Origin: Acanthamoeba castellanii str. Neff
Lineage: Eukaryota; Discosea; Longamoebia; Acanthamoebidae
Direction: 5' to 3'
Length of the DNA stretch: 64,000 bases
NCBI RefSeq assembly: GCF_000313135.1
Contig: NW_004457268.1
Span: forward strand, 666,522 to 730,521
In this document: positions 1 through 64,000 of the stretch, piece after piece
How the letters are laid out: the number at the start of each line of letters is the position of its first letter
How positions within the stretch are numbered: the first letter of the stretch is position 1
Program-made: the position numbers and the translations under genes
Notes under the pieces: model-generated
The model's database searches: none
Seen by the model: the letters and a program-made list of their open reading frames with translations, nothing else
Told to the model about the DNA's origin: nothing

Positions 1-2712
1 CCGAGCAGCCCGTCAGCGTGCCCAAGCTCGAAGGCACCCGCTACGACGGCCAGATCGCGGTCTTTGGCACCGACTTCCAGAAGCAGCTGGGTAACCTCCA
101 GCTGTTCCTGGTCGGTGCTGGTGCTCTTGGTTGCGAGTTCCTCAAGGTATTTCTTCACCCCTCCCCTCCACTCCATAACACGAGCTTTCAGACGCACCTA
201 CTCACCTCTTGCCTTGCCGTCGCGCGCTCACGGAAAACAGAACTTTGCGCTGATGGGCATCTCCGCGGGCGAGGAGGGCCTGCTCTCGCTCACCGACATG
301 GACAACATCGAGAAGAGCAACCTCAGCAGGCAGTTCCTCTTCAGGGACTCGGACATCGGTAAGATGAAGTCAGCCTGCGCCTCGGCCGCCGCCAAGAAGA
401 TGAACCCCAACCTCCGCATCAAGGCCTCGGAGGTGCCCGTGGGCGAAGACACCGAAGACACCTGGAATGACACCTTCTGGTCGGGCCAGGACCTCGTGGT
501 CAACGCCCTCGACAACATCAAGGCTCGTCTCTACGTTGACTCGCAGTGCGTGCGCTACCTCAAGCCGCTCCTCGAGTCCGGTACCCTGGGCACCAAGGCC
601 AACTCGCAGGTCATCGTCCCCCGCATGACCGAGTCCTACGGCTCGTCCCGCGACCCTCCCGATACCGCCATCCCCATGTGCACCCTCAAGAACTTCCCTC
701 ACCAGATCGAGCACACCATCGAGGTACACACCGACGCGTCCCCGAAGCTCGTATTTCAAATGAGCTGCTCACCCTTCGAACGTTTTTTCGTCAACAGTGG
801 GGGCGTGACAAGTTCGCGGGCTACTTCACCAACGCCGTCGAGGACGCCAACAACTGGGTCTCGGGCAGCGACTTCTTGGACAGGATCAAGCAGGTCGAGT
901 CCTACGCGGCCAAGAAGGAGAGGCTTCAGTCGTGCCTGCAGCTGCTGAAGCTGTACAACTACGGCAAGGCCGACTTCCAGACTTGCGTTGAGTGGGCTCG
1001 TCTGCAGTTCGAGGAGCTATTCCACAACACCATCGCCCAGCTGCTCTACAATTTCCCTCTCGATGCCACCACCTCCACCGGTACGCCCTCCCTCTTGGTT
1101 CATGTGCTCGTCCCCACCGTTCGTCAAGCAGGAGCTCTCCTCCAACCATGATGATCCGTAAGGAGAAGATAGATAGTCTGAACAATAATAACTATTAAAA
1201 TAACAACAAGAATATCAAACTAGTTCAATGTGGACCTAAGGCCGAGTCTGACAATGCGAGAGAGTCACTCGCTTTGTGGTTGACACTCGATTGTGGAAGA
1301 AGGTTTACTCATCCTCTCTTTAAATCACGCAGGCGCGCCCTTCTGGTCGGGTCCCAAGCGTCCCCCCACGCCTCTTAAGTTCGACCCGAACAACGCCACC
1401 CACCTGGACTTCATCATTGCCGCTGCCAACCTCCTGGCCTTCAACTTCCACGTCCCGCAAGTCAGGGGTAACGCGACTCCTCGCCTATACAGCTTTGGCT
1501 CGTTCGTTCCGGTTTCTGGGTTCTGACACTGTTGATGTCCCGGCCTCCGCACAGATAAGGATCAGGTCAAGGAGATGGTGGGCAAGGTGCACGTGCCTCC
1601 CTTCTCCCCTCAGCAGGGAGTCAAGATCAAGTCCGGCGAAACCGACACCACCGAGGAGGGAGCCGAAGACGACGAGCAGAAGGTCGCCAACCTGATCGCC
1701 GAGTTGGGCCAACTCGACAAGGCCAAGTACCCCGTCGGCGAGAGCGGTCGTTGCTTCGAGCCGGCTCAGTTCGAGAAGGACGACGACTCCAACTACCACA
1801 TCTCCTTCATCACCCGTACGTCATCCCTTCACCACCCTTGCGTTCGTACGTGAACTTGTTAGTTCCACCCTTGCTTACGCCCACGCCTGCATGGGACTAC
1901 AGAGGCGTCGAACCTGCGTGCGGCCAACTACAAGATCCAGCCGGCCGACTTCCACAAGACCAAGAAGATCGCTGGTCGCATCATCCCGGCCATCGCCACT
2001 ACCACGGCCATGATCACCGGCCTCGTGGGCCTCGAGCTGTACAAGGTCGTCCAGGGCGCGTCGGTGCCCATTGAGCGCTACCGCAACTCTTTCGTCAACC
2101 TGGCGCTGCCCTCGTTCGTCCAGTCGGAGCCCATGCCCTGCACCAAGAACAAGTCCGACCCGGCCAAGGGCCTCAAGTACTACCCCGAGGGCTGGACCCT
2201 GTGGGACAACTTCGTCATCGACGAGGGCGACATCACGTTCCAGCAGCTCCTCGATCTCTTCAAGGTGCGTAATCCACGTTGTGTGTCGTGTTGCGTGTCG
2301 TGTCGTGTCGTGTCGAATTAATGGGAAGTTTTTTGACACTTTGATGGCTGGTGTGTGTCTGCAGGCCAAGCACAACCTTGAGGTGACCAGCGTGAGCTGC
2401 GGCACCACGCTCGTGTACAACCCGTACTTCCCCAACCACAAGAACCGTCTCGGCACCAAGATCTCCGAGTTTGTGCGCACGAGTGTCCCCTCCTACGACC
2501 TCAAGGTACCACTCCCGTCTCATCATCATCATCATCTCCTTCTTGTATCAACATCGGGCTTTGTTCTTCGTCTTGATGATGCAACGATCTGACGTTCGTT
2601 TCGTTCTGCCCCACAGGACACCGACAAGCACATGTACATTGTGGTCCTGACCGAAGACGAGGAGGGCAATGACGTGGAGATCCCCGATCCCGTCATCCTC
2701 AAGTTCAAGTAA
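1..2712 (+). CDS. UBA1: Ubiquitin-activating enzyme E1 (UBA1), 3' part, 5' truncated by window
   Basis: E1 adenylates ubiquitin with ATP and holds it as a thioester before passing it to E2 enzymes in cytosol and nucleus. The window opens inside the active adenylation domain: [15 protein letters not shown] is the glycine-rich nucleotide loop, split by an intron at about 147-240, and [19 protein letters not shown] follows. The catalytic cysteine lies in [10 protein letters not shown] (about 675-705), just before an intron at 724-797. The catalytic-cysteine domain follows, and the C-terminal ubiquitin-fold domain ends in VILKFK with TAA at 2710-2712. Introns also lie at about 1081-1332, 1465-1556, 1817-1901, 2264-2364 and 2505-2616. 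The inactive adenylation half should lie left of base 1. The reading frame at base 3 gives [11 protein letters not shown]. No broken motif was seen. An E1-like enzyme such as UBA6 is possible, but overall similarity favours UBA1. Confidence 0.93.
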
Positions 2713-3166
2713 GGCGAGTCAGTCAGGCGGCATTGATGTCAGGGCACAGTGCCTTCACGTTGTGTTCAACCACAAACATCAGCAACATGACGCATCCTCG
2801 CGTTTTCTCTCTTCGTCGTCTTGTTGTTGGCTGCCTCGTGATGGCACGCGTGGTATTTGGCGCAGCGCCAACAGCGAAATTTCGGGCTAAACTGGTGAAG
2901 GCGGAAGCAAGCAAAGAACAGTGTTCAAGGAACGGTTTTGGCCTGTCGGCCACGACTGTGAAGTACTTTGCTCGGTATGGAAGGCAATAGAGCGAAGGCA
3001 ACCTATGGGCACTGCCTGTTAGAGACAACAAGCCAGGTACAGGAAGAGGAGGATTTGAATTCGTTGAATTGCTTGCTCCAAGATTTTGTGAAGATGAACA
3101 ACAAGGGAGCGTTTTCTGACATTTTGGAGTGTTGTTGGTTCTGGAAGAGGCAGGTGAGAGGATAAT
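2713..3166. other. Intergenic region, no gene supported
   Basis: The stretch holds the E1 3' flank and the presumed promoter and 5' UTR of the TBC gene. Short open frames on both strands show no recognisable domain. An upstream TBC exon cannot be excluded, because the ATG at 3167 is only the best candidate. Confidence 0.5.
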
Positions 3167-5116
3167 ATGGAAGAGGCAGTGCTCGCTGTTGCCGGCAACA
3201 GTACTGCCAATTGGGTGCACGCTCGGTTTGGCTTCGTCTGCCCTGCTCAGCACAGCAGGTACCCTTCACCTTCTACACCTCCACTTCTTCGCCTGCTTAT
3301 GGTGCGGCCGTGTATTCACCCGTTCCCCGTGCCAACGCGCAGCGAGACCGAAGCTGAGGCTGTGAGTCGGCGCAAGGAGGCGAAGCGCGAGCCCGAGTGG
3401 GCCGAGCTGCTGGGGTCATGGGAGAAGCACCACTGGAAGATCAAGACTGTACGTTTCCTTTCCTCTTCTCTCTCTCTCTCATGTAGCCACCGCACGTGCA
3501 ACACACACACACACACACACACACGAATCCTCTTTCCTTCACACGCACTTCCTTCACAAGCCTCGTGCTCCTCTTATTCAATCATCTCACTGTTCGGGCT
3601 GCGCAGTTGAGAAGGCTCGCGCTGAAGGGCATCCCGAACTCCCTCCGAGGCCAGGCTTGGCAGCGCCTGACGCTGTCCGCAGACCTGCGCGCCGCGCATG
3701 GACCCGGCTGCTACCAGGTTCGCCAACTTCCAACGCACACGCACACGCACCACCGCACACGCACACGCACACGCACGCATGTGTGTGGGGCCTCATGCTT
3801 TACATTCATGTCTTCAGGCAATGCTCGACGGAGAGAGCCAGTGCGTGGAGAGGATCGGCAGGGACCTGCCCCGAACCTTTCGCCAGCACGTGCTTTTCAA
3901 GGATGCGCATAGCCCGGGCCAGCAGTCTCTCCGCAACCTGTTGTTGGTACTTACGACCCCGCACACACCGCACATGCACCTCGCGCGTTACGAACTCGAA
4001 TGGGAGCTGACACTTTGATCGATCAAAAGGCCTACTCTGTGTACAATCCAACTGTGGGCTACTGCGGCGGTATGATGTCCATCGCAGCCATTCTCTTGAT
4101 GCATATGCCCGAAGAAGAGGTACACCACCATACGGGCCACCACACGGCACACACGGCACACACGACTGATGATGGCGGCGGTGGTGGTGGTTTGCAGGCT
4201 TTTTGGGTGTTTGTGCGATTAACCCTCGACCGCAACTTGGAGCCGCTGTACGTGCGTTCGCTACTCGGCCTCAAGCAGTGCCTCCACGTTTTGGACCGGC
4301 TCCTGGCCGTCTTTTTGCCCGACCTCGCCCGGCACCTTGTACGTGGTCATCGCCGGTATCATCACCACTATCATCGATGCCTTGTACTCACAGAGGCCCG
4401 CGTACGCCTCGCCTTGTGGCACCTCTCCAACAGAGTACAGAGGAGATCGACACCAACATGTTTGCCGCGCGGTGGTTCCTCACGCTGTTCACCCACAGCC
4501 TACCTTTTTCCGCGGTCGTCCGCTTTTTCGACGCCTTCGTTGTCGACGTACGTCCCCCGCTCCTGACTCCGCCGAGTTGCTCCTGAGCTCACTCAAGGGC
4601 GTATGCCGCGCGTCATGTGTGTCATGTGTGTCATGTGTGTGTCGTCATGGTTTGTTTTAGGGCTTTGACGCGCTTTTCATTATGACCATCGCCCTACTGG
4701 GGCTGTTGGCGGATCACATCAAGACGCTCAAGATGGACCAAATCCTACGATTCTTGCACACCGAACTCGAGCGGGTACCGCTGCCACGCACTACGCAATC
4801 AATCAATGTTGAACGTCCGCGTGCGCGCAGCTGATGTGTTCTTATTCTCACGCGCGTGTGCGCTTACGTGGTACGTTCTTTGTTCGTAGGGTGAACTGCT
4901 GGACGTCGAGAGGCTGATGAAGCGATACGCGAAGATGAGCACACGAGTCAGGTCCAAGGCGCACCACTTTTCCAGGCAGCATCGCGCTCTCCTGGTGCGA
5001 CCCCCACACCCACCCCTCCCCTTCATCAGCCACCCTCTAACCAGCGGTCCTTGTGCCACAAGGAGCGCGAGGGAGTCGAGTTAGTGTCGGCGAACAAGGA
5101 ACAGGGACCCGGGTAG
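3167..5116 (+). CDS. TBC-domain Rab GTPase-activating protein
   Basis: TBC proteins speed GTP hydrolysis by Rab GTPases on endomembranes. Exons join to give an N-terminal RFGFV, then WAELLGSWEKHHWKIKTLRR, then the TBC core starting at LKGIPNSLRGQAWQRL. The arginine finger is visible in IGRDLPRTF (I-x-x-D-x-x-R), about 3855-3881. The second catalytic element, normally Y-x-Q-G-M, reads YCGGM at about 4059-4073, so the glutamine finger is replaced by glycine. Next come MHMPEEEAFWVF, AARWFLTLFTHSLPF, FDALFIMTIALLGLL and a short tail ending at TAG 5114-5116. About ten exons are separated by introns rich in CA and CGCACA repeats. The order resembles GRTP1/TBC1D-type single-domain GAPs. The start codon is uncertain; the ATG at 3167 gives a sensible N-terminus with an intron at about 3260-3339. 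Confidence 0.85.
3501..3524. repeat. (AC)12 microsatellite in TBC intron
   Basis: Perfect dinucleotide run inside an intron of the TBC gene. A related imperfect CACACG-type run lies in the next intron (about 3736-3780). Confidence 0.9.
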
Positions 5117-5894
5117 TGCCCCCCCCCCTCTCCCTACACTGATCGCGCCGCCATCAGCAATCGACCATTCAGAGTAAAGCTTTACGTGGGGTGAAGTGTC
5201 TGGGTGCTTGGTGCTTGACTTTCGCTCGGGCACATCGGAGCGCCTGATGACGCACGCGCACAGAACGCAGAACGCGCACGCGCAGGGATCATCGCACGGA
5301 CCTTCCGGCCATTCGTCGCAGTGAGAGGAGTGCGCACCGACCCCGGTGTTGGTGGCGCCTTGTTCGCCAGCTCAGGGAACCCTCAAAGACCATGTGCTCG
5401 ACACGGTTGCCTGTTGATGAGGTTGGCCGTAACAACGAAATGCTATTTTCGCCTTTGCAACCCGACCAGCGGCCAATCGCAAACAAGGAATGTAAGTTAT
5501 GATGTTATGTAGCGTCGGTGTGTCGGTTGCCAACACACATTGTCCGGGTGATCAATTAACTCCGGTGTGTCTCGCAGTCCAAAACGCGACATTCCAGTCT
5601 TCCCGCGGTCTGATTGGTTGGTTGAAAGCAGGCGGAGCCAAAACGGGAACCAATCGTGCCATGCAGCGCCCGATCGGGACATGGCAGCAAATCCGGAGGG
5701 GTGAGCGTGGCCCTTCAACCTGGTCCATCACCCATGCGCCCCACCAGCACGTACCCCAGTCGCCTCTTCATCACCATGGCGCTCCGAGGCGATTTTTTTG
5801 AACTCTCTCCGTACCGGTCCTCCTCTTCTTCTTTGTTCAACACGCGGCCGAGGCAAGCACACACAACCGACAACACAAGGCGCGGCCGGCAAAC
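5117..5894. other. Intergenic, promoter region of receptor A
   Basis: This 778-base spacer holds no open frame that resembles a protein. It contains several ATTGG/CCAAT-like boxes (around 5609-5618 and 5650-5655) and poly-C runs (5120-5129). These could be promoter elements, but nothing in the sequence proves it. Confidence 0.4.
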
Positions 5895-8800
5895 ATGGTG
5901 ATGACGGTGCGGACTCTTGCGACGCTCGTGCTCAGCTTCGTTTTGGTGCATTGCTTCGCGGCGCAGTGTACGCCCCCCCCCCTTTTTCGATTTCCATCTT
6001 CGTCTTCGCTTCTTTGTAACCGACCGAACGCCACTGACCCACCCTACCTCAACTCAATTCAGGGGCGGCGCACGGAGTCCAGTTGATCGGGGCTGGAAGT
6101 CCGAATGCCGTCGACGTGATGGACGTGTGGGCAAAAACCTACCAGTACACCCGTGACGATGTCTCGTAGGCCTCCTCTCTTTTCTGTCTTTTGTCCTCCC
6201 TTTCGTTCTTCTGACCCCCCCCCCGCAATCCCTTTCTCGATGTACAGGCAAGCCTACAGCCCGATGGGCAACGACCCGGCCACCCTTCTCTACATCCAGG
6301 GCAAAGTGGTAAGGCTTCGCTTTCTCTCTCTCTCTCTCCCTTCCCCCCCCGGTCTTCGCCTTTCGTTCTTGGTCTCACCAATGGGTCCCAACCCGGTCGT
6401 CAGGATTACTTGGCGCTCGACGCTGGCGTGCCGCCAGAGCTGATCACCTTCTACGGCCTGGCCCAGTTCCCCCTTGTGGGCCAAGCGTTGGTTATGGCCT
6501 ACAACATCTCCACCCTGGGTCCCAACGACCCCGCCCTGGTACGTTTACCTCGCCCTTCCTTTCAATGAGGTCTGATAGATGGCCTCCTCATATTGCTCAG
6601 TAACACGTGTATTGTCTTTTACTATGGCCATTTTTCTGTTGTTTCCTACTGGCCTAAACAAGACCTGCGCATCGATTATTTTTAACTCCGAACGATGTAA
6701 AATGTTGTAGGTCATCGACAGGGAGACGCTGGGTCTGATCTGGGCTGGCAATATCACGGTGTGGAACGACACCCGCATCAAGAGTCGCAACCCGCCCAGT
6801 GTGGCCGACAAGCTGCCGTTCGCGCCCATCATCCTGGGCTACCACGAGGACAACAACGTCTCCGTGGCCGAGGTGGTCAAGCAGGCCCTCCAGAGCTTCA
6901 GCCCCGACTTCAAGACCGCCCTCTACGCGGCCCAGTACTTGTGGGCCAACATGACGCCGGCCCTGCAGGGCAGGAGTTTCGAGAACGGCGTCTTTGATGA
7001 TACGAAAGTCGAATTCCTCCAGGTACGGACCAACGTCCTTTGCGCGTGTGCGGTGTTGTGCGCGTGTTGCGTCGTGTGCGGTGCAAAGAGCTGACTCTGC
7101 AAAAATTATTGCAACAGACACAACCCAACAGCTTGACATACATGAGTCTGCCGGGCGCGGTCGAGTACAAGGTGCCGTACATGAACATGATAAACAAAGC
7201 CGGGGTCCTGGTCCAACCCAATATATCAACGGTTCAATCGGCGCTGGCGACGTTCAACGACTACATCTCCAAGGGCATCTTCACCATCAACGTCGTCGAC
7301 GCCAACGGCACCAACTCGTGGCCGCTCTCCTACATCATCTACTTCACCCTCAACAAGGACACCCCCTTCTCCGACTGCTCCAACGTGCAGGAGCTGATGG
7401 AGTTCGTGGCCTGGACGCAGACCAACGACGCGTGCGTCTCCTTACCAAGCGCTCAGAGCTGTTATTGAACTTTGTTAGTTTTAACTCCGACCATGTTACG
7501 CCACGTGCACATACAGGGCTTCGGAGGTGGCCACCACTTCAAACTACGCACCGCTGGACGTCTCCCTACGCAAGGCAGTCATCGACGCGCTGGCCGGTAT
7601 CAGCTGCCGAGGCGAGCAGGCCTACAAAACGGCCTACCTGGTCGGCGCAGGCGCGCCGATACCGCTCTACACAGCATGGAGCGTGGCGCGCACGTCGGCC
7701 ACCAACAAGATGAAGTTCTACCAGACGTCGTCGACTGAGGCCAAGCAGCAGCTGAGCCAGTACAACCTCCACTTCGGCATCAGCAGCAACGGCCTGAGCG
7801 AGGATTGGTACACTGAGATGTCCGACGTCGCGCTCATGCCCTCCTCGGTCTACGCCTTTGTGCCTGGTACTTGCCCACACCAACGTTTTTTTAGCTCCGA
7901 TGTGCGATATTTTACCTCCGAAGCACTCACGCCACGTCCGTGCAGCCTTCAACCTCCAGAACGTGACCGACGGCGGACTCGAGCTGGTGCTCGACTTCAA
8001 CACCATCGCGTTGATCTACCTCAATCAGATTACGATGTGGAACGATCAGCGCATCAAGGATCTCAACCCCGCCGCTACCGCCGCCGCGCTGCCCAACGCG
8101 CCGATCGTGGTGATCACCTCCTCGGTCGCGTCGGACCTCACCCAGCTCTTCACCACCGTGCTGGCCCGCACCGTGTCCGCGTTCGAGGCGGCGGTGGTCC
8201 CCGGACCCTCCGCCACCTTCCCTGTCCAGGGCGCCGGCCCGAGCAGGTCCATCATCGTCGACAGCCCCGAAGAGATGATCAGCACCCTGAGCGCCACCAG
8301 CAACGCATTCTGCTTCGCCAATGGCTACGATATCACGCTGGTAAGCGCCTACACAGTGTGTTGCATGTCGTCTGTGCCTGTGCGTGCGATCGCGCATTGC
8401 TCACAGTGACGGTCGCGCACAGACACGAACCCTCGGAACGGCCTCGCTGGTGAACTCGGCCGGCAATGTGGTCAAGGCCTCTGTCACCACGCTCACCAGC
8501 GCGCTCAACGACTACGTGGCCGGCCAGACCGTGTCCACCAACCCGAGCCGCCGCGCCGGGTCCGGCCTTGCCTTTGACTCCGCCCTTCTCGGTTTGTCTT
8601 CTCCTTCGCTCCTTTGCGCCGCATCCAGCCGTTGCTCACCGCACGCGCATGCGCACCTGCAAACAGGAACGGGAGCGAGCAGCTGGCCGCTGGCGACGTT
8701 TGGTTCGTTTGTGTACCGGTCTGAGAGCATGCAGGAGTGCGCCAAGGCTGCGGCTCTGGCCAGCTTCTTCTACTGGAGCCAAACTGATCCCATCGCACTC

Positions 8801-11800
8801 CAGAACGCTGACCGGTACCGTACACGCACACACAGCACGCGCACATGCACCACCGCACACGACGGTTACTGACACACCGCACACGACGCCACACGCACAG
8901 ACAGGGTATGGTGGTGCCGACGACCGTGGATACGATCAACCGCTCTTTCCTCGAACAGCTCAAGGCCTTCACGTGTAACGGGGTGGCCGTGAGCGAGCTC
9001 TCCAACTGCATCAACGACGGCCAGCTCTGCTCCGGCGACGGTGGCGTCTGCACCAACAACAAGTGCGTGTGCAACCCCGACAGGGAGGGCACATACTGCG
9101 AGGACTTTGTCTCCGGATCCGACAGCCCGCTCGGAATCATTCTCGGTACGCTGGCTCAGCCCATTGCCTTGTGTCATCATTTATGTCCGATTAGACTCAC
9201 CATTTCGTTCTTCGTTCTTCATTCTTCGTTCTTTTATGTCCGACGTATTGTTAAACAGGCGTGGTGATCCCGGTGGCGGTGATTGTCCTGTGCTCACTGC
9301 TGTTGCTGATCGTGGTGCTGATGGTGATCATCCGCCGCAAGGGCAACAAGTCCGACGACTGGGAGATCGACTATGGCGAGCTCGACCTCGGCGAGCACCT
9401 CGGCGCCGGCGGCTTCGGTGAGGTCCACCGCGCCACGTGGAAGGGCACCGAGGTGGCCGTCAAGGTCATGACCTCGGAGAAGATCACCAAGGAGATGGAG
9501 AAGTCCTTCAAGGACGAGGTACGCCGCACAACGCGCCCTATCACTCCGCTGATGGTCATGACGACAACTGGTCTCTGACGATGATGGTGGTGGTGGTGAT
9601 GATTGTACAGGTGCGGGTGATGACGGCGTTGAGGCATCCCAACGTGGTGCTCTTCATGGCGGCCTCGACTAAGGCGCCCAAGATGTGCATCGTCATGGAG
9701 TTCATGACCCTCGGCTCCCTCTACGACGTACGTTTCGTGTGCAATTGTGAGTGTGTGTGCGTGTGTGGTGCGTTTTCGATCGTGTGCGGTTTGGTTGACG
9801 CTTCTTTGCGCGTGTGACGTGTAACTGTAACAGTTGCTGCACAACGAGTTGATTCCGGACATTCCGTTCCAGCTCAAGGGCAAGATGGCCTACCAGGCCT
9901 CCAAGGGCATGCACTTCCTCCACTCGTCGGGCATCGTGCACCGCGATCTCAAGTCGCTCAACTTGCTGCTCGACGCCAAGTGGAACGTCAAGGTGAGAGT
10001 TCACACCGCACACGCCGCACACGCACACGCACGACACGCAGTGAATCGAGGCTAACGTGCTTTGGTACGAGCAGGTGAGCGATTTCGGTCTGACCAAGTT
10101 CAAGGAGGACGTCAAGGGCAAGGGCGACAAGGACGTGGCCGGCAGCGTGCACTGGACCGCGCCCGAGATCCTCAACGAGTCGCCCGACGTGGACCACATC
10201 CTGGCCGACGTCTACTCCTTCGGCATCATCCTCTGGGAGCTCCTCACCCGCGAGCAGCCCTACTTTGGCATGAGGTCCCCTTGCCCCCCCACATTCTCAA
10301 CATTCCATAGCTTCATATCTTTTCTCTATATATCTTAAATAATTATTACTATATTCATGCATGATTTTTTTAAAAAATATTTGTATTACATGTGAATAAC
10401 ATTTCTTTATTTTTCTTCGTGTGCAGCCCGGCCGCTGTGGCGGTGGCGGTGATCAGGGACAACATTCGGCCCAAGATGCCCGAGCCCCCGGGCGCCTGCC
10501 CGCAGGAGTTCGAGGAGCTGATCACCAGCTGCTGGCACCAGGACCCGACCATCCGCCCGACCTTCCTCGAGGTCATGACCCGCCTGTCGTCCATGAACGG
10601 CGACTCGTCCGGCACCGGCGGCGTCTCGTTCACCTCCAAGACCACCTCGACCTCGACCTCGTCGGGCGGCAACTCGGCCGACGCCCGCCCGCCCAAGAAG
10701 AACATCTACGGCTCGTGGGGCCTGCCCTCGACCCAGGCCTCCACCTCGACCGGCTCCTCGTCGGCCTCCAACGCGTCCAAGAACTACTCGGCCCACGCGG
10801 CGGCGGGCGGCGGCGGCGTGCGCGCGCCCGAAGGCGAGGTGACGATCGTGTTCACCGACATCACGCGCGCCGCCTCGCTCTGGGAGTTCAACGCCGCGAC
10901 CATGCGCGACGCCACGCTGCTCCACAACGACACCCTGCGCGCGGCGCTCAAGCGGCACCGGGGCTACGAGGTGGTGTTCCTCAACAACCGCAACAGCGGC
11001 GAGGGCTCGTTCTGTATGGCCTTCCAGCAGGTGGCCGACGCGCTGGCCTGGTGCGCCGACGTGCAGAAGGCCCTGCTGGAGGTGGAGTGGCCCGAGGCGC
11101 TGCTGGACCACCCGGGCGCGGCCGAGGAGTGGGGCGACACCGACGACCGTGTGCTGTTCAAGGGCCTGCGAGTGCGCATGGGCGTGCACGTGGGCGCGCC
11201 CAAGGTGGTGCGCGACCCGATGACGCGGCGGGTGGAGTACATCGGGCCGGTGGTGAACGCCGCGGCGCGCATCACGGCCATGACCCACGGCGGTCAGATC
11301 GTGCTGAGCCACGCCGTGCACAGCCAGATTAAGGAGGCGCCCGACGTCAGCAAGCGGCTGGTGCGCCTGGGCAAGTTCGAGATGCCCGACGCGCCCCACG
11401 GCGCCAAGCTCTACGAGCTCAAGGTGCCCGGCCTCGAGTCCCGCTTCTTCGGCGGCGTCACCAACGATGGCGAGGCCAGCTCCGGCGACTCCCCCGCCAG
11501 CGGCGACGACCGCGGCCCACGCAAGGAGCGCCCCGTCGCCGACGGCAGCGGCAGCGGCTCGGCCAGCAGCGACGGCGGCCGGCGCGATGAGCTGCAGACC
11601 GCGGTGGGCGAGGGCATGATGTTCAAGGAGGACACCTTCCTCACGTCGGCCAACCTGTGCCGCTGGATCATCGACTTCCACGAGATCCAGATCGGCAAGC
11701 AGGTCGGCCTGGGGTCGTATGGCGTGGTCTACCGCGGCAAGTGGAAGGGCGTCGACGTGGCGGTGAAGCGGTTCATCAAGCAGAAGCTCGACGAGCGGCG

Positions 11801-12476
11801 CATGCTCGAGTTCCGCGCGGAGATGGCCTTCCTGTCGGAGCTCCACCACCCCAACATCGTCCTCTTCATCGGCGCGTGCGTGAAGCGGCCCAACCTGTGC
11901 ATCGTGACCGAGTTCATGAAGCAGGGCTCGCTCAGGGACATCCTGGCCAACAACACCATCAAGCTCACGTGGAAGCAGAAGATGCGCATGCTGCGGTCGG
12001 CGGCGCTGGGCATCAACTACCTGCACTCGCTCCACCCGGTCATCGTGCACCGCGACCTCAAGCCGTCCAACCTTCTGGTGGACGAGAACATGAACGTGAA
12101 GGTGGCCGACTTCGGGTTCGCGCGCATCAAGGAGGAGAACGCCACCATGACCCGCTGCGGCACGCCGTGCTGGACGGCGCCGGAGATCATCCGCGGGGAG
12201 AAGTACGACGAGCGGGCCGACGTGTTCTCGTTCGGCATCATCATGTGGCAGGTGGTGACGCGCAAGGAGCCCTATGCCGGGCGCAACTTCATGGGCGTGT
12301 CGCTCGACGTGCTCGAGGGCAAGCGACCGCAGATCCCCAACGACTGCCAGCCCGAGTTCAGGAAGGTGATGAAGAAGTGCTGGCATGCCAGCGCCGACAA
12401 GCGGCCCAAGATGGAGACCGTTCTCGCCTTCCTCGACGCGCAAGTGGGCGACGAGGACAACATCGCCGCACCCTAA
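5895..12476 (+). CDS. Receptor A: dual PstS-like ectodomain, TM, kinase-cyclase-kinase
   Basis: Sixteen exons (5895-5967, 6063-6165, 6248-6308, 6404-6538, 6711-7022, 7118-7431, 7517-7866, 7946-8340, 8423-8591, 8667-8814, 8901-9145, 9259-9518, 9611-9727, 9834-9992, 10075-10274, 10427-12476) sum to 5091 nt, 1696 aa. A signal peptide (about residues 1-23) precedes two tandem PstS/PBP-like domains. Each has a T(L/I)-x-x-I-(W/Y) helix, as in [16 protein letters not shown] and [16 protein letters not shown], and a late SWPL...FV/FYW motif. A Cys-rich EGF-like segment ([15 protein letters not shown]) and one TM (about 770-795) follow. Kinase 1 has [15 protein letters not shown] and DFG. The class III cyclase starts at [11 protein letters not shown] (about 1151). 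Kinase 2 (about 1435-1685) has [15 protein letters not shown] and DFG. Both kinases look TKL-like and catalytically complete. The ligand is unknown; phosphate or another anion is inferred only from the fold. The whole cytosolic half from the end of kinase 1 onward is one 2-kb exon. Confidence 0.88.
10275..10426 (+). other. AT-rich intron inside kinase 1 of receptor A
   Basis: This 152-base intron (GTCCCC donor, GTGCAG acceptor) is strikingly AT-rich beside exons near 65-70% GC, and is longer than most introns here. Receptors B and C have no intron at this place, so it is specific to copy A. Confidence 0.7.
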
Positions 12477-12743
12477 ACAAAACAAAACCACCTCTTCTTT
12501 CCTCCACCATTCCTCTTCTTCTACTACTACTTCTGCTCTTGCTACACCATGTCACCATGTACCACTACAGCTGGACCAGCTGCGTCCCAACACAAACAAC
12601 AACTTTTAACACCAACTCGCTCTTCGCCTGATTGACGTTGCTTGTCATTGTTTTGTTGCTTGCAAGCCCTCTTTCTTTATTCTTGGTGTTGCCGGTGCTG
12701 TTCGTGTTCACTCGCAGAGTTGAGCGGGGGGTAGAGACTGCGC

Positions 12744-15700
12744 TCAGGCGGTCTTGAAGGCCTGCATGTCGGGCACCTTGAGCTGGCGCGCGTTGACCGC
12801 AGTGGGGAAGGAGCTGGTGCTGCTGTAGATGAAGAAGAATCGCGTCATCACGTGATCTGCAGACAAAGAAGTAGAAGAAGAAGTAGAAGAAGGAAAGGTA
12901 GGCTGACGTCAGTCAAGAGGTTCACGCGTGGCAGATGTGGAGAAGAAGAAGAAGAAGAACACGAACCGTCTTCCTTGGCGACGTAACACCACTGGTTGTG
13001 ATCGCGACCGTAGAGGTCGGGGTGGTCGATCACTTCGCACATGGCCAAACACGACAGCGAGGAGCCGAACTGGCTCTTGGCCCAACCCTGTCACACGCCC
13101 GAGTTGTTGGCACGCGTGGAGTGTGCGATTGTGTGCGTGTGCGATGGTAGTAGTGCGTACGGTTCCGGCGCGCATGTAGCCTTGCGAGGTGCCAGCGTTG
13201 GGCGCGAGGTAGATGCCCGCTCCGTGTGCGGCACCGTGCAACATGTTCTTCGTGTTACCTGGAAGTGGTGGTGGTGGTGCGGGGATTGATCAGCACACTT
13301 GACGTGCGCGAGCCAGAGATTGAAAAGAAGGAGAAGAAGAGTGGAGTGGTGGGGCAGTACTCATGTTCCTCAGGCCGTTACGCAGGATCGAGTGCCAGTT
13401 CTCCATGGGCGAGCCGTGGAATGCCATGAACGAGCCGTGCCTGAGGCAACCACCCACCAAGATCGTGTCAGCACGCCAGGAACGGCAGCGAGCAGAGTGG
13501 TTTTGGTTGGTTGGTTGGTTGGTACTTTTTCTTAAGCTGCACGAAGCGGGCCTCCTTCTCGGGCGTTGAGGTGAGAAGCATGTACTGGTAGGGCGTAGCC
13601 ATCTCCTTGATTTGCTGTGTATGTGCCATCGACACGCGGCGCAAGCGATCAGAGAACGAGCTTAGCCCGTGGCAAGAGCAAAGAGCAAAGAGCAAAGAAC
13701 GAAGAACGAAGAGAGAGAGAGAGAGAGAGAGAGAAGGGTTAAACCGTGGCGGTGGTGGGTACCTGCTCTTCGCTGAGCCTGACCAAGTGCGCACGGTTCG
13801 ACGTGAGCAGCCAGCGCACCAATCGGTAGTAGCTCTTGCCGCCCTGTGTTGTGTGTGGGCACCACAACCAACCGGTCCACGTCAGCACCATTGCTTTTGA
13901 GGAGGGGGGCGGGGTGGCCGGAAGGCGCGCGCGTACGCTTGGGCCGGGGTCGATGAGGTCCAGGAACGGACGAATCTCTGTGGCGCTGCTCAGCTCCGTC
14001 ACCGACGGCAGTCCCTCCAGCACCGATTTCTATCGACGCAACGCACGCGCGCGCGCACGACGTGAGCGAGTGAGCGAGTGAGTGAGGGCTGTGGGCGTGT
14101 GAGGGGGGAGGGGGTGGGTACGAGGCGGTTGAGGTCCTTGGTGCCGTTGGGGGCAAAGTCGGCCATGGGGAAGGGCTCGAGGATGGTCTCGCCGCGGCCC
14201 GAGTTGACGCCGGCGCAGGCCAGGGAGATCATGAGATCGACGACCTCGGGCGCGCGCGCGATCTCGGCGTTGACGTTGGCGCCCAGGCCCAGCTCCTCGT
14301 ACCGCCACACGCAGTCGGGCTTGGCGCACACGATGGGCTTGAGGCCCTCGCACTCGTGCTTGTGGTCGCAGATCGGGCAGTAGTTACTGCAGTTGGCTGT
14401 ACAGTACAGCAACGAGAGAGAGAGAGAGAAGGTCAGTCAATCTCTTCGTGCGTGTGTGTGTGCGATGGTGCGTGTGCGTGTGCGGTGGAGCGTGTGCGTG
14501 TGCGTGTGCGAACTGAACGTACCAATACGGGAGCGGATGTAGATGACGAGCGAAATGAGGAAGTTGTACTTGCTCTTGGAGGCCTGCGACTTGGAGAGCG
14601 CGCGGGTGACGACCTGCCCCTTGTTCTTGGCCATCTTCTTGGCCTCCTCCTTGAACCACGGCTGCGGGTCCAGGCACATATTGAGCGCCTCCGCCTGCAC
14701 AAAGAGAGAAGGCAAAAGAGAGAAAGGCGAAGGTCAACTAATTGGAGTGGCCACTCGAAGGCCTGGGAAGAAAGAAAGAAAAAAAAAAAAAAGTTGGGGC
14801 GGTGACGTACGACGACTCCGTGGGTGGTCTGCAGAGCGTACATGGAGACGTCGCGCTCGAAGCCCATGTCCACGAGCTCCTTCAGCTGCGCGGGCCACTT
14901 CTTGTCGGGCTCGTAGACGGCATCGGCGGCCCCGTCGTCGTCCTTGGTGGTCGTCGCCGTCGTCGTCGGCTGCGGCTGCGCCGAAGTCTTTTGCGGCTGG
15001 CCCTTCTTGTTGAAGAATTTGCCCAGGAGTCCGCTGCTGGACGCAGAGGAGGACGAAGAAGAGGAAGATGAAGAAGAGGAGGAGCCGAGCAGCTTGAAGC
15101 TGCTGGTGGTGCCGCCGGACGAGGTGGAGAGCGAGGTTGCGTATTCGCTCTTCCTCCAGTTCTGCTTGATCCAATTCCTCAGGATCTCAGTGATCTGGAA
15201 CTGCAGGCCAAATTGCTCGGCCTGCGCGTGTCGTGTGTGTGTCGTGTGTGTCGTGTGGTTAATGAAGGAGGTCTCTAGCGCACGAACGTTGTTGTTGTTG
15301 TTGTTGTGTACCTTGGGCTTCTGGTCGATTTCAAAGGTGGGCGGCGAGGGCGAGGCCAGGTACTCCTCGCCGAAGTGAAGCGAGATGTTGACCGGGATGT
15401 GGCAGTCGATGCCCAACGCCGAAGCGACGCTCTCCGAAAGGAACGCGGTGTCTACGAACAGCCGCACCATCGACAGCTCGGGGAAGTACTGGCATCAAAT
15501 CATGGCGATGGTTGTGAGCCAACTCAGGTCGCTACCGCACGCTGGGGCCGCGGCTGGCGGCGTGTGCGTGTGTGCGTGTGTGCGTGTGTGCGTGTGTGCG
15601 TGTGCGTGTGCGTGTGCTGTGGGTGGATAAGTACCTTGACGGAGCCCTTGCCAAAGTAGGCCTCGGTTTCTTCTACGTCCTTGCGCAGCCGAGGATTCTA

Positions 15701-16580
15701 CGAGAAGCAAGGCAGAACGCAAGAAGAAAGAAGACGTGAGTGAGCTGACGTCCACCACCATGACGACATGCGTGCAATGTGCTGGGTGCGTGTGAGGGAC
15801 GTACCCCGTTGGACATGCCGTCTTCGTCCTCGTCGTCATAGAATTCCTCTTCGGATTCGGAGGCCGAGGGCTCCTCTTCGTCTTCGTCCTCGCTCATGGG
15901 CTCCTCCTTGGCCTTGCCGCCGCTGAGCTGGCTCACGTCGCGCGAGCCCTTCAGCTCAAACTTCTTCGACAACACTATTGTTGGCCGCGGTACGACGTAC
16001 GTCAGACCAAAACAACGCACATGCGTTTCAAAGCAGCGCGGGCAGCAAGCAGTACGTTTGTGCATGAGCTCCACGGCCTTGACCAGGGAACCGCCCTCTC
16101 GCGAGAAGTCATTGACCTGATCCACCAGCTCCTGCGACAGCCCAGAGCACAAATAAATAACAAGAATAATGAACCAATATAACAAATAATTCGAAATAAA
16201 TAGAAATAAATAGAGAAAAAGTAATATAATGGAGTTGTACGTCGTAGAGGCCCTCTTCTTGCATGAGGAGAGGTCGCTCGTCGGGCGAGGCGTCGTCGGG
16301 GTAGCCGTAGGGCACATAGAACTGGAAGCGCAGCTTTCGCTTGCCCGTGCTGAAGACAAAGTACAGGTTCCTCTCATCTTCATCATAACGCAATTCTACA
16401 CAAAAACATGAAATGTGCAGTTCTGATGAGTGCCACGCCTCCCAATTCATTCCAAGCAAGAGCTTCAATCCAAAATCGATCTACTATTACATCAAAAGGC
16501 CAATAAAACGTACTCTCGAGAGTACTGGAGCCTTCAAAGAAGGCCTTGATGGCCTTTACCTCCTTGTCCACCTTCGCCAT
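12744..16580 (-). CDS. PARP6/PARP8-type mono-ADP-ribosyltransferase with UBA domain
   Basis: The enzyme transfers ADP-ribose from NAD+ to protein targets. About fifteen exons run leftward from ATG 16580 (MAKVDKEVKAIKAFFEG) to TGA 12744-12746. The N-terminal half has an acidic Asp/Glu/Ser block (about 15830-15900). A Ser-rich linker and a UBA-like domain (LKELVDMGFERDVSMYAL, about 14833-14890) follow. Next come a Cys pair and further Cys/His residues (NYCPICDHKHECEG, about 14340-14390) that may bind zinc. The C-terminal catalytic domain has WLLTSNRAHLVRL, then FHGSPMENWHSILRNGL with the NAD-binding His, then HGAAHGAGIYLAP with the conserved Tyr. The third triad position (CEVI) is Ile rather than Glu, so mono-ADP-ribosylation is expected. 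The WLLTSNR and NWHSILRNGL signatures are those of PARP6/8. The ends of small exons around 12900-13450 are approximate. Confidence 0.85.
15561..15618. repeat. Imperfect GTGTGC/GTGC tandem repeat in PARP intron
   Basis: Alternating GT/GC purine-pyrimidine tract inside an intron of the PARP gene, of a type repeated in many introns of the window. Confidence 0.8.
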
Positions 16581-16762
16581 CTTGTTTCAATCCAATCGTA
16601 CAGAGACACGTTGTCGATGTGCAGATCGACTTCGCGGTACGCGTGTAACTTTTTTTCTTCTTTTTCAGTACATTCTTCGCCTGAACGTTTTTCAGTGCAT
16701 ACATTCCGACACCACACATTCCAACACCACACAACACCGGCAGCATCAGGCCTGGCAGAAGA

Positions 16763-19700
16763 TCATGCAAACTGCCAGTAGACGATGCCCACGGAGATCA
16801 GGGAGAGGAGAGCCTGCAGCGGCAGTCCCACTTTCGTGTAGTCCATGAACTTGTACCTGGTGTTTGTGATCACACACCACACACACCACACACACCACAA
16901 ACTGGGTTGAGCCAAAAGAATGGCAATGCATACTAGTCAGAAGAAAGAATGCCCGGGTGGAGTCGTACCCGCCCGGACCCCACACCATGAGGTTGGTCTG
17001 GTAGCCGATCGGGGTGGAGAAGTCCGCACTGGCGCCGACCATGATGCAGTAGACGAAGGCCTTGACGTTCACGCCGGTCACCAGGCTGGACTGGAACGAG
17101 AACACGATGGGCACCATCAATGCGGCCGCTGAGGCGTTATTGAGCAGCGAGGTGAGCAGAGCCGTCGATAGGTAGACGCCATAGAGCAACCCAAAGCTAC
17201 CGGCTGGCATGAATATCGACACCTGTGTGCGTGTGCGGTCGTGTGTTGTGTGCGTGTCGTGAGTGTCGTGCTGGGTGCAATCGCTCAGTGATGAGTGGCG
17301 GTACCAGATCGTGAGCCAAGATCTGGGCCACGCCAGTCTTTTCGCAGGCCATGGCCATGCCGAAGGAGCTCGCGATCATGGCGATGAGCCTGAAATTGGT
17401 CGCCGCCACTGCTTTCTCGACCGAACTGGTAGTGAGAGATAAGTGGTGAGCGAGGTACACAGCACGACACGCACACGCATCGCCGCACGCGCACATGCAC
17501 ACGACACAAGACGACACACGTACATGCACCCGGTGATGATCATGATGAACGCTGCGCACAGCGATGCGGTGAGCAGGCTCGTCAGCTCGAACGTAGAGAC
17601 GAGGATCATGATCGCGGCGATGACCGGTGCGAGGCACATGCGCTCGTAGTCGACGCCCATCTTGCCGCCGCTGGACCCGCCCACCCGCGACACGGTGATG
17701 AAATCGCCGCCGCTGTCGGGGCCGGCGGTGGCCGGATCGTCGACGTGGTGCTGGCCCGAGGCCAGGTCGGGCCGGCACACCAGGAGCAGGGTGTCCCCGC
17801 CGCGTAGGCGAAACGACGCCAGGCGCGCGTGCGAATGGATCTTCTCGCCCTCGCGCCCGACCGACAGCACCGCCGCGCCGTACCGCTTCCCGAAATCGGC
17901 CTCGCCTTCACATTCATTCATACATTCATTGTGATGTGTGTCGTGCGCGTGGGTGTTAGGTTCACGACAGGACAGACGACAAGCGCTTGTTCCGGCTCCG
18001 GTCATGAGAAAGAGTGGTGTGCGGGCGGTAGGCCGTACCGATGGTGCGGTTGACAAGCGACCCCGTGGGCGAGACGACGGCTTCGACCAGGACCTTATTG
18101 ATTGAGGGATGCACGATTTTATCGTCCTACAGTAAACGTTATGAGTACAAAGGCAGGTATGTCGTGTGTCGTGTGTCGTGTGTGTCGTGAATAGGCACCT
18201 GGTTGGTGGGTTTTATGCCCGAGATCATGAAGAGGTCCACGAGCTTCTCGACGTCGCCGGCAAAGATCAACTGATCTCCCGAGTTGAGTGTCGTTTCGGC
18301 CGACACGTTTGGGTTGTCGACACCCCGCCTCTGCAATCCACGTCGCCGAGAGTGAACAATGCATCGTGCGACTCTAGTGCTGGAGCAAGGCGCGTTTAAG
18401 AGGGGAGCAGCTGTGGCACGTACAATGAGGTTGACGAGGATCAGCCCGTCGACGGCGTTGAGCCCGACCGCGCCCACAGTCTTTCCGTCGATGCTTGAAT
18501 TGTGTTCCACAATCACTGTGATTGTGTACTGCACAACAAAAAGTCAGCCAGGGTGGTCAGCTTTATATTTACACTCTGGCAAGACACGCACGACACACGG
18601 CCAACGACACGACACGACACGATGTACCTCACGCGGGTGGCTGAGCAGTTCGTCCATCGGACTCTCGCGATCGGGCAGCAGGAATGGCGAGATGAGGAGC
18701 ATGTAGGTGAGGCCCACCAGCACGATCGGCAAGCCCACATACCCGATCTGAGGGGCAGCGCGCGCGTGAGCGATCAGGTCGGCAGCGAGAAGGAGTGTTC
18801 AAGAGGGGCAGCACACCTCAAAAAATGGGAAGCGGAGGGTGGGGTCGAGCCCGGCGACCAGCCCAACGACGATGAGGTTGGTCGAGGTGCCCACGATCGT
18901 ACACGTGCCTCCAAAAATGCACGCGTACGACAGAGGAATCATCATCTTCGATGGCTTGATTCCCGTGGCGCGGCACCACTTCTCGATCACTAAAAGGTTT
19001 GAGCTTGGACGTTACCTTGCAAACTCTCACGCACACACACACCACACACCACACCACACACCACACGCACAACAACAACAAGACGCGCAAAGAGGCTGAT
19101 ACCAACCAGGGATCATAATAGCGGTCAGCGGAGTGTTGTTGGTGAAGGCCGACAGGAAGGAGAGCGGCAACATGAGCCGCAGCTGCGCCACGAAAACGCT
19201 GGTTGTCTTGCCCAGCACCCACTCTGCGCGCCCAACAAAAACAAACAAACGCCACTCAGTGGTGGTGTTCGGCCCTAGTCGGGTGAGTTGTAGCCCGTAA
19301 TTACCACTCAACAGGCCGATGGAGCCGGTCTCGGCGATGCCGGCCGCCACCACAAACAACACCGCGATCGTCAATATGCCCACGCTCGAGAACCCTGATC
19401 GATGGGAGGAAACACACAAAGTCCAGGTCAGCGCGTTGGGTGCGCGTGGTTGGGAGTGTGGGGAGGGCTCACCAGTAAGCGCTTCACTGGGGGTGATGAT
19501 GCCGGGTATGAGGAGGAGCGTGGTGACGAACACCATCACCACGTCGTTGGGCGCCACATTCTTGACCAACATGAAGAAGGCAGCGCAGACCACGAAGACC
19601 GTGTACCACCCTTGCCACTTCAGCTCCTGCCACGCTACACACGTGCATGTGCATCATGCGTGTCGTGTCGTGTCGTCGTGCGCGTGCGTGTGTGTCGTAT

Positions 19701-20289
19701 GTTGTGTGCGGGCGTCAGTTCTCGGTGCACGTAGCGCACAGCACAGCCACGTGGGATGAGCACCTGAGATGCGCAGAAGGAAGAGGATGAACAGACAGAG
19801 GGCGGCGATGGCGAGCTCGACCTTGTGGCCAACGGCGAACTTGAGCGCGGCCTTCTTGGCCCGCACGCTCCACTTGCCCCCCTCCAGCGATTCCTCGTGC
19901 TCTTCCCATGTCACGTCGGTCGAGTAGTAGTTGTAGAAGATGTGTTTGGGTGTGAGCTGCCCGGCCTCGCCAGGCGACCACTCGCCATCCTCATCTCCCT
20001 CCCTTGCACGATCAAACGACCCTTCCCTCCTCTCGCCTCGCCCCGCCTCCAAATCCCGATCTTCTCGCGATTTGCGCTTTCGTCGATGCGATTTACTTCT
20101 CTTACGGTGCTTGTTGTGGCAGGTGTGATGCTTTCTTCCTGAACCTCTCCGCTGGCTGCCATCAGTTGCCGTCGAGCGGCGATCCCTGTTGACTTCGTCT
20201 TCGCCGGCATCAATCATCCGCTTCATCGCCTCTTCATCTTGAGCCGATGGCGGCGGGCTTGGGCCACCCCTCGCCCCCAGCTCCTCCAT
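16763..20289 (-). CDS. SLC13/DASS-type anion transporter with TrkA-C (RCK_C)-like insert
   Basis: Likely a Na+- or H+-coupled permease for sulfate, phosphate or dicarboxylates in plasma or organelle membrane. The ATG at 20289 opens a basic/Ser-rich cytosolic head (about 120 aa), followed by a hydrophobic helix (IAALCLFILFLLRI). Membrane block 1 carries the substrate motif SAFTNNTPLTAIMIP and then GGTCTIVGTSTNLIVVG. The middle, about 17700-18540, is cytosolic and reads as TrkA-C-like beta-alpha units (VGLNAVDGLILVNLI, NSGDQLIFAGDVEKLVDL, LRGGDTLLLVCRPD). Block 2 ends with LLNNASAAALMVPIV and STPIGYQTNLMVWGPGGY, the second DASS motif pair. TGA is at 16763-16765. The arrangement matches bacterial SLC13-RCK permeases and the algal SAC1/SLT class. 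About twelve introns interrupt it. A 28-base perfect palindrome lies 63 bases upstream of the ATG. Substrate is not readable from the sequence. Confidence 0.85.
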
Positions 20290-20351
20290 CTTGTGTCGAA
20301 TGCACAACCTGAGGCAGTGACCACGAACTGCCCCGACACGCACTGGTATGA

Positions 20352-20379
20352 CAGGCACGCAGAGCGCTCTGCGTGCCTG
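20352..20379. promoter_or_regulatory. 28-base perfect palindrome upstream of the SLC13-type gene
   Basis: The half-site CAGGCACGCAGAGC is followed immediately by its exact reverse complement. It lies between the U2A' stop (20520) and the transporter ATG (20289), 63 bases upstream of that ATG, so it falls in the promoter or 5' UTR. A hairpin or a dimeric-factor site are both possible. Function is inferred from position only. Confidence 0.6.
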
Positions 20380-20519
20380 GTTGTTGGAGAAGACGGCAGA
20401 TTGTTTATTCTCCCTTCTCAGTTCTCGCCACGCCACTCGCCCGGTGGCAGGGTGTTGGTTTCGTTTGATGTTGTTGTTGTTGTTTTGTGTTGTTGTTGAT
20501 GTTGTTACCTCCTTCAAAA

Positions 20520-21998
20520 TCAAGCAGCCTCCTCCATGCTGTCCGTTGTCTGCGTGGTCGTCGTTGTCGTCAACGACGGCAGCTTACCATCTTGCAGCGA
20601 GCGCTCGAGCGCCTGCACCTCTTCAAGCGTCGTCGCGTTCTGGATGGCAGCCTGCACAACACCATACACACACGCGCGCGCACACACAGAGAGAGAGAGA
20701 GAGAAGATGAGAATGAGAAGAGGGAGGTTAGCTCAATGTTCAAGACCAGGGAAGGAGAGGAGAGATGCGAACCCTGATCTGTTCGGCCTGCTGGGCCTTC
20801 TGCGCCTGCAGCTCGGCCTCGGTGGGCTCACCTGGCACAAAGACCTTGGACTCTGCCTTTTCTTTTGGCTGTACGGAGCGTCGTGTAGTGTCAAAAGGGT
20901 CAGCGCAGATAACGATGAGAGAAGAATGGACGTGGTCACCTGTGCTCCCTTCTTCCCCACACCAAACACCTGACGAGCCTCAGCCTTCTCCTGTCAGTGG
21001 AGAAAGAGAAGCGTAAGCCGAGACACTCCTCCTTGGTGGGAACCATTACGGTGAGGTGAAGCGAGGCCGTACCCGAGGCTTGACCTTTCTGAAGTCGATC
21101 ACCTTGAGCCCTGGCAGCTTGGCGATCAGGTGCAGCCGGTAGTTAGGCTTTTGCGTCACGGGGTTGCCCAACAAGCTCAGCATCTTGAGCTTCTTGAAGC
21201 TTTCCAGGTTATCAAGCTCGCCTGCAAGAGAGAGAGAGAGAGAGAGGCGCCTTCATCAGCGCAAGAACGCATCACCACGACGGCATAAACTGCAAGGAGT
21301 TGAACTGGGGAGACGTACTCAGGCTCTCTATCTTGTTGTTGCTGAGAATGAGAGTGTCGATGTTAGGAATGTGTTCACCCAGGCCTGGGTGGACAGGAGC
21401 AGAAGAAGAAGCAGAGAAAAAGAAGTGATAAGAACAGATACTGGGCTTGCTTGCATGGCTCTTTCCACCCCAGCCACCAACTGCGCTTGCAGCAGCCGCT
21501 TCAGCTCAGCTCGCCCACAAGAGGGAAGGGGTTACCCGGAGCGATTCGGGCTACGCGGTTGTTGCTGAGGAGAAGCATCTTGAGCTTGGGAAGAAGAGGG
21601 AAGTTCTCCAGCTTCTGGATCTCATTGTCGCTCAGATCGATCGAGTTAAATTGGTCCTGCGCCGCGGGAGTAAAGAATCGAGAAGCCGATGAAAAATTCG
21701 CACGGCTTGAAGCTCCATGTTCAAGGTGAAGAGAGATGGCGTTGTACCTGAGTGGCACCCAAGTTCTCAATGACCGCAATTTTGTTCCCTACAGAGCGGG
21801 AGAGGGGAGGCGCACATTGGTCCGAGCGTAGACAGGAGAGCAAGGAGGCAAAAGGGGGGCAGCATTAGCGTACGCTTCGAATTGCAATGTCGGCTGATGA
21901 AGGCGTCACGAACCTCGGAGGTCAATTTCTCGTTCGCGCAGGGGGTTGAGATACTGCGGGGCTTGCGAAATCAAGTCGGCGGTCAGGCGCTTAATCAT
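20520..21998 (-). CDS. SNRPA1: U2 snRNP protein A' (leucine-rich repeat)
   Basis: U2A' binds U2 snRNA stem-loop IV together with U2B'' in the spliceosomal U2 particle. The start MIKRLTADLISQAP (ATG 21998) is the typical N-terminus. Leucine-rich repeats follow across exons: REIDLRGNKIAVIENLGA, FNSIDLSDNEIQKLENFP, KMLLLSNNRVARIAPGLG, IDTLILSNNKIESLSELD, then the LRR cap KLKMLSLLGNPVTQKPNYR and LPGLKVIDFRKVK. The tail has Lys/Glu-rich helices, with FVPGEPTEAELQAQKAQQA and the late IRAAIQNATTLEEVQALE, a motif of the family. The protein ends in a short Thr-rich run at TGA 20520-20522. Several introns carry AG repeats. It is divergent from the four-TM gene and may share a bidirectional promoter with it. 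Confidence 0.93.
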
Positions 21999-22370
21999 GT
22001 TTGTAGTGGAGCTGGCTCACTGACGGCACTCTAGAGGTGGGCGGAAGGGGCGCAGAAGATGTGCGAGTGCTTTAGCGCTGAAGATCAAAATTTTTCGAAT
22101 GGAATCGAAAAATTGGAGAATGAACGGCAGATAATAGGTTGCGAAGCGGGATGAGAGACAGAGATGAAAGATAGAAGGGAAAGGCAAACAAATGGCAAAA
22201 ACCAAGTGGTAGTGTGATCTGTGTCTTACCGCAAAAGCTGCTGACGAGAAAAAGCACCAAAAAATCCAACCACAAAAGAAAATGAAAATAAAAAATATGG
22301 TGGCGTGCCAAACATTCTGGCCCATACTACTTGCGCCAGAAGGTTCGACCAACAACCCCCAACATCAAAC
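21999..22370. other. Divergent promoter region between U2A' and four-TM gene
   Basis: This 372-base AT-richer spacer separates two divergent start codons and so probably holds both promoters and 5' UTRs. No gene is supported in it. Confidence 0.5.
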
Positions 22371-23026
22371 ATGGGGCTTCACGTGCACAAGCCGAGCCTC
22401 CTTGGCTTGCTCTTGCTGGTCCTCCAAGGCATTCTCTTAGTACGCCGGAGCTAAACTCGAATTCGTACAATCTTAGCCTCTCTCCTCCGCCGGCACTGAT
22501 TGAATCGAATCAATCGCTTCAGATATTGGGAATCATCAACTTCGTCTTTGGCGCCGTCTATGGCATTATCCTGGGAGTGCTCACCATCCTTCTGGTCGTG
22601 TGCGGAATCGTGGGCGTGTTCACTCGCCACCGCCTCCTTCTCCTCGCGGTACGGCGCTGCTGCAGAGACGTTGTTGCGTTGTGTCTCCTTTTCTGCCCTC
22701 TAGAAAGCGAGAACTGACGCTTGTCCCTGCTCAGTTTGGAGTGTTCGCGCTTGTCCTGCTCGGTTTGGCCACGCTGAACCTGATTCTGTGCATCATCGAC
22801 GACTGCAGCGGTGGCGCAATCGCCAACAGTTCCGTCTTCATCGGCTTCTACGTACGAACCCACTTTTGCCCTTGGCTTCATTCTCCGCTTTCGTTCTTTG
22901 TCGCCGTTTCGCTTTGTTGCGTTCACGGCTAACATTCACGCCTTACGGAAACAGCTGGCCACGGTAGCGTGCACCCTGTTCGTGTACAACGAGGCCTCGG
23001 GCACCGGTGACTACTCCCAAGTGTAA
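22371..23026 (+). CDS. Small four-TM membrane protein, unknown function
   Basis: Four exons join in frame: ATG 22371 (MGLHVHKPSLLGLLLLVLQG), intron, IINFVFGAVYGIILGVLTIL with FTRH, intron, FGVFALVLLGLATLNLILC with the loop IIDDCSGGAIANSS, intron, and LATVACTLFVYNEASGTGDY to TAA 23024-23026. The product is about 120 aa, almost wholly hydrophobic, with four predicted helices and a short loop with one Cys. It resembles tetraspan proteins in topology but lacks the tetraspanin CCG loop, so no family name is given. The TAC-GTACG and CAG splice junctions keep phase throughout, which supports a real gene. Confidence 0.7.
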
Positions 23027-23235
23027 GGCGCTCACCTTACCTTGCCCTGTACCACCTCTGCGCCATGGCTTTGTTGGCCTGGTCGACGAATAATGCACAA
23101 AGATCCATCGAAAAACAAACAAAAATAAATCAACAAACTTTTTTTAGCCTGTTTCTATTGCGTTCATTTATTAATTCCTCACCACATCACCACTGCTCAC
23201 AACGCCACTCGCATCATACATCTCTTATCTCTGAA

Positions 23236-24755
23236 ATGAGCGGTCCATCTCGTGCTGCGCTGATTGAAGAGATTCGAGCGTTCATCCCGCCGCTGGCGCA
23301 GCACCTGCACAAGGGGGCGAGCGGGAAGTTGGGCGTGTTCGGCGGCAGCGCCGAGTACACGGGGGCGCCCTACTTCGTGGCCATCAGTGCCCTGCGCACC
23401 GGGGCCGACCTGGCCCACGTCGTCTGCACCCAGGCCGCCGCCACCGCCATCAAGTCCTACTGCCCCGACGTCATCGTCCACCCGCTCCTGCCCAGCCGCT
23501 CTTCGTCATCTTCCTCCTCCGCTGGCGGAGACCTCACGTACGAGCGCACACCGCACACGCTGCACACGCCGCACACGCCGCGCGTGGTTCGATGGCTGAC
23601 TGGGTGGCCGGATCGTGTGGGCGGCGCAGGGAGGAGGAGAGGCGAGGGGTCGACGCGGCCATGGAGCAAATAGGCGAGTGGCTGCCCAGGTTCACCGGTC
23701 TCGTCCTCGGCTCTGGCCTCGGCAGGTGAGTGCTGAGGCTCTCCCGCGCGCGAGCCAGTTGTCACTTTGTGTGTCGTGCGTGTAGTGTATGTAGTTCGTG
23801 TCATCTGTGTTGACGGTGAGTCGGGGACCGCGGTACAGGGACAAGGCAGTGCAACTTTGCGCCAAGAAGATAATCGAGCAGGCCAAGGACCGAAAGATGC
23901 CGCTCGTGATCGATGGGGACGGCATTTCCAGCGTCGTCTGCGTGTGGCCATCGCTCGTCGAGGGCTACAAGGTGGCGCCCTTCGCTTTTGGGCATTGCCC
24001 CGCGGAACACTGCGGTGTTCACCGCAACCTCTAACTCAACCTCTCTCTGGTGTGCAACGACGACAGGAGGTGGTGTTGACGCCCAACTTTCCCGAGTACC
24101 AGCGACTGTGCAAGGCGGCCGGGTGCGAGGAGGACACGCCGGTCATGGACCTCGCCAGAAAGTACGTCAACGACGGCCGCCACATCATCCATTGGCTCTC
24201 CAGCTGCAAGCTGACTGACGGTGGGCTCCCGTATCGATCAACAGGATGGGCAACGTGACGATCGTACAGAAGGGACAGACCGATAAGATCAGCGACGGGC
24301 GCATCGGTACGCACAACTTGATCGAACCAATTGGTTCGATCGAAACGGGGCCTCCCCGCGCGGCTGCTAACCGTGGCCGTCCGGACTGCAGTTGTGGAAT
24401 GCACGGAAGCGGGAAGCCCGCGGAGATGCGGTGGGCAGGGCGACATCACCTCCGGCTCGATCGGCACATTCCTCTCCTGGGCGCACGCCTACAAGGAAAA
24501 GTACGTGGTGATGGCCGGCCATCAGCGCGCTCTCTTTTCGGCGCGGCTAACGCGGAACGATGGCGATCTACGCGCAGGGACTCGCTCAAGTACCCTCCCA
24601 ACGTGCTGGCGGGCTACGCGGGCTGCCTGATGACAAGGGAGGCCAACAAGGCCGCCTTCGCGAAGAAGGGCCGCTCGACCATCGTGTCGGATATGATCGA
24701 GGAGATCGGACAAGTGTTTGCCGAGTCTCTGGAGAAGCATGCCAGCTCCCTCTGA
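23236..24755 (+). CDS. NAXD: ATP- or ADP-dependent (S)-NAD(P)H-hydrate dehydratase
   Basis: This metabolite-repair enzyme converts damaged (hydrated) NADH and NADPH back to the normal cofactors. [19 protein letters not shown] starts at 23236. [20 protein letters not shown] is the conserved ribokinase-fold entry, and [11 protein letters not shown] and [11 protein letters not shown] follow. Later exons give [68 protein letters not shown] (with the catalytic Asp in GQGD) and [18 protein letters not shown] is at 24753-24755. At least six introns are present, one containing a 22-base palindrome. No clear mitochondrial or ER signal is visible, so a cytosolic form is likely. Confidence 0.92.
24320..24341. 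repeat. 22-base perfect palindrome in NAXD intron
   Basis: The half-site GATCGAACCAA is followed directly by its reverse complement, inside the intron after SDGRI. It could form a hairpin in the pre-mRNA. No known element was recognised. Confidence 0.6.
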
Positions 24756-24792
24756 AAGATGGAAAAGGGTGGAAGAAGCAAAAAAAAGGAGT

Positions 24793-24863
24793 TGCCAGGA
24801 CCGGGAATTGAACCCGGGTTGTTGGTACCACAAACCAATGTACTACCACTATACTATCCCAGC
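24793..24863 (-). tRNA. tRNA-His (anticodon GTG)
   Basis: A 71-nt cloverleaf folds by eye: acceptor GCTGGGA/TCCTGGC, D stem GTAT/GTAC, anticodon stem TTGGT/ACCAA around loop TTGTGGT, T stem CCGGG/CCCGG with TTCAATT, discriminator A. The anticodon is GTG. The encoded 5' end lacks G-1, as usual for eukaryotic His tRNAs. A T7 run just 3' is a Pol III terminator. An identical copy lies at 27384-27454 on the other strand. Confidence 0.95.
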
Positions 24864-24948
24864 GTACCGTGTCGACAACGTTTTCGAGAGCAAGCTAATT
24901 CCAATTGGGACTAGCATAATTGGGAAAATTTGACGGCATGGAAAAGAA

Positions 24949-25020
24949 TGATTCCGGCGAGTGTTGATCTCGCGACCTCAAGCGTGTTAGGCTTGCGTGC
25001 TACCGTTGCACCACGGAATC
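24949..25020 (-). tRNA. tRNA-Val (anticodon AAC)
   Basis: A 72-nt cloverleaf: acceptor GATTCCG/CGGAATC, D stem GTGC/GCAC, anticodon stem CAAGC/GCTTG around loop CTAACAC, T stem GCGAG/CTCGC, discriminator A. The anticodon is AAC. A TTTT run follows 3' of the gene. An identical copy, with similar 3' flank, lies at 27097-27168. Confidence 0.95.
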
Positions 25021-25199
25021 TTCCTACATGCCCAACTGATCGCTGTTCCTACGACCACACGGGCCTCTACGGCCAGGAGGGCGTGATGCAACAATCACCA
25101 TCAGCGTGCGGCGTGTGTGTGGTCCTTCGTCACTTTGGAAAGTCTCAGCAGTGGATGATGAAGGCGAACAGCCCTTGTTCTTTATTTTACTCTGACTGC

Positions 25200-26582
25200 T
25201 TAGTTGCGGCGCAGGATCTTGCCGAAGGCATAGTTCGTGACCTGCTCCGCCAGGTTCTGGCCGGCAATCAGGGCCGAGCGCCAGTGGACGCCGCCGTAGA
25301 CGCGGCTGTTGTGCACCTCCTGGTAGAACTGCATGATCGAGGTGTAGGTGCGCGAGCCGAGCTGCGGCTGCGAGTAGGAGATGGTGCGGAAGTTGCCGTT
25401 AGGGGGCACGTCGCCGAAGGCCTTGATGAAGGCGAAGCAGGCTCCGCCGGAGCGGGCCGAGTGGCCGGACGGGTGCTCGGGGGTCTGCGAGGTGGTCAGC
25501 ACGGGGGTCCACGACGGGTCGACGTAGGCGTGGGCCGGCGAGTCGGGGGTGACGGTGCGGTAGGCCACGATCGGGCGGCCGTTGTAATGGGTGTACTTGT
25601 AGAGCCAGTGGGTGGCATGGGCGTCGTGCGACGAGATGGCGGCCAGGGCGAGCACGCGGAGGAGGTCCACACCGTCAACGTCGATGCCCGAGCTCGACAC
25701 ATAGTCCATGGCCCAGCCGACCTGCGAGCCAAAGTTGCCGTCGTGGAAGCGGGCGATGGCGTCAGTCTCGGCGGTGCGGGCCGACAGGCTGGCGTTGCTG
25801 GTGCCGAAGGCATAGGTCTCGGCGAAGTCGGACAGGTGCTGGGGCGTGCCGGGGGCTGGCTGGGCGGGAACGGTGAAGAGGGCCGAGTCGTAGGCGGGGA
25901 TGGCGAACGGGCGCACCTGGGGGTAGCCGGGCGAGTTGGGCTGGCCGGGGAAGTAGGGCAGGTCGTACTGGTACTTGTACCAGAAGGTGCTGTTGGGCAC
26001 CGAGTTGGGGCAGGCCGCGGTGGCCGGGCTGGGCCAGTTGTTGCAGTTGTTGGGCGGGTGGCCGTCGTTGGTGCGGTTGGCGAGCATGCGGAGGCCCACG
26101 AATTCGCCGAGGGCGATTCCGTTGGCGGTCTTGTAGTTGTCGGGCAGGGCGCCGAGGTGGACGCTGAGCTGCGACAGGTGCGAGAACTTGAGCATGTTGC
26201 GGACGTCGGCGCTGGCGCTGGCCGGAATGAGACCGTTGAGCACCACCTCGGCAGCCTTGGCAGCGGCGGCCAGGGGCTCGGCCTTGTTGACGTTGATGCT
26301 GGAGGGAATGCCCGAGAGGTCCAGGTAGCTGGCGTACTCCGAGTCGTCGGCCAGGTTGGCGGCGTCGAACATGGCGGTGACGACCATGGCCCACGCACGC
26401 AGGCCCGAAGCGCCGCCGCCGGGGGCGCCCAGCACGTTGGTGGTGCTGTAAATCTTGTCGTGCCATTCGACGATGCGCTCGCGGGTCACGCGCTTGCTGC
26501 CGCAGTTGGACCCGGAGGCGATGGCGGCCGACAGCGCGAGGAGCGCGACGACGGCCAAGAAGAAGCGCTTGTTGGCGAGCAT
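25200..26582 (-). CDS. Secreted PAP2-superfamily / vanadium-dependent haloperoxidase-like protein
   Basis: A single uninterrupted 460-aa frame from ATG 26582 to TAA 25200-25202. MLANKRFFLAVVALLALSAA is a clear signal peptide. The C-terminal half has the three phosphate/vanadate-binding motifs of the PAP2/chloroperoxidase fold in order: YNGRPIVAYR (Arg), HPSGHSARSGG (Ser-Gly-His) and NSRVYGGVHWRSA (Arg and the second His). The N-terminal helical region (WAMVVTAMFDAANL, VVLNGLIP) resembles bacterial and algal vanadium haloperoxidase-like proteins. Activity could be halide peroxidation or acid phosphatase; the sequence does not separate them. There is no TM or retention signal, so secretion is expected. 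It is one of the few intronless genes here and sits between duplicated tRNA genes. An in-frame upstream ATG at 26654 would bury the signal peptide and is not preferred. Confidence 0.85.
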   Translation of the reverse strand: MLANKRFFLAVVALLALSAAIASGSNCGSKRVTRERIVEWHDKIYSTTNVLGAPGGGASGLRAWAMVVTAMFDAANLADDSEYASYLDLSGIPSSINVNKAEPLAAAAKAAEVVLNGLIPASASADVRNMLKFSHLSQLSVHLGALPDNYKTANGIALGEFVGLRMLANRTNDGHPPNNCNNWPSPATAACPNSVPNSTFWYKYQYDLPYFPGQPNSPGYPQVRPFAIPAYDSALFTVPAQPAPGTPQHLSDFAETYAFGTSNASLSARTAETDAIARFHDGNFGSQVGWAMDYVSSSGIDVDGVDLLRVLALAAISSHDAHATHWLYKYTHYNGRPIVAYRTVTPDSPAHAYVDPSWTPVLTTSQTPEHPSGHSARSGGACFAFIKAFGDVPPNGNFRTISYSQPQLGSRTYTSIMQFYQEVHNSRVYGGVHWRSALIAGQNLAEQVTNYAFGKILRRN

Positions 26583-26654
26583 CTTGCTTGGGCTTGGTGG
26601 TAAAGGTGATGTGGTTTTGGTACAATAAAAATGAGAATGTCCGTGATTGCGCAA

Positions 26655-26663
26655 CTTATAATT
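26655..26663 (-). promoter_or_regulatory. TATA-like box of the haloperoxidase-like gene
   Basis: On the minus strand the sequence reads AATTATAAG about 75 bases before ATG 26582, in otherwise mixed-composition DNA. Spacing suits a TATA box with a short 5' UTR. Not proven. Confidence 0.35.
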
Positions 26664-27096
26664 TGTTGGGTCTCAGGGATTGGGTGGAAGGAGTGGTTCC
26701 GATCACCAGCCTGGAATAGAATGAAGCCTGATTGGCCTATCGCGACCATCTCACTTCGACCATTTCCTTGCAGCGCACTCAACTCCAGGCACTCAAAAGA
26801 CATCCAATCCGTCGTTGGTCTAAAAATGGCCACCTCAGTTGCCCAAAAAACACAAACCAACTCAGCACCAATTGGCGGCCAAGGCCCGCGGGCCATGATA
26901 CCTTGCAACTCTCGTAAACGACTTGACTCGTAGCAGACCAACCATCACCTCTTCTCGTTGTGATCGCAACAGTTGTTTGCGTTCGTGCGCCAAGAAACTG
27001 CTCGAAAAACTACCGCACACCAAACACCAGGAGGCTTAAAACCCAGAAATTTCTCAATTCGTAACATTGGGAAAATTTGAACGACATGGAAAAAAA
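26664..27096. other. Spacer between haloperoxidase-like gene and tRNA-Val copy 2
   Basis: No protein-like frame or RNA fold was recognised. The last 30 bases (from 27067) match the 3' flank of the first tRNA-Val (from about 24921), so the duplication extends past the tRNA. Confidence 0.5.
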
Positions 27097-27168
27097 TGAT
27101 TCCGGCGAGTGTTGATCTCGCGACCTCAAGCGTGTTAGGCTTGCGTGCTACCGTTGCACCACGGAATC
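27097..27168 (-). tRNA. tRNA-Val (anticodon AAC), second copy
   Basis: The mature sequence is identical to that at 24949-25020 and it has the same strand. A T7 run lies in the 3' flank. Confidence 0.95.
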
Positions 27169-27383
27169 TTCCCTACAAGCTCGAAACCCCTCTCCTTGTG
27201 TTTGTTGCCCCCCTAACAGAATGCCGAGACATGTCATTTCAGGCCAAAGCGTGGTCTTGGTTCGAATGTAAGCCACTGTCCTTCGTTCTCTTTGCAATTC
27301 TTGGCCATTTTTCGGGCGCCGGGCTGACAACTGTGTTCCACTCGATCAGCCGTCACGGTAGCACATTCTTACGACACCCGTAG

Positions 27384-27454
27384 CTGGGATAGTATAGTGG
27401 TAGTACATTGGTTTGTGGTACCAACAACCCGGGTTCAATTCCCGGTCCTGGCAA
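27384..27454 (+). tRNA. tRNA-His (anticodon GTG), second copy
   Basis: The mature sequence is identical to that at 24793-24863 but on the opposite strand. It is followed by ACTCC and a T5 terminator, the same short trailer as copy 1. It is divergent from tRNA-Val copy 2, with a 215-base spacer in which nothing else was seen. Confidence 0.95.
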
Positions 27455-27599
27455 CTCCTTTTTACGATAGGTTTCCTTCACACTAAACCATAAAAATCTT
27501 CACACGCCCAGCCAGAGAACTAAAGGTAAAAAGTAAAGGGTACATTCGTTTCTGGTTACAGTCAAGGAAGGGGCAAAAATGTGTGCGGGGTGTGGTCAA

Positions 27600-28790
27600 T
27601 CAGGCCTTCTGGAAGGCCTCTATCCGGATCATCCGCTGTTGGCCCTCGTCAAAGCGGCGCTGCCAGTCCTCCAGGGCGTAGTTGAGGAACTCGGTGGTCT
27701 TGATTTCGATGCAGTCGCCGTCCGAGTCGATCCACCGCAGTCGCGGCTGGCACTGGTGTATGCGGTTGATCTCGCGTTGCAGCCGCTTGACCGTGAGGGT
27801 CCTGCGCTTGAAGCGCAAGATGCTGATGTCGTCGTCGAACACCAGCTTCACCCAGAGGTAGACCGACGGGTAGAGCCGCGCGTAGCTCGAGTTGCAGTCC
27901 GGCGAGCTGTTGCTCTTGCGCACCGTCGGACGCCCGCGGATGCCGCTGCCTCCACCTCTGCGCGGAAGCGGCACCGCGCTCTCGGAGCCAAGCGAAAGGC
28001 TCTCACCCGACGTCTCGGGCGAGTAGAACATGGTGTTGGCATCGTCCGAGACCGTCAAGTCGAAGAACTGCTGCGAGTGCAAATTCTCGGGCACCGACGC
28101 TGACCGGGCCTCTCGCCGACACACGATGTCCATGGACGACTGGCGGAGGGGCGAGCCGTTGGTGCTGCTGCTGGAATGCGCGGCTTTGGTGCGGCGGATG
28201 GGACTGGGGGGCGGCGACGACGATGACGATGAGGTTGTTGATAGGGTGGACGAGGTGTGTCGCGAGGCAGGGGCGAGCCGGGCCATGGACTGGACTAGCG
28301 TAGCCCCGACTACCGATGACGATGGCGAGGCCAGTAGAGGAGGCGGGACTGGCGAGTCGCCGACGCCACCGAAGCTGTACCGCCGGGTAATGGTGGCCAT
28401 GAACTTGCCCGATGAGGTCATCACAGAGGAGGACGAGGTGGTGGCCGAGAGCGTCGGCGAAATGGCGGTGGGCGGAGGCGCGTAGCCGTTGTGGAGCGCG
28501 GCCGAGTCGCGGAGCCAGCTGGTGATCTTCTTGACGTGGCCCACCTTGGTCACGTTCATGGCGCGGAGGTCGTCGCGCGAAAGCCCGACCAGTCGGCTAC
28601 CGCACATGTCGTGCTTGCGGAAGGTGCGGGCGTACTGCTTGAGGTCGAGGGCCGCAAGCCAGGCCTTGACCTCCTTCTTCGACCACTCGCCCACCGGTTT
28701 GGTCTGGTATCGCTGCATGGTAACCGGTCTGACGTCGCACGACGAGAAGCTGGATGATGGAGACGAGGGCCGGGTTGAGGTGGTCGCCAT
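27600..28790 (-). CDS. SAM-domain and PB1-domain adaptor protein
   Basis: One uninterrupted frame of 396 aa from ATG 28790. Residues about 30-95 form a SAM domain (VGEWSKKEVKAWLAALDL, then YARTFRKHDMCGSRLVGL and VGHVKKITSWL). A 200-residue Ser/Thr/Pro-rich, probably disordered linker follows. Residues about 305-390 look like a PB1 domain: VYLWVKLVFDDDISILRF, REINRIHQ, LRWIDSDGDCIEI (an acidic OPCA-like patch) and a last helix. Both domains are protein-interaction modules that can polymerise or pair, so a signalling scaffold is the safest reading. The partner is unknown. The gene has no intron, unlike most neighbours. Confidence 0.8.
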   Translation of the reverse strand: MATTSTRPSSPSSSFSSCDVRPVTMQRYQTKPVGEWSKKEVKAWLAALDLKQYARTFRKHDMCGSRLVGLSRDDLRAMNVTKVGHVKKITSWLRDSAALHNGYAPPPTAISPTLSATTSSSSVMTSSGKFMATITRRYSFGGVGDSPVPPPLLASPSSSVVGATLVQSMARLAPASRHTSSTLSTTSSSSSSPPPSPIRRTKAAHSSSSTNGSPLRQSSMDIVCRREARSASVPENLHSQQFFDLTVSDDANTMFYSPETSGESLSLGSESAVPLPRRGGGSGIRGRPTVRKSNSSPDCNSSYARLYPSVYLWVKLVFDDDISILRFKRRTLTVKRLQREINRIHQCQPRLRWIDSDGDCIEIKTTEFLNYALEDWQRRFDEGQQRMIRIEAFQKA

Positions 28791-29368
28791 GGCTTTCGTC
28801 GTTGAGAGACCTTGTGTGTAAAAGAGTTTGGTGGCGCTGTGGCGTTGATGAAACGTGGTGAGTGACAGAAGGTGATGGGTGATGCTGAGCGTTGGGTTGT
28901 GGGTCTGTCACGAGTGTGCTGCTGAAGTTGCGGGGATGTGCTTGTGCTCGCTTCTACTGAATACAAGAACAGTCTGCGCGAAAACAGACTTTAGTGCGCG
29001 CAGGTATCCGGGAGCTGCTCTGTCGCCGTGGTGTGATCAACCAATACGAAAGCAGATCTGTGGGTTACATTGCTCCGTTGCCGGATCTAGGCAGAAACTC
29101 AACGGAATTCCGGGGGATGACTCTGATTTCCCTATTCTAACCATTCCTTTTGGGGGCACGCGTGCTCCAAGTGAACTCTCGTCCCCAGCGCAACCACGCT
29201 ACCTGGGATTTCAACTGCGGCGTGCCTGTTTCGGGTGCTCAGCTGTAACTAAGAAGAAGCGATCCAATGCGAAGCCAGAAAAGAATTCTCTGTTCGTCCT
29301 ATACCTATCTAGANGCGAGATCTGTCTCTCATTGATTCCGCACTATAATTAATTCCACCAAAGCGTGA
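28791..29368. other. Intergenic region with one ambiguous base
   Basis: No coding frame, RNA fold or known repeat is supported here. Base 29314 is N. It probably holds the promoter of the SAM-PB1 gene on its left side and the 3' flank of the carrier gene on its right. Confidence 0.5.
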
Positions 29369-30671
29369 TCACCAGGTGGTAAGGTACTGGGCCAGCAGAT
29401 ACCAGCCAAAGCCGCTGAAGAAGCCGCTGAGGCCCTTCTCCTTCCAGATGGCCGAGACCGACGAGGCCAAGCCTGCCCGCGTCGCCAGCATTGTGCACAG
29501 CAACACCTCGAGCGGCACCGTTATGGCTGTGTGCGCACCGCCGTCGACAAAAAAGGGTGAGTTTACCGTAACGAGCTCGTCCGGTTTCTAAGTCGCGGCG
29601 CATCTCAGACTCGGCCCCGAGGCGAAGGGGAGAGGAGTAACGAACCACCGGCGGCCAGGCACAGGGCCAAGTCCTCGACGTGGCGCAGGAACTGCTGTGC
29701 CAGCGGAGACAGGGCCTGGTCGTGGGTCACGGTCGACGGAAGCAGTCGCACGCGGAGTCGGAAGAAGAGGTCGCGCAGGCCACCGGCGGCAAGGAGGTGG
29801 GCGTTGAGGTGGGCGATCAGGACGAAGAGCGGCAGGGTCATGGCCGGGATGGCCTTCTTACGCGAGGGCAGGAACGAGGCCGGGATCTTGTTCCAGTGCT
29901 CGGGCTTGTTGTTGCGCACCCCGTACGCGCACAAGAAGAACGGAAAGCTCGCCTGAGCATGACCAAAAGGTTTTTCAGTTAGCGCAGGCGTGCGTGGTGA
30001 GTCGTGTGTCGTGTCGTATCGTGTGTGTGTGTCGTGTGTGCCGTGTGTGTGTCGTGTGTGGCGTGTACAGCATAGGCGACGGTCTTGGCGGCGAAGGTGA
30101 CTGGTCGCATTATCTCGGCGTAGAGGGACGGCCTGAAGTCGGGGTTGAGCGCCTCCCGCACCCGCCCGTACAGTGTGTAGCCCCCGAACAGTAAGTCTGC
30201 GTTAAAAGCAATCACACATTATATTTAAATAAATAAATAAATAAATAATAAAACCAAATTGTTTTAATTCCTATAAATGGTAATAAATAAATAAAAATAC
30301 ACCACACGGCAGATTGAAATGATTGATGAGTGGACCGGCAAGGTCATACCTTTAGCGGATTCTATGATGGAAGACTGGATGAAGGGGACGCTGATGGTCC
30401 ACAAGCTGGCGTGAGCGACGTGGAGCAGACCGTTGGTCGCGTCTGCACCGCCGCCCGTGAGGACGCTCAAAATTGATGTGAAAGGAGTGAAAAATGAGTG
30501 TTGTGAAGATTCTCCTCGAATGCCGGTGATCCTCGAAGCGTCTGCTATCCGGCTTTTGATGAAGGCGCGAATGAAGGGACGATCCCGCGCGGCACGCTCG
30601 AAGAGAACACGGGCCGGGGTGGCCACAAAGAAGTTGGCCGCCAGCTGCCCTGCTGCCGTTCGGACGTCCAT
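29369..30671 (-). CDS. SLC25A46-like mitochondrial carrier-fold protein
   Basis: Four exons run from ATG 30671 (MDVRTAAGQLAANFFVATP) to TGA 29369-29371. Exon 1 contains LLHVAHASLWTISVPFIQSS, matching the central membrane segment of SLC25A46. Exon 2 holds DLLFGGYTLYGRVREALNPD. Exon 3 is a hydrophobic stretch with ALCLAAGG at its end. Exon 4 holds a carrier signature in relaxed form, VPLEVLLCTMLATR (P-x-E...R), followed by GLSGFFSGFGWYLLAQY. SLC25A46/Ugo1-type proteins act in the mitochondrial outer membrane in fusion and lipid handling rather than solute transport, which fits the degenerate carrier motifs. A conventional carrier is less likely. The intron at about 30198-30350 is AT-rich. Confidence 0.6.
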
Positions 30672-30831
30672 CGTCTTTTCTACACGTATTTATAATTTAT
30701 CCAGTTATTTCCTTTTTATGTATTTAAGTCGAAAATTGTAATGCCATTAAAAACAAAAACAAAAACAAAAATAAAAAGAACAACCAACAGTTTGGGCAAG
30801 GCTCATGTTTATTTGGCAGGCACTAACCGGT

Positions 30832-31177
30832 CTATACTGTCATCCAGAACGGGCTGAGAGATGACGCCGAGCTGTAGGTGAACAGAACAGACTGACCAGG
30901 GAGGAAGAGTCAGCGCCACAAGCCAGCGTCACCATCGTGATCCCAAGAGCGATGTTGAAAAGAGGTACCTGAGCAGCCGTGCTTCCGACGATCGTGGTAT
31001 CCTTGGAGGCGGTGGTCGCCGTGGTTCCCACAACAACAGTGCCATCAGCTGCGCTCAGTGTGTGAGTGAACACACAACAACGAGGATGAATAAGGGGCAA
31101 GTGCTCGTACTCGCAGTGTCAGCGAAGGCACCAGCAAGGAGGCCAAGGAACAAGACAGCAAGGATGGATCTCTGCAT
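30832..31177 (-). CDS. Small secreted Thr/Ser-rich protein, unknown
   Basis: Three exons give 68 aa: MQRSILAVLFLGLLAGAFAD is a textbook signal peptide (ATG 31177), followed by DGTVVVGTTATTASKDTTIV and a last exon ending SLSPFWMTV with TAG 30832-30834. The introns (about 31044-31110 and 30890-30966) obey GT...AG and keep phase. The mature part is about 48 residues, Thr/Ser/Ala-rich and free of Cys. No family was recognised. A TATTTA box lies about 60 bases upstream of the ATG. Secretion is the only claim supported. Confidence 0.5.
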
Positions 31178-32172
31178 GGTGCGGGTGTGGAGTAACTGGT
31201 GTTTAGGCTGGAGCTGTGGGCCGAGGTGAGCGACCCTAAATACCGACACCCTGGCCCTTTTGGCGGGCGGTTGGACGAAACCTGGGCGATCCTAGGACTA
31301 GGACTCGGGAAGTGGCAGGTCAAGCCATTCTTCTCTGATCTGATCTAGCTTTGACAACTTAAAGCTGTTTGTTTCCAGGCAAACTTGAGTGCTCCTCAAA
31401 AACGGGAATGTCACCTTGACAGCCACAGCCTGTAATAGTACAGTGGCTGTTGAGCACCTAGGGCGCCAGGTAGCAAGCTCTATTGAACTAGACCGATTTT
31501 TCATGATTGCCACGCGACTGCTCCTTTTGTGGATTTCTCCCTTTCGAGTCAAAGCCAACTTTTCTTCTCCCATCTAACGACAGCCACAATAGTTGGGGGG
31601 CAACGCAACCTCGTCCACGTTTTGTTGGGGGTGGGTCCATGCAAGGATCACAGTACTTTTCTTGAACCGGGCTGGGGAGGGCAAAAAATGGACATTCTAG
31701 TCGCAATTTTCTCATTGGCCGATTTTCTGCGCTGAAAAAGAGTTACAGGCCGCAGGCTGCGTGGCTTGAAACCGGTCGAATTCTCGAGCCCCCGCGCACG
31801 AGCGACGGCCGGTGCGCTGCAAACCGCACGCTTCCGCTTACGTCGGTTTGCCGCTTGCACGCTCCGATCGTGGACAAGATCACAGCTTGGTAGAGTGCCT
31901 GGCGCGGAGTCTGTGCCATGCGACGCCCATCCGACCCATTCTCAGGGGCGGGGAGCCACATTGGTCGTGCGTTGGACCGCCGTACAGGGCCTTCGCTGTC
32001 TGGCAGAGTTTTCACCCCAACGGGGACGCAAGCGACAGGGCTCTGCAGTGCGCCGATTGGTCGGTGGCTGGTTTAAATGGACTCTTGCCGGGTCCTGCAG
32101 ATGTTCGCCATCAAGCAACGCAGTGATCCATCCCTACACTACACCAGTACTACGCCAGTGACTCGACCACCG
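31178..32172. other. 995-base intergenic region upstream of Jonah-like gene
   Basis: Open frames on both strands (for example 31766-32161) are short, lack recognisable motifs and lack consistent codon character. The region probably includes the divergent promoters of the small secreted protein and the Jonah-like gene. No RNA gene was recognised. Confidence 0.5.
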
Positions 32173-34099
32173 ATGAAGACCTGGATCAGCGTTGTTCTCC
32201 TCCTGTGCTGCCTACTGGCTGTCAGCACCCACGCCCAAGACAGCGACAGCGAGATGATGACGAGCAAGGGCGGCAAGCCCTCAGCTTCGGCTTCGGCCAT
32301 GCCCTCAGCTTCGGCTTCGGCCATGCCCTCGGCCTCGGCTTCGGCCATGCCGTCCGCTTCTGCTTCGGCCATGCCATCAGCCTCGGCCTCGGCATCGCCT
32401 GCAAAGCCTTCCGCGTCGGCGTCTGCTTCTTCCAAGCCGAGCCAGTCAGCCTCGCCTTCGGCCTCCAGCAAACCTAGTCAGTCCGCCTCCCCATCGGCAT
32501 CGACCAAGCCCAGCCAGTCGGCCTCTCCCTCGGCGTCGGCATCCGCTTCGGGCAAGCCGAGCCGGTCGGCCTCGCCGTCGGCGTCGAGTAAACCCAGCCA
32601 GTCGGCCTCGCCGTCGGCGTCGGCGTCCGCTTCTTCCAAGCCGAGCCGGTCAGCCTCTCCGTCGGCCTCGGCATCAGCTTCGACCAAGCCGAGCCAGTCC
32701 GCTTCCCCCTCGGCTTCCGTCAAGCCCAGTGAGTCCGCCTCTCCCTCGGTCAAGCCGAGCCGCTCTGCTTCTCCGTCGGCCTCGGCCTCGGCCTCGGCTT
32801 CTGCGTCGCCGTCGGCTTCGCCCTCTGCTTCCGCTTCTGCATCGCCTTCTGCCTCTCCTTCGGCTTCTCCTTCCGCCTCTGCTTCTCCTTCCGCTTCTGC
32901 TTCGGCGTCACCTTCTGCTTCGGCCTCGGCCTCGGCCTCGGCTTCTGCTTCGGCCTCGGCTTCGGCTTCGCCCTCTGCTTCCGCTTCGGCCTCCGCTTCG
33001 GCGTCGCCTCCGGTCGTCGGCTCGCCCCTCCCCTCGCCGCCGCCGCCGAGCCCCATTCCCACGTGCCCGCCCAACACGCGCCTGGCCGGCCTGATCGATC
33101 TCTACAGCGCGTTCATTCTCGGCAACCAGTCGTCCAACGCCACGTCGCTCGATATGATGAACGGCGACTTCGAGAACAAGCTTGCGGTGCGGGGCGGCCT
33201 GCGTCTGCGCAGCTTCGGCGTCAACCAGCGCGCCGTGTGCACGGCCGAGGAGTCGGCGGGCTTTGGCATCGTCGCCCAGGGACCCGGCCCCATCGACTTC
33301 GCCAACGGTCGCCTCTTCTGCGGAAACCTGCTCGCCTCGAATGACTCGCAGATCGTCAACCTGCCCTCGTTCGCCAACAACGCCGGACTTGTGGTAGCGC
33401 TCGATCGCCATTGGTTCTTTTTGATCATTCTGACCTGTGACTGATCACTTTCTCCCAATCAAGGTCGGTAATGTGACCGAGCGCAGCGGCATCAACTTCA
33501 CCCTCGACGCGGCCGAGCTCAGAAACGTGAGCTCCAACTTCTGCAACTCCTCGCAGACCAACGCGACCAGCGCCGAGGTGGCCGAGTTCGGCGCCATCAC
33601 CCTGAGGGCGACCGGTGCGGCCAACGAGGTAAGGCTTCCCTCTCTGACCTGCGGTTGAATTTTAAATCTCACCTCCGGGCGGATATCAGTCGTTCAACGT
33701 GCAGGCCAGCGATCTGGCCCGTTCCACGGGCATGCGCCTGGTCGGGTTCGGCAGCAGCACGGAGGAGGTGGTGATCAACATCGTGGGCAACCAGACCGCC
33801 ACCTTCTCCAACTTCTTTGTCGACGTGGGCTCGGTGCCGCTCACCTCCATCATCTGGAATGTGTGCGAGGCCAACCTCGTCGTCATCCAGGGCTTCCAGT
33901 TCCCCGGTACGTCCCCAACACACACACACCACCACACACAACGAAACGGCGTAGAGTGCTCACTTGCTTGCTCCCAGGTATCCTACTGGCGCCCAACTCT
34001 GATGTGACGCTCCAGAACGGTCTGGTGCTGGGCCAGATCGTCGCCGCGACCCTGCGCGGCTCCGGCGGTGGCCAGATCAACGTCCCCTTCTGCCCTTGA
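32173..34099 (+). CDS. Secreted choice-of-anchor-A (Jonah-like) protein with Ser/Ala spacer
   Basis: Four exons (32173-33393, 33464-33628, 33690-33906, 33978-34099) give 574 aa. MKTWISVVLLLCCLLAVSTH is a signal peptide. Residues about 38-290 are a low-complexity spacer of Ser-Ala and Lys-Pro-Ser repeats: first PSASASAM units, then SKPSQSASPSAS-type units, then pure (SA)n. A Pro-rich hinge (SPLPSPPPPSPIPTCP) leads into a choice-of-anchor-A-like domain: DLYSAFILGN, then GGLRLRSFGVN, then VICEAN-type beta strands and a late PGILLAPNSDVTLQNG with GQIVAATL. In Acanthamoeba the Jonah lectins with this domain are abundant cellulose-binding cyst-wall proteins, so a wall or matrix role is likely. Many NxS/T sites suggest N-glycosylation. 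The spacer could be heavily O-glycosylated. Confidence 0.85.
32270..33008 (+). repeat. Low-complexity Ser/Ala coding repeat
   Basis: A minisatellite-like coding stretch built on TCG-GCC/TCC-GCT codons. Repeats near 32280-32390 are 24-base PSASASAM units, and later ones are longer SKPSQ-containing units. Synonymous codons vary, so units are old enough to have drifted while protein composition was kept. Confidence 0.85.
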
Positions 34100-34399
34100 A
34101 GAAGAGTGCTCGACGAGCCGCTACTTCAACCCCCATACTAGTCGATTACTGCTTGTCCAGCAAGCCTCGTTCTTTTTGCATTCTCGCGCTCTATCTCACT
34201 CTCCAATTTAGTTTTAACCACGTCATCGTAGCGATGGACCTTGTTTGCTTTTCTCATATCAACCCAACCAATAAACACACACATAACCCAATCATTGATG
34301 GATCGAGTTACACTGTAATCATGCTTGCATTCTTTGCATAATTATCAAATAGATATATTATCTCAGTTTTCAAATCTCGAAAATCCAAACAAACATTCC

Positions 34400-35914
34400 A
34401 TGGAGAAGGAGAACGAAGAAGAAGTGAAGCCGTTGGTGATTACGAAGTGGTTGACGTCACGCGGCGTATGCTCGAGGCAGCGGGCCAAGAAATGGATTGC
34501 AGAGGGTAGAGTGTTTGTCGATTCCCAGGTGGCTGTCTTCTCGACCCAGGTGCGGGTAGCCTCTTCTTCATCATCGCCAGCGCTTTGCTCGGTGGTCGAA
34601 GTCATGATGGATCGACTCGATTTTAATCAGCGAAATCGCGATCGTGCGGCGATGGAACCAAATGGAAGCGATTCTGCGACTGAGGGGACACATGAAGGTG
34701 AATCGCTTCGTCGAGTGGTCGTATCGACAACGAGTGGGGCCACAGATGCGGGAATCGCGCCCTGCACAACCTCTTCATCTTCCAATCTTTTGCAGTCTAC
34801 AACGTCATCTTCACTTCCAAGAGGCGAGAAGGAACTCTTCTATCTGCTCTACCACAAGCCTCGCGGAGTCGAATGCACCACTGACCCTCGCATCGCCTGC
34901 AGTTGGGTCAACCTCATCGACCTCACACCAGTTCCTCCTCAACCCACTGCTTCATCTTCATCATCTCCATCTTCTTCATCCTCCACTACTTCGTTTCCAT
35001 CTCACGCCAAGCATCAGCTCATCTCGGTCGGCCGGCTCGACAAGGACTCCGAGGGCCTGCTGCTGCTCACCACCGACAGCTCCATCGTCAATCCGCTCAT
35101 GCAGAGCGCCGGCGGCTACGAGAAGGAGTACGAGGTACTCCTCAACCGCCCGTTCGACTCTTCACCACCGTCATCGTCATCGACCACTTCGACCACTTCG
35201 ACCACTTCGGCCGCCGGTGGTGGCTTCATCGCGCGGATGCGGCGGGGCGAGGCCATCAGGCGCGGGACGGTGGCCATTCTGCCGCCGGTGGCGGTGGAGC
35301 CCATCGAGCGGCCCGACAGCAGCGAACGCGCGTCGTACCGCGGCGCGGACGAGGAGGCCGATGCCAGCTGCCATTTGAGCGCCAACCAACGGATGAAGAA
35401 GGCGAGGAAGGAGCGGAAGAAGACGGCCAGGCGCAGGAGGAAGCTGGTGGAGTCTGCGACGACAAAGAACGAAGACGACGAGAATAGCGAAGACGAAGGC
35501 GAAGACGAAAACGGTGACAAACAGAAGAAGAAGAGAAAGAGAGGCGAGAGCCACGGCGACGAGACGACAATGTCGGACAAGAAGCGCAAGACGAGTGGCA
35601 GTGAAGAAGAAGAAGACGATGGTGGAGACGATCAAGAAGAAGGAGGAGAAGAAGAAGAGGACAATGACGAAGATGGAGGAGAGGGCACGAGGTGGTTCAG
35701 GATTGTGCTGCGCGAGGGCAAGAATCGACAGATCCGGCGGATGGTGCGGGTGTGCAGCGACCGCAACCTGATCGTGCGGCGGCTCATCCGCGTGCGCCTG
35801 GGCGCCCTCGGGATGGCGGGCGTGACCGCGCCGGGCAGCTGGCGCCACCTCACCCCCGACGAAGTCGCCGCCATCAAGCGCCAATGTCTGCCCTCTCAGG
35901 CCTCCTCGAGCTAA
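34400..35914 (+). CDS. RsuA/RluB-family pseudouridine synthase with acidic insert
   Basis: Single-exon gene, 504 aa from ATG 34400. Residues 12-45 form an S4-like RNA-binding domain (ITKWLTSRGVCSRQRAKKWI, then AEGRVFVDS). The catalytic core has LLYHKPRGVECT and VGRLDKDSEGLLLLTTD, where the Asp in GRLDKDSEGL is the nucleophile. EKEYEVLL and RWFRIVLREGKNRQIRRM are the other family motifs. A roughly 160-residue insert between them, rich in Glu, Asp, Lys and Ser, separates the last motif from the rest. Bacterial members modify rRNA. The eukaryotic target, perhaps cytosolic or organellar rRNA, is not evident, and no clear mitochondrial presequence is seen. Confidence 0.88.
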   Translation: MEKENEEEVKPLVITKWLTSRGVCSRQRAKKWIAEGRVFVDSQVAVFSTQVRVASSSSSPALCSVVEVMMDRLDFNQRNRDRAAMEPNGSDSATEGTHEGESLRRVVVSTTSGATDAGIAPCTTSSSSNLLQSTTSSSLPRGEKELFYLLYHKPRGVECTTDPRIACSWVNLIDLTPVPPQPTASSSSSPSSSSSTTSFPSHAKHQLISVGRLDKDSEGLLLLTTDSSIVNPLMQSAGGYEKEYEVLLNRPFDSSPPSSSSTTSTTSTTSAAGGGFIARMRRGEAIRRGTVAILPPVAVEPIERPDSSERASYRGADEEADASCHLSANQRMKKARKERKKTARRRRKLVESATTKNEDDENSEDEGEDENGDKQKKKRKRGESHGDETTMSDKKRKTSGSEEEEDDGGDDQEEGGEEEEDNDEDGGEGTRWFRIVLREGKNRQIRRMVRVCSDRNLIVRRLIRVRLGALGMAGVTAPGSWRHLTPDEVAAIKRQCLPSQASSS

Positions 35915-35990
35915 TGCTTCAGCTTAAATATATTTCTAATTATTTATTATTTTTTTATTTATTATCTGTTTCCTCGAACTAGAACGGAAG

Positions 35991-37603
35991 ATGGAGGGGG
36001 TGAAGGAAGAGGTGGAGGAGCTGCAGCGCCAGTGCTTCGGGCAGGCCACTACGGCCGCATCATCATCATCGGCATGTCGCGGGTTGGGAGATTTGTTGGC
36101 GCGGTACAAGCGGCTCGGCGAGGCGAGGGCCGCATGGAAGCGTGGGTGCCGAGATAGCGGCGACACTGGCAGCTGCTGGCGCATCGCCCGCCTCCACTAC
36201 GCGCCTTCCAAATCACACTCGAGCGCCCTCCATCTCCATTCCGTTTCATCTCATCAACAGCCATCAGATGAGATTAAATCGCAAAACGTAGCGGAAGATG
36301 GCGATCCACGCAGCCATGCGAGCAAGGACGACTCCACACCAGTCGTGGCGCCGTCGCTCCCGAACGACAAGAAGGCGGCCAAGTACGCCATGAGGGCCTG
36401 CACGGACGACGCCAGCGCCCAGGGTGCGTGCACGCACCGCCGCACACGCACCACCGCACATGCATGAGTGAGTGGCTGACTGTATGGACCACAACAGGAG
36501 AGGCGTGCGTGGCAGCCGGGTGGCTCACCGGCGACCGGGAGTGGTGGAAGGTTGGCGCTCTCCCTCAGCACAGCACATGCGGCGTGCTGACTGTTGTGTC
36601 GTGTCGTGTGTGTCGTGTGTGTCGTGTGTGTCGTGTACGTCGACAGCGAGGGTGCAGCAAAGCCAAGTACCTGCCCTCTTGTGCGCTGTTCACGAGGGAG
36701 AAGACGACTCGCTTGTTGAAGGCCTGCGAGCAGGACAACGACGCCACCAGCTGCTATAACCTCGGTATAGAAAGCTTGGAACAAGCAGGCAACCTACACA
36801 GTGGCCATCGCCAGCGCTGACACGACACGACACGACACGACACGACACGACAGGTGCGTTGTCGATGTCGGGAGTGGTGGAAGGCGAGAAGAATCCCGCC
36901 CGCGCTGCGGATTTCCTCCGCCGGGCGTGCACCGGCGGTCACGCCGACGCGTGCTACAACCTCGCACAGCTCTACCGCAAGCAGATGATCGGTACGCGCC
37001 GTCTTCGTTCTTCTTCTTCGTTCTTGTTTGGCTGACGTCATCTTTGGTCGCAGGGACGGGGAGGGAGAACGCGCGGGAGGCGGCGCGCTACTTCTCGCTG
37101 GCGTGCGAGGCCGGGTCGGCCGCCGGGTGCTTCAACCTGGCCTACCTCTTCCAGCACGGCATCGGCTGCCCCCGCGACGAGTCCCTGGCCGTCAAGGTAA
37201 GTGCTGTGTGGTGTGTGTGGTGTGTGGTGTGTGTGTTGTTTGATTGTTAACGTTCTGCCGAGTCTTATGCAGGTGTACCATCGAGCGTGTGCGGACACCG
37301 ACAAGCCGGTGGCGGACGCCTGCTTCAATTTGGGCGTGATGACCAAGCAAGGTAAGGACCGATCTGAGAACATTCTAGTTTTTTTTTGAGGTCTCGTGCG
37401 CGCCTCACCATCGTGCGTGTGTCGTGTTACGTGTCGTCGTGTCGTGTTCAGTGAGTCACTTCAAGCGAGCGTGCGACCTGGGAATGGCCGAGGCGTGCCG
37501 CTACGCCAACCCCGACATCACGAGCGCCGCGGACGACAACGAAGCCGAGCCCAACCAAGCCCACCAGCCACCAACCAACCCGACCACCACCACCGCCAAG
37601 TAG
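35991..37603 (+). CDS. Sel1-repeat, Cys-rich COA7-like protein
   Basis: Seven or so exons from ATG 35991 (MEGVKEEVEELQRQCFGQ) to TAG 37601-37603. The chain consists of Sel1-like helical repeats with paired cysteines: KACEQDNDATSCYNLG, RRACTGGHADACYNLAQLY, SLACEAGSAAGCFNLAYLF, HRACADTDKPVADACFNLG and a final KRACDLGMAEACRYAN. The regular C-x(9-10)-C spacing matches the disulfide-linked repeats of COA7, which helps cytochrome c oxidase assembly in the mitochondrial intermembrane space and binds haem in humans. A Pro/Thr tail ends the protein. Introns contain CACGA and GTGTC tandem repeats. Function is inferred from repeats only. Confidence 0.7.
36821..36851. repeat. (CACGA)n pentanucleotide repeat in COA7-like intron
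   Basis: Six tandem CACGA units at the 3' end of an intron, immediately before CAG. The related GTGTC repeat, its near complement, occurs in many other introns of the window. Confidence 0.85.
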
Positions 37604-37679
37604 TACAGCTGTCGCGTCTTTTGATATATTACAGAGTGACGATGATTACGATGATGATGATGGACACGTTCTCTCAATG

Positions 37680-38459
37680 TCACTTGCGTCGGCCGATGAT
37701 GGGCGGCAGGGTCTTGAGCGCGCGCGAGGTGGAGTCGGTGACGGAGGTGATGGTGGTGTTTGGTGTGAAGGGCTGCACCAGGCCCGAAGACTTGGCCGCC
37801 GACGGGGAGAAAGACGCCGGCGGCGATGTAGAGAGCGGCGACGACGATGAGGGAGAGAACGAGCGCGGCGACAGAAGCGGCGACGCCCCGCGCGGCGAGC
37901 GTGGCGACGACGGCGAGAAGGAGGCGGCGGCGGTCGACACGGGCAGGGCCAGCAGCGGCGAAGGCGTTGATGGCGTCGACGTCAGCCACGACACCCGAGG
38001 TGCAGCCGCCGCCGCGCTCCCTTCCTTCTTCTCGGCCGACGTTGGCTGGACCTCCGCCTCTTCGTCGTCCGTCGTCGTCGTCGGAGGCCCGGGCTCGGGC
38101 TGGGGCGCGGGCGCGGGCGAGGCCTGGAGAGACCGGGCCGAGCGAGGGGGAGGTGGTGGCCCGGCTCGCTTGGTGGCTGGCGCCGTGTTGTCGGCCTCCT
38201 TTTTGTTGTTGGCCGCTTCTTCTTCGACGCTCTCGGGCGTGGTCTGACTCGACGACGTCGTCGTGGCGTCGGGTTCATCTTGCTGCTGCTCCTTCTGCTG
38301 TGCCTGCTGCTGCTCGCGGAACATGAACTCCATGATGACGGCCTTGCGGAACCGATCGCGCTCGGTGAGGGCCGACCTGAGCCTCGCATCCTGGGCCTGC
38401 CTACGTTCAGCCGCCGTCCCGCGTCTTACCATCTTTTCTCTTCTTGCCACGTCCTCCAT
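37680..38459 (-). CDS. Low-complexity Ser/Pro-rich protein with N-terminal basic helix, unknown
   Basis: A 259-aa single-exon frame from ATG 38459 (MEDVARREKMVRRGTAAERR); the longer frame to 38471 starts with GTG, not ATG. The first 60 residues are a charged Arg/Gln-rich helix with coiled-coil character. The rest is Ser/Pro/Ala-rich and probably disordered. It converges tail to tail with the COA7-like gene. No domain was recognised. Frame continuity with a strong G/C third-base bias supports coding, but function is unknown. Confidence 0.55.
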   Translation of the reverse strand: MEDVARREKMVRRGTAAERRQAQDARLRSALTERDRFRKAVIMEFMFREQQQAQQKEQQQDEPDATTTSSSQTTPESVEEEAANNKKEADNTAPATKRAGPPPPPRSARSLQASPAPAPQPEPGPPTTTTDDEEAEVQPTSAEKKEGSAAAAAPRVSWLTSTPSTPSPLLALPVSTAAASFSPSSPRSPRGASPLLSPRSFSPSSSSPLSTSPPASFSPSAAKSSGLVQPFTPNTTITSVTDSTSRALKTLPPIIGRRK

Positions 38460-38652
38460 CTTTGCTTTCACTTCCCCCCCACGCGGCTCTGTTCTTTACG
38501 CGGTAGCCTCACCCGCCAGCAGTCAGGCCACGTAATATCCGTAATATCGTAATATCGCATTCTTTGCATTCCAATGCAATATGTAGCGCGTGATGTACAG
38601 GACATAGTCCAGACCTAAGTCTCTAGAAGTGTAGGGTGTACCCCGCTGCTCA

Positions 38653-40237
38653 TCAGAAGAAGCGGGAGAAGAAGCCCTTGAGCCCCTTTCCCTGGGTGTC
38701 GGCATCGTCGCTGCCGGTGCGGGCGGTGGTTGCAGCGGAGATCGAGGCGGAGGCGGGGCTGCTGCCAGAGACCGAGTCCTCGTCAGCGACCCGGAGCTCG
38801 ACGGCGCGGATGCGGTCGTAGACGCCCTCGATGTACTCGCGTGGCAGGCCGGGCAGCATTGCGCTGAAGTGCTCCTGGAACTCGTTCTTCTTCATCTTGC
38901 GCGACACCCGCGGGTTGTGCAGGTCTACACGCACAATCGACCGCACACGCACACACGCACACGCACACGAGAGAGCTCTGTAAGTGCCAGGAGGAAACGG
39001 CGGTATAGGGTGATGATGAAGGCGGGCGGGTACCAGTGTTAAGCATGAGTATGGAGTAGGCGGCGATGTAGGGGCCTTCGGCATTCTTGAAGAGGCGCTC
39101 GGCCTCGACTTTGTTCTGCTTGTAGTACGCCATGGCAAAATCTGCACCACACACGGCGCACACGCGGCACACGCGGCACAGAGAAACGCGCCGGTGAGCA
39201 TCCAAACGCTGGCGGCGGTCGAGCTTGAGATAGAGCGGACGAGAAGGATACCTTTGAGAATGCGACGAATGAACTGAGACGAGCCCGGCAGTTTGACCCG
39301 CAGGAGGAGCTGGCGGAGGGCCTCGTCGACGGTCAGGTCGTGGAAGTCGATCCCGCTCATGTAGAGCTGCGCCACCGACGAATAGAAGTCCATCTCCTGA
39401 AGTGTGGGCAGCGCAAAGAGTCAAGACACGTAGCCAAGGAGTGCCGTGTGTCGCATCGTGTGCGCGTGCGCGTCTGAATTGAAGAGCCGGCTTCGTACCA
39501 GCTCTGGTGCATCGACATCGTCGAGGATGGTCTCCTCTTCTTTCGAGCAGTCCTTTGCCCTGCGGCCGAGCGTCCATCCTGAGTCATGGGGCGAATGAGA
39601 CTCCTGCTGATCGGTTCGCTTCCATACATGCAGACACGCCGCATCACCGTACGTACCGATGCTCTTCTTGTAGAGCCCGGGCGTCTTGCTCAGGAAGTCG
39701 GCAATGGCCTGTGGCTCGGCGCGTAGGACCCGGTGCTCGACCAGGTAGTCGATACCCTGCAGAGCGCGACGAGGGTCAGGGGTCAGCAGAAAAATGCTTG
39801 AAGATGGAGATCAATAGACATGTCGATTGATGAATGAATGAACGTTTACCAGATTCTGGTTGAAGAGCTCGCAGCCGCGGCGGTGGTGGTCGAGAAGGGT
39901 CGCCCAGTGCTGCTCCCATGAGCTGCCCTCGGCCCGCGCCTCCAGCGCCTCGGGTCCGAAGCGGTCAAGGCAACGAGCGCGCCACAGCAGGCGGTCGTCC
40001 GTAGCCACCCTTCGCAGCGTACGACACGCAGCGGCCGTGCGGCACAGGTCGGCCAGTGCCAGGTGGCTCAGAACGCTCACCAAGAGCTCTGCATTTGAAT
40101 TGTGTAGGATTAATTAATCAAAAAAAGAATGGGATTGAGGAAAGGGGAGATGGCGAGGTACCTTCGGGCAAATCCATCACGTGCCCAACGGACACAATTG
40201 CAGAGGAGGAGGAAGAGGAGGAGGATTGCAGGCTCAT
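38653..40237 (-). CDS. F-box plus Sec7-domain protein (FBXO8-like)
   Basis: About eight exons from ATG 40237 ([19 protein letters not shown]). The F-box is LPEELLVSVLSHLALADL with RTAAACRTLRRVATDDRLLW. The Sec7 domain begins at GIDYLVEHRVLRAEPQAIAD, continues MDFYSSVAQLYMSGIDF, then VDEALRQLLLRVKLPGSSQF and AYSILMLNTDLHNPRVSRKM. The C-terminus is Ser/Ala-rich, ending GLKGFFSRFF. An F-box with Sec7 is the FBXO8 architecture, linking SCF ubiquitin ligase to Arf-family GTPases (Arf6 in animals). The Sec7 exchange motif normally has Glu in P-G-E-x-Q, and here it reads PGSSQ (about 39275-39289), so the glutamic finger is lost. That suggests an Arf-binding rather than an exchange role. Confidence 0.87.
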
Positions 40238-40420
40238 CGTGGTAGCGTGACGTTGTGGGTTCAAGTTGTTGTGTTCTGGGTCCGATTGCGCGTACATCGT
40301 TACCGCCGTTCTACGTCGCTGGCCGACGTCAGCACTTTCCTTCAACGAATATAAAAAAATAAAGATAAAGATAAAGATAAAATCTTATTTGTACATTGCA
40401 TAATTCGGTGTTACACGGTA

Positions 40421-43400
40421 TTACAGGCCGACGTCTTGGTCGTCGCCCACCTGCTGATCGAGGAAGGCGACGATGGTCTCCATGGTGGGCCGCTTGTCGG
40501 CCGACGCGTGCCAGCACTTCTTCATCACCTTCTTGAACTCGAGCGGGCAGTCGTTGGGGATCTGCGGTCGCTTGCCCTCGAGCACGTCGAGCGACACGCC
40601 CATGAAGTTGCGCCCGGCATAGGGCTCCTTCCTCGTCACCACCTGCCACATGACCACGCCGAAGGAGAACACGTCGGCGCGCTCGTCGTACTTCTCCCCG
40701 CGCAGGATCTCCGGCGCCGTCCAGCACGGCGTGCCACACCGGGTCATCGTGGCGTTCTCCTCCTTGATGCGCGCGAACCCAAAGTCGGCCACCTTCACGT
40801 TCCAGTTCTCGTCCACCTGTACACACATCCATCAGCATGGGTTAGATGTGACGGACAGACAATAGCAAGCGCGTGGTTAGACGAGCGTACGAGCAGATTG
40901 GAGGGCTTGAGGTCGCGGTGCACGATGACCGGGTGGAGCGAGTGCAGGTAGTTGATGCCCAGCGCCGCCGACCGCAGCATGCGCATCTTCTGCTTCCACG
41001 TGAGCTTGATGGTGTTGTTGGCCAGGATGTCCCTGAGCGAGCCCTGCTTCATGAACTCCGTCACGATGCACAGGTTCGGCTTCTTCACGCACGCCCCTGA
41101 CAGACGGAGAAGATCGCAACGTGAGAGTGCATCATATGTGTTGTGACACAACGGAATAAGGTTGTTGTCAGAGTGTGTAGGTACCGATGAAGAGGACGAT
41201 GTTGGGGTGGTGGAGCTCCGACAGGAAGGCCATCTCCGCGCGGAACTCGAGCATGCGCCGCTCGTCCAGCTTCTGCTTGATGAACCGCTTCACTGCTATG
41301 TCGACGCCCTTCCACTTGCCGCGGAACACCACGCCGTAGGACCCCAGGCCCACCTGCTTGCCCACCTGGACCTCAGAGAAGTCGATGATCCAGCGGCACA
41401 GGTTGGCCGACGTGAGGAAGGTGTCCTCCTTGAACATCATGCCCTCACCCACCGCCGTCTGCAGCTCGCCTTCGCCGCCGCCGTGGTCGTCGCCGGCACT
41501 GGATCCGCTCATGGGCTCGTCGATCGACTTGCCGCTCTTGTTGTTGCTGGGGTGATCGCTTGATGTGTTGTCGTGCGTGACGCCGCCGAAGAAGCGGCCC
41601 TCGAGGCCATCGACCTTGAGCTCATAGAGTTTCGCCCCTGCATTATCATCGGGAGCGACATCGATGGCACACATGTCAGTTCATGCTACACCTTAAGGGT
41701 GGTCTTGGTCGGCTGGGCGAGTACCGCTGGGAGCGTCGGGAATTTCGAATTTGCCCAGGCTCGCCATCACCCGCGGCTTCTGCTCGCCGGTCTGGTCGTC
41801 CTTGACCCTGTCGTGGACGGTGTGGCTCAGCACGATCTGGCCGCCGTGGGTCATGGCCGTGATGCGCGCCGCGGCGTTGACCACCGGCCCGATGTACTCC
41901 ACCCGCCGCGTCATCGGGTCGCGCACCATGCGCGGCGTGCCCATGTGCACGCCCATGCGCACTCTCAGGCCCTTGAACAGCACCCTGTTGTGTGGAGGCT
42001 GGTGGTCAAACCACCTGGTTCAGCGATGCTGAGCAAAAGGGGCAAAGCGTACCGATCGTCGGTGTCGCCCCACTCTTCGGCCGCTCCCGGGTGCTCCAGC
42101 AACGCCTCGGGCCACTCCACTGCGAGCAGCGCCTTTTGCACATCACTGCACCAGGCGAGCGCATCGGCGGCCTGCTGGAAGGCCATGCAGAAGGAGCCCT
42201 CACCGCTGTTCCGGTCCCGGATGAACACCACCTCGTAGCCGCGATGCCGCTTCAGCGCCTCGCGCAGGGCGTCGTTGTGGAGGAGCGTGGCGTCGCGCAT
42301 GGCCGCCGCGTTGAACTCCCACAGCGACGCCGCGCGTGTGATGTCCGTGAACACGATCGCCACCTCGCCCTCTGGCGGCTTGATCCCGGCTGCAGTGCCG
42401 GCTGCCGCTGCTTCCTGCGAGGTCGACGAGTTGGATGACGACGAGGTGCCGGTGGAGCCCGCCGATGATGGAACTGTCCACGAGCCGTACATGCTCGACG
42501 GACCAGCCTTCTTGCCGCCAGAGTGGCCCGACGACGAGGAGGAGGTGTGGCTGGTCGAAGTGGCGCCGATCGAAGTGTTGGAGTCGCCGTGCATGGCCGA
42601 CAGCCGCGTCATGATCTCGAGGAACGTGGGCCGGATGGTGGGGTCCGAGTGCCAGCAGCTGGTGATCAGCTCCTCGAACTCGGCCGGGTGGGTGAGGCCG
42701 GCGTCGACGGGCATGGCCGGCCGGATGCCGTCGCGGATCACCGCCACGGCCACGGCCGCCGGGCTCATGCCGAAGTAGGGCTGCTCGCGCGTCAGCAGCT
42801 CCCACAAGATGATCCCGAAGCTGTACACGTCGGCCAAGATCTAGTCCACGTCAAGCGACTCGTTGAGCACCTCGGGCGCGGTCCAGTGCACGCTGCCGGC
42901 GATATCCTTGCCCGCGCCCTTGGCGCTGACGTCCTCCTTGAACTTGGTGAGGCCGAAATCGCTCACCTTGGCGTTCCACTTGGCGTCGAGCAGCAGGTTG
43001 AGCGACTTCAGATCCCTGTGCACGATTCCTGCACAAATCATCGGGGAAGAATGAAGCGCGATGAGCAAATGGAATGAAGGGCGAGGTGGTAAGGTGGCGA
43101 GAAGGTGGCAAGATCAGTACCGGAGGAGTGGAGGAAGTGCATGCCCTTGGAGGCCTGGTAGGCCATCTTGGCCTTGAGCACGAACGGCAGCTCCGGGATC
43201 AGCTCGTTGTGCAGCAACTGCACACACCACCAAAGGATTAGTTTAACCGCACCACGGGTTGATCAGCTCACTAAGGCGGAAGGAGGAAAGGGGAGGGAAG
43301 CATTATACGTCGAAGAGAGAGCCGAGGGCCATGTACTCCATGACGATGCACATCTTGGGCGCCTTGGTCGACGCCGCCATGAAGAGCACCACGTTGGGAT

Positions 43401-46400
43401 GCCGCAACGCCGTCATCACTCGCACCTGTGCCGTCGCCATGACGGTGATCAGCTTCATTCCAAAAAGAAGCAAACATGTTCGCTGGGTTGCGAGTAAGCG
43501 GGGGAGGGGGCACGAACCTCGTCCTTGAAGCTCTTCTCCATGTCCTTGGTGATCTTGTCCGACGCCATGACCTTCACCGCCACCTCGGTTCCCTTCCACG
43601 TCGCCTTGTTCACTTCGCCATATCTGTACCGGCCCATCAAGGGACACCCAATGGGTCAACAACCAGGACCAGGCACTTTCTCTGAAAAGCTACAGTGGCA
43701 ACGTACCCGCCGGCGCCGAGCTGCTCGCCGATCTCGAGCTCGTCGTAGCTGATCTCCCAGTCGTCCGACTGTGTGCCCTTGCGCTTGATGACCACGATCA
43801 GCACCACGATCAGGCACACCAGCAGGCACAGCACCAAGCCCGCCGAGGGGATCACCACGCCTGCCCACACATGGTCAGCAGTCCGTTATAAGGCCCCGAG
43901 GAGCTTGGCCACGATGTGAACGCACCGAGGACAATGGGCAGGGTCGTGTCAGACGAAGAACCGACCAAGCTCTCGCAGTATTGGCCCTCCCGCCCGCTTT
44001 GGCACACACATCCGTTTTCAACGCACGAGCCGGCGTCCGAGCACAGCTGGCCGTCGAACACGCAGTTGGCCACTTGGCTCACGCGCAGCCCCTTGCACGT
44101 AAACTCCCTGAGCTGGTTGAGGAACCGAGCCTTCAAGGCCTCGTTCGAGATGGTGAGCACGAATCCTTGCCTGTGGTGCGGTTTTGGGTCAGAGTCTCGG
44201 ACAGATGAGACGTGCGTTCTGGCGTCAGGAGGGAGTAGAAGTGCGGGGGCGCGTGCCTGTTGGCAACCTGAACTGGCGCTGGAGCGGTCTGGGCCCAGTA
44301 CAGGAAGTTGGCCAACGCTGCCGCTTCGTCGCAATTGCTCATCGAGCTCTGGCGGTAGATCACCGACGCAAAGGCTGCCACAGGCCAGCTGCCCGGGCTC
44401 GACCCTGGTCCAATCATTGGAGAGGGGGGACAAATGGAGGTCAGCACCAAACATCGGCCACGAAGCCAGAGGACGGCGTTCACGCAGAGTACCCAGCAAG
44501 AGGCTATCGGAATGGACCTCCGTTTGCCCGTTTGCCGTCATGTCCTCCACAGCACTGCGCACCGAATCTGCGCTGGCGCTCACCACTACGCCCGACGATT
44601 TCCTGATCGCCGCCGCCTTCACTTGCTGGGTCTGCAGTTGCACCGTTAGTCAGCCAGTCAGTCAGTCAGTCAGTCAGTCAACGAAAGCCGGGCCGACGCC
44701 AGGGCAGGGGCTGGTACCTGGCGGATGTCGCTCACCGACCAGAAGGCGAACGAGTATGTGATCGTGCGCAGCGATGTCATCGCATCCGTCGTCACCTCCA
44801 CCGATCGATTGTCGCTCGTGTTCTGCACCGGAAACGACACCAGAGCACCTGCTCCCACCTGAAAGAGAGAGGCCGCCACCGTCAACCATCAACCATCGCA
44901 TTCCAATCTGTGAGCGACATTCAACAACGCGGGCGGGCCTACCTGGGCGGCGAAATCGGGCACCGTGGCGTTGAGCACCGTCGTAAACAGACTCGTCAGC
45001 CCTGTGGCAACCGACTGCGTGATGACGTAGATGGGTTGCGAGGGCAGTACGGCGACCACCTCGGCCGAGTTGAGGGCCTGAATACGAGGGTCGTCCCACA
45101 TGGTGATCTCGTTGAGGTAGATCCTCGCGATGGTGTCAAAGTCCAGCACCAGCTCGAGCCCGGCCAGCTCCGGGATGTTGTATGCTGCGGGCGTGGACAA
45201 AGTGCGAGTGAGTTGTTGCTCAAAGTACAGAAGAACGAAGAACGAATGAAGAAGGCGCGCACCGGGTGCCATTGCGTAGGCGGCCATCGGCAAGAGCGCC
45301 GCATCGCTCATCTGGCCCACCCACTCCTCCGACAGCCCGTCGTTCACCAGGCCAAAGTCCACGTCGTACGTTCTCAACTGCTGCTTGGCATCGTAGGAAG
45401 TGCCCACGTAGTACTTCATCTTGGTGTCCAACGACGACCAGGCCACGCTCCACGACGTGATCAGCGACAGCGGCGCGCCCAGGCCGATGAGATAGGCTGT
45501 CGAATAGGCCTGCTGCCCGTTACATCGCACCGTGTTGAGCAGACTCACGAGCCGCTCTCGCAGGCTTACGTCGAGCGGCGCCACGTTGATCTTGGTCGCT
45601 TCTGTGCTCGCCCTGTTGTTGTCGTCATGGAATCCATCAGGTTTAGTGCATTGCGCAGCGTAGTAAGTGGAGACGTACGCGTCGTTGGTCTGCACCCAGG
45701 CCACGAAGGCCAGCAGCTCCTGGATGTTGGTACAGTCGCTCGCCGTCACGTTCTGCTTGAGCGACAGGTAGCTCATGTACGCGATGGGCCACGAGGCATT
45801 GCCTTTAGCGTCCACGATGTCGATGGTGAAGTTGCTGCTCCCGTATTCGACGCCAAAGTCGGCCATGGCCGACTGCACGGATGCCACCGACGGTCGCACG
45901 AGCTTGCCGGCCTTGTTGATCATGTTCATCCACTTGAACGGCGACGACACCGTGTCGGCATAGCTCATGAATGTCATGCTGTTGTCGTTGGCCTGTACAT
46001 TCCAGCAACAAGGGACCACACATGCAGGGTGAGTAGACCCAGCAATGTCGACCCAGTGGCGGAGGTATGGGCACCTTGAGCCAGTTGAGCCGAGCTGCGG
46101 TCGAGCTGCCGGCGGAGACGCGCTGTGCGGGCGGCATGCCGGCCCAAAGGCGGTTGGCCGCAGCGAGCGCCGTCTTGAACTCGACGCTGAAGCTCTCCAG
46201 CGCCAGCTTGAGCACCTCCACCAGTGAGATGGCTGAGTTTTCGTTAATTCCGATGACGATGGTTGTGTTGGGCAGCTTGTTGGCGATAGTCGGGTTGAGG
46301 TCCTTGAGGCGCTGGTCGTTCCAGTGGGTGACGGTGCCCAGCCAGATGAGGCCCAGCGTCTCCCTGTCCACCACCTGCCGTCCACTTTTGTTACCAAGCT

Positions 46401-47173
46401 GCCCGAGCCCTCCACGTAGAGGCTTGTCCCGAGGCCGCAAGGTAACGTACGATGTTGGGGTCGGTGGGGCTGAGGGCGGTGATGGTTGTAGGCCATACAA
46501 TGGCCTGGCCCACAAGCGGCAGCTGAGCGAGGCCGCCGTACTGGGCCGACAGCTGAGCCGACAGGCCTCTGTCCAGCACCATGAAGTCCTGGATGTGTGC
46601 ATTGCACAAAAGAAGAAGATTAAAGCCGCCCAATTTCAATTGAAAATGCCAATGGAATCAAAAGTAGCAGAAGATTTCGTTTCCAAAACGTACCGCAGTG
46701 CCATTTGTGTAGTCGGATAAGGCCTGCGTGATGCCCGAACCTGAGTAGGAGACACTACGTGGCCAGAGAGTAGCGGGAGCGAGGTCATGCTCAAGATTAG
46801 AAAAATGACTGGCTCCCGGCCGTTTCCGCTTTCTTTGGGTTTCCTAACACGAGTGTGTGGTGCGTTCTTGCGCCCTAGCGCAACGGGTCCAGACCCCGTG
46901 GGCCAGGAGGTGGTAGGACGGTACCTGATGTCATCGCGGATGAAGAGGTAGGCCGGGCTCCACTGATTGAAGACGGAGACCACGTTGGGCGAGCCGGCGC
47001 CGTACAATTGAACCCCGTTGGCTACCGCCCCCCCCCGCAGGCGATCACGGTGAGGGACGTGGTCGTTCACAATGAAAAAGTTGGACGGACGTGGTCGGTT
47101 CTACGATACCATGGTAGGCCACCAGAAGCAAGACCAGGCTGAACAGGAATACGCTGGTGGTGCGGCTGAACAT
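40421..47173 (-). CDS. Receptor B: PstS-like ectodomain, TM, kinase-cyclase-kinase, one premature stop
   Basis: Same architecture as receptor A. Signal peptide MFSRTTSVFLFSLVLLLVAY (ATG 47173) leads through a small intron to NGVQLYGAGSPN. PstS-like blocks include ETLGLIWLGTVTHWNDQRLK and ARIYLNEITMWDDPRIQAL. An EGF-like stretch (CSDAGSCVENGCVCQSG) and TM LVLCLLVCLIVVLIVVI follow (about 43770-43840). Kinase 1 spans about 43735-42690. The cyclase starts at [15 protein letters not shown] (about 42358). Kinase 2 runs to TAA 40421-40423. The one defect is TAG (42841-42843 on the plus strand) after ESLDVD, where receptor C has TTG (Leu). All other exons keep frame. If real, it ends the protein inside kinase 1 and removes cyclase and kinase 2. 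An intron explanation was not found. It could also be a sequencing error or a strain polymorphism. Confidence 0.8.
44648..44680. repeat. (GTCA)n tetranucleotide repeat in receptor B intron
   Basis: About seven tandem CAGT units in the intron between the second-PBP exons, absent from receptor C at that place. Confidence 0.85.
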
Positions 47174-47514
47174 CTTGGACACCTCTTACACACGGCGCTC
47201 GGACACCTATCTGCTTCTTCTTGCCGTTTTGTGTTGTGTTTTATGTTGTGGTTGTTGGGGTGTGGTTGTTCCTGCCGCAGTTCGTGTCAGGAGTGCAGCG
47301 CTGTTACGAAGACCAGTGGTGCTACCGGAGTCTTGACCTCGCGCCCCAATTGGTCCCACTTATAGGAAACTCCCAATCCCATTTTCTTGCGATCGATCAC
47401 CGAGCTTGTGCATTGCAACAGGCCTCATTCATTGGTACAGGCGGCCCGAGGCGAAAGTTGAGGGGTGAAGGTGGTTCTTTACCGTTACTCGTTTAGCTTA
47501 CAAACTGAGGCCTA
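47174..47514. other. Spacer between tandem receptors B and C
   Basis: This 341-base spacer serves as promoter and 5' UTR of receptor B and 3' flank of receptor C. It holds no coding frame with recognisable motifs. The 3' flanks of B and C share almost nothing beyond the stop codon, so the duplicated unit ends near the stop. Confidence 0.5.
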
Positions 47515-50500
47515 TTACAGGCCGACGTCTTGGTCGTCGCCCACCTGCTGATCGAGGAAGGCGACGATGGTCTCCATGGTGGGCCGCTTGTCGGCCGACG
47601 CGTGCCAGCACTTCTTCATCACCTTCTTGAACTCGAGCGGGCAGTCGTTGGGGATCTGCGGTCGCTTGCCCTCGAGCACGTCGAGCGACACGCCCATGAA
47701 GTTGCGCCCGGCATAGGGCTCCTTGCGCGTCACCACCTGCCACATGACCACGCCGAAGGAGAACACGTCGGCGCGCTCGTCGTACTTCTCCCCGCGCAGG
47801 ATCTCCGGCGCCGTCCAGCAGGGCGTGCCGCACCGGGTCATCGTGGCGTTCTCCTCCTTGATGCGCGCGAACCCAAGTCGGCCACCTTCACGCTCCAGTT
47901 CTCGTCCACCTGTACACACGGCGCCTCACGAGTTAGGTCAATGACTATGACTCATCGACGACAAGGTTGATTGGTTGTGGTGGATGGGCGTACGAGCAGA
48001 TTGGAGGGCTTGAGGTCGCGGTGCACGATGACCGGGTGGAGCGAGTGCAGGTAGTTGATGCCCAGCGCCGCCGACCGCAGCATGCGCAGCTTCTGCTTCC
48101 ACGTGAGCTTGATGGTGTTGTTGGCCAGGATGTCCTTGAGCGAGCCCTGCTTCATGAACTCCGTCACGATGCACAGGTTCGGCTTCTTCACGCACGCGCC
48201 GATGAAGAGGACGATGTTGGGGTGGTGGAGCTCCGACAGGAAGGCCATCTCCGCGCGGAACTCGAGCATGCGCCGCTCGTCCAGCTTCTGCTTGATGAAC
48301 CGCTTCACTGCCACCTCGACGCCCTTCCACTTGCCGCGGAACACCACGCCGTACGAGCCCAGGCCCGACCTGCTTGCCCATCTGGATCTCGTGGAAGTCG
48401 ATGATCCAGCGGCACAGGTTGGCCGACGTGAGGAAGGTGTCCTCCTTGAACATCATGCCCTCGCCCACCGCCGTCTGCAGCTCTCGACCGCCGCCGTCGC
48501 TGCTGGTGGTCGACGCGCCGCTCATGGGCTCAACGTGGTCCATCGACTTGCCGCTCTTGCCCTTGCTGGTGTGGTGGTCGCTCGACGCGTTGTCGCTGTC
48601 GCGCGTCACGCCACCGAAGAAGCGACCCTCGAGGCCGTCCACCTTGAGCTCGTACAGCCTCGCGCCTGGGGCGTGTCGGGAATCTCGAACTTGCCCAGAC
48701 TGACCAGGGTGCGTCGCTTGGGCTGGTCCTGGGTCTGCGCCGGCTCTTCGTCCTTGATCTTGTCGTGAACGGTGTGGCTCAACACGATCTGGCCGCCGTG
48801 GGTCATGGCCGTGATGCGCGCCGCGGCGTTGACCACGGGGCCGATGTACTCCACACGCCGCGTCATCGGGTCGCGCACGGTGCGTGGGGTGCCCAGGTGC
48901 ACGCCCATTCGCACGCGCAGTCCCTTGTACAGCACTCGATCGTCGGTGTCGCCCCACTCCTCGGCCGCTCCCGGGTGCTCCAGCAGCGCCTCGGGCCACT
49001 CCACTGCGAGCAGCGCCTGCTGCACGTCGGCGCACCAGGCGAGCGCATCGGCGGCTTGCTGGAAGGCCATGCAGAAGGAGCCCTCGCCGCTGTTCCGGTC
49101 CCGGATGAACACCACCTCGTAGCCGCGATGCCGCTTCAGCGCCTCACGCAGGGCGTCGTTGTGCAGCACTGTGGCGTCGCGCATGGCCGCCGCGTTGAAC
49201 TCCCACAGCGACGCCGCGCGTGTGATGTCCGTGAACACAATCGTCACCTCGCCCTCCGGTGGTCTGACCCCTCCGACGCCGGCGACGGCCGCCACGGCCG
49301 CCTGCGAGGCCGACGAGTTGGACGACGATGAGGTGCCGGTGGAGCCCGCCGATGATGGCAGCGTCCACGAGCCGTACATGCTCGACGGACCAGCCTTCTT
49401 GCCGCCGGTGCCATCGCTGGCCTTTCCGCCAGAGTGGCCCGACGACGAGGAGGTGTGACTCGTCGAAGTGGCGCCGATCGAAGTGTTGGAGTCGCCGTGC
49501 ATGGCCGACAGCCGCGTCATGATCTCGAGGAACGTCGGGCGGATGGTGGGGTCCGAGTGCCAGCAGCTGGTGATCAGCTCCTCGAACTCGGCCGGGTGGG
49601 TAAGGCCGGCGTCGACGGGCATGGCCGGCCGGATGCCGTCGCGGATCACCGCCACGGCCACGGCCGCCGGGCTCATGCCGAAGTAGGGCTGCTCGCGCGT
49701 CAGCAGCTCCCACAAGATGCTCCCGAAGCTGTACACGTCGGCCAAGATCAAGTCCACGTCGAGCGTCTCGTTGAGCACCTCGGGCGCCGTCCAGTGCACG
49801 CTCCCGGCCACCTCCTTGCCCAGGCCCTTGGCGCCCACGTCCTCCTTGAACTTGGTGAGGCCAAAGTCGCTCACCTTCACGTTCCACTTGGCATCGAGCA
49901 GCAGGTTGAGCGACTTCAAGTCCCTGTGCACGATTCCTGCACAATGTATCATCACGAGTGAGAAAGAGAGAACTAAATCGTGCGAAAAAAGAACGAAGCG
50001 AAGAGGCGAGAAGGTGGCAAGATCAGTACCGGAGGAGTGGAGGAAGTGCATGCCCTTGGAGGCCTGATAGGCCATCTTGGCCTTGAGCACGAACGGCAGC
50101 TCCGGGATCAGCTCGTTGTGCAGCAACTGTCCGCCAGGCAAGTAGTGGTGAGCAACAGAGCAAGGTAGAGCACTCCAGAGCAAGAAATAGGGGGCGTACG
50201 TCGAAGAGGGAGCCGAGGGCCATGTACTCCATGACGATGCACATCTTGGGCGCTTTGGTCGACGCCGCCATGAAGAGCACCACGTTGGGATGCCGCAGCG
50301 CCGTCATCACTCGCACCTGTCCCATTGTAATTTCAGCACAAGGTACCTTGGTACCCAATCTCCAAGTAAGCGGGGGAGGGGGCACGCACCTCGTCCTTGA
50401 AGCTCTTCTCCATGTCCTTGGTGATCTTGTCCGACGCCATGACCTTCACCGCCACCTCGGTTCCCTTCCACGTCGCCTTGTTCACTTCACCATATCTGGT

Positions 50501-53500
50501 GCAGGTTTGGGTCAGATGGAGTTGAAGACTGGCAGAACGTATCGTATGGCGACGATCAGTGGCGACGTACCCGCCGGCGCCGAGCTGTTCGCCGATCTCG
50601 AGCTCGTCGTATTCGATCTCCCAGTCGTCCGACTTGTCGCCCTTGCGCTTGATGATCACCACCAGCACCACGATCAGACACACCAGCAGGCACAGCACCA
50701 GGGCCGCCGATGGGATCACCACGCCTGCGCGCACATCCACCATTCGTCACAAGTGAACGCATGGCTGTGTTGGAATGAAGAGAGTTGGGGGCTTACCGAG
50801 GGCAATGACGAGCGTGTTGTCGGAGGACCCGGAGATGGTGCCCTCGCAGTACTGGCCCTCCCGGCCGGTATTGCACAGACACTTGTTGTTGGTGCAGACG
50901 CCCGCGCCCGAGCACAGCTGGCCGTCGTTGATGCAGTTGGCCACATGGCTCACGGTGTCACCGTCGCATGTGAAGGCCTTGAGTTGGTTGAGGAACCGGC
51001 CGCGTAGCTGCGCCTCATTCGTCACAAGCACGAAGCCTTGCCTATCGGCCACCTGACCAGCGGTAGTCGAGGTCTGGGCCCAGTACAGGAAGTTGGCCAG
51101 CGCTGCGGCCTCGGTGCAGTCCTCCATGGTGCTTTGGTGATAGATGATCGAGGCAAACGAAGCAATGGGCCAACTGTCCGCGCCCGATGCTGTGCAGTTG
51201 TGCGCCGCAGTGAGTAAGTGCGTGTGAGTTGAGAACAGGTCAACGTAGGCGAAGGAGGGCGTACACAGCAGCAGGCTTTCGAACGAGGTCTGTCCGCTCG
51301 CTTCGTAGTCGCTCAGGGCGCTGATCAGCGATTCCGAGGTGGGGCTCACCACTCTGCCGGCCGAGTTTTTCATCGCCGCTGCGCCGATCTTTCGGGCCTG
51401 CACACAACATTGATTGAATTGTGAGCCCAAACGCCACCATGCAAGAGGAGGAGGTGGAAGTGGTAGTGGTAGTTGTAGTGGTAGTACCTGGCGCACGTCG
51501 TAGTTCGCCCAGAATGCGAAGGAGTAGTCATTGTCGCGGAGGTAGGTCATCGTATTGACGTTGTCCAACACAATCGACCGGTTGTTGCCCGCGCTTTGCA
51601 CGGGGAAGGTCACCAGCTCCCCCGATCCGACCTGGGCGGCGAAATCGGGCACCGTGGCGCTGAGCGCCGTCGTGAAGACGCTGGTGGTGCCGGCGGCGAT
51701 CGACTGCGTGATGACGACCACGATGGGCTGCGACGGCAGGGCGGCGACCACCTCGGGCGAGTTGAGGGCCTGGATGCGCGGGTCGTCCCACATGGTAATC
51801 TCGTTTAGATAGATGCGCGCCACGGTGTCAAAGTCCAGCACCAGCTCGAGACCCTCGAGCTCTGGGATGTTGTAGGCCGGAACCAGGGCGTAGGCGGTGA
51901 GGGGCATGAGCGCGGCGTCGCTCATCTCGGCGTACCAATCAGCCGAGAGGCCGTCGCTCACCACGCCGAACAGGACGTCGCTCGAACTGAGCTGTTGCTT
52001 CGCGTTGCTCGACGTGCCCTCGAAGTACTTCATCTTGCTGAGCTGGGACGACCAGGACACGGCCCACGAGGTCATGAGCGGCAGCGGCGTTCCCGTGCCA
52101 ACCAGGTAGGTGGTCTCGTAGGCGGTCTTGCCGTTGCACTCCACCGTGTTCAACAGGCTGATGAGTCGTTCGCGCAGGCTCACATCGATCGGGGCCACGT
52201 TGATATTCCTTGCTTCTTGGCTCGCCCTGTCAGTGATGACAATGACGATAGTTAGCAATAGGTCCATGGGCGGAGGGAAGCGCAATAACACGTACGCGTC
52301 ATTGGTTTGGACCCAGGCGACAAACGAGAGCAGCTCGAAGATGTTGGTGCAGTCGAAGTGGTGAGGTTCTGCTGCATGGACAGGTAGTTCATGTAGGCGA
52401 TGGGCCACGATGCGTTGCCGTCTGCGTCGATGATGTCGATGGTGAAGTTGCTCTGGTCGAATTGCTCGCTGAAGTTGTCCATGGCCGCTTGCACCGACGC
52501 GACGGAGGGTCGGACGAACTTGCCGGCCTTGTTGATCATGTCATCCACTTGAACGCGACGACACCGTGTCGGCGTAGTTGAGGAATGTCATGCTGTTGTC
52601 GTTGGCCTGCAACATTCGTGCACGAATTGTAAGCAACACCAAACTTTGATTGGGCGCTACGTCAGACTTACCGCAAGCCAGTTCAACCGGGCCAGGGTCG
52701 AGCTGCCGGCTGGGACAGCGGTGCCGCGTTGCGCTGGCGGCATGTCGGCCCAAGTGCGGTTGGCCGCCTCGAGGGCATTCCTGAAGTCCACGCTGAAGCT
52801 CTCCAGCGCCAGCTTAAGCACCTCGATGACCGAGATAACGCCGTTTTCGTTGTAGCCGATCAGGATCGACGCGTTGGGCAGCTTGCTGGCGATGGCCGGG
52901 TTGAGGTCCTTCAGGCGCTGGTCGTTCCAGTGGGTGATATTACCCGCCCAGATGAGGCCCAGCGTTTCCCTATCTACCACCTGTGTTCGGAGTTAAAACA
53001 ACATCACTTTTAACTCCGAGCTGGGCCAGTCACCCAAGGTAACGTACGATGTTGGGATCGGTGGGGCTGAGGGCGGTGAGGTTGTAGGCCATCACCATGG
53101 CTTGTCCGGCCAGCGGCATTTGAGCGAGACCGCCGTACTGGGCCGAGACCTCAGCCGAGAGGCCTCTGTCCATGACCAGGAAGTCCTGTAACGGTGGGCC
53201 GCTCAATTGGTCAGTGGCCGAATACTATCAGTCGAGAGTTGAGGCAACGCACCGCGTCGCCTCGAGCGTAGGTGTCTAAGGCCGGAGTGATGCCAGAACC
53301 CTCGTACAACACACTGCACGTCAACCACACCAAACACCGTTGATTGGGTGAACCTTATAAATGTCATTTACCCTTTTAAGCCTAATTGTTTCCAGGCCCG
53401 AGAACGCCGCGGCAATTTGCACTGGGGTGGCCAACGCAACGTGCAGTACTGTACCCGACGTCGTCACGGATGAAGAGGTAGGCCGGGCTCCACTTGTCGA

Positions 53501-53709
53501 AGAGGGAGACTACGTTGGGCGCGCCCACTCCGTAGAGTTGGACGCCGTAGGCCTGCGCTGCTAGCGCGACACCGCGATACGACCACAGGCGGTGAGAAAG
53601 GAATCGTGGCTGACCGCACGTTCTTGCCCGGGCGGGTCAGCGTACTATGGTACACGATCACCAGGAGAAGCAATCCCAAGCAGAGTTGTGAAGCTATGCT
53701 GCCGGCCAT
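47515..53709 (-). pseudogene. Receptor C: third copy, disrupted by several single-base indels
   Basis: Same domain order as A and B from ATG 53709 (MAGSIASQLCLGLLLLVIVY) to TAA 47515-47517: PstS-like domains ([39 protein letters not shown]), EGF-like, TM VLCLLVCLIVVLVVII, kinase 1 (complete), cyclase (complete), kinase 2. Against B the frame breaks at about 52554 (1-base loss), 52540 (loss), 52355 (loss), 48667 (loss, in the linker after the cyclase), 48367 (gain, in the kinase 2 glycine loop) and 47874 (loss, in the kinase 2 DFG). No single frame can make the full receptor. Single-base indels that cluster in two zones fit pseudogene decay or assembly error; neither can be chosen here. The first part of the ectodomain is intact in frame. 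Confidence 0.6.
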
Positions 53710-54189
53710 GGTTGTCGTACTGCCGGAGAGGGGGAGGGTGCTGGACGGGTTGTGTGGTGGAAAGGAGAGACAAAGGAAAACGCACACTGCAGACAGTGAC
53801 CACCTCACGTTTATAGGTGCCTCGGTTGCCTCGGCAGCGCCCTGTCCGCCAATGAACACAGCTCCGCCTAGCTGATTAAAAGTTGACAGGCGCACAGTTA
53901 CCTTTGGTAAACCAACGAGGCACCTAGTACTTTTTTTTACCCGTAGGACATCCCGTTGCAACCTGTGAACGAGACTGGCGAAGACCACCACCGAGCTAAC
54001 TCAGTGTTATGCGTGAAGAGAAAAGAACTCGTGTATTGAACAAAAGGCGAATAAATATCTGTACAGCCACTTGTCAGAGGCACCCGACACAGGAGACGAG
54101 CCTACGTACGATCAGGGTCTAGCGGCAGAGTAGGAAAATGTGGGCAAGATGGTTGGGCGCGGTGCTGGTCGTGCGGTTGTGCAGCGCGA
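53710..54189. other. Intergenic region, no gene supported
   Basis: It holds the receptor C promoter side and the 3' flank of the RING gene. Short frames lack motifs. Confidence 0.5.
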
Positions 54190-55563
54190 TCACTTGTCGA
54201 TCCGGATGGACTGGGTCACCACTTGCACGCACAGTGGGCAGGTGTCATGGTCCGACAGCCACCTGTAACGTTCATCATCGCGAAGCGAAAGCAGCTTCAG
54301 TCCACTGCCGAGCAAAACCATCAAGCAAGGGCCAATCGCAACACGAAGCGGAGCACACCTGTCAATACACGGCTGGTGGAAGTGATGATTGCAGGGCAGG
54401 GTTCGGTAATGTTCGCCTGGCTCGTAATCCAGCAAACAAATGCTGCACCTGTTGTTCCATGAGACAGGTGGCGGCGCACGTTAGAGGAGTGGCCACAACT
54501 GATGAGTTGCTTGATGATGAGGAGGATACGTACTGAGCGTTCTCGGCCGGCATGCAGCCTGGGTGGTAGGATTGTGTTGGGAACGTCTGCAGCGTTTTAG
54601 CCGTGACACCCTGGCTCCTTGAGTAGCTGCCTCGCGCTTGGAATGTCTGATAGCACGAGTGTGCAATGATTAGGAAAGACACGACGCGAACTGCGCGAAG
54701 AACCGGGGGGGGGCTGCGGCGCGAGGCGCGTACTCGGTATGCAGAGTTGGTGGAGGGGTTGTTGCCCAGGAGGCCAGGGTTCGCGGCTGCAGCGAGCATT
54801 GCTCGTCGTCGATTAATGCGAGATATGCATACGCAAGTGCAGCAGCAAACAACGAAGGTCATGACGAAGCTTCCGATCATCAGTGGCAACATCGCTGCAT
54901 GGGTCCGCAAGGAGACAACGACGAAGAGGAGAGAGAAGTAAGCAAACCATCACCGATTCAGTCTAAGCGAGTGAGTCTCGGAGTGTCCACGTACACCAGT
55001 CGCCTTCGCGGTTGATGGGCAGCACCGAGCAGTCCCCAGACGCAGTACAGTACTGCGATGACGAGCAGCATGATGACACTCCTGACCACGTTCTGTTCCG
55101 TACCCCACCCTTCAGTACCCCGGCTTATTTGTGTATTTTTATTTATTTTATTATTTAATATTAAAAAAATGCAAAAGGCTGCGGGGAGGTACCGAGATCG
55201 GCAGCACACGCCATCTGAGGGGCAGCACAGAGAACCGCAGCATGTCGTGGAGTCGGAGCAGCAGAACGGTCTGTCGCGCCAGTAGCAGCACGACTCGCCC
55301 GACGAGCAGTTGCACACCTGATTTGCTACTAATTGGTCGGCTCTTGGGGCGGGGGCGAGATGTGAAGGCGAGTCAAGAGGCGAGGGGGCTGGAGAAGGGG
55401 CTGTGTAGCGAAGGAATATGAAGTCGTAGAAAGAAGAGGAAGATGATCGAGAAGGGGCGCCCTCTGCGATGCATGAGAATAATACGAGCGCCAAGTAGAG
55501 GGATAGATACGTCGAGGAAGAGAAGAGAAGAGGGGAGGAGGGCGAAGAGGATTCTCGTTTCAT
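54190..55563 (-). CDS. Secreted Cys-rich / TM / RING-H2 protein (receptor-type E3)
   Basis: Exons join from ATG 55563 to TGA 54190-54192. A signal peptide with a hydrophobic core (LSLYLALVLFSCIAEG) precedes a Ser/Pro segment. A Cys-dense domain of granulin-like look follows: CNCSSGESCCYW, then CCSDSTTCCGSLCCPSDG, then after an intron (about 55096-55188) SSCCSSSQYCTASGDC. A second intron (about 54904-54968) brings in one TM helix (MLPLMIGSFVMTFVVC) with CCCTCVC on its cytosolic edge. Two more introns lead to the RING-H2 finger CSICLLDYEPGEHYRTLPC, then NHHFHQPCIDRW and DTCPLC. A type I membrane E3 with a Cys-rich lumenal or outside face is the likely topology. Ligand and substrate are unknown. 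The intron at 54904-54968 was chosen because it keeps the Cys frame. Confidence 0.7.
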
Positions 55564-56263
55564 CTTTTCACGTGCTTTTGGTTGGCACAGTTGGCGGAGA
55601 TGCTCGCAATCGTTGTTGAAGAAACGGCAGAGGAGGTTTTACGTAGTTCCCCGCCTTGGTGGTCGTGAACGAGGGTCGCGTCAATCTAATCCTACGCGCC
55701 CGCGGCGGAGCAGGCAGCAGGGAACTCCTCTCGCTCGAGCAGACGATAAATCTGGCACGCAAGCTCCTCACGAACAGGTCCAGAATTCAAACAGAATGTT
55801 GAATCTCGCCACAACTTGCGTCGGCTGGACTGCGCAAGCAGCACTTGGAAATTTCCACCCCTCTTTGCTGCGCGGCCAACGACACGCAGAGAAAAACCCA
55901 CAGAAAAGGGTGTCGTCTTGCAGCTGCCTCGCACGAGCATGCTCGCGGTTCCACACCACCTTGACGCCCATCAAGCAACGGACAGATGCGCCTTGTCCAG
56001 TTGTGGCGGCTCAGGCTGAGCCGCTTCTCGCAGACCAGCAAGCGACCACCCTGGGTGGCCTGAAGAGGACTTTAAGGTGTCGACAGTTTGTTGTCCTGAA
56101 CGTCTGACGCGGCGGAAAGTTGGCAGAAGCAGAAGGCCTGTGGTTGCGCACAACAGCAAAGCCGAAATCAGCCAACTTGACGTCACACCTTGCATCATCG
56201 TTGAGGAAAGAGGAGAGATTATCGGCACGGAGGAATTCAGCGTTTGATTGTGCGAGAGAGAAG
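55564..56263. other. Divergent promoter region, no gene supported
   Basis: This 700-base spacer lies between the divergent starts of the RING gene (55563) and the U-box gene (56264). A plus-strand frame at 55613-56107 and minus frames near 55971-56228 have no motif or splice structure, and none is accepted. Confidence 0.5.
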
Positions 56264-57056
56264 ATGGGAGACTGCGGCAGGCGAAAGGTAAAGGTTTCTC
56301 ATCAATTCTTCTGCCCCATTACGCAAGAGATCATGCGCGACCCGGTCATCGCCGAAGATGGACACACATACGAGAAGGCCGTGATCGAAAAGTGGCTCGA
56401 GAAGAGTCCCACAAGCCCCATGACGCGTCAGCAGCTCTCCTCGGCAATGCTCATCCCCAACTTCGCCCTCAAGCAGCTCATCGACCAGTGGAAGGACGAG
56501 CAGCGTCGGAAGAGCAAGGGCAAGGCCAAGGTGGCCAACGACGAGGCCCAGCCGCCACCACTCCTCCCCTCCACCAAGGCTGGGTACGCACAAGCCTTTT
56601 ATTTATTTTTTAATTTATTATTTGGTTTATTTATTGCCAGGTCCCAGCAGCCCATTCAATGACATTGTACCGCGCAGGGTGAACGTTGCCGATGGCGACG
56701 AGGAAGACGAGAACGAGAATTGGCGGTTTGTCGATGAGGAGGAGCTGCAGGCCGCGCTCGAGCGAAGCGTCGCCAAGCCGGAGCTCACCGTCGCCCGGGC
56801 ACAGCAACAGGCCACCAAGGCCAAGGAGCAGGCCAGCGCCGGCTCGAGCTCCTCCGCCGCGGCTGGCGACGACGGCGCGGATCCCTCGGAGGATGCCTGG
56901 GGCACCGGCGGGTGGCTCGCCTTTGCTGGCGCCGTGGCGGTGGTGGCCGGTGGCGTCGCCTGGGCGTCATCGAGTTCGTCCTCTTCGTCATCAGGATCGA
57001 GCGACGTCAAGCGAAAGGAGCACGCAGACGAGGAGAACACTTGCATCGTGTCCTGA
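56264..57056 (+). CDS. U-box E3 ligase with C-terminal TM and CaaX-like end
   Basis: Two exons from ATG 56264. The U-box is near the N-terminus: HQFFCPITQEIMRDPVIAED, then GHTYEKAVIEKWLEKSPTS and PMTRQQLSSAMLIPNFALK. A Lys-rich link and one AT-rich intron (about 56584-56654) lead to an acidic stretch (DGDEEDENENWRFVDEEEL), a coiled-coil-like Gln/Ala segment and a disordered Ser/Ala part. Near the end GGWLAFAGAVAVVAGGVAW is a possible TM helix, followed by Ser-rich sequence, KRKEHADEE and the last residues CIVS. CIVS fits a farnesylation CaaX box. The intron acceptor is chosen so that the second exon reads SPFNDIVP; a 3-base shift is equally possible. Likely a membrane-anchored ubiquitin ligase. 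Confidence 0.8.
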
Positions 57057-57275
57057 TGCTGATCGATCACCACCAACGTCAACATCAACATCAACTCGTT
57101 GAGGAGGACGTCGAACCCTCCCCCATCGTCCTCGTCGTGTACATTCCACACCCGGCTGACCCTTGTAGATAACATTCACAAACCAAACGAGTGAGTTCAA
57201 TATAGGTGGGTTGTATGTACAACGTGGACTTGCATATGTGTGTAAAAATGTGTGAACATGTTGTGGTGCTGGTGC

Positions 57276-57838
57276 TCAGAGAATGGTGGTCGTCTGGTCT
57301 GTTCGCGAGCGGCGCAGCGGGAGCTCGGCGTGGGACTCGAGGGACATGCGCCTCTTGATCGGCTGCCGGTCGACCAGGCCCTGGATCTCCAGCGCCAGCA
57401 CCACGTCCTCCTCCTCTCCGTCCTCATCGCTCTCGCTGAGGACCATCCACTCCATCCCTCGCGGGCGGTACACTTCATTGTTGATCGTCGTCAGATAGTG
57501 CCTGTACACCACATTGAATGACAACGCAGTACCAGGTTGATGTGTGAACGATGGTGATGATGACGCAGCGATTGGAGAAGTAGAACGTAGTACCTCACGT
57601 CATCGAGCGCCTCGCGATTGTCTCTGCGCATGATGACGAAGCAGCAGCAGAAGCAGAGGAGGAGACACCCGCGGTTGATCAGACCGCTGCCCGCGGACCG
57701 CCATATTCGGTTGACGGTGGTCACCACGCTCTCGAACTCTTGCACGCTCACGTAGCCCTTCAGCTGCGACCTGTAGTCCTCCTCGAACTGTGGTGTGCTC
57801 CACACACCCGCCGACCTCACCTCCCAATAAAGTCTCAT
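57276..57838 (-). CDS. Golgin A7 / ERF4-like palmitoyltransferase cofactor
   Basis: ERF4/GOLGA7 proteins pair with DHHC palmitoyltransferases that modify Ras-type proteins at ER or Golgi. Exon 1 starts at ATG 57838 (MRLYWEVRSAG) with QFEEDYRSQLKGYVSVQEFE and a short hydrophobic Cys-rich helix (CLLLCFCCCFVIMRRDNREA). An intron (about 57513-57594) leads to HYLTTINNEVYRPRGMEWMV and then an acidic and Arg-rich tail ending TTTIL, TGA 57276-57278. The order F-x-E-Y/F...V-x-x-x-N then a hydrophobic patch then I-x-x-x-N-x-E-x-Y-x-P-x-G matches the family. An upstream exon may exist. The C-terminal tail is longer than usual. Confidence 0.65.
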
Positions 57839-58431
57839 AGTTCTGAACCTTGAGATAGGGTGGGGGGGATGAGGCTGGACTTGAAACTTCAACAAGATGA
57901 AGACAAGGTGGGAACAACAAGGAGGAGGGAGTACCAGTTGTGGTTGACGCTGTGCGTGCTGTTTGTTTGTTGAAACTTTTATCAATCCTGGTGCCAGCCA
58001 GGAAACCCTGCGAGCGAGTGCGTGATGCTGACGGTGAAGTGGGAGCCAGGGTCGTGCAGAACCAAGAACGTGGTGGAGGGGGTTGCAGAATTTCGGTCGC
58101 TTCTGAGCGCAACTGCACCAGCCCAAGTTCGACATTCCGCGGAAAAGTTTGTCCACGACCGCGGAAGGAAATCTCGTGTATCTTCTGGGGCGTTGCAGTG
58201 GGACCACAGATCGGGTAGTGCAACCGAACATGGTCATGAAGAGCCGCCTCGTCCAACCTTATTTCTAAGCTGGGATTGGTGGGCCAAACCAAGGTGATGC
58301 GATTGGTCCAGGCAATAACAGAGTTTAATTTTAGTGGTGGCTTCTTCGTTCACCTTTTGCTTGGTGGGTAGTTTCGACCCTTGGCCTCCCTCGTCTTTGC
58401 CCTCAAACACCAACAACAAGCTTCAACCCAC
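57839..58431. other. Divergent intergenic region, Golgin A7-like and thaumatin-like genes
   Basis: No confirmed exon. Minus frames in 57839-58290 run into the Golgin A7-like gene but show no homology, so an extra 5' exon is possible but not supported. No RNA gene was seen. Confidence 0.45.
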
Positions 58432-59108
58432 ATGTCCCCTGCTCGCCTTCTCTGCGTGCTGCTCCTCGCCGGTGCATTGGGCTGCGCTCTCGCGACCAAC
58501 ATTCACGTGGTCAACAAGTGCGGTTTCGACACCGATGTCATCTACACCGCCAACATCAACGAACACCCCCTGCCCTCCCGCAACCTCGGCACCCTCCGCC
58601 CTGGGTACCCCCAATGTTGTTCCCTTTTTGCCTCACTTGGCTTTTTATTTACATTTTAAAAAAGACAATAATACAATAGAAAAGAAGAACCAAACTGACT
58701 CAAGCCTGCCTTGACCATTGCTCTAGCGGCTCGCTGCAGTTCCGGCCGACCGACACGTACTTCAACTTGAAGAACGGGTACGGCGGCAAGACCTGGGCCG
58801 AATTCTCCATCAACCCCAAGACCTGGCCCGGTCACGACTCCTACGACCTCAGCGTCATCCCCGGCTACGACATCGCCATGCAGATCCTCGCTCCCTTCGG
58901 CGGGTACTTCTTTTCATGTTCTCTTGTTCTTGTTCTTGTTCTTGTTATCTCGTACGTGTGCCAGGCTTACACTCTGCGTCATGACGTCAGATTCTCTCCC
59001 ATCTGCACCTACCCTGGTTGCCCGGACGCCTTCCACTATTGGAACGACTACTCCAAGGTGCACGTCGTCAACTCGGGCGGCACCTTCACCGTCGTGTTCT
59101 GCGCCTGA
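58432..59108 (+). CDS. Small secreted thaumatin-like protein
   Basis: Three exons (58432-58604, 58727-58903, 58991-59108) total 468 nt and 155 aa. Signal peptide MSPARLLCVLLLAGALGCAL is followed by NIHVVNKCGFDTDVIYTANI, then LRPGGSLQFRPTDTYFNLKN. The thaumatin-like core has WAEFSINPKTW and SYDLSVIPGYDIAMQI, and the C-terminus is CTYPGCPDAFHYWND with a final FTVVFCA. At 155 aa it is a short thaumatin-like protein with few disulfides. Known members in plants, fungi, insects and Dictyostelium include beta-glucan binders and antifungal proteins; the role here is unknown. The second intron's acceptor (GACGTCAG) is chosen because it alone keeps the frame into CTYPGCPDAF. Confidence 0.85.
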
Positions 59109-59249
59109 TGCGCTCTCTTGCACTGCCACACATAAACGAATCGTGGTTATCAGTTAACTCCGCGTGTAACGAGCCGCTACATAAAACGAGAAAGATCTCG
59201 AGAGGCTGCATTGATTCATTTCAATTGAGTGCATACAGACAAGGAGAGA

Positions 59250-62200
59250 ATGTGGGAAGTGAGTGTGCCGTCGTGGGATGAACCCAGCAGCAGCGGTGGA
59301 GCTGATTCGGCCAAGGCCGGCGGTAAGAAGGGGCGAAGGAAGAGCGGAGGAGGTGCCGAATCTGCGGGTGCTACATCAGCATCGGGAGATGTGTTCAAGG
59401 TGGTGACGGCCTCGCTCCAGGGCGAGGCGGTTGCCGAGGTCAAGCGCGCCATTGACGAAGCCTCATCGAGGAGGAAGCGGCGTAGAAGCAGCCAGATGGA
59501 GGTCGAGGCCGCCAGCCCCGCCCCTGTCACCCCCCAAGGTGCTCATTCCCCATCTCGATTTACTTTTACGTTCGCGATTAAATCGCAAGTACGAGATTAA
59601 ATCTTAACGCTACTCGAAATTTAATCATCAAGAATTGAGGAACGAGATTTACTGGGTGAAGTAGCATAACGATGTGCTCTTGTTGGGGTCGTTGCAGGCG
59701 ACAAGAAGAAGAGCAGCGATCGGCAGACACCAGTGAAAAAGGACCAGCACACCCCGGCAAAGAGTCCCCGCAAGCAGCCTGCAGCCAAGAAGGGTAAGCG
59801 TGAACGCTTGTGCACTGTTGAGTACTCATCAGGTTGGTTGCTTCTGCTAATACACACGCTCCCCTCCACCCTTCTGCCCCCACGCACAACAGCCGAGAGC
59901 CCTGCGCCGGCGAACGGCAAGGCGAAGGCCAGCCCGCGCAAGGCCACCGAGGCTGCGGCCACGGCCTCGGCTGCGAGCAATGGGTCTGACGCCGCGACGA
60001 CGACGCCCAAGAAGCGCAAGCGCGGCTCCCGCGGAGGTGCCAAGAAGCCCAAGGCCGCGACCGCCGGCGGCGAGGCTGGCGAGGCGGGCAGCACGGGAGA
60101 AGGTGGTGGTGGCGACGCCGCGGCCGCGGCCTCTACCGCCACGACGCCGACCAAGCGCCCGAGAGGGCTGCGCGGCGGTGCGGCCAACAGGGCCAAGCGG
60201 GCCAAGGCGCAGGCCAAGGCCGCGGGACAGGTCGAGGCGAAGACCAGCAACACTGAAGCCGCCGGCGAAAGCGACGCGTCGGCCAAGCCGCCCAAGAAGA
60301 AGGCGAAGAAGAACGAGAAGAAGCAGAAGCAGAAGCAGGAGGGGAAGCCGCAGCCGAAGGCCGCCACGCCGACCAAGGAGAAGGCCGCCACGCCGGCGCC
60401 CAAGTCGCCCAACAAGAAGAACGCCAAGGCCGCCACGCCGAAGGCCGCCACGCCGACCAAGGCGGCCGCTGCACCGGCCGAGTCGCCCAACACCACCAAG
60501 AAGGGCAAGGCCGCCACGCCAGCCAAGTCGCCCAACAACAACAACAACAAGAATGCCAAGAACGCCACGCCGACCAAGGCTGCGGCCAATGACAAGAAGA
60601 ACGCCAAGGCCGCCGCGCCGGCCAAGGCTAAGGCCACGCAGCAGCAGCAGCCGGCCAAGTCGCCCAACAACAAGAACAAGAAGAACGCCAAGGCCGCCAC
60701 CCCGACCAATGACAAGAACGCCAAGGCCGCCACCCCGACCAAGGCGCCGCAGCCGCAGCAGCCGCAGAGCCAACCCGCCAAGGAGGCGCAGAACCCCACG
60801 ACACCGACTAAGTCACCCAACGCGGAGAACAACAAGAAGAAGAACAACAGGAAGAAGGGCAAGGGCCAGCAGAGCGAGAAGGCCGCCGCCGACGCCGACG
60901 CCACCGTCACCACGCCGCAGAAGCCGGCCGTCGCGGCAGCGGCCGCCGCCGCTTCAGGTCTGGACCAGCTCCTGATGGAGCACCTGGGCAAGATGGCACC
61001 CGCCACGCCCACGACCGCCACCGCCGCCGAGCCCAAGGGCAAGAAGGCCGCCAAGGCGGGCGCGAACGAGCTTCTGCGGAAGATGCTGGCCGAGGCCGAG
61101 CAGAGGGACAAGCAGCTGCTCGAGGGCGGCGCGCCCCATAAGGCGGAGAAGGGCACCAAGCGCAAGGCCGGCCCGAAGAAGGAGGCGGCGGCCTCGCCCC
61201 ACGGCAACAACAAGAAAGCGAAGAAGAACGAAGAAGACACGACAAGCATGGAGGTCGAGGGAGAGGAGGAGGCGACGACGACAGCGTCGACAACGCCCAA
61301 GAAGGGGCTGTCCAAGCTGCAGCAGAAGATGCAGGCCCGTCTGGCCGGCTCGCGCTTCCGCTGGATCAACGAGCAGCTCTACACCACGACCGGTGCCGCA
61401 CCACTCTCCCCCGCTCTCGCCCTATTTTCCCCTCGGCGCTTCCCAACCAGACCACTCTCACGCGCAGCTTTCTTTCTCTGAAGGCTCTGAGGCCCTGCGA
61501 CTCGTCAAGAAGGACCCTGGCGTCTTCGAAGAGGTAACTCACCACCGCACGCACCACCGGCACACACGCACAACCGCACACACGCACAACCGCACGCGCG
61601 TTCGTTTAATGGGCTGTGTTGCTGTTGAGTGCAGTATCACAGGGGCTTTGCGCGCCAGGTGGAGCTGTGGCCCGAGAATCCCGTCGACATCTTCATCGCG
61701 CAGCTCAAGGAGCTGCCCAAGACGCTCACGGTGGCGGACATGGGCTGCGGCGACGCCAAGATCGCGCAGAACGTGGAGCAGAAGGTGCACTCGTTCGACC
61801 TGGCGGCGCCCAATAAGTGGGTCACGGCCTGCGACGTCTCGAAGGTGCCCCTGGGTCCCAAGAGCGTGGACGTGGTCATCTTCTGCCTGGCCCTCATGGG
61901 CACCAACCTCGTCGATTTCATCAACGAGGCCCACCGCATTCTCAAACCCAAGTACGCCAGCGCGACACGCACCACCGCACACACGCCCCCGCACATGCAC
62001 ACGACACATGACGCGCGTGCGTGCGTTGGACTGACCCGGGCGCGTGGGTGGCTTGGGCACGACCGCAGGGGAAGCCTCAAGATCGCGGAAGTGAAGTCGC
62101 GCTTCGAAAACGTGGAGAAGTTCGTGAGCGCTCTCTACGTCCTCGGGTTCGACCTCGTGTCTCAGGTGCGCACCGAGCGATTGCAACCCACCCCCCTCTC

Positions 62201-62366
62201 TTCTCGCATCGATGGTGGGGCGTGTGACTGACGTGATGTGTTACGTTTTCGTGCGCAGGACGACCACAACAAGATGTTCATTCTGTTCGAGTTCAAGAAG
62301 AGCGACCGCCCGACGGCCAAGAAGGCCAACCTGACCCTGAAGCCCTGCATCTACAAGAAGAGATAA
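59250..62366 (+). CDS. RRP8: RRP8-type nucleolar rRNA methyltransferase with long Lys/Ala/Pro repeat region
   Basis: RRP8 makes N1-methyladenosine in large-subunit rRNA and in animals also joins the eNoSC silencing complex. Seven exons (59250-59538, 59698-59793, 59893-61392, 61484-61533, 61635-61951, 62069-62165, 62259-62366) sum to 2457 nt, 818 aa. The head is basic and disordered. Exon 3 holds about 450 residues of Ala/Lys/Pro repeats such as KAATPTK and SPNNK, like histone H1 tails. The catalytic part starts at SRFRWINEQLYTTTG, then YHRGFARQVELWP, VADMGCGDAKIAQNVEQ (SAM-binding glycine loop), VTACDVSKVPL and VVIFCLALMGTN, and ends GSLKIAEVKSRF. The N-terminal extension is much longer than in yeast. 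ATG 59250 is used; an upstream GTG is not a start. Confidence 0.92.
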
Positions 62367-62485
62367 ACAATGAAAACGAAGAAGAAGAAAGAAGTGGACA
62401 ACGTTCATTCTTCACCACCGCGATCAAGGGCCGATGGGCGAGTTCGTCATTTCATGAATGAAACAGCGCAAACCTCGTCTCACAG

Positions 62486-63869
62486 GCCCCAGCTGCGGGC
62501 GGCGCTCTGCTTGAGGAGGTCGAGCAGCTTGTCCTCGTCGTCGAGGTCGTCCACCATAGCCTCCACCTCCTCCATTTTGTCTTCGTGTTGCTCGTCTCCT
62601 GTTTTCCCTGGACCTTCTTCTGCTTCTTTTGCTGCTGAGGCTGCGCTGCTGGCTTGGCCTCGGCCTCAGCCGTCTTGGGTCGTTCTGTGCGTCAAAGAGC
62701 GAAGAGGTGAGGAACCGGCGCGAGCGCACGACATGGTTGGTGCGGGCCATCAAGGGCGTACCGCGTTGCGTGGGGTCGTTCTTGCCCATGTGGGGCTTGA
62801 GTATCTCCTTGAGCTTCTCCAGCGCTTCCTGGTACTGCTCCATGTACTTGTTCAACTCCGTTTCATAGTCGATGTTCACTTGATTGATCTGTGACACACG
62901 TTGTCCGCCGACGCAACGCACACACACGCACACACACGCACACACACGCACGCACACACGCACACACGCACACACGCACACACGCACACACGCACACACG
63001 CACACACGCACACGTTGGTCCATCACTGTGCTTCCCTCCCTCGAGGGGGGCAGCAGTTCGGTCGGGGCCGCAGCGTACCTTGGTGGAGTGCTCGGCCTTC
63101 TTGAGCATGGACCTGAAGTGGTGCGCCTCCGACTTCAATAGGAGCGTGTACGTCTTGCCCTGCCGGCCTGCTCGCGCAGTTCGGCCCACTCTGCATTATT
63201 GGACCCGAGTTAAAAATTACAAAATTATAACAAAACAAATAATAATAAAACTGAAAATAATAAATTAGTTTAAATTAAATTAAATAGAGTTCAGCAGAGC
63301 AGCCGCACCGGTGCACGTAGGTCTTGATGAAGGGCGGCACGTCGTAGTTGATCACGTTTTCCACGTCCTCAATATCCAACCCGCGCGACATAGCATCGGA
63401 CGCGATCACACTGTGCCATGGTGCCATGGTGCGACAGTAAGAGTCCGCGCGTGCGTATGTGTCGCGCGTGCGGTGTGTGCGTGCGGTGTGTCGTGCGCGT
63501 GCGCGTGCGGTGTGTGCGTGTGCGGAAGTGACGTACATCTTGATGTCGCCCTTGGCAAACTTCTCGATGATCTGCGTGCGTTTGCGCTGCGGTAGCGTCG
63601 ACGAATACTCGGCAACGCCCGTCTGGCCCATCAGCGTCAGCAGCAGGTACAGCCTAGTGCGTGCGCAGGGAAAGAAGGAAAGAAAGAGCAACGCGTCAGA
63701 CTATACCACGCCAGCGGTCATGATGATACAATGTGCCGCTCACCTGTGTGTGGATTCGACGGACGAGGTGAAACACAGCGTGCGCTTGAAGTCGAACATC
63801 TCCAGGAGGTACAGCAACACGAGCGGTTTGTAGGCCAAGCTGCAGATGACCATGTACTCCTATAATAGA
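62486..63869 (-). CDS. DDX51/Dbp6-like DEAD-box RNA helicase, 5' part beyond window
   Basis: The gene reads leftward from beyond the right edge. Only the helicase C domain and tail are here. Exons: EYMVICSLAYKPLVLLYLLE and FTSSVESTHR (63754-63860), LYLLLTLMGQTGVAEYSS with LPQRKRTQIIEKFAKGDIKM, then IASDAMSRGLDIEDVE, NVINYDVPPFIKTYVHR, then VGRTARAGRQGKTYTLLL with HHFRSMLKKAEHS (motif VI area). The tail NIDYETELNKYMEQYQEALE and the rest fit DDX51/Dbp6, a 60S ribosome-assembly helicase. The end is uncertain: the frame after LFDAQ can be read in more than one way, and an acidic end (MEEVEAMVDDLDDEDKL, ending TGA near 62486) fits if one base or one splice site is adjusted. Confidence 0.75.
62915..63013. 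repeat. CACACG hexanucleotide-type repeat in DDX51-like intron
   Basis: About 100 bases of CACACG/CACACACG units, making up most of one intron. Confidence 0.9.
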
Positions 63870-63919
63870 GTCGCACACCACCGCACACCACCGCACCGAC
63901 GTAACAGTTTCAGTGTTGT

Positions 63920-63934
63920 GTGTGTGTGTGTGGT

Positions 63935-64000
<66 letters not shown>
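63920..64000. repeat. (GT)n microsatellite at window end
   Basis: An almost perfect (GT)n run to the last base, in an intron or flank of the helicase gene. It probably marks a contig edge where assembly stopped. Confidence 0.95.

Follow-up and report, generated by a model that had tools for sequence, protein, structure and literature searches.

Gene A and the Layout of Its Product

The window considered here, a stretch of 64,000 nucleotides from the genome of Acanthamoeba castellanii str. Neff, carries a gene (gene A, 5895..12476, forward strand) whose 16 exons, spliced by hand and by spliced alignment, encode a protein of 1696 amino acids. The exons lie at 5895-5967, 6063-6165, 6248-6308, 6404-6538, 6711-7022, 7118-7431, 7517-7866, 7946-8340, 8423-8591, 8667-8814, 8901-9145, 9259-9518, 9611-9727, 9834-9992, 10075-10274, and 10427-12476. 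GT-AG borders are found at all 15 introns, and the result consists of 1696 codons and one stop, so that the exon number and the frame length of the preliminary description were reproduced by splicing. The spliced-alignment script returned identical bounds, a consistency check only because the query was the protein of gene A itself.

The protein, all of whose features are encoded on the forward strand, begins with a hydrophobic leader (aa 1-24, 5895..5966), judged by eye to be a putative signal peptide. Two PstS-like domains follow, D1 (aa ~26-334, exons 2-7, 6065..7520) and D2 (aa ~371-715, exons 7-11, 7629..8985), both recognized by Pfam, by NCBIfam, and by alignment to PstS. Next comes a Cys-rich stretch (aa 723-753, 9007..9099), EGF-like in its Cys pattern only. 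An EGF-like segment had been proposed at this place, and the proposal stands halfway: the Cys pattern and an EGF_Teneurin match in the paralogue L039 (Pfam, E 2.4e-6) speak for it, but the gene A protein has no Pfam EGF call at E <= 0.1. The strongest hydropathy peak of the protein is the transmembrane helix at aa ~770-793 (9261..9332).

The inner half is made of a kinase, a class III cyclase-like domain, and another kinase. Kinase 1 spans aa ~807-1072 (9372..10601; glycine loop at 817, VAVK at 834, HRD at 930, and DFG at 950), and kinase 2 spans aa 1434-1682 (11685..12431; glycine loop at 1441, VAVK at 1458, HRD at 1555, and DFG at 1575). The catalytic motifs, namely the glycine loop, the VAVK Lys, HRD, and DFG, are complete in both, and the Pfam family PK_Tyr_Ser-Thr covers the two stretches with an E value of 1.1e-129; the name TKL is presumably appropriate for these kinases. 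Between them, the cyclase-like domain (aa 1148-1343, 10827..11414) was delimited by Pfam, by a PDB match, and by catalytic-site alignment. With its ectodomain, single transmembrane helix, and cyclase flanked by kinases, gene A follows the plan of the amoebal kinase-cyclase-kinase receptors. Pfam, NCBIfam, and hydropathy bear out the domain order first read from the DNA, the three profiles PBP_like_2, Guanylate_cyc, and PK_Tyr_Ser-Thr are all matched, and the observation on gene A as a whole is confirmed.

The Ectodomain and Bacterial PstS

Both halves of the ectodomain match PstS models far above chance. PBP_like_2 finds two stretches (E 3.8e-16) that together score 60.1 bits against a Pfam cut-off of 27, and the NCBIfam PstS model TIGR00975 gives 90.3 bits (E 1.2e-25) for the first half and 101.2 bits (E 5.7e-29) for the second. 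Neither half reaches the equivalog cut-off of that model, 205 bits; the paralogue L039 scores 228.1 bits with its two domains summed. As for the fold, the predicted structure of a relative, P0001, modelled in place of gene A, has the PstS fold in the first domain, in agreement with the periplasmic-binding fold originally assigned there. The model of the second domain, D2 of window copy C, is poor, with a mean pLDDT of 45.5, and was left out of the comparison; for D2 the sequence match to PstS is strong. Compared with bacterial PstS (E. coli PstS and PhoX), both halves are alike in sequence and the first, as modelled in the relative, in fold too; in contrast to it, the tandem of gene A is anchored to the membrane on a receptor, has lost most phosphate contacts, and has no transporter role.

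Does the ectodomain still hold a phosphate site? The comparison was based on T10, S38, D56, R135, G140, and T141, which we take to be the phosphate contacts of E. coli PstS. By equal spacing, these residues were equated with the first six of the contacts given, in the accessible portion of the report, for the PstS relative PhoX: Ser34, Ser62, Asp80, Arg159, Gly164, Thr165, and Asn201 (PMC5439949). The sole survivor among the six is D56 in D1 of gene A and S38 in D2, where S139 is kept as well. The R135 position of D1 holds His or Glu depending on the alignment, and Arg in neither case.

The same erosion is seen across the family, counted by aligned row (an exon open frame, so that one gene may be counted repeatedly), with n varying as some exons lack positions. 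In D1 and D2, respectively, T10 is conserved in 1/23 and 0/26 rows, S38 in 1/15 and 17/25, D56 in 16/26 and 0/24, R135 in 1/24 and 0/26, S139 in 0/25 and 16/26, G140 in 9/25 and 2/25, and T141 in 2/25 and 4/26. Rows of the loci L046 (C48) and L043 (C176) were kept apart, and the C203a rows, which run out of frame through introns, were left out. Other cleft residues are shared among the D1 rows (Y134 in 22/24, G58 in 11/26), and scaffold positions are almost invariant across the aligned rows. Averaged over ten contact positions, entropy exceeds the domain mean in both domains, a level reached by 4.5% and 7.2% of random sets; as the rows are related sequences, this suggests only weakly an excess of variability at the contacts.

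The residues that are kept, D56 in D1, S38 and S139 in D2, and G140 in 9/25 D1 rows, mean that a partial oxyanion site may remain, and the titles of structure entries show that mutated forms of PstS (positions 56 and 137) have been solved with phosphate bound. The aligned residues nevertheless weaken the case for phosphate sensing through the canonical PstS site in the gene A family, and an anion other than phosphate is a possible ligand. Of the nutrient or anion sensor first envisaged, the PBP/PstS fold has held for the first domain, and the canonical phosphate contacts have mostly gone (one of six left per domain); "nutrient sensor" is at present a guess.

The Cyclase-like Domain

The class III assignment rests on a Guanylate_cyc match (Pfam, E 1.4e-10) and on the best PDB match, GRESAG4.3 (1fx4, E 2.2e-20). 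Twenty-five such domains were aligned, those of copies A, B, and C, L049, L039, and 20 mostly uninterrupted stretches fetched from other clusters, with the residue roles usual for the class (metal Asp, Lys, purine Asp, Asn, Arg). Every one of the 25 departs from the canonical catalytic set. The first metal Asp is conserved in 24/25, the transition-state Asn in 15/25, and the Arg in 19/25, and the purine Asp position holds Glu in 21/25. The second metal position is Glu in 20/25, gene A included, and Asp in 0/25, and the Lys position is Arg in 19/25 and Lys in 2/25; these two positions fall on a hairpin with extra residues, and their alignment is uncertain. In L049 and L039 the region that separates the two kinases has degenerated strongly, with most catalytic positions altered, and in L049 Pfam does not recognize Guanylate_cyc at E <= 0.01.

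Gene A retains the first Asp, the Asn, and the Arg, and for this reason we lean slightly, on the aligned residues, toward an altered enzyme rather than a scaffold. The cyclic-nucleotide output of the preliminary description had been assumed from the class III fold, which is present; the departures at catalytic positions in 25/25 domains weaken the case for it.

Paralogues and Genome-wide Pairing

Two further copies in the window, already reported, were found again with the plan of gene A, both on the reverse strand: B at 40427..47185 and C at 47521..53806, the latter with a doubtful first exon of 12 bases. Each has one in-frame stop in its best spliced model, so that B and C may be damaged, mis-assembled, or mis-modelled. 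Outside the window, the paralogue L049:2091-7142 on contig C99 has a single uninterrupted frame of 1683 codons that encodes both PBP domains, a hydrophobic or transmembrane segment, and both kinases; together with the open frame of gene A, it speaks for one gene that encodes the outer as well as the inner half. PADLOC matches of L049 were taken as generic kinase matches.

The genome scanned has 38.4 Mb in 250 contigs, and its best profilin agrees at all 125 aligned residues with PDB 1f2k (profilin II of A. castellanii), in line with this species or a very close strain. The scan gave 79 cyclase clusters and 76 PBP clusters, clusters being matches merged by distance, below the level of gene models. 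With the 67 published cyclases (PMC4053784, as far as its accessible text goes), these numbers bear out a large kinase-cyclase-kinase family in Acanthamoeba. No fewer than 62 of the 79 cyclase clusters have a PstS-like match on their own strand at most 4.5 kb upstream. Among the matches listed, 4/79 clusters are followed by such a match on that strand, 0/79 have one on the opposite strand, and 17/79 have no PBP match. Uniform placement would give ~0.4 pairings, a model broken by the clustering of related genes; this clustering alone does not explain the asymmetry of strand and direction. PBP candidates were scored in three hit sets (64 of 315, 126 of 204, and 65 of 237). The pairing holds at ≥59/79 clusters with one curated PBP family only (126 of 204 scored), at ≥60/79 without the set scored for 65 of 237, and at ≥40/79 without both of these sets.

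Thirteen of the 76 PBP clusters have no cyclase match downstream, and 11 of these loci were fetched. Both kinases are present in seven of the 11 (L039, L042, L044, L045, L047, L048, and L049), L041 has the first kinase and sits at a contig end, and L040, which is interrupted by a run of N, and L043 gave no kinase match. L043 (G000:C176:146000-155500, ~2100-3800, forward strand) is PstS-like and has, by eye, a canonical-looking RTDGSGST loop and an ISDAP motif. Of particular interest is L046 (G000:C48:112500-122000, ~1480-6300, forward strand), where PBP and EGF-like matches are joined by a hydrophobic stretch seen by eye and a single weak kinase match. Its second PBP domain retains T10, S38, D56, R135, D137, G138, S139, G140, and T141. 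As judged from these residues, the PstS site appears intact at this one receptor-like locus and absent from the expanded family, and L046 may be a real phosphate receptor-kinase.

Seven cyclase clusters, those of A, B, and C among them, fall within the final 160 kb of the contig (G000:C235:574322-715801). A GT repeat closes both the contig and the window, and the last 501 bases of the contig showed no telomere repeat.

Origin and Giant-Virus Relatives

Searched against full-length proteins, the gene A ectodomain gave no match at E <= 1e-3, with 7990 candidates scored. A five-domain profile found 11 at E <= 1e-8 among 7999 scored, including the amoeba-like P0001 and the bacterial-type P0002. 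Among bacterial-type proteins, the latter fits the receptor PBP profile best; its one genome match, an Anaerolineaceae MAG at 69% identity, may hint at a Chloroflexota-like source.

A fold search with the ectodomain led to Ser/Thr kinases of giant viruses: Pandoravirus inopinatum A0A0B5J011 (E 1.8e-29), P. quercus A0A2U7U9Y4 (E 1.4e-25), and Bandra megavirus A0A2K9V9A7 (E 3.9e-22). Their predicted ectodomain structure resembles that of the amoebal receptor, a likeness known from the ectodomain fold only. They differ from it in being viral, and they emerged from the fold search and not from sequence: two scans of viral contigs, one using the ectodomain as query and the other kinase 1, yielded no relative.

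Relation to Known Receptors

Single-pass receptors with a class III cyclase inside the cell are familiar from trypanosomes (GRESAG4.1/4.3) and from animal guanylyl cyclases, and in this they resemble gene A; unlike it, they lack the kinase-cyclase-kinase order. The extracellular flytrap-type domain of these trypanosome adenylate cyclases and animal guanylyl cyclases is of another class. In bacteria, BvgS of Bordetella has tandem periplasmic flytrap domains above one transmembrane helix and a kinase, differing from gene A in that the kinase is a histidine kinase and the flytraps belong to another family.

The closest comparison comes from Acanthamoeba itself. The accessible text of Clarke et al. 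(2013, PMC4053784) describes 67 nucleotidyl cyclases in A. castellanii with a receptor domain, a transmembrane segment, and a cyclase between two kinases, and notes the kinase-cyclase-kinase configuration in giant viruses too; a later count, in the part of the source available, is 66 in A. castellanii and 43 in Physarum (PMC4758236). Gene A, which shares the single transmembrane helix and the flanked cyclase, is very probably one of the 67. The receptor domain is left unnamed in the main text of Clarke et al., where "PBP", "PstS", and "periplasmic" do not occur; Figure S3.3.1 and the supplements lie outside that text. The open-access literature, supplements excepted, yielded no description of a PstS-type ectodomain on amoebal kinase-cyclase receptors; gene A is a probable member of a known family with a kind of ectodomain not found described.

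PBP_like_2 does occur elsewhere in eukaryotes. The 7tm3 proteins of Plasmodiophora brassicae carry bacterial SBP or PBP_like_2 domains, for which the authors propose a horizontal origin (PMC4815078, accessible text). They are like gene A in having PBP_like_2 outside a eukaryotic membrane protein, and unlike it in their seven transmembrane segments, their proposed role as transporters, and the lack of a kinase or cyclase. The name also stands in the abbreviation list of a paper on social-amoeba GPCRs.

Interpretation and Alternatives

Gene A is homologous to PstS in its ectodomain, its domain order is seen in the sequence, most of its canonical phosphate contacts are lost, and its pairing is common to most cyclase clusters. 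From this, the reading that we consider probable, short of firm, is a single-pass receptor whose PstS-descended ectodomain responds to something other than phosphate held in the canonical way, with output through the kinases and a cyclase that is altered or a scaffold. Every step beyond the fold is one that we infer. At the cell surface, a tandem pair of Venus-flytrap domains (type II periplasmic-binding), descended from PstS, would stand on a short Cys-rich stalk, above a kinase, a class III cyclase-like domain, and a kinase within the cell. The ligand that would close one or both clamshells may be a small molecule, an oxyanion different from phosphate, or a compound made by prey bacteria; given the variable cleft, small molecules or prey-derived compounds differing between copies fit best. 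By analogy with flytrap receptors, closure would rearrange the receptor dimer across the membrane, and the kinases and cyclase-like domain would take a new arrangement, as in the trypanosome cyclases, animal guanylyl cyclases, and BvgS. The kinases would then phosphorylate each other and their targets, and the cyclase-like domain would produce a cyclic nucleotide from its altered site or serve mainly as a dimerising scaffold.

Four other explanations deserve to be weighed. A cyclase-like domain without catalysis, reduced to a scaffold and leaving a receptor with kinase output and no cyclic nucleotide, is a serious contender whose chances fall somewhat below even. The second metal Asp is missing in all 25 domains, the Asn and Arg persist in 15 and 19 of them, and L049 falls outside Guanylate_cyc; on the other hand, the replacements are conservative ones that many copies have in common (Asp to Glu in 20, Lys to Arg in 19, and the purine Asp to Glu in 21), and the hairpin alignment is uncertain. 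These shared changes, with the first Asp, Asn, and Arg of gene A, make an altered enzyme at least as likely as a dead one. A dead cyclase is also compatible with the receptor that we favour, so the odds of the two overlap. It is rather unlikely that the ectodomain senses nothing and uses its PBP folds for adhesion, dimerisation, or protein contact, perhaps as a surface for giant viruses or prey. Drifting contacts over a near-invariant scaffold would suit such a role, as would the similar ectodomain on giant-virus kinases, but the cleft is not random, with Y134 and G58 recurring in D1 and S38 and S139 in D2.

A true phosphate sensor, binding inorganic phosphate through a rearranged site and reporting its level, is improbable. 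PstS is the nearest known relative in sequence and fold, D56 survives in gene A D1 and in 16/26 D1 rows, and mutated PstS can still hold phosphate, by the titles of the structure entries; against this stand the near-complete loss of R135, T10, and T141 in both domains and a sister locus with an intact site in the same genome. Least credible of all is a separate PBP gene and kinase-cyclase gene wrongly fused in the gene model. The introns of gene A were indeed placed by hand from genomic sequence, yet all 15 are GT-AG within a single open frame, L049 unites the halves in one frame, pairings among the matches listed number at least 62/79 on the same strand versus none on the opposite one, and the receptor-TM-kinase-cyclase-kinase plan is already in the accessible text of PMC4053784. 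The open frame, the GT-AG introns, and L049 led us to reject this artefact.

The receptor favoured here, with its noncanonical ligand, agrees in part with the earlier interpretation: architecture, fold, family, and nearby copies are supported, and the phosphate site and cyclic-nucleotide output are weakened. A broader and still doubtful view is that the family forms a chemosensory repertoire, in which a bacterial PstS was domesticated, doubled, and diversified in its cleft over ~60-80 genes, with copies carried by giant viruses and C48 perhaps sensing phosphate. This would be a bacterial transport protein turned eukaryotic receptor, common to amoeba and giant viruses. A tandem PstS-type ectodomain at ≥62/79 cyclase clusters would offer the family an expressible and testable ligand-binding fold, for which C48, with its intact phosphate site, is a control within the same genome.

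Other Features of the Window

Further frames lie elsewhere in the window. On the reverse strand, an open frame of 490 aa (25200-26672) has a PAP2 match of 24.9 bits, just below the Pfam cut-off of 27.2, and another (27600-28907) has SAM and PB1 domains. On the forward strand are a PseudoU_synth_2 frame (34319-35914) and two low-complexity frames, one with a Ser/Ala/Pro repeat (32077-33444) and one rich in Lys and Ala (59670-61481).
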